Below, piece after piece: positions 1 through 64,000 of a DNA stretch of 64,000 bases. This DNA comes from Scolanthus callimorphus. Taxonomy: Eukaryota > Cnidaria > Anthozoa > Actiniaria > Edwardsiidae. Position 1 is the stretch's first letter, and each line of letters starts with the position of its first letter. The stretch is taken from positions 2,108,001-2,172,000 of the forward strand of contig CM066915.1 of assembly GCA_033964015.1 (NCBI GenBank), read 5' to 3'. The notes under the pieces were generated by a model. That model had not been told where the DNA came from, did no database searches, and saw only the letters and a program-made list of their open reading frames with translations. A program made the translations under genes and the position numbers.

Positions 1-256
1 TCTCCCCGCTTGTTCTGTTTCTTTATTCTCCGCCAATAGCGCACAAGGGGGATCAACCAGCACAGCACCACTTGACACGCCACAATCACATAATTCACCG
101 CGATAATGACCCTACACACATGCAGTGTTTCTTGTCTATACTCGTATAATAGAATCTGTGGCCAGAACCAGGGCGGAATAAAGTCCATATTCCAATTCTC
201 ACGTAGATATCCTCTCAACAGACAGAGACCATTCACGTATATTATCTCACCAGAGT
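1..256 (-). CDS. Partial membrane-protein exon, runs off the left edge
   Basis: The reading frame is open across the whole segment and begins just after a splice acceptor (TTTGCAG). It encodes a stretch rich in W, Y and C (…PPWFWPQILLYEYRQE…) and then a membrane segment of about 22 residues (VIIAVNYVIVACQVVLCWLI) ending in a basic stop-transfer patch (RYWRRIKKQNKRG). The exon starts in phase 1 and joins in frame to the donor of the exon at 1009-1114, creating an Asp codon at the junction. Together they give a protein with at least two membrane passes. I do not recognise the family. A Cys-Arg pair just before the second membrane segment loosely recalls TMEM179-type four-pass proteins, but that is a weak resemblance. 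The 3' end lies outside the window. Confidence 0.6.
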
Positions 257-1008
257 CTGCAAATAGAAATACATCTTATAAGTGAAAAATTGATGAAGAA
301 AATTAGACACTGACTTTCGTGAAGCAATCTTTCCTAAATGCAAGGAAATACAAAATACAAATCCCTCAACTTGTCGCGCAACATTGCTGCGTTGCAAGCT
401 TCTGGTCGATCGATGTTGCGCGTTTTTCAGCATGAATTCCCTTGAACTGTCACAACAAATACTTTGTTCCTCAATGTAGAACCGCGCCTTACTTCGCGTG
501 CCAAGTTCGCTCAACTTTCAACAAATGTTTCTGTTTTGTAAGAGTTTTGGGGCTCGGTTGAAAAACGAGCAGCATCGATCTGAAACTTGCAACAATTAAG
601 CAATAAGCTTTCTTGTTATGTCAATCACAGACAAGCTCGTTTTTGTATAACACCAACGGAATGCCAGGAAATCGCTTGCGCAAAAGTTTAAAATGTTCAC
701 TGATGAAAATAAAGTATATTGATGTGTGAAATTAGTACATGTATCTATGCTCAATGCTCGCTTTGAGACAAGTACTAAAATGAAATAGGAATCAATCAGG
801 GATTTCATTAATGTTTATAACTTCTCACTCATGAGATAAATTGTCCACGCCCCAATCTCCCCAAACTCTTACTACGCATGACGATTGGATATCTTCCGAG
901 TTGAAGAATTTTTCAGGGAACTTTAGGGAAAGTGCCAAAACCATGCTTGGCCGTAACGCAAAAACCTTTCGGAGGTTGATCTCCGAAAACACAATCTTTC
1001 CATCTTAC
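257..1008. other. Intron between the two membrane-protein exons; no other gene seen
   Basis: AT-rich sequence bounded by a good donor (CAAG|GTAAGA) on the right and an acceptor on the left, both read on the minus strand. Nothing else recognisable was found in it. Confidence 0.5.
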
Positions 1009-1114
1009 CTTGTCTCACACTGAACACAATGAGTCCTCCGGCAGGTGCGATAGATGTTGCGATGTACAGCGAGAGCAAACCAACCGTAAGCACCAACAAC
1101 AGCGACACTAGCCA
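1009..1114 (-). CDS. Membrane-protein exon with first hydrophobic segment
   Basis: The exon encodes WLVSLLLVLTVGLLSLYIAT followed by a glycine-rich loop (SIAPAGGLIVFSVRQ) and stops at the strong donor CAAG|GTAAGA, in phase 1, matching the next exon. The hydrophobic stretch would serve as a signal anchor or first membrane pass. The upstream border is uncertain: an in-frame TGA lies three codons before the Trp, no in-frame ATG is present, and the two possible acceptors (…GTTGAG or …GGCTAG) both lack a good pyrimidine tract. An upstream exon is therefore needed. If the GGCTAG acceptor is used, a preceding exon ending in A would supply an initiator Met. The last C1 exon (3757-3833) ends in phase 0 and could formally be joined to the GTTGAG acceptor, but that fusion has no independent support. 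Confidence 0.5.
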
Positions 1115-1904
1115 CTCAACATGATTTCAATAGTCTAGCCGAACTTCAAAGAGAACACACTCGCTTATCAAACAACTTGCATTGCAATTCACGTAAATGT
1201 GCAAGGATGTTGTCCCTGGAGACGTTTTGTTTGTTGTTGGTAGCTTTATGACGTCCTTGGCGCGAGCAGACGCTCATTTCTATCGCACGAGCTGTCACCT
1301 CAGCCCGTCACCTTCTCGTTCACAGAGCTCATGCGCTTGGAGTTTTTTTTTTTTTTTTTGCGCTTGGAGGTTGGTCTTGGACCTCTCAAAGGCTCAAAGG
1401 TATTCCCCAGAAAAGTTCGTGAGGCATGCGCAGTTAAGATCATATTACACGAGGCAATTATTCTTGCAACTCGGAACGCAATATTTGTTGCGTTGCGCGT
1501 TGCAGCGAAAAGCGTGCGTGTAACATCCCCCTGCAATGCAATATTTTGTTGCGTTGCGAGTTGCAGAAAATGTAGAACCGTGCTGTACTTTCCGCAACGT
1601 TGCCAGACAAGTTGCTATACGTGTAACATGTCTTGGCAATTTATCACGCAATGGTTCCCTGAATGGGCCAATCCGCGCGCTTGACTTTGATAGTACCGCT
1701 GTAATTGATCATTATTCATGCGGGCGCATTGCAAGTAGCAAAACATATTGCGAGTAACAAGTAAGAGCGCGCGCTACAGCAGATTTTATGACTAGGCGCA
1801 ACGTTATGGCTGATTTGCCGGGCTCATTTCTTGTAAGAAAGAAGAAGACGTGGTTGTGCTCCCTACGACAACTGACAAGTACCTAAGTACATTAGACATG
1901 TTCC
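1115..1904. other. Non-coding; poly-T run and short direct repeats
   Basis: Holds a run of about 18 T near 1340 and two related ~28-bp direct repeats (1479-1505 and 1537-1566, core TTGCGTTGCG). Short reading frames on both strands are mirror images across these repeats and do not look coding. Confidence 0.5.
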
Positions 1905-2166
1905 TTACAGCTGTTTCAGGTAACACGCGACTTCGCCGTTGTCAGATTCTTGGAGTTTGGCAGTTGGGTTTTCTGCGTTGTCAATCAATGCAATCCGTGT
2001 GAGCCACCCTTGCCCAGTGCATTTGTTTGGCTTCCCTTGCGAGACATGTCGCGACAGAAGCCAATACTGCACTAGGCGAATTGATTGACGTCGCAGAAAA
2101 ACCCAACTGCCATAAATGTTTATTGAACGCGCTGGGTCGCGTGCCGTTACCTGAAACAGCTGTAAA
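1905..2166. mobile_element. MITE-like inverted-repeat element
   Basis: The ends are imperfect inverted copies: TTACAGCTGTTTCAGGTAAC on the left and its complement on the right. A second inverted pair lies inside (GGCAGTTGGGTTTTCTGCG and its complement). There is no coding capacity. A diverged left half of the same element recurs at 22310-22530. Confidence 0.65.
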
Positions 2167-2334
2167 AGAGCACATAGAGCAGGTTTTTCAAGGAAAGATA
2201 CTGCATTAATGGCATTTTAGAAGCGAAAGACCGCGCACAGGGTGTGATCACAGGTGAGTGGCGCCAATCGAAAGGCACTTGAGGATCTCTTCCCTTACGT
2301 AAGGTCTGGTCGATTGCGGGAAAGGGGTCACCAA

Positions 2335-3434
2335 TAGAGCAGATTTCAGATGACCGTCGTGAAAGTAAACGCAATTGTGTAATCACTAGCCAATCAGAAA
2401 CAAGAGTAATTACAACTTACTGTTGAATGGTTTCCAGTCCAGCCAATCAGTACCTTGCAAGCAGTTAGGCCGGTGGCCTAAGAGGAGGAGGAAATCACTG
2501 CTCGCAGGGTAGCCAATCAGGAGCCGAACCAATTCAGGATTACTTAGGCCGTGTTTAGACCTAGGATGTTTACTGCAGTAAACCGATTTACTAACCTCAG
2601 TAAATTTTAGATAAGTGTAAACAGCTTTTCTGACCTCAGTAAATGCCGGCAAAGACAAAGGAAAGTCAACCTAGGTTGAGTAAACGTTAACTTTTCTAGA
2701 TGGCTTGGTTTAGGGCAGTAACTGAGTTAACTGGGGTCACGATGACAGATTGAACACAACGTGTCACAGCGCAAACTGCAAAAACACTCGAATTTAGTGA
2801 GCAGAGTAGCTGAAAATGTATAAGCCGGTTTCGCAACAGTCAAGGAAAAAGTCTTTGGAGAGTACATTCAGCGACGGTCGAAACCATCGACCTTTCAAGA
2901 TCATTGCTGTCTACAGCAAGCGACATATGTTATCAATTGTGATGACTAAAATCTCCAGAACTATTTACATAAGCATTCAGAAGTCTCAGAAGTAGCAATC
3001 GCTTAAACCTGGAATTCTGGATTCTCTTAAAAAGCACCAAAAAAGTAGGCAGTGGCGATAAAGCTAGTATTAACAGTGCTTATTCATTCGTATCAATGAC
3101 AGTGAAAGTGATTCCTGCCAACAAGTAAATCACGAACTCATGGCCGTTGACAGATGAACTAAGGTCAAGCTAGCGAGTATAAACACTTTACTGACCAACT
3201 AAGGTCATCAAATTCAACCCGGTAGGTCAGTAACTCGGCAATTAACTCTAACTTACTGCAGTAAACAACCTAGGTCTAAACACGGCATTAGTAGTCACAC
3301 AATTGCTCTCGAATTTGATTGGCTAGTAATTCCTCGCTTGTAATTAGTTCGTAATTTGATTGGGTGATAGAAATAAGCAGCCAATGAGAAAGCAAACGCA
3401 ATTAAATCACGACAGTCATCTGAAATCCGCTCTA
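2335..3434. mobile_element. TA-flanked MITE interrupted by a second element
   Basis: The outer ends are TAGAGCAGATTTCA and the complement TGAAATCCGCTCTA, followed inside by the sequence blocks (AATCACTAGCCAATCAGAAA and similar) that mark the family also found at 4383, 33716, 34093 and 21640. The middle is occupied by an unrelated inverted-repeat element at 2548-3287, so this is one element inserted in another. No coding frame was found. Confidence 0.7.
2548..3287. mobile_element. Nested inverted-repeat transposon inside a MITE
   Basis: The terminal inverted repeats share GCCGTGTTTAGACCTAGG plus GTTTACTGCAGTAAAC. They are flanked by TTAG on both sides, a possible short target duplication. The interior contains further CTCAGTAAA-type repeats and has no significant open frame, so it is non-autonomous. 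Confidence 0.65.
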
Positions 3435-3620
3435 GTGTTCCGCTAGGCAAACTTTCTTCCCCTGTTTCCAGTGTTTCGCCAGCATAGTGCACTCGCATGG
3501 CTTCCTTTGATCAAAATCCAGACAACGTCGCGACAGAAAGCCAGGCGACTGCACTAGGCGAAACAGGGCAAGAATCTGATTGGCAGAACAGCAAAGCCGA
3601 AGTTTTGTTGAAAGACGGGT
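3435..3620. repeat. Dispersed repeat shared with 26.7 kb
   Basis: The segment around GCCAGGCGACTGCACTAGGC and CAAGAATCTGATTGGC recurs, rearranged, at 26725-26825. A shorter relative lies inside the element near 2030-2080. It is not coding. Confidence 0.4.
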
Positions 3621-3756
3621 CGTGATGCAACGATTTTACTTATAATTGAAATAGCTTGAAGTGTGCGCTCAGGCCCAATGCTTCCCTGTGCTTAGTGGAA
3701 ACAGGTCTGTATAGTTTCTATTCCTCGACTGGTGGCCTAAACACGCGCCGGGCTAC

Positions 3757-3833
3757 CTGTATGTTCTCTTGCTGACGCGGACATGTAGTGATGACCTCCT
3801 CAAAGCACCTCTTGTGAACAACACAACGGCACC
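3757..3833 (-). CDS. C1 domain module 2, third exon
   Basis: This exon completes a C1 zinc finger. It encodes GCRCVVHKRCFEEVITTCP and supplies the last Cys-x2-Cys partner, the His and the final two Cys of the H-C2-C2-C2-H-C-C pattern. The acceptor is CTTCCAG; phase 1 entry matches the 32-nt exon at 5141-5172, giving CQGCRC. The donor (CAG|GTAGCC) is weak and leaves phase 0. The VVHKRC block is typical of the C1A domain of novel protein kinase C (epsilon/eta), which binds diacylglycerol or phorbol ester. No second C1 (C1B), hinge or kinase exon was found downstream within the window, so the full domain structure is unknown. Confidence 0.75.
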
Positions 3834-4382
3834 CTGGAAGAACACGAGAGACCAAGAGAGATATTAAAATGTCATTAAATCAAAGGATTGCTTAGCTGCA
3901 TGGGTGGAAGCATGCGGTGTTTCGAACTGTTAAGTCTGCCATATCAGCTGTGACACACAGCTGTTGTCAGGGGCTGACAGGGGCGTCACTACCAATACAC
4001 AAGTACGCAACTGTATACTAAAATCTTCCCTTTGTTATACCGCTTTCTTTCTGATGATGGTGTCTATCAAAATACTCTCTTGCGTATCTTACAATAAAGC
4101 TCTAGTCTGTCATATCCCTGGTCTGTCGATCCCTGGTTGTAACCTCAATAGACCTTTTGCATTTGAGGGGAAGCCCTGTGGTTTGCCCCTGGCAGACACA
4201 TGCGAAGCCTATTTCTTTGGACCTTGCCTGTGTGTCAAGGGAAAAAAACAAAAGCTTTCGCTATCTTGATTGCCAGTTAGAGAACAAAACCACAGGATGA
4301 ACCTTGTTCAAGCAAAAAATGGAATATTTGCACAGCATTTTCTCTTCTACCTGGTGATCTACTAGTTATAATCAATAGCCAT
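3834..4382. other. Intron sequence of C1 module 2, no feature
   Basis: Unique AT-rich sequence between the third C1 exon and a MITE. The 101-codon frame on the plus strand (3964-4269) has no recognisable domain and lies within the intron of the minus-strand module. Confidence 0.4.
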
Positions 4383-4638
4383 TAGAGCGGATTTCACATG
4401 ACTGTCGTGAAAACAATTGCAATTGAGCAATCACTAGCCAATCAGAATCGAGAGAAATCACCACTTGCTCCTAAATGGCTTTTCTCTCAGCCAATCACAA
4501 GCCGAACCAATTACTAAGTAATTACACAATTGTATTTACTACAGAATTTGATTGGCTGAGAAAAACGAGTAGCCAATGAGAACGCAGAGCAATCGCAATT
4601 ACATAACAAGGGTTGACAGTCATGTGAAATCCGCTCTA
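4383..4638. mobile_element. Complete TA-flanked MITE
   Basis: A 256-bp element with near-perfect 23-bp terminal inverted repeats (TAGAGCGGATTTCACATGAC at the left, its complement at the right). It is flanked by TA-rich target sequence, has no coding capacity, and belongs to the same family as the elements at 2335, 33716 and 34093. Confidence 0.75.
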
Positions 4639-4652
4639 TAAGTAAAACTCGA

Positions 4653-4759
4653 GGAATTCCCCATCCTCGCGTGCCAGGGTCCTCCCCTGGGGGGAGGTGA
4701 GGGAAGGACCCTGGCGGGGAGGTGAGGGGAGGACCCTGGCGCGCGAGGATGGGAATTCC
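4653..4759. repeat. GC-rich palindrome
   Basis: The arms GGAATTCCCCATCCTCGCG… and …CGCGAGGATGGGAATTCC are inverted copies, and the central part repeats GGGAGGTGAGGG. It would form a strong hairpin and looks like a short foldback MITE. Confidence 0.6.
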
Positions 4760-4799
4760 CTGAAGCAACTGTGTAAAATGTTGAACCTGCTAGACAATC

Positions 4800-5130
4800 T
4801 TAAGGCCCGTTCACATTTGCAATTTTTAACTTTGTCGAGCGAGTCGCGGCGATTTTCTCGCACGTACGCGTCGACTCAAAATCACTAATATGTAAACTAG
4901 TATAGGTGCAACTCAACGCGATTTGCCGCGACTTTTGTCACGTGATGTTGCGGAGATTTCAAACCCGTTTCAATGTCCGAAACTCTTTGCAACTTGATGC
5001 GATTTGAAGAAAAGAGAGCACAGCAATCGCACCAAATTTGCATCTCGTTTTCACTAGAGTTGGAATTGCAACTCGCGCGAGAAAAATCGCCGCGAGAAAT
5101 GCAACAAAAAAAGTGTAAAACCGGCCTTAA
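4800..5130. mobile_element. TTAA-flanked MITE (piggyBac-like ends)
   Basis: It starts TTAAGGCCCGTTCACATTTGC and ends with the diverged complement finishing GGCCTTAA. TTAA on both sides is the target duplication of piggyBac-type transposases. It is non-coding and lies only about 10 bp from the small C1 exon at 5141-5172. Confidence 0.6.
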
Positions 5131-5140
5131 CCCAACATAC

Positions 5141-5172
5141 CTTGACATCGATAACCCTGACGAACAAGACCC
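5141..5172 (-). CDS. C1 domain module 2, 32-nt middle exon
   Basis: A micro-exon of exactly 32 nt between a T-rich acceptor (…TTTTTTCAG) and a donor (CAAG|GTATGT). It encodes the end of a Trp codon and GLVRQGYRCQ, the conserved W-G-x-x-x-Q-G-x-x-C centre of C1 domains. Entry in phase 2 and exit in phase 1 fit the flanking exons exactly. Small middle C1 exons of this length are also known in vertebrate PKC genes, which supports homology of the exon structure. Confidence 0.8.
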
Positions 5173-5934
5173 CTGAAAAAAAAAATTTCGAAATGAAAAA
5201 TTGAAAGTGCACATAATAAAACCGTAAAGTGCGTCACGCGGCGCCCCTATGATTCAAAATCAATATGTCAAGTTGTATTTGCCTTGCTAAAGTATAGCCC
5301 ACGTTTATGAATTAATTTGCATGCAGTTTCAGTTTCGAAATTGAAAACAAGTTGTGAACTTTATCATGAACTTCCTGGGGAATCAATATCATTTTTTCTG
5401 TGCGTCAAAGAAACCCAAAATATGTTTAACCTAGGAACTGTATTGTCTGTATGTCATTGTTTGGAGAACACATAATTATTCAGAATATTATTAGGTTATA
5501 CGAGTACGCACAAGTTTTATATAATAGTAATAAAGTTAAAATAACTTAAAATGGTTTCATCTTGTAAAATTTCAACTTCATTGTGTCATGAAGCTTTCCA
5601 AACGGCAAATTACTGTGAAAACTGTATCGGCCTGTTTCGTACACGACACGTAATGGCCGCGTTCTGCCGTGACAAGTTGTGAGGTCTGAACAAAAAATCG
5701 TGACTTTCATATCTTCCTGTTTACAAAAATAAACGCGATCCAACAAAGCTCCCTTTGAAATCTTTTTCACTCACGAATCTTGTACTGAGTTAAAACAATA
5801 TTTATACTAGCTTAATTACATTTCAGTTAAATATTTCACAAGCGATTTAAATCAATTTTAATATCTTTCCTCTTCATTTTGTAAAAGCTGATACGTGGGA
5901 TCGAGTACGCAGTCAAATAGATAATTTCACTCAC
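5173..5934. other. Intron of C1 module 2
   Basis: AT-rich intron between the first and middle exons of the module. I see no repeat or gene in it. Confidence 0.6.
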
Positions 5935-6051
5935 CAGATAAATTCGTTGCAATGAGAACAAAACGTTGGCTGCTTTAAGTTAGTAAGTTCAAACTCATGG
6001 CCGTTGACTTCGTGCATGTCTTCTTCTAACATATTACACACTCTTCTTTCA
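5935..6051 (-). CDS. C1 domain module 2, first exon
   Basis: It encodes [20 protein letters not shown] and then [13 protein letters not shown], the N-terminal half of a C1 domain with the initial His and first Cys-x2-Cys. The donor is ATCTG|GTGAGT in phase 2. The block VNGHEF…QPTFCSHC…FIW matches the start of novel-type PKC C1A domains. The 5' border is uncertain. The exon may begin translation at the ATG at 6030-6032, or may be internal, entered at the AG before 6051. In that case phase 2 fits the donor of the upstream module's third exon (12183-12243), which would make one protein with two tandem C1 domains. The acceptor there has a poor pyrimidine tract. Confidence 0.75.
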
Positions 6052-6479
6052 CTGTATTCGCAACTCTTTGCTGTTTTGTCTTTTGACGTTTTGATGTGCT
6101 TGATATAAGGCACTACCCATAGTGCTTTATGTGCATCGTTTCGGCATCAAATTGAGGCCAAGGAGGCACGTGTCATGTCACGCAATTTCCAATGAGCCTC
6201 TCGTTCGCTGGTCGCAGTCCAAAAAAAAAATTCCCGCTAATTTAGCGCCTTTTCTGTATTCTTCTAGAATTTTGAAAAAATTCTACCGAGGTGGGTACCA
6301 CCCTGCTTGCAGAGGGAGGCCTCTTCGGCAAAGCTGATAGCGTTCAAAACCTGAAGAAGATCGGTAATGGCCGATTGAAATATCGTATTAAATAATCATC
6401 GTTCAAGCTGTTCGTCGACCTTTCATTATATATATTCTTCGGCAGCGTAGGGGCGTAGCGGGAGGGTGTGTGTGTGTGT

Positions 6480-6640
6480 GTGGTGGGGGGGGGGGAGGGG
6501 GAGGCACAGGGGGCCGCCCCTCCCCCTTTCTCGAAGGATTTTTCCATACATTTAATGTATTTGTTGGAGGAAATTTGAAAATTTTCGTGCCATGTTTTCA
6601 CTGTCCGGGGGGGCCGTTGCTCCCCCTTCCAAGAGTAATA
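6480..6640. repeat. Dispersed G-rich repeat, copy 1
   Basis: The sequence with CCCCCTTTCTCG, CCATACATTTA(A/C)TGTATTTG and CATGTTTTCACT recurs at 7060-7215 in the same orientation with moderate divergence. It is preceded by a (GT)n and poly-G tract. No coding signal. Confidence 0.55.
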
Positions 6641-7059
6641 AATTTGTAGGCATTTGCAGAACCGCGTACAAGTAATACTGAAGACGTATCCAATGATCCA
6701 AGTACTGGCTGACCTTAATATCGTACATGAATGCAAACTATTTTTATAAGCTGTATGAACCATTCTTTTTGAATTCTTTCTAAAACGAATACTTAAGAGT
6801 TGTTTCCCATACAATCATTGTATTTTTTTATTGGAAATTCCAAGGAGGTCAGGGATCCTTTGCCAGCCATTGTTGTTGTGGGCCCGTGAACAGCAGTATT
6901 TATTTCATCATCATTAATTTAAAAAATACATTTAGCAGCTCCATATATTCGTTTCTAGATATTTTATATCTCTACTACCGTTCTTTAAGGGTCCTACATT
7001 TACATAATTAAATGAATAATGACATGTCTTCTGACTATTGAGAAAATATTTTCAGGGGC

Positions 7060-7215
7060 ATAACCAGGGGGTGCAGGGGGGCGCCCCCCCCCCCTTTCTC
7101 GGGAATTTTCCCATACATTTACTGTATTTGCTGGAGGAAAATTAAAAAATTTCGTCCCATGTTTTCACTATCCCCCATCCCCCCCCCCCCCCTCCCCGCC
7201 CCACCCAACCAAAAT
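7060..7215. repeat. Dispersed G-rich repeat, copy 2
   Basis: Second copy of the repeat at 6480-6640, again next to poly-G/poly-C tracts. Its two ends (GGGGCATAACCAGG and CCTGGCTACGCCCC) are themselves inverted copies. Confidence 0.55.
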
Positions 7216-7546
7216 TCCTGGCTACGCCCCTGTATTTGAATGAATAATAATAGGATATATCTCAGAAAGAACTCTAATATCATGTAATATGTGAGTCTGA
7301 ATCTTCAATAAACCAGAAAAGAAAATTATATCTATATTCTGTTCTTTCAATATAAAATTTGAAGAATATGAATTTGAGATAATATGCACTAATTCAAAGA
7401 CGACTGGCACCCCACCAACCCCCTCCCTCTTGTCCACCTTAAATGTACTACCCTGCTAAAGTATAGGGGACATGAGGAGTCTCTATTGCCAAAATAGCTG
7501 TAATTTCGTCTGTTTTAAGGAATGGCACATGTATTATATTTAAGCA

Positions 7547-7797
7547 TTAGAGCACAACGCGTGATGTTGGGAGAGACACTCGAAACATTTTAAAATCACT
7601 CGCTTGCGACTCGTGATTTTACAACGTTCTCGTGTCTCTCCCAACATCACGCGTGCTCTATTGCGCCGATAAAGTCATAGAAAGTTGTGCTCTAACGATT
7701 TTATGATATAGTGGGGGAGAACCATTACTTTATCGGTGTAATAAAGCATAGATTTGGACCAATCAGAGCGCGCGTTATATCGTAGCTATATTATAAT
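7547..7797. mobile_element. Foldback MITE, TTAGAGCACAAC family
   Basis: An imperfect palindrome: GCGTGATGTTGGGAGAGACAC is followed by its complement about 50 bp later, and TTAGAGCACAAC recurs inverted near 7695. A diverged relative is at 23264-23475, where the arm GTTGGGAGAGACACA and the tail GGACCAATCAG…GCGCGTTATATC are shared. Non-coding. Confidence 0.6.
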
Positions 7798-7995
7798 TAA
7801 GCAATAAAAGTACTTTCCGCGTGCTCTCTGCTTTCTTACAAACACGAGGGGTATGTTGGGAGAACTGATCAAAACTTGAAAGACACGAGCCGAAGGCGAG
7901 TGTCTTTCAAGTTTAATCAGTTCGACCAACATTCCCCGAGTGTTTGTAAGAAACCAGAGAGCACGCAGAAAATTATTTTTATTGCTTTTAGAAAA
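7798..7995. mobile_element. Palindromic MITE
   Basis: Arms run inward from AAGCAATAAAAGT and AATAATTTTTATTGCTT. Long inverted blocks include TTCTTACAAACACGAGG with its counterpart and CTTGAAAGACAC with its complement. The element is almost one continuous hairpin and has no gene. Confidence 0.65.
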
Positions 7996-8304
7996 TAACA
8001 TACACACGCGCGACAGCGTTGCGTGACAATCGTGTTTCTCAGGTCTCTTACAAACACGCTTTTTAACCAATCAGAATGCGCACATTCACAATACAACATA
8101 GGTGTTACTTTCTAAATCATTTTAAAGCTCTTGGAAAGTAGAACACAAATATGGTATTTCATTAATTATCAATTAATTATCAAATAAATAATTTTCAATT
8201 TTTTTTGTTATTCCCATTTTATGACAATTATTCTTTCAGTCTTTATTCTATCGACCAAACTACAACGCTTAGATTTATAATTGAACAGTCGCTATAGTGG
8301 AATT

Positions 8305-9345
8305 CATCATTGTATGTAGTGTTCATTGATTTCCAGAAGGCTTATGACAGCCTTGACAGGGAGGTTTTGTGGAAATTAATGCGGCATTATGGAATACCGG
8401 AGAAGTTCATTAGCATCATCAAAGTTTCAAGTCAACACAGGGGTTCGGCAAGGATGCTAGTTATCCCCCTTTCTGTTTTTCTGGCTGTAGATTGGATAAT
8501 GAAGAAAAGTACAGAAGGAAGAAGAAAAAAATGGTATCCAGATTACGTTGTGGAACCAGCTAGTCGACGACCTAGACTTTGCAGACGACATCGCCCTCCT
8601 TTCACATAGCCACAACCAGATGCAGGAGAAGATCAAATGCTTAGAGGAGGAGGTGATAAAGCTCGGACTACCTATTAGCAAGAAGAAGACAAAGTCTATG
8701 AGGATGAACAACAGAAGAGAAGGGGGACATTTAGGAAGTCTCAAGCTTCACTTATCTAGGAAGCATGTTAGCACAGATGGAAGCTCGGAGGATGACGTCA
8801 AGGAGAGAATTGGAAAGGCCAGAGTAGCCTTTAATCTTCTAAAGAAGGTCTGAAAGGCAAGGGCCATAACAACAATGCAACAACCGTCAAACTACGCATT
8901 TTCAACAGCAACGTCAAATCCGTATTGCTGTTCGGCTCGGAAACATGGCGGATCACCAAAGCATCGATAGGGAAGTGTTTATCGCAATAAGTGTCCGAGG
9001 AGCATTCTTAGGAAATGTTGGCCAGAGAAGATCAGTAATGAAGACCTTTGTAGGGCAACGGTCAGGAGCCAGTGGAACGGATAGTTAGCAGAAGGAAGTG
9101 GACATGGATCGGTCACACGCTCCGTAAACAGAAAGATCATATTTACCCTGCAGGCTTTAAACGTGGAACCCGTCGGGGAAACGCAGGCGTGGGCGACCCA
9201 AGAAAACATGGAGAAGCTGTGTGGAGGATGAATTCAGGAAGAAAGGAATGAGTTGGGCAGAATTGGAGAAAGTTTCTCAAGATCGTAGAAGAGAAAGCTA
9301 GTTGTTAACGGCCTATGCTCCGACAGTGTGCGAAAAGGCGATAAG
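8305..9345 (+). pseudogene. Degraded non-LTR retrotransposon (LINE) reverse transcriptase
   Basis: Two overlapping frames show reverse-transcriptase motifs. VFIDFQKAYDSLDREVLW (motif A type) is at 8310-8370 and LDFADDIALLSHSHNQMQEK (the FADD catalytic motif) at about 8570-8630 in another frame. Further frame breaks follow, then the usual LINE C-terminal signature (WTWIGHTLRK near 9105-9130, GRPKKTW near 9190-9210). At least two frameshifts and no upstream endonuclease region mean it is a 5'-truncated, inactive copy. The clade was not determined. Confidence 0.85.
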
Positions 9346-9759
9346 TAAGTACTTCTTTCAGTCCGAACTTTTTCGGTTACTATCTAACTTAAAAAAGCAA
9401 TATAAATATTGAACATACAAAAAATCGCTGGCACGCTTTTGGAGTCCACCTTAGTACCATATATTTTGATACAAATTGAGTGGTCCTATGGAATTCTGAT
9501 GGACTAGAACATAATCAAGCGAGGAAAAACTGTTTTTCAGAAATAATTATTGATTTAAAAAACACATATTTGATTTTATTTTTCAGCGGTCCGGTATCCA
9601 TCAAATCGCGCGCTCTGATTGGCTCGCGAGCGGGCCGGAATCCTACGATCCGGACCCCGGGTCCGGATGAATCGCGCGCGCGCTAATTTCTGTGAAGTTT
9701 ATGCTGTTTCAGTGAAAGCAAAAAAATAAATATATTATTTACCGGCTTGGGGTCGGTCC

Positions 9760-9859
9760 AGATCGTCAAATACCGTGACCTCGGCCTTGAAAATACTGAC
9801 CTCGACCTCCGGTCTCGGTCAGTATTTTCAAGACCTCGGTCACGGTATTTCACGATCCG
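9760..9859. repeat. Hairpin repeat
   Basis: GATCGTCAAATACCGTGACC and its near-complement GGTCACGGTATTTCACGATC bracket a second inverted pair (TTGAAAATACTGACC and GGTCAGTATTTTCAAG). A small palindromic element, non-coding. Confidence 0.6.
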
Positions 9860-10439
9860 AAACTCTGAGCCAAAAGTATCTATTAACTAACTGAAAATTA
9901 GAACTGATAGTCTGTTATGTCTACTAGATGACTACCCGACATTGTAGCATGCACTCTGCAATAATTGTTTTTGTTTCTAACCTATACATTAACCCTTTAC
10001 TCGACTTTACTCCGTTCTATCAAAGGCTACAATGACATGGTACCGGTCCAATCTTTTGGTAGAATTTTGTTCTGGTAACAATTGACACCACAGTTATATG
10101 TTTGTCCCTGGAGTGGAAGATTATTACCATTTTTCCAGAGAATCGGGCCATGAATAGAAAAAGCTCTGAGACCATAGGACTTAAGAAAATTATTTGTCGA
10201 TTACAAGTTCGTTTAGAGGGCCATAGGTTTGCCTAAAGAAACAGATTTTAGGCATATTGCTAAATTATTTTTTTACTGCAATTTTTTTATTCTAGTTTCT
10301 GTATATATTTTAACACCTTTGAATTATCATAGTATTATTGTAATGTTAGTTTTACAATGTTGTAATATATTGAGGACCTTCAAAATCACCTCTGGTGATA
10401 AGGCTTCCTTTTGAATTATATATTTATATATATTAGTAC

Positions 10440-10690
10440 GTTTTCTCGGATAAGAACGTTAAACTGTAGGTCTCGTCTCTTACATACACTACACTAACCG
10501 GAACCAGAGGGGCGTTAAAGAACCACGAGGACCGTCGGAAGTTGCCCAACCTCTGTGTTACAGAACTCACCAATATACTAATGCACACTCATGTTTATAA
10601 AACTGGTTTTCATTGGATGTGTTATCCAAACATGTAAAGGCGCTTAGAGCTTTGAGGATAAGCGCTATATAAGCACCTACAATAAGAGAT
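10440..10690 (+). mobile_element. 5'-truncated SINE body and LINE-type tail
   Basis: The block beginning TCTCGGATAAGAACGTTAAA and continuing through ACTAACCGGAACCAGAGG matches, in opposite orientation, the body of the full-length SINE at 56785-57190. It lacks the tRNA-like head. It is followed by GTAAAGGCGCTTAGAG…AGCGCTATATAAG, the type of 3' tail shared with L2/CR1-like LINEs. Confidence 0.6.
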
Positions 10691-10744
10691 TATTTATCGG
10701 AAGATTCAACGGCAGCGCTGATACATGCATTTGTTACATGTAAG

Positions 10745-11335
10745 TTACTGTAGATAATGGGAATGCACTTTTGTATGGCCTCCCTAAGTATCTTATTCAG
10801 AGGTTGCAGTCAGTACAAAATTGTGCTGCCCGGCTTGTTACACGTGACTCTAAATTTGCACATGTTACGCCAGTACTGAGGGAGCTCCACTGGTTACCAG
10901 TGGAGCATCGAATTATTTTTAAAATATTATTATTAGTTTTTAAATCTCTTAATAATTTAGCACCTTTATATATTAGCAATTTATTACATCACTATAGTCC
11001 AGGTCGTAGTCTTCGCTCAGCAAATCAATGTCTCCTTGTCGTCCCTGGGTCTAATCAAAAGACTTATGGTGACAGGGCATTCTCAGTGATAGCCCCTAAG
11101 CTATGGAATGCCCTGCCCATTGACATAAGGAGAAGCAGTTCTCTTTTAATTTTTAAAACGCGCCTAAAAACTCATCTTTTTAAACAAGCATTTTTATAGA
11201 TTATTATTATTATAGATTATTATACTGGTTATTTATAGAATTGTTTTTAATTGTAGCATTGTAAAGCGCCATAGAGCAGTTAATGTATATGGCGCTATAT
11301 ATATCTATTATTATTATTATATTATATTATTATTA
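10745..11335 (+). pseudogene. 3' end of a CR1/L2-like LINE
   Basis: An open frame at 10771-11199 encodes the C-terminal region of a LINE polyprotein. Typical motifs are YGLPKYLIQRLQSVQNCAARL, HWLPVEHRIIFKILLLVFK and GDRAFSVIAPKLWNALP. The reverse-transcriptase core is absent, so the copy is 5'-truncated. Downstream lies the usual 3' UTR (GTAAAGCGCCATAGAG…GGCGCTATATATA) ending in a (TTA)n tail. This frame of 142 codons is intact, so the insertion is probably younger than the LINE at 8.3 kb. Confidence 0.85.
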
Positions 11336-11339
11336 TTAT

Positions 11340-12052
11340 TAATATTATTAGTCCGTCAGTTTTGTAAACTATTTAATATTACCCTCTGAAAAGTCTTATT
11401 ATAATTATTATTATATGCCAGAACCCTTAACCACAAGAAAAATCAGCCAGTTGTGTTTACTGGTACCACTCAATAATTCAAGAGGCCAAATCCAACATCC
11501 ATCCTAAATACAGATTGAATACTCAAGCCTTTAGCTAGTCAAATGCTCAGATGTACAGTACACTTGTAAACAATGTAGAACTAGACTCAGCCAAAATGGA
11601 AAAGGGAATTCAACTCATTTGAAAATTTGACTGGTACCATGTAATTGTAACCCAAGTCTTTACGGACCCTATGTCTGATGGGTGTGACAATGTTATGATT
11701 GGTTTGTTGTGTTTATCTAATATGGTGGACATTTTTAAAAATAACACGTTTGTTGTTCTATGACTTTGCATCACATACATCAGTTTTAGACCAAAGGACC
11801 AAAGGATGGATCAAAGGATGGATCAAAGGATGGGTCAAAATTCCATGAGATTTTAACGGATTAAGTTCACTACTTTTACCGTTCCATCATGAGCATAGCC
11901 TATAAAATGGCCTTTTTTGGGCTACAAAACTACATGTCACGCCCATCAGGGTCTTTAAACTATTGTGACCATAACCTCTTGGCACCCATCTTTAAAGGTA
12001 GCATTTCTCAGACATGACTGATGACACTTGCATATCTGGAAGCATCCAATGC
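11340..12052. other. Intergenic or intron sequence, no gene
   Basis: AT-rich, with a short tandem run of GGATGGATCAAA-type units near 11800-11840. No open frame with recognisable content. Confidence 0.4.
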
Positions 12053-12074
12053 TCAGCGGCATTCCCTTAATTCA

Positions 12075-12145
12075 GCTTGCTCTTGTTGTTGTTGTTGTTG
12101 TTGCTCTTGTTGTTGTTGCTGCTCTTGTTGTTGTTGTTGTTGTTT
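12075..12145. repeat. (TTG)n microsatellite
   Basis: Imperfect TTG/CTC triplets. On the minus strand they read as an in-frame Gln/Glu-rich tract that directly continues the C1 exon if the donor at 12183 is not used; the frame then ends at TGA (12053-12055). Confidence 0.7.
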
Positions 12146-12182
12146 TTCTGCTAGCAACCTCTCCATTTTCTCCTGATAATAC

Positions 12183-12243
12183 CTACATGTATAGAACCAT
12201 GTCACTTTGTCCAGGCACTTCTTGTGCACTACACAACGACACT
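12183..12243 (-). CDS. C1 domain module 1, third exon
   Basis: It encodes ECRCVVHKKCLDKVTWFYTC, the C-terminal part of a C1 zinc finger with His and three of the Cys ligands. The acceptor is TTTTTCCCAG; phase 1 entry matches the 32-nt exon at 12804-12835. The proposed donor TGTAG|GTATTA leaves phase 2 and would fit the first exon of module 2. If it is not used, the frame reads on through a polyglutamine tract to a stop at 12053. The CRCVVHKKC block is nearly the same as in module 2 (CRCVVHKRC), so the two modules are close paralogues. Confidence 0.75.
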
Positions 12244-12803
12244 CTGGGAAAAATCGAACATTGTTACAGTATCATAAAAGGCTGATACCACTTATTGTAT
12301 CTACCCATCCTCACTTAGCTCTACTTGTGAGAAAAACATGTTCTGTCTGCACACATGAAACTTCAAAATACTCAACTGATTTTTGGGTAGGGGTGTGCCG
12401 CCCACATTTAACTCAACTCAACTTTATTATCTTTTCTTAAAATATTACAGAGATGGCACATCACCTGCAAATAGCATAACCCGCCCTACCATAGACCTAC
12501 AGTTAAAATTGTATTCCCTACAGCAGACCTAAAGTAAGTCACCAGGGTGGTCCAGTTGAACACAATCAAAGCGGAGTTGTTAATCATGTAAATGTTTTAA
12601 AATAAACTGTCTTTGAAATTTGTTTGTAGGGTAGCCATAATGAAATACATACCCTATCAGAGACCAAACAAGTGAAAACCAATACCCTATAGCAAGACCC
12701 ATCCCCCATCCCCTACTGACCCCCGGACAATACTGTTAGAGCATGAACATATGAATGTGTCATAACTTGACACGACATGAAATGTGCTCTATTTTCATCT
12801 TAC

Positions 12804-12835
12804 CTTTACACTGAAAGCCTTGGTGGTAAAACCCC
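12804..12835 (-). CDS. C1 domain module 1, 32-nt middle exon
   Basis: Another 32-nt exon with the same phases as that of module 2. It is flanked by TTTCTTTAG and AAAG|GTAAGA and encodes WGFYHQGFQCK, the C1 core W-G-x-x-x-Q-G-F-x-C. The identical exon length and phases in both modules show duplication of a split C1 unit. Confidence 0.8.
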
Positions 12836-13096
12836 CTAAAGAAATATGAGGGTCGGAATAAAAGCAGAAAAGTAAAGTAAAGTATAAATAACATAAAAAC
12901 AAGCATATCATAGTGCTACAGTAATCATTGCAAGCAGGTTCAGAAGTAGAGCAGTTCACAAGTAGGCTCACAGGAGTGTGGGGAAGTCTGCTTTCCTGGA
13001 CTTTAAGGGCTAATTCTTGAGTGTGGAGTCCAATCTAGATTTCTATCCTAGCAGAACTGCACTTGTGTACCTTATTGGATTAATTTTCAGGTCGCT

Positions 13097-14452
13097 TTAA
13101 GGAGGCTGCCTACAATTTTTTCTGCTCTCCACCACCAAACTTTGTTTGCCTGCTGTTCAGGCTCAAAAACCTGTACCGGTCTGAACTTTCAGATGGTTAC
13201 CCTGTGAAATTTATTGTAGTGTGCATATTGTTGTGATCGGAGTTGCTATAGCAACGTTATAACCACACCCTTGTTTATAATAGCGCTGCCATCAGACGCA
13301 TTGCGCGACCTAAACTTTTAAAATGACACCCCTCACACTAATCCCTGAGTACGGTAGCTAGCATTAATCACAGCAAGTTTGGAGAGAATTCATTGGGCTG
13401 GTTTTATGTTATTCGAACTGACTTTTTCAGGCTCCAAAATGGCAAAGCTATTTATGCCGCAAATATTTCCTTGACAAAGAATGGCTAATATCTGCGAAAT
13501 TAAGAAATCCTTGCCGCCCAAATAATCTACAAACCCAAGGCAATGTACCAGCCAAATTTCACTTCTTAGAATGCTTCCGATTTTGTTTGGCATGTGTTCA
13601 AGGAAACTGCAAAATTTGAGAAATTATATTATAAATCTTCCGTTTGTTATAAAACTTACACTTTTCGCCTCTGACACAAATCTCATATGTTAAAGTTTTT
13701 GATACTTCCGTAAATTATTCTTGAATATATACCAAAGATAACCTCCAAGTCTTGAGTTCATTGAAGTATTTTAAGGCACCGAGAAAATATGCCAAACTTC
13801 ACTACTCTTTTGGTTTGCTCGAGCCGGTTTTTGTCATTGTACTTTGTTTTCACCTGTTGTAGCTTTCACGTGGTTTTCCCTGTAATCAGTGAAGTGAACT
13901 ACATTCCAGCGTGTTCAACATTCATACTCTAAAAGCGAAGCGAATAACAATCCAACAACATTAATTATGAACGTTAACTTGATAATGCTGAGCTTTCTAA
14001 CTCTTTGTCTTTAACCTCCCACCACTGCCTGGCTGGCAACCACTCGCTCTTCAATTTATCAGTTCTTCTGCCTTCCTCTTTTTCGATTTTCTTGGAAAAA
14101 ACATGATAGAAAATCATACGCTTTGCCGCTTCCTTAGCAAGCGTGACGGCAAACTGCGCGGAGAAATCATTGAGCCATAGACGCAATGTTTGATTCCCAT
14201 GCTGGAATGTAGTTGGCTGGGAAACCGACATCAAATCTACGACAGGTGAAAACAAAGTACAATGACAAAAACCGGCTCAAAAAACGTTGCTATAGCAACT
14301 CCGATCACAACAAAATGCACACTACAATAAAGTTCAAACCCTCCAGGGTAAATATGTGAAAGTTCAGACTGGTACAGGTTTTTGAGCCTGAACAGCAGGC
14401 ATACAAAGATTGGGTGTTTTAGGGCAGAAATTATTGTAGGCAGCCTCCTTAA
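13097..14452. mobile_element. 1.36-kb TTAA element with long inverted repeats
   Basis: Both ends are TTAAGGAGGCTGCCTACAAT, and the inverted repeat continues with small differences for about 165 bp (shared blocks TGCCTGCTGTTCAGGCTCA and GATCGGAGTTGCTATAGCAA). A second inverted pair lies further in (AAAGTACAATGACAAAAACC at 14253 and its complement near 13823). TTAA at both outer edges fits piggyBac-type insertion. The longest inner frame (13974-14255, minus, 93 codons) shows no transposase motif, so the element is probably non-autonomous. Confidence 0.75.
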
Positions 14453-14919
14453 TTTCAAGATTTTCGAGATTTAAAAAAAGCAACATGAAAAAAAATTCCT
14501 GCAAACTATAATGTCGCAAAATTTAATACCCTCATTAATATTTCTTGTTTTTCAATTTAATGAAGAATTCACGGCTACAATGTAATATGTATTATACAAT
14601 TACAAAAGCGTTAGCAGAAGGTGATCATGTCTTTGGCTATGCTATGGTACTTGATGCGGTTTCTGTGGTTTGTTTTGTTATGAGTTGATGATTTTCATAA
14701 ATTAGAAGTATAAACTAATAATACAATTCTCAAAATAAAATGATTTTTTTTCATTTTCACCTTTTTTTCGCGAAATTAAGTGCCCGCAAAAATTAGTACT
14801 AATAAGGTACATTTAAGAGATTCAAGAAAATCTGATATAGTCTTGCATTGCAGCCCAAAATCTCCCTGTATTTCAAACATCACAATTTTTTTAGCTTTTA
14901 GGACACTAAGCTAATTATG

Positions 14920-15195
14920 TAGAAAAGGACCGGAAGTTGTGGAAGGTAATAACAGGGTCGACTCCTACAGCCCTGGATGACCTCCTTCCTCCACTGAGAG
15001 CTCGTACGCTCAGGAGGAGGGGGCATCCTTACTTGCTTCCGCGCGTACGCACTGAGCGGTTTAAGAGCTCTTTCATTAATTGTTGCCTTTTTTCCTACTT
15101 GTAATTAATTATTGTATATTGTAAATTTCCATGTCTGTCTGGAGATATAATTGAATAAAGACTATTATTATTATTATTATTATATTATTATTATT
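14920..15195 (+). pseudogene. LINE 3' end
   Basis: A short frame ends in a LINE-like C-terminus (GHPYLLPRVRTERFKSSFIN…), followed by a 3' UTR with AATAAAG and a (TTA)n tail that continues to about 15195. Only the last ~60 codons remain, so this is a heavily 5'-truncated copy. Confidence 0.65.
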
Positions 15196-15199
15196 ATGT

Positions 15200-16480
15200 A
15201 CCGAATTGCCTTTCAAACAAAAAAATTGAAACTTCACAGTTTAATAACTTACAATTTGTATGGTGAGCACCAACATATTGAAAGCAGAGAATTTATTTCA
15301 TTGAAGCATAGCTTTCTGATAGTTCGAGAGCTTTGATTTTACTATCCCTTCTTGCCACAATGAACTATCGCTTGAACAAAAAAAGAAATCTTTTTTAAAT
15401 TTACAGGATATAAAATAAAATCAAGGAATTTCCAGAAGTTTCCAGGAAGCATACAAACCCTGTTTTCATTTCAAAACAAGTTACAAAAAAAATAGACATA
15501 GACAGTTTTCATTTTAACATGGTTAGAAATATCAGGAAAAAAAATACTGTTGTAAACATGTTTGCCATATGACATAGTATGTCACAGGCTTAGAGAGCTT
15601 TCATGGAACACCTGGAAGTTTGCTTTTCTGATTATTTAGTCAGGAGAAAATGGGGATAACACTACACAAAATGGTAATGCTTCCTCTGTAAATTTGTAAA
15701 AAATGTTTTCCCTGAATGTTTACTATAATTTTGTACTAAAGACATCCTCTAGCTATACATCCCTGCTACTGTTATCATCAAAATAACATATCATTTGTCA
15801 CTGAACTACATTTAACCCTGACTTGGCAGTTTCATGCCTTTTTCAACCTCATATTTTGACAGTTTCATGCAATTTCAAGGATGTCTTGTCTCATCAAAAT
15901 TCAGCTGAGCAAATTATTCTTAAGCTCATTAATAATTCATCAAGCTTAAACAAAGAAAAACATAATTATGAGGTTTGGACACACAGTCTTTCTATTTGCA
16001 TAGATTTTTTAGATTATTTTTGGTCCTTCTTTCCTTGTTTTTAAATTATTTATTCAAGAAGCTTTATCAAAAATTCGAAAGTGTTTTTCAGCAGGATTCC
16101 AAACACCAAAAAGTCAATTAAAAATCTCGGCTTTGCTTGTTCATTTCAACACACTTCTCTGTGTTTGGAAATTCTGATTGCGTTAAAATATATATAATAT
16201 ATAATTTTATATATTTCAGAATCTCAGATCTGTGGTTTCCTGACCATCCCGTCAATCCCAGTCTTATAAAAATGCATATCAGGGTTGTCGGCAGCATTGG
16301 CAATTGAATGGGATGCAATCAGGAAAATAGAAACTGTTTCTATTATCCCAGTTGCATCCCAGGCGATATTTGACGTCACCGATCGTTCACAAAGCTGTGT
16401 TTCATATATCGGGAACTGACAAGGATGGTCGGAAAATCAGCCATACCAGATCATCCCTGACAGTCGCGACGTATGAAAAA
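15200..16480. other. AT-rich spacer, no gene
   Basis: No coding exon, RNA gene or clear repeat structure was seen. It lies in the first intron or upstream spacer of C1 module 1. Confidence 0.4.
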
Positions 16481-16486
16481 CAGCCT

Positions 16487-16815
16487 TAAAGGTGCAATCA
16501 AATGGTGATGAGAGGTGATGAGAGTTTTCCGTTTGATCGCAAACTCTCATTGACTCTCATGCACTTTGAACACTTTGAGTTGTTGACCGTTTGATTGTGC
16601 GGATGAGCTTTTTTCAGTCAGCAGCTGCCGCCAAAAGAACTGCAGGTTCATTTGGTTCCTGGAATGCAGGCTTTCCTCCACTGACAGGAACTGGGTGCTA
16701 GTGCTCACCCTGACTCTCAGCAACTCTCATCACCATTTGATTGCTCCTCGTGAGAGTAGATGAGAGTGGATGATGGTTGGAACTCTCATTAGCTCTCATC
16801 ACCGTTTGATCCCTG
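16487..16815. mobile_element. MITE rich in CTCTCATCACC repeats
   Basis: The left end AAAGGTGCAATCAAATGGTG is matched inverted by CACCATTTGATTGCTCC near 16730 and again by CACCGTTTGATCCCTGC near 16800. Multiple CTCTCAT motifs lie between. The left border carries TTAA, the right does not. Non-coding. Confidence 0.5.
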
Positions 16816-17247
16816 CTTAGACTTCTCTTTGGCATTTTTTCACGTTTTGAATTCAATTCAGGTTCAGGTTGCTGGTCGTGGGCAAGCTAGTTTGAAATGA
16901 GCTTTGAACTCGTTGTTTCATGCCCCACACCCTCAAGTCAGTCAGGACCTTATCGCGAATTCTTCCGGTGTTTTGCAAACAGAGAGTAAAACACACGGTA
17001 AAGCTGAAACACAACCCGAAAAACTCCGTATTATACTCTCTCATTAAACTCAACACACTTACAAATATAGCGGACATGAAATCAAGCTCAGATTGATAAG
17101 CAGTCTGTAGTAAAACATAACTAAAGGAAAGGGAAAAGCATTCAGTTTTCCTATATTATACACACTAGAAGCAAGATGTAAGCTCACTGTTTATTCGCAC
17201 TTCGCACCCCTCGACATGTTTATATAAAGTGGTCGCATTCAACTTAC

Positions 17248-17396
17248 CAGATCATACTATGGCATTGCGAACAAATGGTTGGCTGTTTAAAGGTTGTTAC
17301 TGCAAATTCGTGGCCACAAGCTATATGTTTTTCGCCCTCTTCCAGCTTCTTTTCCTCTTCTTCTTCGGTCAATAAAGTCTGGTAGTTGGCGGCCAT
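17248..17396 (-). CDS. C1 domain module 1, first exon with start codon
   Basis: Translation starts at ATG in good context (AACATGG) and reads MAANYQTLLTEEEEEKKLEE, then GEKHIACGHEFAVTTFKQPT and ICSQCHSMI, ending at ATCTG|GTAAGT in phase 2. This is a short acidic leader followed directly by the first half of a C1 domain (His, then Cys-x2-Cys). Together with the exons at 12804 and 12183 it completes all eight zinc ligands. The absence of any C2 domain upstream makes this unlike a standard novel PKC. It could be a PKC-related fragment, a different C1 protein, or the first exon of a tandem-C1 gene continuing into module 2. Confident as a C1 exon, unsure of the family. Confidence 0.75.
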
Positions 17397-19305
17397 GTTT
17401 GTTCTTTGCTGAAAACAAAACCCACAATCCTTTGTCAAGCGGGGCGTGGAGTGGTCACGCAACGGTCACGCAAGCGCCAGGATCGGTCGGCCCTGGATGC
17501 AATCTTTCCAGCTTTGGCCAATAAGTCCGTATCTAGAAATTTGCACTTTCTATTCAGGAAGATAAAAACCAACATAAGGAACGCTGGAAAATCTAGGCCT
17601 GAATTTATGCTGAATAAAGACACTATGCGGAAGGTTTTCGTGCTTTATTCACTATAACTAGCAGTATCTATGTAGATAGTGAAGTGCTCGGAGGGGAAGC
17701 TAATCTTTGCAGAAAGTGTTTTGTTTAGTGTATAAAAATGACGCGTCTCAATATTGTATACAGTGCAAGAAATTTAATAAACTATTAAATTGTATACATA
17801 CTGTAAGTTTGAGAATTATCAATGTGATCTGAAGGTTGCCAAATGAAAAACACATTTCAACTTTTTTCTTTCTTTTTGTAGCTGCTTGAGGAATATTTCT
17901 ACAGTTCTTAGGAACATTTCAGAAAATAGCACTATTGCTACAATTAAATGTCTGCTTGGTCTGTTATGAAACAAAGTTCTTGTTTACTCTAATCCTCTAA
18001 CAACAACATTGGATGTTAACAGTTGATTCAATGGTTAACCAGTGATTTGATTTCTAAACAATATTAGCAAACTTCTCCTGGTGGCATAATGACTTCTGCT
18101 GTAGTTATCCATATGTATGAGGGGTGTAGACAATTGCACAATAAAATATCAATGTACATAGTATGTTTCAGGAATTAGGTCCGAAGTCAGAAACATAATT
18201 TCTAAAGCAGGATTTGCAATTGCAGTAGATTGGTTTCTGGTGTTGGTTGAATATTCTAGCTGCACAGCCATTTTCTTGATTCAGTTCTGGTATTGTTTCA
18301 GACGAGTAATAATAACAGCATTATACTTTTCATGCATGAGATACAACATCGAACCAGTTTTTTCACATTATTTTACCAAAGTCAGACATTTTGTTCTTGA
18401 CATAATTATTTCCATAATAACAGACACTGGTGTCCTTGCAGTTGATGTCTATGCTTGGTCAGTTCTGACACTGTAAAAGCTTCCAATCATCTGCTGATTG
18501 TCTCCATTTTGTCGTGTTGTTCATAGAATGCAATAACTTGGCCCCTTGCTACCAGTATATAACGGCACAATAATTCTTTGCCCATATCCATTTTTTAAAC
18601 CTTGTTCGGATAGCAATAACAATTTAGGTTTTGGTTCCTGTGACAGTTTTTTTTTCTCTGCAATGATAATATATGATGTCTCTCCCTTGATTTGTTGCTT
18701 GCTGTAGAGATGGGGGTTCCATGTAGATAATGTCAGGTCTTCATATCATTTCTCACATGAAATCAGTGGATGGCAACTTGCAACCACTGAAGAGAATGTT
18801 GTGCTGGTTGCTTAGAGGGGATATCCATTATGATGCTAGGATGGATCTACAAAAAGAAAAATAATTAAAAAGAGGAACAACAACAACAATAAAAGATTGT
18901 ATTATCATTTACTTACCTGGACAAACACAACAAATACACATTAAATGATATTGCATAAAGGGTGTGCTATTTTTGGAAAATTTTTTGCCCCAATTTATTC
19001 AGCTTATTGTAAGCTGTGACAACTGTAGCAACAAATATTGGGTACTTTGCTTTTAATAGGCTATTTTGGTTCTGGACCACATAAGGCAATTGAAGTATGA
19101 ATAGTGCAACATCCAGGCAATTTCCCTTCTGGTAATGTTTCAGCTTTATTACTGGTTTGTACTACAGCAGCTAACTATGAGCTGCCTGGTAATGTATACA
19201 GCTTTATTACTGATTTGTACTACAGTGAGCTGCGCATCTATATAGGTTAGCCCTCAACTAATTACAATCCATACCTCCTCTTAAATTCTGGAATTCAGAG
19301 TTTGT
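17397..19305. other. Upstream region of the C1 gene, no gene seen
   Basis: Probable 5' flank or promoter region for the minus-strand C1 start at 17396. Short frames on both strands lack domain content. No repeat structure was resolved. Confidence 0.35.
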
Positions 19306-19817
19306 TCATCTAACATGAGAACTGAATGAATAGTCATTGCTTTTGAAAGAATGGTCAAACTTTGATCTACATGGCCTTAATTTTTTTAGCCAGGCAATAA
19401 AATTGGCTGAAAAATGCTGTTTGTAGTTATAAGCAAGAACACTCAACTTTGATGACTTAGGGGCAGCTTTTTTCAGCAGAAATTTAATTATACTTCTCAA
19501 TTTTCTTTTGCTTAATACCTGCATAAGTTTTTTCACAGGAATTCTAGATGGAGCACGATCCCTAATTTTTCTTTCTTTGTTATCTTTACTGCGTTTCTAA
19601 CAGTACTTCTGTAGTAACTTTGCATGCTAGTATTTCTGATTTTGCTACACTGTTCAGCATGTTTGTCACAGGAATTAGACATACAACTATGTGTACCTGA
19701 GGTCACCACAGTTTTCAAAGTTATGTTTTCACTGGTGTCAGTTGACAATTTGCATTGAGGCTCATTGGCCATTGTAATTGATTTGTGTTCTTGTTCGACA
19801 GCAACAACTGCAGCCAT
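19306..19817 (-). pseudogene. Candidate small basic protein, broken by one frameshift
   Basis: A frame starting ATG at 19817 (MAAVVAVEQEHKSITMANEP…) runs 94 codons. A second frame on the same strand, one base out of register, continues from about 19575 to 19306 with a Lys/Arg-rich composition (RIPVKKLMQVLSKRKLRSII…). A single-base change in the run near KITKKEK (about 19570) would join them into about 165 residues. No family is recognised. The join may reflect pseudogenisation, an assembly error or two chance frames. The 410-bp tandem duplication lies just upstream of the start. Confidence 0.3.
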
Positions 19818-19840
19818 TATGATGGTCGTGCCTTCGAATT

Positions 19841-20660
19841 CTCTCTAGAACTCGGGAGAAACGGCAGTGAAAATGTTCTCACACCAGTGAAAAATACGCT
19901 TTGAAAGCTGCGATAACTTGTTAAAAGGTAATTGAGGCAATTAATAGCTTTAACTTACCGATAATCTCAGCCAAACTTCCCAATAAACATCCACATCGAA
20001 CAGCTAGCCCACGAGGAAAGAAATCTACCTGTGCAAAGGAGCACGGGAAGGCGTGCCACGGAACCCAAAAATGACACTCGCCGATCAGAAAATAATCGTA
20101 CTGCGCATGCACCACAGGTACAAGAAAACAAGAGGCTGCAATCAGGGTTTGTAAAACAGTATAAAAAACAAATGTAAAGCGGCACGTAATGCATACTAAC
20201 GTGCAAATGAAGGCAAGATTAGACTTGCTCTCCGCTCGCTGCGCTCGCTTTCTCTCTAGAACTCGGGAGAAACGGCAGTGAAAATGTTCTCACACCAGTG
20301 AAAAATACGCTTTGAAAGCTGCGATAACTTGTTAAAAGGTAATTGAGGCAATTAATAGCTTTAACTTACCGATAATCTCAGCCAAACTTCCCAAAACATC
20401 CACATCGAACAGCTAGCCCACGAGGAAAGAAATCTACCTGTGCAAAGGAGCACGGGAAGGCGTGCCACGGAACCCAAAAATGACACTCGCCGATCAGAAA
20501 ATAATCGTACTGCGCATGCACCACAGGTACAAGAAAACAAGAGGCTGCAATCAGGGTTTGTAAAACAGTATAAAAAACAAATGTAAAGCGGCACGTAATG
20601 CATACTAACGTGCAAATGAAGGCAAGATTAGACTTGCTCTCCGCTCGCTGCGCTCGCTCC
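19841..20660. repeat. Tandem duplication, two ~410-bp units
   Basis: Units start at 19841 and 20252 with CTCTCTAGAACTCGGGAGAA and end with CGCTCGCTGCGCTCGCT. They are nearly identical; one clear difference is a 3-base TAA deletion in the second unit (CCCAATAAACATCC versus CCCAAAACATCC). Each copy carries a short minus-strand frame, but there is no hammerhead core on either strand. Only 34 bp separate it from the 344-bp retrozyme repeat. Confidence 0.85.
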
Positions 20661-20885
20661 GAGCAATAAGTGGCAGTTAATGACTGTAGCCATATGTCGA
20701 AAGGTTAGTATGGCTAACCGACGGACTTCTCTAGCTTGGTCTCATTGCGTGATCCATACATTGGCATAACGCTAGCCCGGTCGCAGCTAAAGGTCCCACA
20801 TGGGTCTTTGCTGTGGTTTAAAGCACTTCGATTTTCGAAGTCGCCTCTGCAGTTGTTTGCCAATGAAGTTTACTGAGGCAAACAC

Positions 20886-20942
20886 CGGCTATGCCATGCT
20901 GATGAGTCCTAACAAGGACGAAACAGCTGTACATGGTTGCCG
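20886..20942 (+). ncRNA. Type I hammerhead ribozyme, copy 1
   Basis: All core elements are present: CTGATGA at 20899-20905; stem II GTCCT/AGGAC closed by an AACA loop (20906-20919); GAAA at 20920-20923; then ACAGCTGTA with predicted cleavage after A20931 (the GUA cleavage triplet). Stem I is formed by GCCATG-side bases 20894-20898 with 20932-20936 (five pairs). After an internal loop, CGGC (20886-20889) pairs with GCCG (20939-20942), which could provide the loop contacts that raise activity. Stem III is minimal (palindromic ACAGCTGT, almost no loop). That is known to favour cutting as a tandem dimer, and fits the duplicated arrangement. Confidence 0.9.
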
Positions 20943-21229
20943 AACTGCACGGGTAATAGACTGTGCTAGCGTTCCGTCTAGGCCAGACTTATGCCGATGT
21001 GTGTATAGTTAGTGTTCATTCTCACTTATTATATTACATGTCGAAAGGTTAGTATGGCTAACCGACGGACTTCTCTAGCTTGGTCTCATTGCGTGATCCA
21101 TACATTGGCATAACGCTAGCCCGGTCGCAGCTAAAGGTCCCACATGGGTCTTTGCTGTGGTTTAAAGCACTTCGATTTTCGAAGTCGCCTCTGCAGTTGT
21201 TTGCCAATGAAGTTTACTGAGGCAAACAC

Positions 21230-21286
21230 CGGCTATGCCATGCTGATGAGTCCTAACAAGGACGAAACAGCTGTACATGGTTGCCG
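21230..21286 (+). ncRNA. Type I hammerhead ribozyme, copy 2
   Basis: Exact repeat of the first ribozyme, displaced by 344 bases. CTGATGA is at 21243-21249 and the predicted cleavage follows A21275. All paired positions are unchanged, so both copies should be able to act, and to act together through a double stem III formed between the two palindromic ACAGCTGT segments. Confidence 0.9.
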
Positions 21287-21639
21287 AACTGCACGGGTAA
21301 TAGACTGTGCTAGCGTTCCGTCTAGGCCAGACTTATGCCGATGTGTGTATAGTTAGTGTTCATTCTCACTTATCATATAAGAAAGTGTTGTCGTTTTTAT
21401 GGCAATTCCGCGCGGGTTGCCTGTGGTGTTCAAAACGTGACTCAGGCCCTTCGGCGGGAGGTAAAACAAAATGGCGACGAGGAGAAGAATGTTTCTCGAG
21501 TATCTGCAAGTTTTGGTCAATTTTCCTGCTTTATTCGTCAAGATGTGAGGAAAAGTACTTACAGACCTTCCAAATAAGGTAAGGGGGAATTTCCTAATAA
21601 GGAAGTTTTGCAACGTCGGCAAAACGACAGCTCTTGGCG

Positions 21640-21763
21640 AAATTTTCTTGATATGCAAAACCAATTACAAAGTAATTACACCAATTCTGAATAAAACCTG
21701 TTGGAGTAATTGCAAAGTAATTGCGAATTACTCACGACAGCGTCGTCTGAAATCTGCTCTAAA
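21640..21763. mobile_element. Remnant of the TA-flanked MITE family
   Basis: The right end CGTCTGAAATCTGCTCTA and internal AATTACTTTGTAATTG motifs match the family at 2335 and 4383. A full left terminus was not found. Confidence 0.45.
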
Positions 21764-22309
21764 GCTATACATAATTTAACAAAAATGTTCGGCGGGAAAC
21801 AGGTGCTCCCAAAGCATTGAATACGCCCCACTGCATTGAGATACGCACTGCACGATGTCATCAGCTCAGCTTACCACTTCTGATGTAAATTTAGTTTATT
21901 TAATAGTTTGGCTTCACGAGGTACGGTACGTATTCGTGTGACGGTATTCAGGCGCCTGTAGTACAAAAGCGTCTGTGATGTTTCGAAACCCTTCATCAGC
22001 GTGAAAGGTTGGAAAGTGCACTTTTGTCAAGGAGGGGTAGTCAATGGCCCATAAAATATCAAGAGTCTCGCCAAATTTTAGCAGAGTCTCGGAATTCTTG
22101 ACGTGCCGCGTCTCGGAACCTCGGATTTCGCCCTCAAACGTCTAAACACAGTATATGAGCTGATATTTTCTTCAGTGTAGGGCTCGGATTTTAAACTGTC
22201 AGTCTCGGTGTAATGTTTTCCACGCGGCTAAACAGCGAAACACGAAGGAAACATGTGTCCGGCTACATAGTTGCGTGCTACATGCGTCCTGCTCTTGCTT
22301 ACCATCTGT

Positions 22310-22530
22310 TTAGGTAACAGAAGACCACGGCGTTGTCAGCTTCGTGGAGTTTGGTAGTTGGGTTTTCTGTGTTGTCAACCCGCAGATCCTATCCTGGGAA
22401 ATTAGTACCCATTCTGGGAGTTACCCTAGCCGGCCTTCTTTGGAGTTTACCGAGGACCCTGGCGCGCGACTCGACCCAGTTCTCCCAAGTGCATTCAGCA
22501 AAAACGACAATGGTTCATTGATGTGACACT
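22310..22530. repeat. Diverged half of the 1.9-kb MITE
   Basis: GTTTAGGTAACAGAAGACC, GGCGTTGTCAGCTTCGTGGA and GGTAGTTGGGTTTTCTGTG match the left arm of the element at 1905-2166. The inverted right arm is not clear here. Confidence 0.5.
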
Positions 22531-22601
22531 TTTCATCAGATTTCCCTTGAGCGGGAACTCATTAAGAGGAGCCTCCACTGCTACTTTACAAGCTCTAGCC
22601 A

Positions 22602-22785
22602 TATGCACAGGAGTACAACAATCCAGTGGGATTTTCCGCGACAATTGGTACTTGCGCAGTGTTTGCTGTGTGATGGCGCGCCGATTTCCTTAGTACAGGG
22701 ACATTATCTGTAACCATGACAACTAATTGTCGCGGAAAATTCAAAATCTACAATCTAAAAATAGATTCATATACTCCTGTGCTTC
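22602..22785. mobile_element. Small inverted-repeat element
   Basis: GCACAGGAGTA and TTTTCCGCGACAATT on the left pair with AATTGTCGCGGAAAA and TACTCCTGTGC on the right. Non-coding; it abuts the minisatellite that follows. Confidence 0.55.
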
Positions 22786-23025
22786 GGACGCCCAGCAATG
22801 ATGGAGGTGATGGAGACTCCTGGTGATGGGTTCCCTGTGCTTCAGACGCCCACCAATAGAGGCTCCTGTTGATGGGCTCCCTGTGCTTAGGACGCCCACC
22901 AATAGGTGATGGCGGCTCCTGTTGATGGGCTCCCTGTGCTGCCCACCAATGGGTGATGGAGGCTCCTGTTGATGGGCTCCCTGTGCTGCCCACCAATAGG
23001 TGATGGAGGCTCCTGTTGATGGCTT
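22780..23025. repeat. Minisatellite, ~45-60-bp units
   Basis: About five imperfect copies of a unit containing GGCTCCTGTTGATGGGCTCC, CTGTGCT and CCCACCAATAGGTGATGG. The last units are the most alike. The minus-strand frame across it is a repeat artefact. Confidence 0.75.
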
Positions 23026-23263
23026 CTAGTTCGAGCCGTTGAATCGAGCAATCATTAAGCGCTGCTAATGACGCTATGTTGTAAAACTGGCCAAATGTAC
23101 CCAAGTGCATCCACGATCATGTGCGACTTTGTTACGTTTGTTTGTAGAGACCACATCCACTAATTCAAGGCCAGAAAAGAATAGGAGTTGCTTCTGCAAA
23201 CAGAGTCTACGTCACGACCTTGAGACACTCACGAGAACTCATCGGATTCGCGAGTGCATTAAG

Positions 23264-23475
23264 CATTAGAGCACAACTTTCTATTACTTTATCGGCGAAA
23301 TAGAGCACGCGTGATGTTGGGAGAGACACATTGTGAAATATCAACATCAACATCAACATCACAAGTGCTCTATTTTTCCGATAGTCATAGAACGCTGATA
23401 GCGGGGGAAAACTATTACTTTGGTGAAATAGAGCATACATTTGGACCAATCAGGACGCGCGTTATATCATAGCTA
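23264..23475. mobile_element. Foldback MITE, TTAGAGCACAAC family, second copy
   Basis: Shares ATTAGAGCACAAC, CGTGATGTTGGGAGAGACAC and GCGCGTTATATCATAGCTAT with the element at 7547. The hairpin loop has gained a CAACAT run. Confidence 0.6.
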
Positions 23476-23666
23476 TATCATATTAGTCAAATCACACTAG
23501 TGGTCTATTGTCAATGCTGCGTTGTGATTGGATGAGCTACTAGTAGGCTATAAGTTATAGCCTATTAGTAGCGAAGTGTCGGATTTGAGAGCCAGAAAGT
23601 GGCAAATGACCAGAAAAAAACGTTTTTGGCTACACAAATTGACCTACTAGTGTGATTTGACTAAAA
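23476..23666. mobile_element. Inverted-repeat MITE
   Basis: The ends are AGTCAAATCACACTAGTGGTC and its near complement GACCTACTAGTGTGATTTGAC; an inner pair surrounds TAGGCTATAAGTTATAGCCTA. Inserted directly against the preceding MITE. Confidence 0.7.
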
Positions 23667-23766
23667 CAATTATTCCTCTCGCCCTCATGGCCTCTGGGTC
23701 AATAGCCTATTCGGCCTCATGGGCTATTGACTTGCCCATTCGGGCTCGAGGAATAATTGCTAAATA
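23667..23766. mobile_element. Short palindromic element
   Basis: ACAATTATTCCTC…GCCC and GGGC…GAGGAATAATTG are inverted, with further inner pairing around CAATAGCC/GGCTATTG. It makes a third foldback in a row. Confidence 0.65.
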
Positions 23767-24249
23767 GAAGACAAAAGACAGTATTGCCTAGTGCGAGAAG
23801 TTTATTACATTTCTATAATATATATCATATATAATATATATATTAAATTCTCTTTGTACCGACGTCAATAATTGGCAGTTTCTACAAAAGTTCACGGTAG
23901 AAAATTGTTACAAAAATAGATTATAAAATCTACACTGGTACTAGCGAGTAAATGCGCGAGACGACGTGGAAGCGTGACTGACTTGCGTGACTACATAATG
24001 GGACTGATCGCATTTTCAGCAGTAAATCTTTCTCAATTTCAGGAATAAATACCTGGACTCAGTTGTAATTTTTTATGGTGTTTTTGTGCTTAAAATTGAG
24101 TCCATTTTACTGCAGTTTTCACAATTCTGCGAACTTTGTAACAACAGTGAAAGTCGTGTTTCAGCTTCCTTCGATCGCACAACTAACACTAAGCAATCAC
24201 TAAAATCACTGAGGTTTTACAGAATGTGCCAGTTGCTTAGTTGTTCGCC

Positions 24250-24412
24250 TGCGAGACGGCTCTCCGGTATTTTTTTCCCCGGATATTTGATTTTTTGGGC
24301 GCGCGGGATTCCTGTGCGCTTTCACTTTTTTCCTTCCGCGACACAGGAAACCCGCGCACCCAAAAAATCAAATATCCGAAAACAAAAAACCCACTGGAGA
24401 GCCGGCTCGAAC
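24250..24412. mobile_element. Palindromic MITE
   Basis: The arms CGGATATTTGATTTTTTGGG and CCCAAAAAATCAAATATCCG are perfectly complementary, flanked by GGCTCTCC and its complement GGAGAGCC. The element forms one long hairpin. Confidence 0.75.
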
Positions 24413-24629
24413 TCGCAGACTACTTAGACTACAATGTAATTAATTCGTGATGGGTTCGCAGAAATACGAAAACCACAGGAAGTGAGAAAACGAGTCAACT
24501 TCAAATCATTTTGCATTCTCGACTGCATTTTAAGGTGTCCCATGGCTAATTCACTGGAAACACAACCCAAAATAAATCACCATATCTGCCCAAAAACGAC
24601 ATATTTTTATCTGGGGACAACGGCCTCTT

Positions 24630-24860
24630 CGGATAAGACATTAGCATCCGCCATTTTCACAGCATAGCAACATAACAAGTCGGAGAGTTGTGAGCGTTTC
24701 TATCGGCTGATTTAGAGAACATTTAGCAATTTTCTCGATTGAATTTGGTAAATCAAATCTGAAACTTTGTTTATAGATGTTGATTTAGATATTTCTACGC
24801 GATATTCGTCTTTTAATATCGAAGGAAAATAATAACAAAGGCTCTTAAGGTTTCCAAACA
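24630..24860 (-). repeat. Dispersed repeat family A, inverted copy
   Basis: Read on the minus strand, blocks AATCAGCCGATAGAAA, TTACCAAATTCAATCGAGAA and AAACAAAGTTTCAGATTTG match the copies at 44620-44825, 45095-45330 and 59575-59775. Confidence 0.55.
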
Positions 24861-24869
24861 AAACAGGGC

Positions 24870-27800
24870 CGTCCCACTCGGAAACGCCACATGACAGAAT
24901 TGTACTTTTGTTATAAATATTGTTTTCTTGTAAATTAGCCATGTTTCACCTTAACATTGTGTAAAAAAAGTTTGTAATTGGGAATTTCAAAGTTTTGCCT
25001 GATATTTACAAAGGAAAACAGAACAAATAGGACATCAGCAGCAGTGATGGGGCAGGACTATAGCAAAGCTAACATTAGAGCCAAGGCAGCCAATTAGAAA
25101 ACAGTATGTACTGCACATGCGCAATGGCCACGGGCCTTTACTTTTACTCCAAATACGAAGCTGTGGTATTTACTATCACGAAAACATGGACAGATATATT
25201 TTTATGGAATAAAAATGCATCCTTAGGGTCCAGAAATTGATTTAATTTCATTACTCGCTGTTTCTGTAATGAACTTTCATTCAAACAGTTTTCAAGCGTG
25301 ATCAAACAAGCGAGAAAATCTACTACATTTAATTACCATTTCGAATTACCGTGAACGGTAATCTTTTTTTTATGTTGCTTGTGCTTGAAAACATGCGCGT
25401 TTTGTCGGCGTGATACATCAAGTTTCTCGCAAGCTGATTGGCTAAAACATAACATCAAATGTACCCCAATTCTGCAATAGCCAATCAACGTGCAAGAAGC
25501 TTGAAAACATGTCACCAAAATGTGCATGCTTTTAATTCCAAACGACGGAAAAAAGTTTGCCGATCACGTTTTTACTTGACAATGGTAGTAAAGAACTTTG
25601 GATAAAAAAATCTGGACCCGAGAACGTAAAACTAGAAAGGGATACACGAATGGAAAGCCAATGCATTAAAGAAACCATTCAGCTCTATTATGCTGCAGTT
25701 AAAGGTAAGGAAACTTTAAATGTGCCAGACGCGCTAATTGAAGCAAAAACAATCACTTCGTCTTTGATGCTCATGGGGGAAGACTAGACCTGTTCCCGCC
25801 TTTTTAGCGCGCGCGCGCCGCCACACAGGGATCCCATCCCCTCCCTAGATATAGTTAACACGGCAAGTACATGTGCCATAAAATATTGTCGGATTTAAAG
25901 GTGTGAATGGTTCACTGTATTAGATACTAGCTGAATGATTTCGATTGATGATTTTAAATTTTGTGCGCTAGTTTTGGCGCGATAGAACATTAAGCATGCA
26001 TTCTACAAGAGAATAACTAATTTTCTACACCCTTTATAAAACTCCCTTTCAAAAGCGTGCATGCGCTGTGGCATAGTAGTTAAAAAATTTGTCAGAAAAC
26101 AGTGCACAGTACTTCCTCAACGGTTGAATGATAACCATTTTTCCAGGACCAGAATTTAGGTTATCTTGTTTTTCAAAGTTCTAAACTGGTAAGAGTTACC
26201 GTGGATAGTTAACGTAAATAACTAAATGTTTCATCTTCCAGTCGATTTTTCTGCATTTTCAAGTTCTTACATTAAAGATTAAAGATCTCAATAACAACAG
26301 ACTTCAAACACTTAACTTGCTTTTTGATGCTTTTTAAGGCATGTGGAGTTGAATGCAAATGAATACAAAGTGAATGCTTATAAACTGAAAGTGAAAACTA
26401 AAAAGTAAATACAAATAAATGAAACGTGAATACCAATAATAAATAAAAAGTGAATAAATCTGAAGAAAGGTGAATACTTATCAATGAAATATGAATGCTT
26501 ATGTATGGCCGGAAATGCAGCCAAATCGAGATCGATTTTCTCAAATATTTCTATTGCCAGAAGCTCCAAAAAACGAATAAAGCTGGACACCCTGAACTGA
26601 TGTAAAACGTAGGCTTTGTGGCTAAATCCGTTTTTCGCGCTGCACATTTTGAAAAGGTCGCTTTTGTGTTGGGATTTGGGGGTTTAGTTCCGCCAGACAA
26701 ACCATCTATATCAGGTTCTTGTCTTGTCACTAGTGCAGTCGCCTGGCTTTCCGTCCCGACAAAAAAACCATTTGACTGCACTAGGCAAAATAGGGCAAGG
26801 ATCTGATTGGTCCACACGTTTGACTGGCGGAACTGAAAACCCGTGTTTTTAAAATTCCCGTTAACCAACCATTTTGGGGGTAAATTGTATTTTCGGTATC
26901 TGTAACGTTTAATTGTTTTCCACTTTTAATGATCAAGGTATCTGGATCAGTCACCAGAACGACAATGCTGTGTGCACTATTTCCTGACAAATTCAAACAC
27001 CCGGACCGAAGCCCTACAGTCCATATACTGGAGAGTCCTAACTCTAATTATCGTCTGTACATGATTACCCAGTTATATTACACATATTTTACCTTAGTCA
27101 TATTTCCTGCCAGTCGGTTTATTTCCGCGGTACAATAGAGTCTTGTGGATGCTATTCTTGTTTCATAACATATATCTTTTTACATTAGCATTATTCACGG
27201 GGTTGCTGTGGTAACCACCGCTGCCTTGAGACTGGCACTAGACAATCTCCTATTTGAAGGCTTTATACGCATGCTCAGACTTAATGACCTTACTCGTTTT
27301 CTTCCTTGCATCTTTTACCTGCGGGAGCTTAATATCCACGAGGTGCCGAGCCATGGTTCACATGATATATGTCCACCATTCACGTGAAGAACACGTGGCC
27401 ACAAATCAAGCGTTCTCCTCTCGAATCTCCGTCTCTCATTTTTTGGTGAGAACTTCACAGGAGAGAGGAGACTGGGGCTTAGGGCCCAGATCTCTCGGCG
27501 CGTATGATCACGTGATGAGATCACGTGGTATCAACTTGTCCTGTTTCTATTTGAAGACTTCAAAGACCTGAAACAAAACGTGGGAACAAACCTCGGTGTG
27601 AAACTCGTTGGCCTTTTGGGATGCATAGCCTTTTTGCTTAGAGAACGTCAGAAAATAGGAAGGGCAATCGATGTTGTCCTAATTGATTTAAGAAATGTAG
27701 GGGCACAAAAGTTGTGGACGAAGGGAAGCGGCCTAAACATATTTACCGAGGTGGACCCGAGAAACCGGCACTACCAACCTAACCTATTCTTTTTGGAAAA

Positions 27801-27925
27801 AAATATCATTTCAATTGAAAATATCTCGTGAATAAAAATGTACTCAAGATTCCACTCAAGATGAAAACTCGCACCCCTTTTCAGCGTATCAAGTCTGTGC
27901 GAGGAGCATTTCTGATTGGCTGAAT
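24870..27925. other. Mostly unique sequence; weak exon-like frame
   Basis: The clearest coding-like piece is on the plus strand at 25557-25700 (…KELWIKKSGPENVKLERD…), ending at a good donor (TTAAAG|GTAAGG). It has no clear acceptor or start and no family assignment. A similar weak frame (AQKLWTKGSG) appears near 27710. A repeat related to 3435-3620 lies at 26725-26825. Nothing else is supported. Confidence 0.25.
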
Positions 27926-27929
27926 TTTG

Positions 27930-28540
27930 TTTCGCCTAGATTCCCGCCTTTTTTGGCGGACACAGGAAACCCAACAAAAATATTTTGTTCATCGGCTTTT
28001 TGCCTTTGACACACAGCAGCCATCTTGGATTTTCTAATACAGCGAAGCAGGCATGAAAGTGAGGCCAAGCGTGTTAGCTCACCCACGCATAGTCATTTCT
28101 GTAAGAAAATATCCAAGATGGCTACCGTGTGACAATTAACCATTATCCTGCGAGATTGCGCAGAATATCGTCTGATACTTAGCCGACGAGGGACGAAGTC
28201 CCGAGTTGGCTAAAATCAGACGATATTCTGCAAAATCGAGCAGGATAATGGTTTTATTATTCAGCACATCGATAGCACAAAACCCCCCGAAAAAGGTGAC
28301 TTTTGTGTATTATTTACGAGCTCAAAACATCACATTTTCCTCAGAGACGGATATCGCAGGATAGCTGTCATGTACAGAAGACAGCTATTGTCGTTCCAAT
28401 GACCATATTTGGGCAGTGCATTGAAGTGCTGAATAATAAAGGCAAATAGCCGATGAACAAAACATTTTTGTTGGGTTTCCTGTGTCGCCGCGCGTGCGCC
28501 AAAAAAGGCGGGAATCTAGGCGAATAGTGAAACAATATCA
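27930..28540. mobile_element. Nested foldback elements (at least three layers)
   Basis: The outermost arms contain TAGATTCCCGCCTTTTTTGG and AACCCAACAAAAATATTTTG with complements at 28440-28530. Inside, CCATCTTGGAT pairs with ATCCAAGATGG near 28115. A separate palindrome at 28138-28254 (AACCATTATCCTGC…AGAATATCGTCTGAT and complement) and a fourth pair, TTATTATTCAGCAC…GTGCTGAATAATAA (28255-28440), are also present. No coding frame. Confidence 0.7.
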
Positions 28541-29349
28541 ACGTCAACTGTGATATTCAAAATCTTTCAGTAGCTAAACGTTTTCGGAATAAGGAGGCGA
28601 GTTCTTTGCTGGTAGCTAATACACTTTGGTCCTCATCAATTCTGCATCGAGAAAATGACAAACAGGGTAGGGGCGGGGCGGAGTCATTTTCCCGAGTCGA
28701 GTCAACCGCGTGTACACATGTTTTGACAGCTTCCAGAGTTCTGCATTCAAATGGATGTCAAAGTTGGAATACATGATTGTCAGAGTGGAGGTTAAAAGCA
28801 TCAAATTCGGGAGAACTGAGGAATACATCGCGTCCTCAGATTATTAACTTAACTAGGGTTAAATTAAAATTCATTTAACCATATTAGTTTAAAAGTAAAA
28901 TTAGTTTAACACACACTGTTAGCACTGTGCGAAGATGTATGTGTCGTTAAATCAAACCAAATCCGCATTGGAAAGAAATATTACTGGAATAATCAAATTA
29001 TGATTGAAAATGTATTAGATGTCTCTTGTAAACATACGGGAAAACACACGCGGCATTCGGTTGCGAAAAGTACGAGGAGCAGCGTACCGTTTCTTGTCCC
29101 TTTACCTTAAATCAAATAAATTATATTTCCACTTCAACTTCCTGCCAGTAGCCGTGTTCAAAACAGCGATTGGGCAAGAAAAGCTCGTCCAAATCTTGCT
29201 GGGGGGTAATGTCCGTTAACTCCAAGGATGTCCTGAAAGATAGCACGGCCGATCACTATTGGTGCCTTGTCTTGCTTGTGCCAGAAAGGGAAGCCTATTT
29301 TTTAAGTCTACGCGGGAAAACTACGACGGCACCTGTGGATTTTCTCCCG

Positions 29350-29706
29350 TCTTGGAGTGAACGAAAACCAAGAACTTGTGTTGCTTGTGCCAGTTGGAGT
29401 GGAGAGTACAGAAAAGCAGGCGAATGCAGCGGTGAAGACGCGATAGCAGAGTACATTTACAGGTCGAGGATAAAGAAAATATATACATAGAAAGATAAAG
29501 CTACAAAGAATTTTAATTCTTCGGACCTCGAGCCTCTGGTTTCCAGGGTAAGAGTGAACGAAAGCCAAGAACTTGTTATGCTTGTGCCAGTAGGAGTGGA
29601 GAGTACAGAAAAGCAGGCGAATGCAGCAGTGAAGACGATAGCAGAGTACATTTACAGGTCGAGGATAAAGAAAATATATACATAGAAAGAAAAAGCTACA
29701 AAGAAA
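29350..29706. repeat. Direct duplication, two ~157-bp copies 197 bp apart
   Basis: Copies at 29353-29510 and 29550-29706 share GAGTGGAGAGTACAGAAAAG, GCAGAGTACATTTACAGGTC and AAGAAAATATATACATAGAA with few differences. Each can be read in more than one frame and is preceded in the second copy by a TTTCCAG acceptor-like motif. Whether it was ever an exon is unclear. Confidence 0.7.
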
Positions 29707-30897
29707 TCGGACTAAATTTTAATAGCGAATTTCATTCACATAATATGTTGTCTGCAAGGACGTTTTGGTTCAGAAAGTGGTTGTTAACAAGAAAATAAAT
29801 TTAAAATATTTCAAACCTTATGAAAAAAATTCATAGAAAAAAACTTCAACCGTACTACAGTATGATGGCAACATCGTTTGACTTCACGATAGAAAAACCC
29901 TATAATTTCTACCAGATTCAGTGATCAATTAATTATAATTTTTAGTCCCACAGAATCTATCAAAAGAGGTCTAAGGTCTAGCATGGATTTTCTATCTGTT
30001 CATCATTTTAAGGTGACTTTATAAGTGCTATTTTTGTTGATAATTGCGTCATTTGTTACGTGTTATCAAGAAACTAAGCTTGCAAACATTTTTAGAAAGA
30101 TTGTTAAATTAATTTGCTTTCTTTCATTAGCAAAGAATTATAGAAATCAACTGGAAGTGCAAGCTTAAAAACTACTTTTCGTTTGAGCTAGAATTCAGTA
30201 AAGCGAAATTTCAAATAAAGTATTTCAAAATACTCTAGTTTTATACTCATTGGTCGCGATTATCAATTTCCCACGGGAACCCTGTGTCGTGAGAAGCGCG
30301 GTCTTTGAAAAAAAAAAATGCGTATAAGAAGAAACGCAACGATTGATGCACTGAGTGAAAAAACGTGAAGACAGCATGCAAAGAAAGCCACGTGGACGCA
30401 GATAGCAACAAGAACATAAATACAAAAACGTTTCAGCTTTCCCTTAAATTTGTTGTCAATAGGCTTCCCTTCAGTAGAACTTGGCAAGCAAGGCTCTTCC
30501 TTTGATGCTAAATACATAAAACTTGCAAATAAATTTTGAAAATCAATAAATTGTTATAAGTATGCAGTTATGCAACGTGTTGATTTGACTCGAAGTCCTG
30601 CTTTGGCAATGAAAATCAAACGTCTTCCAACATGGATACTGGATATTGTGTCCTCAGCTTTTTCTAGCGATGAACTCGTGTACAAAATGTGAACAAATAA
30701 ATATGGTACGTTGTAGATTCTCGCTATGAAAAATATCATTATGCCGACCAAAATGTTGACTGATTAAATCACGTGTAATTGTTTGCTGCAAAATTAGAAA
30801 TTCAGCCTGATTTCAAGCATCATTATGTAGAAGTAATATCTTTTTATTGCAGTTTTTGCGATGTGAGCAGTTAGTCTGCAATACTACTGCCATTCAC

Positions 30898-31201
30898 TCA
30901 CACTGTGACCCCCAACATTCAAAAGACCGACTTCAAAAACGCGTTTTCAAACGCCAATCAAACAGTCACCATGGCAACTTCACGTCCCAGGACATGTACA
31001 AGCGTCGAGCGAGCGCACAGTGCCGCCATCTTGTGTATACAGCTATTTCAAGAAACGTTGAAATAGCTGTAAGTGAGTTCACTCGCCAGACCGAGCTACA
31101 CCGTCGAGAGCGGGAAAAGCTTAAGTCGTCATGGAAACGGTTTGATTGACGTCCAGTAAAACATTCTTCAAGACTGTCTTTTGAAGGTTGAGGGTTGCAG
31201 T
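30898..31201. mobile_element. MITE with ~40-bp inverted ends
   Basis: Left CACTGTGACCCCCAACATTC…AAAAGACCGACTT matches inverted right …AAGACTGTCTTTTGAAGGTT…GGGTTGCAGTG. No convincing 8-bp target duplication was seen, so the superfamily is open. It explains the plus-strand frame of 100 codons at 30847-31149. Confidence 0.65.
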
Positions 31202-31396
31202 GTTATGAGAACGGCAGTAAGATAGTTACATTACATAAGTCAGTTTAAAATTATCACTTTAATTTATGGATACTCCATTAGATTATCCATTATTCTATTG
31301 TTAAACATGCAATCTGTTATCTCTAGGGTTGGGAAATAATCAAATGAGCAACAAATTACAGATATTTTTCATTAGCAGTTTCTGCTTTTGACTTAC

Positions 31397-31523
31397 CTTG
31401 TGTCATCGTCACTTGGTAGTTTATCCTCGTCGATGTCTTCAATTTCTTTACCCTCTTTCTCAACTCTTCTCTCCCTTCTCGCATTTTCGTTGCTAATGTG
31501 GCCTTCCCGTGTGCTATTTACAT
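31397..31523 (-). CDS. Out-of-frame continuation of the Notch-ligand tail
   Basis: Just past the stop codon of the last assembled exon, a frame shifted by one base reads …NSTREGHISNENARRERRVE and EGKEIEDIDEDKLPSDDDT and ends at a perfect donor (ACAAG|GTAAGT, phase 2). Charged, acidic content and the exact donor look like genuine cytoplasmic coding sequence. The shifted frame is closed by TAA at about 31556, so it is reached only if one base were gained in a run such as TTTT or AAAA at 31527-31553. Either the allele or assembly carries a one-base deletion, or the ligand truly stops at 31524. A possible last exon lies beyond an acceptor near 30512, but this is speculative. Confidence 0.45.
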
Positions 31524-31810
31524 TCACATTTTCGTGTTCGCATGTGAAGGCACAAAATTAATAATTATGTCCGGATTTGTCCGATGTTTGAGGTCTGTTT
31601 CGTTTAGTCTCTTTGCATCGCATACCGGATCAATTTGTTTGATTTCCGTGCGAGTATTTGTCTCCTGAGAGTCTCTATGTTTGGTTGCGCGCACACAACA
31701 CAATGGTCGTCTTCGACAGGTTTTCCATATAATAAGTCCTGCTATGAAGCACAGAACGGCAGCACTACACAGTACAATGGGTAATATCAATGTCTTTTTC
31801 TCCTCCCAAT
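31524..31810 (-). CDS. Notch ligand exon 11: membrane span and cytoplasmic tail
   Basis: After the acceptor TTTTTTTCAG the exon encodes NWEEKKT, a 22-residue hydrophobic span (LILPIVLCSAAVLCFIAGLI) and a basic stop-transfer signal (WKTCRRR). A polar tail follows and ends …NPDIIINFVPSHANTKM at TGA (31524-31526). The tail is short for the family, consistent with the suspected frameshift. Confidence 0.85.
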
Positions 31811-34800
31811 CTGAAAAAAAGAAACAACAATAACAGTTAGTCTTTCAAAGCTGGCAACAAATTTGAAGAATTCACAACGCGTTCTCGAATGCTTGATCGA
31901 AAATTGTTCGATTATTTGAACAACTGATCAAAGCGCTCTGGAACACTTGATCAAATACTTACTAAAACTTGATCCGCGTTTTCCTATTCCACCTGTGAAA
32001 GAGATTGTAATCTATTACAAAGTGTACAATATTTAACGAAAATTGAAATGACTTTAAAATTAAATCTCATATGACCTTTTGTTAAAGGAAAATGAAAAAT
32101 GACACGAAACGAAAATCAGGCCATAAACTGTCCGTGAATTAAGGCCATCGTTGATCGAGGAGCCCTTTTATGATTCTTACCCGACCATTGGTGCTACTGT
32201 AGAAATAGATGACATTTATAAAACAGCTTTAGCTCACCGGATGTTTTATTTCCATCAGGTCGAACAGTCGACTTCACCACCGCAAATCCGCATGCGCGGC
32301 CAGAGAAGCCCGCTGGACAGATACACGAATATCTATTGACGCCGTCCAGACAAGTACCCCCGTTCTTGCACGCGTTCTCGAAGCAATCATCAATGTTGGT
32401 TTCACACTGCTTGCCAGTAAACCCGGTTGGACACGTGCAGTTATAATTATTGAACAAATCCTGGAAGAGAAAAAGAACATATGTTGAGACCATCAATCCA
32501 TATTTACTCGAGAATGTAAGAAAGTTTGAATGAACTTGTCTAAATGTACACGATTAACGACGGTTAACCATTCGTAGTATGTCGTGTGCACTGTTAACCA
32601 CGGTCCTCAAATTGATACATAATTCATCACGTTTAAACAAAGGAAATCATAAGGAGGAATAGGATTAGGATACGCGGTGATCTTAAAGGCTGGTTTCCAT
32701 AAAGTCTTTATCTGTCTCATCAGTCGACCGTGAAACAATGGAAATCGGAATTATTCTTTTGTTTCACAGTTGTCTGATGAGACAGATACGACAGATAATA
32801 CTATATGGAAACAAGCCTTTAAGGACCATAAGCACCCAAGCCGCATTGCAGGCGGACAAAAATAAAGCGCAGTTGAAAATTCGATGCAAATTTTCAGTTT
32901 CAACTTGTGAAATGTGAAGAACAATAGGAACCCCTTTGGGATCAGCCAATCACAGCCGTTGAATAACAATAGATCCAATTGAAAACAGAGCGCAAATGTT
33001 CCCGGTTGATTATGGGCCTTTAAGGTGGATCGACCCAGTAATTTTGCACCCATGCCAACCAATTTTGAACCTCTCATATTAAAACAGTTTGATTTATATA
33101 GCACAGCCAATATAACACACATACTACCAATAGACTGAAATACATGTCAGTACAAAAGTTGGGGAGATTGGAGTTAGTATCACGTGACAATAGGGACACG
33201 CCTATTTTTACTCTCACCCCAGTTTTATGCTGTACCAACATTTTTTCGATAAATGCTCTACGGTACCTCGAGATTGACTGATTGCCTACGCGTAACCGAA
33301 GTTTGACTAAATTCTACAAGCCCGATCTGAAGATATTTTAGGAGTTATAAGTCAGGGATATAATTTATGTAAAATCCAGTGTTATGAATTAACATGGCAG
33401 AATTTGGTACTTCATGGTTATAAATTGAACGTTTTTATAGCTCATTCTATTTGTGTATGCTTAAGGAAGTTCATGCTTTTTATTAGAATGAAATATTTAT
33501 TTGCGATTTCGAAAAGGATACAAATGTAAGTATCAACATAATGGCCTCATGCATCAGCTTACTGCGAAATTTGGGCCTACTTTCACGAAATTTGGACTGA
33601 TTTGAAAAATCGTAGTTTTTTTCACTTCAAATTTTTGGACGACTCCGATTGATCAATGTAAAGTGTAAAGAGCAATGTAAAGAAGGTATTGAAAGGTTTT
33701 GATGACGCGGTAAATAGAGCAGATTTCACATGACTGTCGTGAAAGCAATTGCAATTGAGCAATCACTAGCCAATCAGAAACAAGAGTAATTACAACTTAC
33801 TGCTGAATGGTTTCCAGCCCAGCCAATCAGGAGCCGAACCAATTCCTTGCTTGTAATTAGTTCGCAATTTGATTGGTTGATAGAAATAAGCAGCCAATGA
33901 GAAAGCTCTATATAAAATGAACTTACCGTACAGCTGCCTCCGTGTTTGCAAGGGCTGCTGTTACATTCATTCAATTCTGTCACAAACAAAATAAACTTGT
34001 GTTAAACCTTTTTAACTGGTGTCATAAATATTTAACTTCGAGTAACTTCAAGTTTGTTGCATTACACAGTTCAATGTACTTTTAGTAGATAATAGAGCAG
34101 ATTTCGTATGACTGTGAAAAGTGCCGCGACACGGCGCGGTACGATCGCGGACCGAATGAAATCGCGTAGTCGCGGTACGGTCACGGTCGCGGCGCGGCAA
34201 AACTTTGCCGCGGCACTTTTCACAGTCATACGAAATCTGCTCTATTTTGAAATTGAGAAAGGTAGTATATTATTTTGTCTACTTGCCATGTTCACAGTTG
34301 AGCCCTCCATAACCACCAGGGCACACGCATTTGTATTTCCCGGGTGCCGTGTTCTTACAGAAAGCACCATTCCGGCAAGGCTTGTTACGACCACAGTAGT
34401 CACGCTCTGAACAAGAGGACTGCATTAGACCGAATGCGTTTATGTCACGGAATCTCGCACATTCAGCCAAGTGATTGCCAAGTGATACTAGTGATTGCGT
34501 TACTACCGACAAATTATGTTTCACCGACTATTTAAACTCATTGTCTGATAAGTTGGGGTTAGGTACCGGAGCGCCATAGTGTCGCCCGACCCGGCGCTCC
34601 CTGAGGAACCATGGCAACCGGGCCACAGCTCCCCCGCCAGAGACGTTGCTTGAAAAGGAGGGACTGTGGCGCGGCTACCACGGGACCTCGAGCCACATGT
34701 TACTACTTTTGTTTGCGTTACTAGTGATGGCGTTACTATTGACTATGTTACTACTATTGTCTTGCGCTACTAGTGATTGCGTTACTATCGACTATGTTAC

Positions 34801-37800
34801 TGCTATTATTTGCGCTACTAGTGATTGCGTTACTATCGACTATGTTACTGCTATTGTTTGCGCTACTAGTGATTGCGTTACTATCGACTATGTTACTAAT
34901 ACTGATAACGTTACTAGTGATTGCGTTACTATCGACTATGTTACTAACTATTTGCGTTACTAGTGATCGCGTTACATCTTGTGTCTTACCCAAGTCACAA
35001 TGAAGACCTGCCCATATCGAGTTTGGATCGCAGTTACATTCGAATGCCTTCGTGCACGTGCCATGCACGCAGCCAGGGGTGGTCTCACACTCCTTGCACG
35101 TGGATCCCTTCCAGCCACTTTTACATCTACAACAACAGAATTGAGTCAATTCAAGAGTACATTACTAAGAGTAAAAATCTTGTATACTGTTGTTCCATCA
35201 GTGTCTATTTTTAGTAACATAATTTCATTGGGGCTCTGTCTGTTTGTTCGCTTAGTAAGTTTCCCGCTAACTGAAGGCTAAACCTAGACCAGCAGTTGTT
35301 GCATTTCACTCGTATGGCTTGGAGGTCTTGATATTACCTATCGCTAGCAGTGCCCTAAAAGTTGGTTGAGTCTCTGTTCAATTTTATGAGAAAACGTGTT
35401 TCTCACTTTACCTCACTATCCTCTTAGCGCTCTGTTGTGCATAAGGCCTTAAAGGCCCATCACCAACCGACAGCCTTTGCGGACTCTTAGCCAATCAGAG
35501 CACCCGAAAAACAATGGATCAATTTGAAAACAAAAGAAAACGGGGCGCAAAGGCTCCCGGTTGGTGATGGGCCTTTAAATAAGTTTCTAAAAATAGACAT
35601 TATTTGACGTCGATGCGGAGGGGCCTAATATGGGAGATTCTTAATCTTAACTGAATTCCTGGTGAATTCTACAAGGTGAACATTCCAGTTTCAAACGGAT
35701 TCATTTATCCATGGAGTCACTGTTGTGAAGTCTAGTCGATAAAATACCGTACATTAAAGCGGGACTGTCACGGTACGCGCATGTGCGAGTTTTGATCACT
35801 TTGGTCCGGGCCGGAACGATGGCTGTGAGAGGGAGGAATTACGCTGGTAGAATCCGTTCAAATCTTGTTGTTTCGGGGTCCATCTACCCTTAATTCTTAA
35901 CGGGTATTCTCTCCTGAGATCTCCTTAGTATCGTGACCAAATTATGGAGTCGATGCAATATTGTTTGTCGTTTTAAATTGAATGAGACTCGAGCGTCATT
36001 TTCACTGATGGCTGCCCAACAAGAAAGGCCTAATCGAGGTCGTCCTTACGCCAAAATGGCTTTGGAACTCAATAAATGCAGGATCTGGATATCGAAAAGG
36101 GTCCACGAGACATGGAAATTGTTCAAGAGCTACGGTATCTTTACCTCAGACAACGATTTTGTAGCTCATTTGCCTAAAAACCCCTAAAAACTTACCATAA
36201 TGTCGCCTCCTGACGAATGAACTCCAAATTATGTTTTCCCTGAGGCGACGTCGCGCGGAGCGTGGGTACTTTCCCGCGAAAACGAAGTGTCCCGTGATTG
36301 GTTTATTTAAACAGGGAATCCCCGTTTTGAATGATAGTTATGGGATTGGCGGTCTTTGCTCGAGCATGCGCGTACCGTGACAGTCCCGCTTTAAGGTACT
36401 ACTTTTGAATAAGGTAGCCATAGAGCTATGGTAATACCTGCAAGTACTCGGAGCCACGCAGATGCCGTTAGGCCGACAACTTTCGCTGCAAATGGCTAGA
36501 GAGAGAAAGAGGGAGAAATAAGGATTACTCAAGAACACTCGCACAGAATACAAAACGACCTTGGAAACCCACAGCTCAATACTATTGCTATTGAGATTCG
36601 GGCGTTGCATGGGTTTGTACATTAAAACTCTAAACAAACAACTCACATCCATAAAGACACGTACCATAAATGCCGAAGCAAGTGTCTCAGCTACGAAGGC
36701 CTAACCCTATTTCATACATCCCAGCCTAGAACATGTTACTCACGTGTCAAACAATAAGGTAGCCCATCCCAACCAGGCAAGCACACGTGTGAGCCATTGA
36801 CGTCACAAGTCATATGACCAAATTGGTCGTCACGTGGTTGACAGAACGTCGCGCATGCCTCGCCATACTGGTTCTCGCTGCAAACCACCCGGAATGCCAA
36901 GCTCATGTTGGCGACCCTGCCGACGTGTGTGTGGTTAGTCCAGGTTTTGCTGGGCAGAAATGTTTCCCGTCTTATCTCAGTTCTTGCGATAAGCCCATTC
37001 GAACCTGCGAAAGACAAGAATATATGTCATTAATAAAGGTGCTCGTTTATTACGAGTCCACGCGGGCTGCCTGCGGTTTTTTATTAAATTCGACCCAAGC
37101 CCTTTGGCAGAGGATAACAAATAGCCTCGTCCCCGTGCTACTCCTCTCTGCAGCTCCATCATGCTTTGCGCTCTCACGCTTACGCTACCAAGTGACGTCA
37201 TAGGCAAAGTGAGAAATGGAAGTCTGACGACAAGGCTAAATAACAATTGGTACTGTTGACTGTTTCCTCTTTTAGGGCCATTTCTTGATGTTACGGAGCA
37301 CCAGAGGCATGAAAACAATGGAACAAAAGTCACGAACAAAGACCTTAGAACGAGACAATGGAATAGAGTACAAAGCCCTCGAGCACCAAAAACAAAGCTT
37401 TCCGTAGAATTTTGTTTAGCTTTTTTTCCAACAGATGGTCGATTTTCAAGGCCTTGATTCTAAATCTAACTCATAGACAAGGTTCTTATAGCGTTAGTTC
37501 CTCTGGTTCCTCCATATCGCGTAACCTAAGCTTCCTACTCAACCACAACACTCATCGGAAGAGAAATGTCTCTATATCATTAACGCAATAGGAAAAGAAT
37601 CAATCGGATTTCGCTGTTATGCCAGACTTCCTGACTAGTAAACCGTTTATTCTTCAATACACGGATATGACATGGGCTTGGTTTGCTAACGAGAAAATAT
37701 AGTTTTGTCACTCCACCAGGGAACTTCCACTACAGGAAACAGAGCCACTTATAAAACCACACACATGCCTCGAAGGTAGAGGCATATAACATAAATCACT

Positions 37801-40800
37801 TGCCACAAAACGCTCGACGTATCGTCTGTCAAGTCACGCAGCTACCGCTTTGTTTCAAATTTCCTTCGTTTCTGATCACTTCCAAATGTCGGTGAAGGCT
37901 AACAGAAGACACTTGTGCGATTTAATGCTTTCACTGTTCAGCCTGTTCAATCAAACATTTCAATTCCATCCGCTCCATAACACACAAAAATACTCAAAAT
38001 TTGTATTTATCTAGCAGCTGAAAGGTTATTTAACAAACCTAGACGATTATTTTGCTCATATCTTGTGAATATACTTCATATAAGCTACCTAATTAGCCCC
38101 GAAATCATGACACTACAACTTAAATTACAATATCGTGAGATTCGTAAAGGAATGAGGCTTTTAGAATAAACACAAGGAAATCCCAATTCGAGATAAAAAA
38201 GCGATTAGTGTGCACTTATCGAGGTATAAAGCGCGCGCCAACATTAATTAGTTCAATATTGATTTTTAGTTCAAATGAGAGTGCGCGAGAAACAGTAATT
38301 TAAACTATCAATGCTGACGGCCTGCCAATGGTATAAACAACTCTAATTTCGTGACACCCTGGTGTGATATCTTGAGAGGCGCGTGCTAGGGACTCTTATC
38401 TTAATCTCCACATTGCACGAGGAGTTGGGCCGGTATTCGGACAGGTATAGGCGCGCCCGTGATTCAGTTAACCGCAAGTACAGTCAGTCCGTACAGGGCG
38501 CGCAGTCGTTTCTTCGCTAGTAACGTACTGAAAACGTACAGAAAATAAGCGAGTCGCAGAATCTACACACCACAGCCAGCGTGCGTGCGTTCCGCTGTGT
38601 TTTCAGGGAAAAGAAACCCAGAGAAACAGAGGAGAAAGCAAGTTCGACGAGTGAGTTTTTGACCGCGTGAAAAAGGTCGCTCGTCCAACTTCTCGCCGCT
38701 TCTTCTGCTTCTCTAGGTTTCTTTTCACTGAAAACACACGGGAAAGCTTGCCACGCAGGCTAACACGCCCGAAACCTCTTGCTAACATTCAATACTTGAG
38801 GTTGTTGATTAGTTTATAAAACAAACGCCTTGAAGTATTCCCTAGACGATAAACACAAGTGGTCTTAGAAGCCTAGCAGAGGGGGATTAGATGTTATCTC
38901 CCGCGAGCACTCGCGACTACTCCCGACCGCCTCGCCAGCGTAAGTATCAGGATTCAGTGTGTCTGCGACGTGAATCGCTCACCTCATGACCCGAGTGTTA
39001 CATAGCAATCGTCTCTCTAATCGACTCCCTGGTTATTGTGTTTTTACACATTTTGATTATCGATTAACGAGTCATTATCGCTGTAATTAAGCCCGGTCCG
39101 TATCTAGCCTGCAGTAGCCTGCAAAAGCGTCCATGTCTACTACGAATGAAAAGCGTACGAATTATCCCGCGCAGATGGTCTCAGTTTGGGTTTTATTATA
39201 GTCATGCTCAGAGGTTAATAGCCATATTGTAAGCTAACGTCTTTTCTACTGCTCGCGTGCATCTAGCTAGAGGGTCCGAGCGATTAATCAATTCTAAATG
39301 CATTTGCGCAGATAGTTTATCTCTACGCTCGCTGTTTTTTTTTAAATAAACGTCCTACAATTTCTCCCAAAAAAAAAATGAAAACCGTCATAGACATACC
39401 CAGACTAGCAGTATTCGGAATTTAATTAAGAAAACACCGCTAACGCGTATTCTCCGAGATTTTCATTTCAAGATATGAGTTGTTTATCGGTTGCGCACTT
39501 ATCGCCTTTAGTTGCAAAAGTCTCGAAACAACTGAGCTTCCTGACCCCACATCTTCATCTATACTTAGACATTTTCAAAAGTTACTTTCTCTTATTAGCA
39601 CAATGCAGCTGCGCTGATAAGCAGACAAGATAAATAAAAGTCTAGTTGTATGGGTTTTTTTGCATGCCGTTTTCAAGAGAACGGTTACATTATCTAGATG
39701 GATCTATATTCTGTTCGTTGGTTTCCGATGACACTGAAGTATATCATAGAGGAATCTAGATGGAGTGTAGCTATCAGGGTGACAAGTATTTCTCTGGTTG
39801 GTACACTGGTTTAGTGAGTGATAAGCGCGGGCGCTGGGTGTGGCTGAAGAGCGTATCAAGTACGATAAGGCAGCGCGCGACCAGCTACTTATCGGCTGCT
39901 AATGAGATGAGATGGCGCGCGCAATTGGCAGTTTTCACGATGTTGCGCACGTAGCATAAATGGGGTGAGAACAATGCTTGTCTGTTTCGAATAACAAAAG
40001 CCTTTTTCACCAGAACGAGTCGGAATAGTGTCCTACGCAGCCCGTGTTTTGTGTCGGTCATGCAACGCTAAACACGGGCTGCGTAGGAGTCGGAACGGCT
40101 CAAGGGTATTGCTCCCACAACATCGTGAAAACGGTCATCCAGAGTAAGAAAATCTGAAGCAGTTGCTTTTAGGTCGAGCCTAGAATTGTTCAGGGTCCTG
40201 AATTCTTACGCGTTCGGGAAAGTTTCAACCTTAAGACAATAATAATAAAATATATTTTTTATTCCATAAAATACCAATTACACGGCATATAGGATACACT
40301 AACAAATATATAGGTACAAAAGAAAAAAATTACATAAGACTTAATGAGACTCATTAGATTCTTCAGCATCTCGAACCAGCACATTAAAACGCTCGACAAT
40401 TGTTTCAGATTTTCTTTCACCAGTGTTCGGTTCTCTGTGAGAAGTGAGGGGCAGCGTTGAATAATAACTGTAGTACGCTCAGTTTTGTTATCGATATTAG
40501 CTGGACGAAATAGGATTACTATGAAATGCGCAATAATGAATAATGCTCATCAATCTTAATAAGTGCCACGTAATCTATTTTGTGTGGGTTTCAAAAGCAA
40601 GCTGGGGGAGGGGGGGAGGGGGGGAGAGGGGGGGGGGAGGGGGGGGCGCACTTTTCTAAATCGACTCTCGGGTAAGTTCTACTTTTTTCAGCAAACAAAT
40701 CGCCACTTTTACAACCCTATAACATACCATACATATGCATGGAACACATGTGCATAGAAAACTGAGGTTCAAGTTCACAAGAATGTTCCATCCTCCTAAC

Positions 40801-43800
40801 CCAGCTACATGCTTTACTTTACCCACACCAACAATCCATATCAACGGGCACATCCATGAACCAGGCCATACGAATGCAACGTGGACTTACATTCAAAGTA
40901 AGTACCATACGAGTGTCAAAATACATCTCTGTTCTAACAGCCTAGAGCTATCACCGAATACGCTCAGACAAGGCCCCCTGATATCCGGCCTGATACGTTA
41001 GCTTTGGTGAGGATGTGCGAATGTGAAAGAAAGCTCACACACATGGTTTGAGTTATCGCTGGATATGGCACGGGTGATAAGGGCTGATTAAGCGTGTCTG
41101 AAATGCAACTGCACGCGCGCCCAATGATGCGCCCCGATAGCCCCCCGATAGAAGATATGCAGATATCCACCATTTAGCGGTTCTTTGGCTTAACGCCTTG
41201 TCTTGATCCTAAACTGCGGTATAGGAAACTTAGTACCGAAATAACAGAGATTTTCCAGAAGCCACTGTTATGAGGGGTACAGTACTAAGGTCTCCTGAAA
41301 AGACTTGACGTTCGCAAAATTCTGCGAGGTTCGCATTCTCGACCTTTCAAAAATGTTCGAATTTTTAAAGTGCTGTTTCTAACTTTGTAAAGGGTTTGAG
41401 TCCAAATTCGCTGTACAATAGTTCACGTTTAGACTGCTTGCAGTCCTTCTTTGGCGAACGTCCGTAAAAACGAGCGCGAGAAAAAACGATGGCTTGAATT
41501 TTACATTTCTGCTTTTTAAACAACGTGATGAGCTATATGCTTTCTGAAATTTTTAATATCCAGTTTCTCATTTGTACTTCTAGTATATTTTTTCTTGCAT
41601 AAATCATCGCAAGGCATCTTAACCTCCCTGTGCTGGATCCATCGGTTAACATTCCCAAAAAATTCCCTAGAAAGTTCCAGCATCTCAAATCAACTCCTCA
41701 AATTTATTTTCCAGATTCCTCTAACAAGAAACACGTAACCTGTATTCAAGGCGTCTTTTCCGGGCTCCTCCGAGCAGCTAGAGCTTAAGCCCTGACTAAA
41801 CTAGGACAAAAGAAATTTTTCTTCACCAGACACACGCGTGCGATGTTTCTTACTTTAGCCACTGGGAAAACATGCAGGACACAAATGTTGCAACACGTGT
41901 CCTAGTTCAGTCGCAGTTTTAGCGTAGTTTGAGTTCCCAATTTCGAATAAAAAAGCGACTACGCAATTATGATCAATGTTCATGATTCATGGTATTAAGT
42001 TCGCCGTGATGTATTCCATACAATTCCCATTGGATCGAAGTACTTGGTATTGATCTTAGCGCAATAAATGCGCAATTGATTTATTACTGACAACACTAAT
42101 ATTACCTAATCATCTAATCCATACACTCTGCTGACTCATCGGATTTACGCTAATTAACGCTTCGAAAGGAGCTGTAGTAATGGCAAAGATTCGCAAGGAA
42201 TTACGATCACCACTATTAATAGTATCAAATGGATGTAAATAAACAGCTAAGAATAAGCCTAGCAGCAGTAATCTACAATCTAATCGCATAATAAAGTGTC
42301 CACTTTCACCGCCCCCTACTTTCAATGTTGAGAGCACTGCGAGTAGAAATTTAGCCCGATTTGCGTCCGAAAATGTGACTTCATTTTTCACAATATTAAG
42401 GAGGGGAGGAAAAATTCTGTCAAAAAATGAAACTGGACACTTTATTTTCTTCGTCAGATTGTCTTTATAAGGGGTTATAGGGCGCTTTTCGGGAGAGTAG
42501 CGTGACGGGTGTAAATAGAGACAACGCACGCGACGAATAGAACTGACGCAGTTCAGGTTGTTTCTGGCTAGTTATTTTGTTATTTATATGATAAATCGAT
42601 GAGGGAAGTTGTTAATTTTGGAAATATAGACTGTTTAAATAGTACCCTTGTGTTGTCAAACTTCAAAATTGACGCGTTTTCAAAAAGTCATTGTTGAAAA
42701 CGATGATCGTTCTAATGACGTTTTCCAGCGAGCTCAAAGCTAGGATATTTTGTCTTCGGAAAGTGCAGGGACTGTCACTTAGAAAAGTGTCAAAACTATT
42801 CGATGTATCAAAGTCAACAGCTTACAAATCAGTTAAAAATGCAGTTGTTTGTCGAGAAAGAGAATTACCCTTTGATGTTAACATTAGGGTGCCATTCAAA
42901 AAGATGCTAGTCACATGACATGTAATTATGCGTACAATTCACAATAGGACGGTGAGCCATCACAAATATATTGCAATTTTATAGCTTCATTAACTAAAAT
43001 CCTAATTCTAACTCAATTCTATACTAGACACAAATTTACCCGAAAAGTTTATCCTCTTTCTTTGCTACTAGAATGTTGGATAACGCGAATAAGATCAATT
43101 TTTCGTGGCGCACCGTCAGTCTAAAAATAGAAACACGTCTACTCATTTTTTCTTGAGAAACCGACGGTGCGCCACTGAAAAGTCGAAAAAACTCGCGTTA
43201 AACTATAACTTTATTAAGCTTTGAATAGCGTAGAGCCTTCGATAATTTTTACTCTATAAGGCTGCGAGATTTATAACTGAATATATTTGCAGGGAAATTA
43301 ATAACTGTATTCTGAAGAATGGCACACCGTCAAATTCGATTACAAGGCATGTAAAAGTACAGAGCTCATTAGCATAAACAACTGTACTGACAACTTTTTT
43401 TGTTTGTTTGTTTGTTATTTATCTCTAAAAGGAAAACTTTGTAGCTAAATCTTGATTAATGTTTCAAGCATTCTGGTCGTGTTTAAGAGGATCTTCTAGG
43501 AAAAGAGAATGAGTTCTGCGAAGTCTCAAACTACAACTAGTCACAAAACTCTAGTTTCTGTCTCCCCTCGGAAACCATTTAGCAGCAAACACCTATCAAC
43601 CAAAAACAGGTAACGCTCAATACCCTCACGACACAATGAAGTAAGTTTCTATTTGTTCGCCGGTTTTTAGCATGTTCTGAGTATATGTTCTCTAGAAATT
43701 CATACAAAGAAAAAGGCGCCAGAAAAAACAACGCATATTTCGACTCTTTTCATTGTTTTTTCTTATATTACTTAGAGCTACTAAACTAAGTAATTACACC

Positions 43801-46800
43801 AACAAGTTTACACACCATAACTATGCGCTGCTACAAAAATATAAACCCGTTAACTTTGCGCTTTGCCGTTGGTCATTACAACTCGAAATTGCCCCCTTTT
43901 GCGTTACATCCCGTAGTATCGAATACAAATACAATCTAATCGCATAATAAAGTGTCCACTTTCACCGCCCCCTACTTTCAATGTTGAGAGCACTGCGAGT
44001 AGAAATTTAGCCCGATTTGCGTCCGAAAATGTGACTTCATTTTTCACAATATTAAGGAGGGGAGGAAAAATTCTGTCAAAAAATGAAACTGGACACTTTA
44101 TTTTCTTCGTCAGATTGTAGATGACAAAACAGGTAGTCGTCAAACAATGGGGGAGGAGAAAGCACTAACCCGTTGAAGACGACGAGCACGATATTGCATG
44201 GGAAAACAAGAAACAAAAGAACTTACCTGTTGTGCGGGCTTCTACTATTAGCGAAAATGAACCCTGAAGATAGAAATAATAATAGAACTATTACGCGAGG
44301 TGGTTTCTGGCGTGGGTTTGATGGGAAAATTGTAGTTATTACGGTAAAAAGCTGTTAAGAAAGATGTAAACTCCATTAGTTGTGTGCTATCCCTCGGGGT
44401 CCAGCTCTACATGGGTGAACAAGAGATCATAACATGAGCTTCGCTGCGGTTATGTAAGAGTATAGAAAGACCTACGGGGTACGACTGGGATTTTTAGTTG
44501 GCAACGTTTCTGTTGTTAAAAATCGCAGCTGGGGTTCCATATTTCAGGGAACAAAGTAGATGGAATTTTAGATCGAGCCACAGTGGATAGCTGTTAAAGA
44601 GCCCGTGTCAGCCACATTGTTTTCGTTCGATATTAGAAGACGAATTACGTGTAGAAGTCTCGTTATGACCATCTAAAAACAAAGTTTCAGATTTGGTTTA
44701 TCAAATTCAATCGAGAACTTGCTCTATATTCTCTAAATCAGCCAATGGAAATGGATGCTTTCTCCGACTTGGTATGTTGCTATGCTGTCAAAATGGCGGC
44801 TGGAACAGGCTCTTTAAGGACGATGAAAACCCCTTCAAAAAGCAACCAGCAATGTATAAACAAGTGAACCAAAACAAACAAATTTGCTTTGTGCAACATT
44901 ATGCAATTATCTTAAACGGGCCTACCCTGAAACATAGCCTGAGTACTATGAGGCCCTCTAGGGAAAGCCTGATACTCAGCTATCAGAAACAAAGAGGTAT
45001 GGACAACGAGTCCTAACTTAGGACGCTATTTTAATATCAAAACGGCGCTGGAATATGATGTTTGTTGGACGGATCCTTGCAACTTTGATTTTCTCATTAA
45101 AGAGTACTTGTCAGACACTCCTTTGTTATTGTTTTCATTCGTCATTAGAAGACGAATTACGCGTAGAAATCTCCAAATAGCCATCTACAAACAAAGTTTT
45201 ATTCTTCATTTACCGAATTCAGTCGAAAACATCGCACTACATTCCCTAAATCAGCGGATGGAAATGGATGCTTTCTCTGACTCGGTATGTTGCTAGGCTG
45301 ACAAAATGGAGGCTGACAGAGGCTCTTAAATTGCGCTACTTTTCGAAACATCTAGCTCATAGCTTAAAAGGGGGCTATACTACTATCGAGAACGATATTT
45401 TCCTTAATAGTTGGCCAATTTTTTGGGACTGTATAACTGTCGGACAAAATCTGTCGGCTTCCTTCCTTCACACAGGCGTCTGCCAACTTACCGGCCAACT
45501 TGAAGCAATATGAAACTTCAACACATTGCCATTGGTTCCATCAAAAGTGTTTGATCCAAGCACCCCGGTAGATTTCTGTCCGAACGTACAGTCGGTATGG
45601 TGTCCGGGGGAGAACTGTCTTAGGCACGCCCATATATAAGTCGTACATGGAGATACACATTTGCCATTTACTTCCCCCCCTGAGCAGCACTGTTGATTCA
45701 TAATGCGGCCTCCCGGATTCCAGACGCGCCGGAGTTTCAGCTCGAACACGCTTTGACCAGTGACCTAGCGATATGGAAAATTCAACGATTATTTAAAGAT
45801 GGAAATAAAATTGCCCGCGATGCAAATGGATGCTCTCTCTGACTCGGTAACTCACAAGGGCGGCTGGCCGTGGCATTTCAAAAAAGAAAGAACATTAGAG
45901 CTTAGCTAAATAATAACACTACATTTGATATTGAGAGTCTTTTGGTCTTGTTTATGCAAATCTAGCCTGCAACGTAAACCATATTTGCAAAACAATGTTG
46001 CCGTGAACAGCTTTTCTTATGGGTAGAAAAATGACAAATAAAAAGCTGCAATATTTTCTTAAATATTGTGAATTAACAGAGTGGTTTTCATAAAACGGTG
46101 AAATACTCTTAAGCGCATTACATTCTAGTTTCTATGTCTTCTTTTGTCTATAACACTTTAAATAATACTTTTGTTTCACGGGTTTATTAAAACCACTCTA
46201 AAATAAACAAGAAAATCTGAGTCTTATTAATAGCGAACAACTGCCGCTAGTGTGTTTGTGTTTGTGTTTGTTTTCATATTGTTTCCAAAGCCTTCTAGTA
46301 AGCACATTTGTAGCAAATAATAAGTGGGAAAAATGCAAAGAGGTATTATTAAATACGTCATGCGTTGCACACGGTCCGATATCAATTCTATGCGAAGTGG
46401 ATAACAAGATCTGATCAAAATCAGGAAGTAAAGAATAATAAATAAAATTAAAGCCTTTCTAGACAGCAGAGGGAAAAACTTATGAAACGGACATCCTCTA
46501 GAACATCCAGTGCCTTAAAGTATAGTCCGGAAATACAAACAAAAACAATGTTTCGGACCGGGTAGGAAGGTTACGGACCGGATAACCCGAGTATGGACCG
46601 CCCAGTCAGAAGTATGGACTGTACAGAGTTGAAAGGAAGGGCAAGATTTTGCCGGAAATCACTGGTTAATTTGGCGTATTTCGAAATTAAAAACGCGTGT
46701 GAATTATCAACGCAGATTTAATGTCCTGTGATATTGCAAGTAATTTTCCTTAGGGATAAGCTTGGCAAAAATTGAAATAGACAGCAAATTTCAGAGCTGG

Positions 46801-48927
46801 AAATAATGTTTCTTAATACTTGATCGGACATATGTCCATTAAAACGTTTTCTTGGTTGTCTCTACTGTAAAATTGGCCGGACATTTGGCGATGTTGACTT
46901 CGGACAAAGTCCAGTGACCGGCAGTAAATTCCAGCTCTGAATTTTTCAACCATAGCATGAGTATAAGCGTGGTTTACAGCTCTGCAAAGTTGCAAAATTT
47001 TACAAGCATTCGTTTGGTGGGATGCGATAATTATTTGAGCTTTGCACATTTTGCTATTTTTTCCTACAAAGTTGCAATTTGAAAGAATTAACATTTGTCC
47101 TGACTTTTTGGCTTAGAGAGGGAGGTCTCCTTCTAATGGTTGTCATAAATTTAGTAAGCTGCTCCCGTTTTAAAAGTCCATAGAAGCGCAACCGGAGAAA
47201 AAGTAGACGTACTTATTGTAAATTCCTGAGAAAGTACATTAAATCATTTGCATCAATTTAGCACTCGGGAATGTGTGGAATTAACAAAATATAACGCAGC
47301 AAACAATTTTTCAGGGGAATTTCGTTTTACACGCACATTGAACGTGCAATCGTGAATTCCTCGCATTCTATATAATCATTTTCATAAATACTTCAGTCTA
47401 CTATAGTTCATGAAAAGAAGTCAATTGTAATACAGCAACGGAAATGAGAAAGATCCATCACTCCAATGAGGCTATTCCAAAGCAATTCCGAATAAATCGT
47501 GTATCTAATCCGATTGTGAACGCGCATACAAGATCAGAGGTTCAATCTTGGGCAAAGAGAGATTCTGTGATTCATATCAGGGCAATCACAGCAAAAACGA
47601 GTGTTATCCGGATGTGTTTGAAGGCTTTATCTTTCGTTTACGCCTGGTTCAGGTATTCAGGTATTCCACGAATTGTTTTTCATCAATTCTAGAAAAAACA
47701 TAGAGTTCAAAGCAGTTTTCACCGCTATTCTAGTAACGCCCTAGGAATAGCCCTAGAACAAAACGATATGATTTTTGGATAACAAGTCTTTAAAAGCAAG
47801 AGGTATTATCGTATTAAAATTGCAAGAGACAATCGTGACTTGAGGTTCTCAAAAGATTTAAGAAAACCAAAGTGTCGCCCCGTTGAACTTTGTCGGTTAT
47901 CGCATCTTCCGATAAAAAGGAAAACACATCTTCGTAGGGCCACACGCATGCTTAATTCCACGCATAGCCGGTAGTCCATCGCCCTATAGCGGCGAAAGAC
48001 TCGATAGACCTCAGTAGAAGAGCAAAGGAAATAAACTTTCATGTGTTGTTCAATTGACGAGTTGTGGGAGGGAGAGAGATTTCTTTGAGTGGCGTAATTG
48101 AATACTGATTATCGGTGGTGCGATCAAGGAAATGCCAAATTGTAAAAACTCTAGGAAATGTATTGTCTTTCTTTATTACCAATATACTACAAAAAATACA
48201 ATTCGGGTTTAAGCTTCAATTGCTTAATTAATACAGAGACTGATTTCTAGGAAAAGGAAGTCCGACAATTGGGGCTAAAATGAGTATCCAATTGTCATCA
48301 ACGTTGCAGATAAAACGCTTGTGCAAGTTTTACATTTTGACACAACAAACTACAGTGGCCCCATGTTGGTATAAAGAGGTAAATATCGACAAATATTGCC
48401 CCTTACGTCATAGTTTCCCAAGCATAGCGGGATACGTAATGTATCCCATGCTCTATAGCCCGAGGAATTCCCGTAGACGGAATAGCAACCTTCTCTAGAA
48501 TTGTTTGAGATTGCTTTCCGCATGACGACCCGTATCGTGAGAAAACGGCCGAGTCAAGGGAAATTTCCCATCGCAAGCTATTTCAAGTCTCAGCGGATTT
48601 TTGGGGGCGCAACGTAAACTTCAACGTAATCAAAATAAACCAGCTGTCAGTAGATTAGGGAGGATGACTAGAGAATCTAAATGTTGTTTTTAGGTAAGGA
48701 TTGGAGTAAGGCTCTAAATAAATACGGAAAATGGAGTAAGATAGCGAAATGCATGAGAAGGTATTACGCACGTTAGTAAAGTAGAAGTTTTGAAGTTCAA
48801 GTTGACTGTCACTTACATGTGGGACTAGAAGAAATAGGAATAGTACTAGAAACGGTCCACTCTGCAGAGACGTGAATCTGAATCTCGCAGCACAAGAACT
48901 TGGCCGAGGAGTCGTTATTATCTGCAT
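31524..48927 (-). CDS. Delta/Jagged-type Notch ligand (whole gene, 11 exons)
   Basis: Coding exons in order: 48817-48927, 45492-45764, 44227-44263, 36744-37004, 36438-36495, 34990-35126, 34287-34406, 33927-33976, 32238-32460, 31963-31992, 31524-31810. Their summed length, 1587 nt, is exactly 529 codons, and every junction keeps frame. The 528-residue product has a signal peptide (about 1-38), an MNNL domain (about 40-141), a DSL domain (about 184-228) for Notch binding, five EGF repeats (about 230-408), a short linker, one membrane span (about 441-462) and a cytoplasmic tail of about 66 residues. Ligands of this type sit on the cell surface and activate Notch on neighbouring cells. Five EGF repeats and no visible Cys-rich (VWC) region are more like Delta than Jagged, but orthology was not tested. 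One intron has a GC donor, and the tail may be frameshifted. Confidence 0.9.
31963..31992 (-). CDS. Notch ligand exon 10: 30-nt linker exon
   Basis: A micro-exon between TTTCACAG and TTTA|GTAAGT that encodes GGIGKRGSSF. Phase 1 in and phase 1 out, so it could be skipped without changing frame; alternative inclusion in the juxtamembrane stalk is possible. Confidence 0.7.
32238..32460 (-). CDS. Notch ligand exon 9: EGF repeats 4 (end) and 5
   Basis: Entered after CTCTTCCAG in phase 0 and left at TCCG|GTGAGC in phase 1. It encodes NCTCPTGFTGKQCET, finishing EGF 4, then the complete EGF 5 (NIDDCFENACKNGGTCLDGV…YSCICPAGFSGRAC), whose start NIDDC fits a calcium-binding EGF. A Ser/Thr-rich stalk follows. 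Confidence 0.9.
32683..32822. mobile_element. TTAA-flanked MITE
   Basis: Left TTAAAGGCTGGTTTCCAT and right ATGGAAACAAGCCTTTAA are inverted; the inner parts (CTGTCTCATCAG / CTGATGAGACAG) also pair. It shares its right TTAA with the element that follows. Confidence 0.75.
32819..33023. mobile_element. TTAA-flanked MITE abutting the previous one
   Basis: Starts TTAAGGACCATAAGCACC and ends GGTTGATTATGGGCCTTTAA. Its ends resemble those of 35449-35578 (GGCCCATCACCAACCG), so both belong to one family. Internal CCAATCACAGCC and GCGCAAATG blocks are also shared. Confidence 0.65.
33716..33910. mobile_element. TA-flanked MITE, right end shortened
   Basis: Left end TAGAGCAGATTTCACATGAC and internal CAATCACTAGCCAATCAGAA match the elements at 2335 and 4383, but the right end is reduced to AAAGCTCTATA. 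It ends about 17 bp from a Notch-ligand exon. Confidence 0.65.
33927..33976 (-). CDS. Notch ligand exon 8: start of EGF repeat 4
   Basis: A 50-nt exon encoding ELNECNSSPCKHGGSCT, the first half of EGF 4. The acceptor is TTTGTGACAG in phase 1, the donor TACG|GTAAGT in phase 0. It completes the repeat with the next exon. Confidence 0.9.
34093..34244. mobile_element. GC-rich perfect-ended palindromic MITE
   Basis: The arms TAGAGCAGATTTCGTATGAC…AGTGCCGCG are mirrored to the other end, enclosing a CG-rich core (GCGGTACG repeats). Terminal bases match the TA-flanked MITE family while the core is different. It sits in an intron of the Notch ligand. Confidence 0.75.
34287..34406 (-). CDS. Notch ligand exon 7: EGF repeat 3
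   Basis: Encodes RDYCGRNKPCRNGAFC…YKCVCPGGYGGLNCEH, a full EGF repeat with six Cys. The acceptor is CTTGTTCAG. The only donor that keeps frame is CATG|GCAAGT, a GC-AG type, in phase 1; no GT is available before the in-frame TAG. Confidence 0.9.
34690..34978. repeat. 48-bp minisatellite in a Notch-ligand intron
   Basis: About six imperfect units built from GCGCTACTAGTGATTGCG, TTACTATCGACTATGTTACT and a short variable end; the best three repeats are spaced 48-49 bp. It begins only a few bases beyond the splice donor of exon 6 and produces long artefact frames on both strands. Confidence 0.8.
34990..35126 (-). CDS. Notch ligand exon 6: EGF repeats 1 (end) and 2
   Basis: Acceptor TTGTTGTAG, donor TTGG|GTAAGA, phases 2 to 1. 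Encodes CKSGWKGSTCKECETTPGC then VHGTCTKAFECNCDPNSIWA, GLHCDL: the end of EGF 1 and all of EGF 2. The PGCVHGTC…CNC…GLHC spacing is typical of EGF 2 in Delta and Jagged proteins. Confidence 0.9.
35449..35578. mobile_element. TTAA-flanked MITE
   Basis: Left TTAAAGGCCCATCACCAACCG and right CGGTTGGTGATGGGCCTTTAA are perfect inverted repeats with TTAA targets. Only 130 bp and non-coding; a close relative is at 32819. Confidence 0.8.
35754..36394. mobile_element. TTAA element with perfect 30-bp ends and an internal frame
   Basis: TTAAAGCGGGACTGTCACGG…CGCGCATG at the left is perfectly inverted at the right. It holds an 84-codon plus-strand frame (35933-36187) with KMALELNKCRIWISKRVHET and FTSDNDFVAHL, which looks like a real protein segment but not like a piggyBac transposase; it may be a captured host exon. 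The element ends 44 bp from Notch-ligand exon 5. Confidence 0.8.
36438..36495 (-). CDS. Notch ligand exon 5: start of EGF repeat 1
   Basis: A 58-nt exon between TCTCTCTAG and TTGCAG|GTATTA, phases 1 to 2, encoding PICSESCRPNGICVAPSTC. This is the first EGF repeat directly after the DSL domain and matches the family pattern P-I-C-x3-C…G-x-C…C. Confidence 0.9.
36744..37004 (-). CDS. Notch ligand exon 4: DSL domain
   Basis: Acceptor CTTTCGCAG and donor ACAC|GTGAGT. It encodes the end of the MNNL region, the …WTNHTHVGRVANMSLAFRVV strand and the DSL domain CSENQYGEACATFCQPRDDQ, FGHMTCDVNGSHVCLPGWDG, LPYC. The six DSL Cys and the FCxPRDDxFGHxTC motif are diagnostic of Delta/Serrate/Lag-2 ligands and contact Notch. 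Confidence 0.95.
37205..38590. other. Intron sequence, no feature
   Basis: Part of the ~7-kb intron between exons 3 and 4 of the Notch ligand. A repeat fragment at about 37050-37130 (CGCGGGCTGCCTGCGG…CAAGCCCTTTGGCAGAGG) is loosely related to 21395-21470. Otherwise unique. Confidence 0.45.
38592..38752. mobile_element. Palindromic MITE
   Basis: CGCTGTGTTTTCAGGGAAAA and inward to TTCGACGAG is matched inverted to TTTTCACTGAAAACACACGG with about 80 percent identity by eye. It accounts for the minus-strand 61-codon frame here. Confidence 0.65.
39931..40131. mobile_element. Inverted-repeat element with inner hairpin
   Basis: Ends GTTTTCACGATGTTG and its perfect complement. Inside, TCCTACGCAGCCCGTGTTT and its complement form a second perfect 19-bp stem (40031-40089). 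Confidence 0.65.
40600..40651 (+). repeat. Long G-rich tract
   Basis: About 50 bases almost purely G on the plus strand, with many runs of 4-11 G separated by single A or GA. It could fold into G-quadruplexes and lies inside the large Notch-ligand intron. Confidence 0.8.
40655..42280. other. Intron sequence, no feature
   Basis: Unique sequence within the intron between exons 3 and 4 of the Notch ligand. No exon, repeat or RNA gene was recognised. Confidence 0.45.
42283..44117. mobile_element. Composite element: identical 183-bp repeats flanking a HTH frame
   Basis: Two direct copies (42285-42467 and 43936-44117) that appear identical read CAATCTAATCGCATAATAAA…CTTCGTCAGATTG. Each copy has imperfect inverted ends (ATAAAGTGTCCA / TGGACACTTTAT). 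Between them lies about 1.47 kb with a 75-codon frame (42691-42918) that looks like a helix-turn-helix region (ELKARIFCLRKVQGLSLRKV, then SKLFDVSKSTAYKSV), and a hairpin GTGGCGCACCGTC/GACGGTGCGCCAC near 43110-43185. It could be LTR-like repeats around a decayed element, or two recent MITE insertions. Confidence 0.55.
42691..42918 (+). pseudogene. Helix-turn-helix fragment, transposase-like
   Basis: The frame of 75 codons shows the two-helix layout of transposase DNA-binding domains: SLRKVSKLFDVSKSTAYKSV. Only the N-terminal HTH is present; no DDE/DDD catalytic part follows before the stop. It may be the remnant of a Tc1/mariner-like or related transposase. Low certainty because the frame is short. 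Confidence 0.35.
44227..44263 (-). CDS. Notch ligand exon 3: 37-nt MNNL exon
   Basis: A micro-exon found by frame requirement: TATCTTCAG, then codons for GSFSLIVEARTTG, then ACAG|GTAAGT. Phase 0 in and phase 1 out join exons 2 and 4 perfectly. The P-G-x-F-S-L-I-x-E-A motif is the conserved end of the MNNL domain. Confidence 0.9.
44620..44825 (+). repeat. Dispersed repeat family A, copy
   Basis: TAGAAGACGAATTACGTGTA, AAATCAGCCAATGGAAATGG and CAAAATGGCGGCTGG recur at 45095-45330 and 59575-59775 and, inverted, at 59770-59975 and 24630-24860. Confidence 0.65.
45095..45330 (+). repeat. Dispersed repeat family A, copy
   Basis: Shares ATTAGAAGACGAATTACGCG, CCATCTACAAACAAAGTTTT and AATCAGCGGATGGAAATGGA with the other family A copies. 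A stub with AAATGGATGCTCTCTCTGAC follows at about 45825. Confidence 0.65.
45492..45764 (-). CDS. Notch ligand exon 2: MNNL domain
   Basis: Acceptor TCGCTAG, donor GCCG|GTAAGT, phase 0 both sides. Encodes VTGQSVFELKLRRVWNPGG, a CC-x7-C-x3-C cluster (QQCCSGGEVNGKCVSPC), the TTYIWACLRQF strand and CTFGQKSTGVLGSNTF. These are the hallmarks of the N-terminal C2-like domain of Notch ligands. Confidence 0.95.
45860..48810. other. First coding intron of the Notch ligand, no feature
   Basis: About 3 kb of AT-rich sequence between exons 1 and 2. No other exon or clear transposon was identified; it could hold regulatory sites that cannot be recognised by eye. Confidence 0.4.
48817..48927 (-). CDS. Notch ligand exon 1: start and signal peptide
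   Basis: Begins ATG (M-Q-I-I-T-T-P-R-P) and reads through a basic region into the hydrophobic core FLVLFLFLLVPH, ending at CCACAT|GTAAGT in phase 0, which matches exon 2. The signal peptide is longer than usual before the core; a second start downstream is not available. 5' UTR exons are not identified. Confidence 0.85.
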
Positions 48928-51900
48928 GGGCTTGGGAGCAAGTAGCTCTCTCAGGGATGGAGGCCCTTAGCGCTGTGAACAGCTCTCTCGGCGTCTAACT
49001 TACAGGTCCGGCTTGATTGAGCGCTGTAGATAAAGATAAAGAGAGATTACATATTGGTTAACAAACAAAACAAAGTCTCGTGCTTGCCGATGATAATCTA
49101 GTCCCTCTGTCTTGTTCTGTGTAGGGAGCTTAAATGTCGTCAGAAGAGCTTACAAATAACACATTGATCCTAAACTCACAATTGTCGAATGAATACAGAA
49201 TCCCTGTGTGACGGATCGGTTACCTCCTAGAGATTTGAGCTGGAGATTTTGGAAGATGTTGTTCTTTGTTCCGAGTGCAGCAGCCCCGTTTAAACTCCAT
49301 TTAAACGACCTTTCACTTCGCTAAAAGCCGTTACTCATCGAAGGTTACGTTGGTAACTTTATACTAAGGGCTGATTAACTCAGGCTAAACGCGTAGATTA
49401 GTAGAGAAGAGTTTATATATCGCAGAGACTGACCGTGAGTCTTTCTTACTAGGGTCCTGCCACTCATCCGACAGGCACAGGCGTGTTTCCTAGATGCGGC
49501 ATTCCGTCAGCGGCTCTCAGAACCCGCGCAAGAACTGATGGGCTTGCAAGTTTTCTAAGCCGATGACTGTTAACTTTTCAATTAGCACTCTCCAGGCGCC
49601 GAGGCTAGGCTGGGACTATGGAACCAGAGCTCTCACTACTTTCTGGCCTGCCTGCATCAGCGCAAGAAAGCGCAAACATTTATGACAGATGATTTCTTCC
49701 CGGAAATGCCGGTAAACCAAACCCTAATCCAAATTGCCTCAATCTTTGAGCCTGAATTTAAAGAGAACTTCCTCTGAGACCGATAGCCAAGATGCTCGGC
49801 AATCTATTGTTATCTCAGAGAAGAGCAAAATACGTTTGCTTGGCTTGGATTCTTTCGAGCGCAGAGTGGTTTTGTACCGTTTTTGACAGGGGCATCAGAT
49901 TTCACACAAATTCATTTAGGACCCAATGGTGGGCTCTGGTCAGAATGAAGGCTTGTTTTCTATCTAAATATCTATAAGGGTGCCGTGAAATCCTCTCTGC
50001 GATAAGCAAATTGCTGCGTTTGCTAATCTACCATAGCCCAAGGCTTCTAGAGTCATCTGAAAATCACTTTAAAGTAAAGTAGCTTCATTGACACTTTAGA
50101 AAGACAAACTTCTGTGGTGGTCGAAGTGCAGATCTCGTGGCTAGGACTTTACAAAATAGAAATAGTTGATTCTACGAAGTTGTTCGCATTGATATGGAGG
50201 GTTTCGCATGAATGGTCTATTTTAATGATATGTGTCAGATACGCTGTAACGTACTATCAGATGTATATAGCCCGGCTATCACAAATAGATTCCAATACCA
50301 ACCTTATAGCTCTCGATATATCAACAGCACTAGAATCTAGAATTTTGAAAAGTTTTATCAGGAATTAAATCAGACAAATAGTGGAGCATAGAAGACTTTA
50401 GTCGCATAGTAAAGGAAGTTGTTGACGTGGGATGTGGTAAGGTGGATAGGTTAAAGAAGAAGCTATCGAGTAAACAAATGTGAGCTATTAAGAGTAATTT
50501 GTAACTTACTGAGGCATTCGTGCCGAGGTTGTGTGTTATATTCGGTAATTTTCACGGAGCGCCATCATTGATTACAACAGAGAAACTCGACGAGTGAGAG
50601 AACGCAGCAACACTCGTGGCATGGTAGCACACAGTAGCGGTGAGATCTGTAATCTCGAGCTTCTATCACTTGGACGATTCATTGATCGAGGTGTAATTCA
50701 ATTACGAAATCACAATCCCATTTGCCTAGCGAAATCACAGCAGGAAACAAAATCGAAAGCCTTCTCTAAATAAAGTAGCCTTGTGAGTTTCCCTCTCGCG
50801 TTAAAGACATTCGTTTAGACTTGTCTACAAAATATCAACAGACAAAAGGTCAAGGGGTTCACTTAAAACATCGCGTTAAAATGATATAGTTGGGTGAGCG
50901 GCGTGGGATCTTGTCAAACTGTAGTTCCCGTGCAACTTGCCGTGTCCAAACTTGCATATTTATCAAAGCGCGAATCAAAGCCGTAAATATTGTCGCAATC
51001 GGGCAAAGAGTATACCTGCAAGAAATGCCGTATCTGAAGCACAAGGACCACCCGGTTGGCACCGCACGCTTACACCAACAACACCAAAAGCAAATAAATG
51101 GATTTGTAGCGCGCAAGACAACCAAGACAGGAGAGACCGAAAATAACCATCTGCCTCGCTAGTGTGGTTCCATGGCGGTCCTGAGTGAAACATGTGCTAC
51201 AAGGCACTAATCCAAAAAGCAGTGCGACTGGCGTTGTAACTCATCGCTCGATATTACTGTGTGGACTATAGTGCTCTCAGACACTCGCTCTAGACATATA
51301 CGCACGTGTGCAAACAAATCCCGCGATTTTCCCGCAAAATTACTGGTCCTATAAATAAATACTTCTCGTGCGCGAAAATTAAAATCTGTAAGGTTTGCCA
51401 GCTCGTCGAAGCTCCTAAATCAATAAGGAATTACTTTGGATGGATAAGAGTTAGCCCGAGAAGTGTTCTTGAGGATTTATTTCAGGAGAAGCTCGTGGGT
51501 AAACTAGAAGAAAGAGCGCGCATAGCAAGACGTGCCTGGACCCTGGATGTGCTCCTATGCTTTGTTGTTTCTGAGAGGGGACCAAATGAATGTTATTTCT
51601 GTCTACAGGTCTCCTCAAATAAGCGAGTTAAGTTATCTCGTGGTCTAAGTAAGCGTAACATCACTTGAAGTAGAGGCTCATTGCTTCGGCACGCGCCAAA
51701 TGTCTCAGATTTCTTTACCCTCTCCAATCTACCTTTCACCCGCTAACATATCCAAATACTACATAAACAATTCCTTCAGCTTTACATATTCTACACGAAA
51801 TGCTAAGGCGACTTTCTTAGGAGCGATAGAACCCGGGTTTCCAATGCCGATATACAAATACTTTGGTACATGTAAGGAATGAAGAACCACCTTATTAAGT

Positions 51901-54900
51901 CGCTGAAACAACGGATTTGTATATTTTCATTTCTTGTTTACAAAAACCCCGGCGAGTATAAGACAGAGTTTTTATAGTCAGAAATGGAGATTACTGATAA
52001 AACACCGAGTTAAATTAGCTAAATAGACTTAAATATAATCAAATAAATAAGCAACGCTTCCGATATACTATACTTAGGGCGGGAAATCAGGCGGGGAGGC
52101 TAAATTTGTCGTGTTATCTGACTTGTGATTATTTACTTGAATTTGATAAATAAAGATATATTGAGTTGTCAGCGCGAGCTTGAGCCCTCGAATGTTTTAT
52201 CGATAGGCTTTTAAAAGGTGTGCCTCTATAAACAGTGAAGGCACGAATGCAGAGTGAAGTCGAATTGGGATTAGGATGCAGTAATGTTATTGTTTGTCGA
52301 GCTAAGTCTTGCGCACGTGGCAGATCTGTCAACTCGAAAATCTCTATTGTAGCTCATTTTGAATAAAAACTTTCATAACTTAGCGAAGACGTGCAGCAAA
52401 TGTTGAGCGGAATATTGAGTAAGATTTTAGAACTTGTAACAAGCACATTTTCATACTGGGTGATTTGAACTGAGATTTGCTGGCTACTTTTTCGAGAAAG
52501 ATATATTTTTCTTCTTAGGAACGCACTTGTGAGAGAGAGTAATCGGTGTTTGTGAAGTTACCCGAGATGGCCTCCTAATTAAGTAACAGCTCAGGACGAA
52601 CCACCCACCCATCGTCTGGGTGAAACGGATCGGGCGGAAATGTTCAAGTTATAAAACAAGCCTGGCGCTCATTCCACATCAATATTAGATTATTCTACAA
52701 TGAAACAAACACGTAATTTTTTATCTTTGACACTTCATTAGCAGAAAGAGGGAGGCTTTATCCTACTTCTAAAAATGAAATTATAGTCACGAGGAATCCA
52801 AATTCCAAATCTGGAATGGCCACCTTTGCGATAGGAAAAAAAAACTTACACAGGAAGGAAATGTTATAGAACATTTTGCAGATTAGTTTGAGATGGCTGG
52901 GGTTTTGTGGTTTAAGATATTTTGAACTCGACAAACAATCTTTATGTGAGTGCTGTTAAAACTTCAAGCACGCTTAAATCTTCCCGAATCTTTCCCGTCT
53001 CTCAAAAAAATTACAATAAAAAGTACACGGAACTGAGTCTTACCGGGAATTCCTGCTTTTATCAAGGAAAGCTTCCAAATGCATTTGTTTTTATAAGCCA
53101 ATAAGATCAATAAACGTAATGTTGAAAATTCTTTATACTATGTAAACTAGCTGTAAACACAATATGGATAATAAATATAGGCTATTTGATGGAAGTTTGT
53201 GGTTTTAATCATGGCGCAGACTCACTTTTTAAGTCCCAAAGCACTAATTAGATCTACTGTGTCGAAATTAACAGTTTTCCTTCTTGGTGGGTGTAAGCCC
53301 AAAGAATGCGGGAAATTCACAGCTACAAATAAGATTACGGGGTTCTCGTGAGTGACGCATTCAACAAAAATCAAAAAGAGAAGGAATTAAGGAAATTGTT
53401 AAGTAAATATCACAAAATAAACAGTGAGGTAATGCTAGGGTGACAAATAGGTTTGATTACAAACGCACTAAGAATTTGATAGTTGTATCCATCTGGCGCT
53501 GGATAATATACAACTATTCACCGATTGGGAGATGAACAGCCTAGAAATGTTTGCATTGATTGACACCGAATCTCGCGCGCAACGCGAAACAGTGAATATC
53601 CTCGGATATTCTGAGTTTCAGGAGCCAATCAGAGCGCGCGGAATTGGATATCCACGGATTTGGTGGATACTAATTTAAATACATGCTATTTAGAAGATGT
53701 ATAAACAATAGCCGGACAGTTTAGGGTACAAAAAGCTCTCTTTTTGATGGCGCTACGGGTATAAATCTATATTTATCCTATCTCTGCATAATATTTGCAT
53801 TTTAGCAGCAAATCTTATTTGCTTCCAGCGTGATTTATAGCGCGTGGACTAAAGAGAACCCCATTTGAAGAGTCTAAGATTTGGACCAAAATATGGCCCG
53901 CTAAGAAGCCCGTAAATTCAAATTCAAATACTAAACAATCTCTTAGCTTTTAAAACAACACTCATTTAGGGTGTATTGATCTAGTAACAAACGGATGGTA
54001 TTGGGATTCAAGCTTGAATTTCTTCACAACCTCACAATTTACCACTAATCCCGTCACCCTCATCCTCAAATGACTCCCTCTTTTTCTTTGAGAAACACAA
54101 AATGTTGTTTAAAATATGAATCCCTTAGAAATGAGGTGCACCTACGCAATACGCCCTGCATCTTGAAAGGAATCCTTCCTGAGTGTATAACGGGAGAGGT
54201 TCTCGTCTTCTCGTCGTACTTCCACCGTCGTTCACTTGTCACGGAGAAACTTAAATTTTCCTTGTAATGTAAAAGTTTCACTTGCGTGCATTTAAAACAA
54301 CTAGTACGCGATATGAAGACACATCACTGGAAAAATCCTGGTAGTCTTAGCTCTCGAACTATGCCATGTCCTAAAATCATTCTTACTGAGCTTGCATATG
54401 CGTTGTTCGGAATGTCTAGACATTGAGTGTAGCAAAGGATATGAAACGGGCGGAGAATAAGGAGGAGTCACGTTTAATGGCATAGCTTTGCCAATGCCAG
54501 TTGCACATACAACAACCACTATAGCATCTGAAACCCATTGACAACTTTCCGGACATAATTCCGGCCGGACTTGAGCAAGATAGCGCTCCCAAACGCTAAG
54601 TTAGTGGAACAGACGCGATAGATTTGTTCCAAGACAAGCTACATGTAGACCTTATCAAAGCCTCGTACAACCTGTCGACATACTTATGAGTTAGTAGTCT
54701 AGTAATAGGTCTAATAGCTTATATCTAGGGCAACAGAAACCATCAAACTCGCATTCAGAGGTATTGCTATCGTATCTCTAATACAGGTTATCTTTGATCA
54801 GTTGTACTATATGCTTGTTAGACTTGATATCTTGTTTGATCTGTTGTTTGGACCTTCACAAGAGTGACTATCAGCCCATATTCCTTATCTCTATTGCCCT

Positions 54901-56780
54901 AGTTGAGATCACTATCTGATAAACCATGGGTTGTCAAGTTCTCTAATCCCATCCGTAAGCTTTCATTTATAGCCGGGCCGAAATATCATCCTTGATAGCT
55001 TGTCGTAATAAAAACACGAGAAAATAGAGTGTAATAAAATTGTTGTGGGGAAGGAAGGGAATATCGGTAAATATAGGCACAGTCTACTTATTAAATATCA
55101 CGTGATACGCAATGTGTACTTGGAAATATTTGAACAGCAGTAAACAACAAACAATGCAGCGCTTAACAAAGACACGGAAGATATTGAAGAACGCCAGCAA
55201 ATAAAAAGACACGGTATGATATTGATGAAGAACTGCGCACTGCATGAAAAAAAGACTTAAAGTCAACAGAACAGAGAACTACGCTGTCTTTTAGATCGCG
55301 TTGAAAATCCCAGTTATGCTAAACGGAATCATTTACTAATATTATCACTATCAAAATGCAGCATTCCGTGCATGGGGAATGACGTGAAAAAGATGCTTAA
55401 TAGTTGATTAGTTCCTACATTAAACATCATCTAGCACGGGAAATGATCAAGATTGGGCTTACCAAGACTACTGCACTCTACCGTAAGAGAACATTTGCAC
55501 GTCCAACTGCCTTACTCCAACAACTCCTAACTGGGTTGCGCCCCGTGTGCGCTCAGTTATATGCGTAGATGAGTTATTCCTGAGGTTTTCTTGGCAAGAG
55601 GTTGGGCGTATAGCAACAGTATGTGACCAGGAATGGAACGGGGGGATCGTGTGTGTAGAGATAACCTTCAGACAAGTCGCGCAAAACTGCTGAGTTATAG
55701 TCGTTGCCCATTGAGTGAACAAATAACCAATAATTAGGACGAGTCTGGGTCACAAGCTGGGTGTCACATTTTGCAAGACAGGCATTTTAACAGGTTTAAG
55801 GTGAATAGAGGGCTCGTGTTTTTTGAAACTCCTTGAGTTCTTAGGTAGAAAGAAATCCCTAAAAGGAGGCATTGAAAACAATACCTGGAGAACCAACACC
55901 CCAGGTTGCAAAGTGAGGTCCAAATGCAAGAATAGGAGGACGAAGTTCGTGCAGATTGAAATGATCATATATCTGGGTAAGTTGGAAACTTAGTGCATTG
56001 CTTCATCAGGCTGTATGTCTGTCAAACATGGCTGCGGCTCGCGATATATTGCGACTCATCAGTTGACCATATTGGCCGGATACTAATTCTATTGACTGCC
56101 TTATGTTAACAATTGCTGGATTGTTAGTGTGATGAGGTTTTAAAGACTTTTAAATGTTTGGCAATCTTTTGCACACTTAAAGGATCTATAACCGTTAATG
56201 AACAGACGCACGCGAGCATAGACGAGAAGGAAGATCATACGCTACCGTGGAATCCCGAAAGTATTTAAATTAAATGATAGTTCGTTATCTATAATCGCCG
56301 CAGATGTTTAGCCGAAACTATGACAACCATTCAGCCAATCAGAAAGAAGCTTCAGGGCGTAAATTGTACCGCAGGTTGCAGTTTTAGAGCTGTTTTACAG
56401 TATATCTTTGGGCATTTGGTAGTTTAGTGCCCACCTAGACAAGCATTTCGGTTGACGTGTCTTGCTGATAATTTAGCAACAGAACACACATTTCTATGGT
56501 TGATAATGTGATAAACGCACGCGGGATGTTGGCAGAACACGAGGAAAACTTAAGCTTTTCGAGTTCTCCCAAAATCCCGAGTCCGTTTTATCACATTGTA
56601 AACCAAAAGAAATCTGTGTTATTTTTCTCATCTAAATCTTTCCTGCAGACGGTGGCTGCCACAAACTGTACAAGGTCTATTCTGGATGAAAGTCAGAGCG
56701 CATTTCGCGAAAATATATTTTCGTCTACAACTTTTAAAAATATATTCGCTATGAACTTCAATCTTGGAAAATATAAGCAG
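48928..56780. other. Upstream flank of the Notch ligand, no gene seen
   Basis: About 7.8 kb without a convincing coding exon, RNA gene or large repeat on either strand. Presumably holds the promoter and 5' UTR of the Notch ligand and intergenic DNA. The 120-codon plus frame at 51306-51668 has no recognisable domain. Confidence 0.4.
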
Positions 56781-56784
56781 GTAT

Positions 56785-57190
56785 CTTTTTATTATTTTAT
56801 TTTTATTTATTTATTTATTTATTCAGCTTCGCCCGAGGGCCGGGAAATCCTCACAGAGCGAGGCTCCAATTACGAGGTTCCCTTGTCAGTGTAGTGGTTA
56901 GTAAGTTGTAAGCCCTGCACTGGGGTTAGGCAACTTCCGACGTCCTCGTGGTTCTTTAACGTCCCTCTGGTTCCGGTTAGTGTAGTGCGTGTGAGAGACG
57001 GGACCTACGGTTTAACGTCCTTATCCGAGAAGACGCAAAGGTCTAACCACTTGCAGATGTTAGAGCAAAGGCAGCACCTTCTCCTCAATTATTAGAAAAA
57101 GACCCTGAGTGTTGGCCCGGCCGGGGTTTGAACTCCCAACCTCCCGCACATAAGCCCGGCGCTCTACCACTGCGCTAACCGGTCGTCGGC
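56785..57190 (-). mobile_element. Full-length tRNA-derived SINE
   Basis: On the minus strand it begins with a tRNA-like head: A box TTAGCGCAGTGGTAG (57164-57178) and B box GAGTTCAAACC (57125-57135). The family body follows (TCTCGGATAAGGACGTTAAA… ACTAACCGGAACCAGAGG) and ends in an (AAAT)n tail at 56785-56825. The two Pol III promoter boxes are about 30 bp apart, as in tRNA genes. The fragment at 10440 shares the body. Confidence 0.85.
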
Positions 57191-57343
57191 AATATGTACG
57201 CATTATCAGATCTCCATTAGCGTTAATACTTTCAATAATATCTGGACCCCTTCCTTGACAGATCAACCCCGAGCAAAAAAAAAAGTTGATGGTATTTTTG
57301 ATCGAAACTCCGTTAATCATATTGAAGTCAGTTGGACTAAGTG

Positions 57344-57513
57344 TTAACGAAGTTTCAGGAAATTCGTTGGAAGCAAAGTGCCTATTTTAGAAAAATAGGC
57401 CAAAAACACGACTAAAACTCTAAAATAGGCGTGCCATGTATAACGAAGTTTCAGGAAATTCGTTGGAAGCAAAAAAACACGACTAAAACTCTAAAATAGG
57501 CGTGCCATGTATT
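57344..57513. repeat. Direct duplication, ~75-95-bp units
   Basis: TAACGAAGTTTCAGGAAATT…AAACACGACTAAAACTCTAA occurs twice; the second copy lacks a short inner part present in the first (…GTGCCTATTTTAGAAAAATA…). Confidence 0.8.
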
Positions 57514-57519
57514 ATTCTC

Positions 57520-59340
57520 TGCTATTTTCGACACGCTTTCGGCTATATGCAACGTAGAACGTGTCCCCGGGTATTACAGGTTACAAGGTGATATATGAAC
57601 TTTGCGAATCGTCCCATACTAATAAGGGGGCAGTTACTGTTCAGCCGCGCCCATCTGGCGTCTGGATGTAGTAACCCTGTGCCGCGCGCAGCATTTCAAC
57701 GCGTGGACGTTTTTGTTTTTACTAAAGATGTTTTTACAATACCAAAAGATATCAATTTCCTGGACCTATTTTTATTTGGTTTTCGGAGAGCGAGGCTTTG
57801 TTTACATATTGATCTATTCAAGCTGATTCCTTGCTCTCAAATTAGCCAATCATAACGATTTGTGCATCGTCTAGCGTTCCAAACAGATTATAAAAAAATA
57901 CTGCAATTGAGCATAGAACGTTTCCATCTCCCCAGATAATCTTGTCCTATGTAAATTGGGTTTGATCTGAGTGACGATTAAATCTAGTTCTTGCTTCTTG
58001 AAATAGTAAGTAAGAACGGAAAACAAGACTAGAACTGGAATCTCTCGTTAGACCTACAATCGTTTCGTTTGACCAACAATCATTTGCGCACTGGGAGGTC
58101 AAAGCAGCTGGTTCGCCTTCTCTCTGGTTCCAGTCTTAGGCAAACTAGGCATACTAAGTCTCATTCTCTAAAAATACCATTTTGCAAAACAGAATCACAT
58201 AGGTTATCTTTCTTCCCCAGGACTATAAAAAATGGAACACCATCGCAGTATCTCTGTTTGAACAAGCAGAAGGGAGACATACTGTTTTTAGAACTCTACT
58301 ATCTTCTCTAAAATAACTCTGACCGCCGGCTGCCTACAGGGAAATAAATAGCTTCCAAAGCAGCCAGCCACTTTACACATACAGCTAGTTCATATTTCTT
58401 GAGCATATCAACTTGGGAATATTAACGGGACCTTACGTAAATACACGAAACGAAGACAATAGCTCTAATGATGTATTTCTTACGACGTTATAAATTGCAT
58501 CTAGAAGGAAAGAAGGAAAACTTTCCAGGCCAGAGAAACCATTAACTCTGGGATAGCAAGCCAATGAGCTGGGTCAATATATGACTGTGGCAACGCCTTT
58601 AGATAAAAACGGTGCTTTCAATCTTACTACAGAAGTCACAAAAAAATGCTCTTATGCTAACATGCTTTTAAGGTTGGTAGACCTCAAAGGACCCCAAATG
58701 AGAGAAAAGAAATACAAAAGACGCTTCTTTAACTGTGGTTAAAGCTAATCCTCTCCCGTGAAGAGTTTAAGTAGAGTCTTTTACTTAGATAATAGCCCAA
58801 TTAATTCAAATCTTCATAAGACCATAGAGACACTTTGCCTTAGGGCAATATGTAGATGGTCCCAGTGGGTTTTTGCTCAGTTTTTCAAAATATAAGTCTG
58901 CATATCAATAGTAGAAATGCCCATACCAAACAATAATGTATCCTGAATCATAGTCACCCATGCTTCGTGTTTCATGTTGTTTTATTCGGTAGGGCGGATC
59001 TCATACGGCTGTAGTGAAACCAATCGCAACGTGATAACAGAAATTCTGAATCAAAACCTATAGAAGAGTATTCGTAAAGGGTCTTTAAGGGCTGACCGCA
59101 CCTTGAGAGTTGGCTGCGAGGTCTGTTTTTTTTTATAATGATATGAATCATCTGAGAAGAATTTATGGAATACTGCACACTGAGCTTGCTAGATTATTTG
59201 ACCACGTAGGTGAATATGTCACCTTTTGGCATTGTCACACCTTAACGAACAATTTGTGTTGCGAAGACTAAAGACTAAATGACTTATTTACTAGGCTACA
59301 GGCTACAGCTCTTTTAAATCCTCTGTCGGTATCTCCTTAT
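57520..59340. other. Spacer, no gene seen
   Basis: Unique AT-rich sequence with no exon or repeat recognised. Confidence 0.4.
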
Positions 59341-59345
59341 ACACC

Positions 59346-59562
59346 AAATCGGCTAACGGTGTTTACATCTTGTTGCCACCCAATTCAGATCATGTGATGA
59401 TTCCTTTGGGTGGTTACAATTTGTCAAATTGTCCTCACTCATCGAGTGCACGAGTGTACATAGCTACATGTAAGTGCAGAACGAACAAAAGTATCCACCC
59501 AAAGGAATCATCACATGATCAACAAGATGTCAACAAGATGTAAACACCGTTAGCCGATTTGG
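59346..59562. mobile_element. Near-perfect palindromic MITE
   Basis: AAATCGGCTAACGGTGTTTA…CATCTTGTTG is perfectly inverted at the other end over 30 bp, and a second perfect 26-bp pair (GATCATGTGATGATTCCTTT and complement) lies inside. One arm has gained a duplicated CAACAAGATGT. Confidence 0.8.
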
Positions 59563-59574
59563 TCGTTTGTTTAC

Positions 59575-59975
59575 ATGACGTTACAAGACGAATTACGTGT
59601 AAAAATCTCGAAATAACAATCTATAAACAAATTCTAATTCTTCATTCACCGAGTTTAATCAAAACTTCTGCACTACATTCACTAAATCAGCCGATGGAAA
59701 TGGATTCCTTTGATTACTTGGTACTTTACTAGGCTGATAAAATGGCGGCCAACTAAGGCTCTTTAAAGAGTCTCAGTCAGCCGCGATTTTGTCAGCCTAG
59801 CAACAAAACCGAGTTCGAGAAAGCATCCATTTCCATCGGTTGATTTAGGGAATGTGGTGCGATATTTTCGATTGAATTCGGTGAATGAAGTATAAAACTT
59901 TGTATGTAGATGGCTATTTTGAAATTTCTACACGCAATTATGCTCTTAATATCGGACGAAAGCTATAACAAAGGA
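59575..59975. repeat. Dispersed repeat family A, inverted pair
   Basis: One copy on the plus strand (59575-59770) and one on the minus strand (59770-59975) meet head to head around GGCTCTTTAAAGAG. Blocks AATCAGCCGATGGAAATGGA and complement are visible in both. Whether this is the complete foldback element and the single copies are halves is open. Confidence 0.65.
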
Positions 59976-60224
59976 GTGGCTAGCTATGGCTCTTTAGGGA
60001 GCAGCTAATGGTCGCCATTTCAAGTCATGTGAAGTCAGGAATAAAGTATTGTATTCTGTGGGATTCCATGCGAAGTCAGATTGAGAATAATCTTCATTGT
60101 TGAAGCGGCGGTAGACTTTCAAATTTGATACTTTTAACTAATTGTTTCAGTAAAATGCCGCAAACCCCGCTGGAGGTCTTAGCTAAGGCGTTTTAACTAG
60201 TACGGGTAGTATAGTCATTGGTCA

Positions 60225-60926
60225 TTAAGGTTACTGAGAACCTTCGCGCACGTGTTCGAAAAAAAAATCATACACGTCCTTAGTTTAATCAAAATATGTC
60301 AACCTGTATATCGCTGGAAAGCTTATAGAATGGACTAGCGGGCTATGGCAAAAAGAAATCACTTATCGATACCTGTAATTTTTTTTAAAGCATTGATTAA
60401 ATATTTTGGTGCGACATTTTCACGAGCTAACGCTGTCGAACTGCTGGACCATGACTCCCAAGTAACATGTTGTTTTAATCCTTAAAGGTGTTTCTGAAAA
60501 ACCGTGTCTGCGATTTTTTAATTTTGTTCAGTTCAAAAGTTATGCATTTTTGAAATTTTTAGAGCGTGAAAATTCTACAAAATTTGACCTTTGGAATTCA
60601 AAAGTTCGATAACTTTTGAAGAAAGCAAAATTTTAAAAAACGCAGACACGGTTTTTGAGAAACACCTTTAAGGATTAAAACAATGTGTTACTTGGGGATC
60701 AAGGTCGAGCAGTTCGACAGCGTTATCTCTTGAAAACTCACACCCGAAGTTTTAATAAAACCTTTAAAAAAAATTTAATTATGAAACAATTATTTCTTTT
60801 TGCCATAGTTCGCTAGTCCATTCTATAAGCTTTCTAACGATATATAGGTTGACATGTTTTGGTTAAACTAAGGACGTGTATGATTTTTTTTCCGAACACG
60901 TGCGCGAAGGTTCTCAGTAACCTTAA
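60225..60926. mobile_element. 0.7-kb TTAA foldback element
   Basis: Ends TTAAGGTTACTGAGAACC and GGTTCTCAGTAACCTTAA, and the inverted similarity extends nearly to the centre, with indels (for example CTATAAGCTTTC/GAAAGCTTATAG and GTGTCTGCG/CGCAGACAC). There is no coding frame. TTAA target sites suggest piggyBac-type mobilisation. Confidence 0.8.
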
Positions 60927-60929
60927 GTA

Positions 60930-61990
60930 AGAATGTGTAGTATTTATTTTCCTGAACAGTTTTAAACAATACTAAGCTAAGGTGAAGAGATATTGTTTCT
61001 TTTCATGGTCTATTGTTTTTGTTTAGAAATTACTCTACCGTACTTGATAGCATGCAAAAAACGATTATGATTGGTTCGAGAGAAAATTTGAAGAACATAT
61101 TTCTTATAAGAATGTTACTTCCAAATATCTAGTAACTTGAGGCACCTTAAAATACAACGGCCCAAGACAGCCAAGAGTTGAGTGAATGACGATGAACTTG
61201 TGCGAAGAAGAAAGTTTTTCTCTAAGACTGCTGTAGGTATATTTTGACTTCAAACCAAGAAACATTTACAAAATTAAATGTTCTCATGTTTGCTCCAGCC
61301 TGACTTATTGTTCTAAATAGTACGTGTTTTGCAAAGTTTCAGCTTCAACGTTCTGATAAACGTGGCTCTTATTTAAAAATAGTGTATTATACCAAAATAA
61401 AAGTTACGAGCACTTGAGTTAATCATGATTAGTTCTTAACAACCTGCTCAGTGTCCCGAAGCGTTTACACAAACTTTTGAGAAAACTAAAGAAATGATAT
61501 AAGAAAGCTGTCACACATTCCTGGAACAGCGAGTAAGCGCCGTCGTTTGTGAAATGTTGTGCTACGGTCACATTAAGCGAAGGTGGCCTTTTTTCGTTGC
61601 AGTACATAAATCCGATAGTAAGCTGCAATGTTTTGCAGGGTTTTTATAGCGACTACTTGTACGAGAAATAGGCTGATTTGGCTCGTCTAAACACGAGCAA
61701 ATGGCCTTTTTATGGAACAGAATACCTGCCCGTGAAAGTTAAAATAACACAAACACAGAAGAATTAAAGAAAGCAAAGTTCCGCCTGTAAAAGGCAATAC
61801 AAAAACCACCAAAGCAGTGTATACTTTCATAGCATTTGATCAGATGGACAGGAGCCTAAGAAAGCTAGAATGTAAATTATAATTGAAAATTATTATTAAA
61901 CAATAAAGACCCTTCGAGAGGGAGGTAAAGGTTTGCGCTACTATAATCAGCGTTTATCAAAATAACCAAGTAGAATTTTCAAACGAAAAA
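60930..61990. other. Spacer, no gene seen
   Basis: AT-rich sequence between a foldback element and the satellite array; nothing recognised. Confidence 0.4.
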
Positions 61991-63445
61991 GAGCAGTTTT
62001 ACGGGGAGAAAGGAAGGTGAACTGATACTTAAAGGAGCAACAAAGCTAGCTAAACACTCCCTGTTTTTTACTATAACGCTAAGGAATTTTTTCTCATGCT
62101 TACAACTTCAAAGCTAATTTGCACAGCGAGAGCCGTATTAAGCAAAACATTCAATGCGAAAAAGAGCAAAGTTTTACCCGGAGAAAGTATAAAGTAAAAC
62201 CGTAAGTAAAGGAGCAACAAAGCTAGCCAAACACTCCCTGTTTTTTACTACAACGCCAAGGAATAAATACATGCTTACAATTCAAAGCTAATTTGCAAAA
62301 CATTCACGCCAAAAAGAGCAAAGTTTTACCCAGAGAAAGTAAAGCAAAACCATAAGCAAGGCTAGCTAAACACTCCTGTTTTTTACTACAACGCCAAGGA
62401 ATAAATACATGCTTACAATTCAAAGCTAATTTGCAAAACATTCACGCCAAAAAGAGCACAGTTTTACCCGGAGAAAGTAAAGCAAAACCATAAGCAAAGG
62501 ACCAACAAAGCTAACTAAACACTCCCTGTTTTTTACTACAACGCCAAGGAATAAATACATGCTTACAATTCAAAGCTAATTTGCAAAACATTCACGCCAA
62601 AAAGAGCAAAGTTTTACCCGGAGAAAGTAAAGCAAAACCATAAGCAAAGGACCAACAAAGCTAACTAAACACTCCCTGTTTTTTACTACAACGCCAAGGA
62701 ATAAATACATGCTTACAATTCAAAGCTAATTTGCAAAACATTAACGCCAAAAAGAGAAAAGTTTTACCCGGAGAAAGTAAAGCAAAACCATAAGCAAAGG
62801 ACCAACAAAGCTAACTAAACACTCCCTGTTTTTACTACAACGCCAAGGAATAAATACATGCTTACAATTCAAAGCTAATTTGCAAAACATTAACGCCAAA
62901 AAGAGCAAAGTTTTACCCGGAGAAAGTAAAGCAAAACCGTAAGTAAAGGAGCAACAAAGCTAGGCTAAACACTCCCTGTTATTGCTACAACGCCAAGTAA
63001 TAAATACATGCTTACAATTCAAAGCTAATTTGCAAAACATTCACGCCAAAAAGAGCAAAGTTTTACCCGGAGAAAGTAAAGTAAAACCGTAAGTAAAGGA
63101 GCAACAAAGCTAACTAAACACTCCCTGTTTTTACTACAACGCCAAGGAATAAATACATGCTTACAATTCAAAGCTAATTTGCAAAACATTGACGCCAAAA
63201 AGAGCAAAGTTTTACCCGGAGAAAGTAAAGTAAAACCATAAGCAAAGGAGCAACAAAGCTAGCTAAACACTCCCTGTTAAATACATGCTTACAATTCAAA
63301 GCTAATTTGCAAAACATTCACGCCAAAAAGAGTAAAACCATAAGCAAAGGAACAACAAACACTCCTTGTTTTTTACTACAACGCCAAGGAATAAATACAT
63401 GCTTACAATTCAAAGCTAATTTGCACAGCGAGAGCCGTATTAAAT
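61991..63445. repeat. Satellite array, ~150-bp units, about nine copies
   Basis: The GTTTTACCCGGAGAAAGTAA motif recurs at 62171, 62323, 62461, 62611, 62761, 62910, 63060 and 63209, mostly spaced 149-150 bp. Each unit also has AAACACTCCCTGTTTTT, ACTACAACGCCAAGGAATAA and ATGCTTACAATTCAAAGCTA. The first and last units are longer or more diverged and share GCACAGCGAGAGCCGTATTA, marking the borders. Confidence 0.9.
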
Positions 63446-64000
63446 CAAATCCCAGGGGCTCAAATATACGATATCAAACAAAACAAGGCATAGTAAAGTG
63501 AAATACTCATTGTAAGTCATTGTACACAAGTGACTTGGCACCTGATGATTAGGTCATTCAATCAATCCCTGCGGACAAAATATTGTTATTCCAATAAAAA
63601 CAATATAACCACCTGTGGGAAACTTTCAAATACTCTATCCTACGCACGAGAGTGTATGCCATTTCTAACAACATTAGTTCCAGCAAAGAAGCAGTTTACT
63701 ACACTTTAAGAGGGTTTTTTTGCTGAGTTTTTAGCGTAGTTTTGAGTCATCTTTAGCACGCGTACGGCTTGCACAGGCCATGGATGTGTGACTTTGCACG
63801 CGTTCTAGGTTTGCACATGCGCATAATAAAAGTGTTTTCCCGCCATTTGTGATCCCAACGCGCGACACTGAACACTACAAGCACACTTTCTCGATTAACA
63901 ACAGCACGAATTTGAACAAATAAACACTCGGTTTTCTTTTTATTACTCAGGCAAATGCCCTAATGTGAATTAGTAATGATATAAGTATCATTTCCTTGAT
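63446..64000. other. Right-edge sequence, no gene seen
   Basis: Unique sequence after the satellite array; no exon or RNA gene was recognised before the window ends. Confidence 0.4.

What the first reader, a model, noticed from the sequence alone, without database searches (positions are those of the whole stretch)
20694..21381. Retrozyme: two identical 344-bp units each with a consensus hammerhead ribozyme
Seen directly: two perfect tandem units, each with CTGATGA, a 5-bp stem II, GAAA, a minimal stem III and an interrupted stem I, on the same strand. Established: type I hammerheads with tiny stem III work best as dimers, and animal retrozymes are tandem repeats yielding small circular RNAs. 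Inference: this locus makes a 344-nt RNA that self-cleaves after 20931 and 21275 and may circularise. The near-identity of the units points to recent arrival.
Basis: partly seen in the sequence, partly recalled or inferred. Interest (0 to 1): 0.88.

Follow-up and report, generated by a model that had tools for sequence, protein, structure and literature searches.

The report
Paired self-cutting RNA repeat, retrozyme-type
This is a twice-repeated 344-base piece of probable coral DNA whose RNA copy should cut itself with a hammerhead ribozyme, apparently best when two copies pair up; it looks like a member of a known class of mobile elements called retrozymes.

Summary
A 344-bp unit is repeated twice at 20694-21378, identical over 336 bp. 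Each unit carries one type I hammerhead (Rfam RF00163, 33.3 bits, just under the 34-bit cut-off; whole-window E 1.8e-4; no such motif in 500 shuffles). Predicted cuts follow 20931 and 21275. Best reading: an animal non-LTR retrozyme, a kind already described in corals (PMC7229834). Two additions. (1) Helix III is almost absent. A single copy is predicted to fold into an inactive trap, two copies into a double hammerhead through the palindrome ACAGCUGU. Of three control hammerheads all leave the core open, two with all three helices. (2) The ribozyme recurs: all 24 proteins found with the ORF across it carry the same 15 residues read from it, on differing flanks, one from Porites evermanni; only 2 of 24 pass E 1e-3. 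A second ORF, from the body, found no relative. Not shown: transcription, cutting, circles, mobility, copy number. A Penelope-element origin is not excluded. The genome search did not complete (14 tries).

The parts
20694..21378 (+). whole tandem insert, about 1.99 units of 344 bp
20694..21037 (+). unit 1
   Evidence: differences only at unit positions 337, 342, 344
20886..20942 (+). hammerhead ribozyme 1 with extended, interrupted stem I
21230..21286 (+). hammerhead ribozyme 2, identical
20923..20930 (+). palindrome ACAGCTGT, copy 1: helix III of the double hammerhead
21267..21274 (+). palindrome ACAGCTGT, copy 2
20931..20932 (+). predicted cleavage site 1 (after A at 20931)
   Evidence: plus the hammerhead NUH rule (recalled)
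21275..21276 (+). predicted cleavage site 2 (after A at 21275)
20932..21275 (+). 344-nt monomer that double cleavage would release; candidate circular RNA
   Evidence: circular fold -124.9 kcal/mol, z -5.8
20691..20695 (+). candidate target-site duplication CATAT, left copy (weak; overlaps the first 2 bases of the repeat)
   Evidence: a shared 5-mer occurs in about 6% of random pairs of 12-mers
21374..21378 (+). candidate target-site duplication CATAT, right copy (weak)

Best explanation
A non-autonomous, non-coding retroelement copy of the animal (non-LTR) retrozyme kind, in a probable stony-coral genome, present as a tandem dimer of a 344-bp unit. Read-through + strand RNA carries two identical type I hammerheads. 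One copy alone is expected to be mostly inactive: helix III has one pair beyond A15.1-U16.1, and the core letters CUG pair with CAG. Two copies in one transcript can pair their palindromic ACAGCUGU segments into a shared 8-bp helix and form a double hammerhead that cuts after 20931 and 21275, freeing a 344-nt monomer. A host RNA ligase would close it. The circle holds only one ribozyme and would tend to stay closed. Reverse transcription around the circle by a borrowed enzyme would make new tandem copies. Shown: sequence, motif, repeat, fold predictions, recurrence of the ribozyme as seen in translated form. Inferred: cutting, ligation, circle, retrotransposition, host.
For: Repeat and motif. 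Double fold: the two-strand minimum-energy fold is the double hammerhead, with one extra pair at the stem I internal loop (-49.1 against 2 x -21.9 for the trapped single strand); in the tandem RNA, opening both cores costs +7.4 kcal/mol as a double and +10.0 as two cis hammerheads. In the circle the trap pairs have probabilities 0.80-1.00. Controls: 3 of 3 phage/bacterial hammerheads fold with 10 of 10 core bases open (2 of 3 with all three helices; L001 lacks stem I), the window's with 5 of 10 in 4 of 4 contexts; mean core openness 0.92, 0.73, 0.92 against 0.59. Circular monomer z -5.8 (0 of 300 shuffles as low), antisense z -3.8 against 200. GC 47.1%. No RT or endonuclease domain in 12 flanking frame stretches. 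The 15 residues read from the ribozyme are invariant in 24 of 24 proteins (64 member sequences by my sum of the table), flanks not. Same kind described in coral, mussel and axolotl (PMC7229834, parts 1-4 of 6 read).
Against: No expression or cleavage data. In the tandem RNA the double fold is 7.4 kcal/mol above the trapped minimum, and opening one cis copy costs less (+5.0) than the double. No convincing target-site duplication; Nematostella repeats had 15 bp (PMC4918200 passage). The unit is longer than A. millepora retrozymes (about 225-245 bp). A second ORF from the body found no relative, and genome copy number is unknown because the genome search did not complete. The paired fraction of the circle, 68%, is near the shuffle mean of 63% and below the published 'above 70%'. 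7 of 159 window tiles are as stable as the circle. Only 2 of the 24 protein relatives pass E 1e-3.
Confidence: 0.66

Rival explanations
1. The dimer is a pair of pseudo-LTRs, or a remnant, of an autonomous Penelope-like element (PLE). PLE pseudo-LTRs carry minimal type I hammerheads that may also work as dimers.
For: PLE hammerheads are described as lacking helix III or the loop-loop contacts, and may self-cleave through dimers (PMC7761336 section 8; passages). The Acropora millepora genome has over 6000 type I motifs, of which 1508 are canonical and the others resemble those of PLEs and Terminons (PMC7229834). The near-absence of helix III here fits.
Against: No RT or GIY-YIG domain in the frames scanned beside the dimer (+ 21301-36302 and 15700-20668; - 5000-20001 and 21380-26348); the insert holds ribozyme units only; stem I has an internal loop and a distal helix. 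Caveats: no positive control for a reverse transcriptase was run, a LINE-like ORF end at 10744-11199 gave no Pfam hit, and full-length PLE proteins lay outside the length limits of the protein search.
Confidence: 0.2
2. A dead or non-mobile tandem satellite: the unit was duplicated by slippage or unequal crossing-over, is not transcribed, and the ribozyme is a relic.
For: Another two-copy tandem (409 bp, 19839-20658, 99% alike, no known ribozyme found) lies 35 bp upstream, so this spot duplicates DNA or is prone to assembly duplication. No clear target-site duplication.
Against: The ribozyme is intact in both copies, and its translation is invariant in 24 of 24 relatives, which speaks for recent activity or constraint.
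Confidence: 0.09
3. Assembly artefact: one genomic unit laid down twice.
For: Two neighbouring two-copy, 99% tandems within about 1.5 kb; no reads to check.
Against: Published coral retrozyme arrays range from dimers to 62-mers (PMC7229834), so a dimer is expected; a false copy would not explain the ribozyme itself.
Confidence: 0.05

Closest known systems
Metazoan non-LTR retrozymes (Acropora millepora, Mytilus, Ambystoma; PMC7229834, parts 1-4 of 6 read)
   Same: type I hammerhead in short tandem repeats from dimers up, GC below 50%, RNA in the 170-400 nt range, stable fold, cnidarian occurrence
   Different: 344 bp against about 225-245 bp in A. millepora (sea anemone and jellyfish repeats reach about 350); helix III too weak to act alone, whereas those of most invertebrate retrozymes are reported to cut efficiently as monomers (though the review PMC7761336 says helix III is weak in many type I hammerheads); predicted single-copy trap, whereas most published animal circles are predicted to leave the ribozyme free to fold
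Amphibian satellite hammerheads (newt satellite 2, axolotl HHR_Amex1; PMC7229834 and PMC6155905 passages)
   Same: helix III of one base pair with a palindromic tetraloop (AGCU here), looped extension of helix I, repeat of about 330-350 bp, dimer-dependent cutting (only predicted here)
   Different: host is probably not an amphibian; two copies only; here the core itself is predicted to pair with the helix III loop; loop 1-loop 2 contacts not tested
Penelope-like element / Terminon minimal hammerheads (PMC7761336 section 8, PMC11167929 passages)
   Same: type I, hardly any helix III, possible dimer cutting, tandem arrangement
   Different: no RT/endonuclease found beside it in the frames scanned; extended stem I with an internal loop
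Plant LTR retrozymes (PMC4918200 passages)
   Same: tandem hammerheads, non-coding, circular RNA model
   Different: type III hammerheads, 600-1000 bp spacing, LTR/PBS/PPT; not this kind

Membership tests
metazoan non-LTR retrozyme | type I hammerhead motif | tested here: met
   RF00163 full-length match 1-45/45, 33.3 bits (gathering 34), E 1.8e-4 for the window
metazoan non-LTR retrozyme | tandem repeats of about 150-450 bp, at least a dimer | tested here: met
   344 bp x 2.0
metazoan non-LTR retrozyme | GC below 50%, non-coding | tested here: met
   GC 47.1%; longest listed ORF inside one unit 70 aa, whose part shared with all 24 relatives is the ribozyme
metazoan non-LTR retrozyme | stable, highly self-paired monomer RNA | tested here: met
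   circular fold -124.9, z -5.8, 0 of 300 shuffles as low; but paired fraction 68% against 63% for shuffles and 'above 70%' in print
metazoan non-LTR retrozyme | no LTR, PBS or PPT | not tested
   no such search was made
metazoan non-LTR retrozyme | target-site duplications longer than 4 bp where present | tested here: inconclusive
   CATAT, 5 bp, chance about 6%; seven other 5-mers are shared between the wider flanks
metazoan non-LTR retrozyme | multiple dispersed genomic copies | tested here: inconclusive
   ribozyme recurs in 24 of 24 protein clusters; a body ORF found none; own-genome search unanswered (14 tries)
metazoan non-LTR retrozyme | conserved tertiary contacts between loops 1 and 2 (canonical type I) | not testable with these tools
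   both loops are present (UAUG/UU in stem I, UAACAA on stem II), but contacts cannot be scored
metazoan non-LTR retrozyme | linear and circular monomer RNA in tissue | not testable with these tools
   no RNA data
invertebrate retrozyme hammerhead (monomer-active) | helix III stable enough for single-copy cleavage | tested here: not met
   by folding only: one C-G pair plus A15.1-U16.1; single-copy minimum fold blocks the core
Penelope-like element | RT and GIY-YIG coding region linked to the repeats | tested here: inconclusive
   0 such Pfam hits in 12 frame stretches, but no positive control, and decayed copies could be missed
Penelope-like element | minimal hammerhead without helix III | tested here: met
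   helix III nearly absent; stem I however is extended
amphibian-type dimeric hammerhead | one-pair helix III with palindromic tetraloop; dimer more active than monomer | tested here: inconclusive
   first half met; activity only predicted

The most novel reading that the evidence does not exclude
A dimer-key, monomer-lock ribozyme on an invertebrate repeat. The palindrome ACAGCUGU serves twice: in a tandem transcript it is the shared helix III that switches on both cuts; in the released single-copy circle its CAG half captures the core CUG and locks the ribozyme, so that the circle is not reopened. This would answer, for this family, the question left open in PMC7229834: how animal retrozyme circles avoid cutting themselves, the authors having predicted that in most the ribozyme is free to fold. 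The invariant ribozyme translation on differing flanks in the 24 relatives would then mark a ribozyme module kept intact across many coral repeats. (Odds lowered from 0.30 to 0.27 on checking: one of the three folding controls lacks stem I.)
Probability: 0.27. Interest if true: 0.55.

Novelty: new member of a known kind. Interest (0 to 1): 0.38.

Why it matters
It supplies a clean, intact two-copy example in which a single-copy circle is predicted to be locked and a two-copy transcript to cut. That makes an open point about animal retrozymes (what keeps the circles closed) testable with one pair of transcripts. It also suggests that a helix-III-poor, amphibian-like hammerhead occurs on a probable invertebrate repeat. 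The class itself is already described, in corals too.

Tried and rejected
Searches for other copies: exact and degenerate hammerhead patterns in viral contigs (0 hits; 2) and genome contigs (0; 24 with a looser pattern). Of these 26 loci, stem II pairs in 6 (L001, L002, L009, L021, L023, L024), and none pairs more than 2 bp of stem I if helix III is as short as in the window. L001, L002 and L021 I read by eye as ordinary hammerheads with a long helix III, and their folds agree (in L001 stem I does not form). The other 23 were not examined further; 20 of them fail stem II. The three served only as folding controls. A back-translated search with alignment A1 matched 21 stretches of viral contigs, none of them a relative.

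Other known RNAs: the whole-window scan at E up to 1 lists no ribozyme besides the two hammerheads, and the motif scans show none on the - strand. Other matches (miRNA, sRNA and CrcZ models) lie far below their cut-offs and elsewhere. Pol III boxes in the unit: B box no better than 3 mismatches on either strand; A box 2 mismatches at best on the + strand, 0 on the - strand (consensus recalled); not pursued. A coding function of the 70-aa ORF across the ribozyme: thought unlikely, since the residues common to all 24 relatives are those read from the ribozyme. Bias to note: the search requires shared 5-residue words, so some shared stretch is guaranteed; that all 24 share the whole of the same 15 residues is not.

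An early constrained fold let trap pairs persist inside 'two cis' folds (+1.6); it was replaced, where the cores are forced open. Errors of energy models (about 5-10%, recalled) are of the same order as the differences reported.

Full report
What is there. The window holds a 344-bp unit in two head-to-tail copies from 20694 to 21378. The copies differ at 3 of 344 positions, all within the last 8 bases, where unit 2 meets flanking DNA. Each copy contains one type I hammerhead on the + strand. Rfam's model RF00163 matches both over its full length at 33.3 bits. That is below its 34-bit gathering score, so the default scan lists nothing, but the E-value is 3.7e-6 in a local scan and 1.8e-4 over the whole window. 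A positional scan finds only these two sites. A scan asking for core, stem II, GAAA, a short helix III, UH and 4 bp of stem I counts 4 (positions not printed; two sites, each with a 4- or 5-bp stem II, is my reading) and 0 in 500 dinucleotide shuffles.

Anatomy. Letters 20886-20942 read CGGC-UAUG-CCAUG-CUGAUGA-GUCC(UAACAA)GGAC-GAAA-C(AGCU)G-UA-CAUGG-UU-GCCG. Stem I has 5 bp, an internal loop and 4 more bp; stem II has 4-5 bp; helix III has one C-G pair beside A15.1-U16.1. Cleavage is expected after A at 20931 and 21275, 344 nt apart, so double cleavage would release exactly one unit. The unit as a circle folds to -124.9 kcal/mol, z -5.8 against 300 shuffles (0 as low), while the antisense gives z -3.8 against 200. 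Of 159 tiles of the window 7 are as stable (tiles inside the insert may be among them), so the stability is notable but not unique here. The paired fraction, 68%, is only a little above the shuffle mean of 63%.

How it most likely works. A single copy folds, at minimum energy, into a form in which the core CUG pairs with CAG (-21.9; active cis fold -16.9). This holds with 0, 10, 20 or 40 flanking bases on each side, and in the 344-nt circle the trap pairs have probabilities of 0.80-1.00. As controls, three phage/bacterial hammerheads were put through the same program: all three leave 10 of 10 core bases open, and two (L002, L021) form all three helices, while L001 forms helices II and III but not stem I. 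Mean openness of the core is 0.92, 0.73 and 0.92 against 0.59 here, so the contrast is clear in the minimum folds and moderate in the ensembles. Two strands of the window's ribozyme together fold at minimum energy into a double hammerhead, with ACAGCUGU of one pairing with ACAGCUGU of the other and one extra pair at the stem I internal loop (-49.1, against 2 x -21.9). In the 685-nt tandem RNA, opening both cores costs +7.4 as a double hammerhead, +10.0 as two cis hammerheads, and +5.0 for one cis copy alone. The double form is thus the cheaper way to two active cores, but it is not the predicted ground state; tertiary contacts, which stabilise real hammerheads, are not in the model. The inference is a dimer-dependent ribozyme, as shown by others for newt and axolotl repeats (PMC6155905 passages; PMC7229834). 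Ligation by a host tRNA ligase such as RtcB and retrotransposition from the circle follow the published model (PMC7229834; PMC7761336 passages) and are not tested here.

Relatives. An ORF of 70 aa runs through each ribozyme (20800-21012). A search of 5.8 billion proteins with it gave 24 proteins at E up to 1; 2 of them are below 1e-3, 13 at or below 0.01 as printed; one carries an organism name, Porites evermanni. In all 24 the residues YAMLMSPNKDETAVH are identical. These are the codons 20890-20934, nearly the span that Rfam matches (20893-20937). Outside them the residues vary, although the majority share a following stretch (GCHC-GDMAVRMRKVL) that the window lacks. I take this as conservation of the RNA motif rather than of a protein. 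Synonymous changes are invisible at this level, the shared stretch is short, and the search needs shared words, so the recurrence is good but not decisive evidence. A second ORF, from the body of the unit on the other strand, found no candidate; the rest of the body was not searched in protein form. No relative was found in viral or prokaryotic contigs, where records of the window's own genome may be left out.

Host and surroundings. The coral reading rests on this and on the Porites hit; it is probable, not shown. Beside the dimer, 12 frame stretches (+ 21301-36302 and 15700-20668; - 5000-20001 and 21380-26348) gave one Pfam match, a C1 domain below its cut-off near 6 kb on the - strand. Upstream, a separate 409-bp unit is repeated twice at 19839-20658. 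By eye, a possible gene start lies on the - strand at 19817 and another on the + strand at 21471, so the dimer may sit in a shared promoter region; this was not tested.

Comparison. PMC7229834 (parts 1-4 of 6 read) describes animal non-LTR retrozymes in a coral, a mussel and the axolotl: type I hammerheads, tandem units, RNAs of about 170-400 nt, GC below 50%. The window's element meets these sequence features. It differs from most invertebrate examples, which are said to cut efficiently as monomers, in its helix III, which resembles the axolotl HHR_Amex1 description (one pair, palindromic tetraloop); the review PMC7761336 adds that a weak helix III is found in many type I hammerheads, so this is not unheard of. 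The same 2020 paper says that most animal circles are predicted to leave the ribozyme free and that some other block must exist; here the block is predicted inside the motif. Minimal hammerheads of Penelope-like elements also lack helix III and may cut as dimers (PMC7761336 section 8); one lizard PLE hammerhead showed no cutting without added protein (PMC11167929 passages). The key PLE papers (PMC4209133, PMC5785218, PMC5850863) are not held and are known to me only as cited. Searches for retrozyme with coral, hammerhead with Porites, and hammerhead with Cnidaria brought 3, 0 and 8 papers; I saw titles and starts of abstracts, none of which names this repeat, and only open-licence papers are searched.

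Verdict. A real, intact tandem hammerhead repeat, most likely a retrozyme: a new member of a known kind. The dimer-preferring design with a self-lock is the part worth a bench test. What is missing is the genome-wide copy count, which the unreachable tool might have given, and any RNA evidence.

Noticed in passing
window 19839-20658: A second two-copy tandem repeat (409 bp, 99% alike) ends 35 bp before the retrozyme-type dimer; no known ribozyme was found in it, and it seems to cover the region upstream of a possible - strand gene start at 19817.
   Followed up: partly
window 21471-21560: By eye, a possible + strand first exon (ATG in aaaATGGCG, then a GTGAGG donor-like site) about 90 bp after the dimer.
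   Followed up: no
window 62142-63278: Tandem array with periods 150 and 299 bp (6.2 and 3.8 copies, 96 and 93% matches); the last 2 kb of the window have strong strand skew (GC skew -0.15, AT skew 0.26).
   Followed up: no
window 60457-60696 and 7798-7988: Two sub-threshold matches to the plant miRNA model MIR2646 (E about 3e-14, far below the gathering score), perhaps long inverted repeats such as MITEs.
   Followed up: no
window 34697-34975: Minisatellite of a 48-bp unit, 5.8 copies, with an underlying period of 15.
   Followed up: no
P0133 (Porites evermanni, NCBI gene model): A predicted coral protein contains the translated hammerhead, so ribozyme repeats may be swept into gene models as false exons.
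   Followed up: no
L001 4057 (-), L002 6483 (+), L021 6866 (+): What look like ordinary hammerheads with a long helix III in two IMG/VR contigs and one Mucilaginibacter genome bin.
   Followed up: partly
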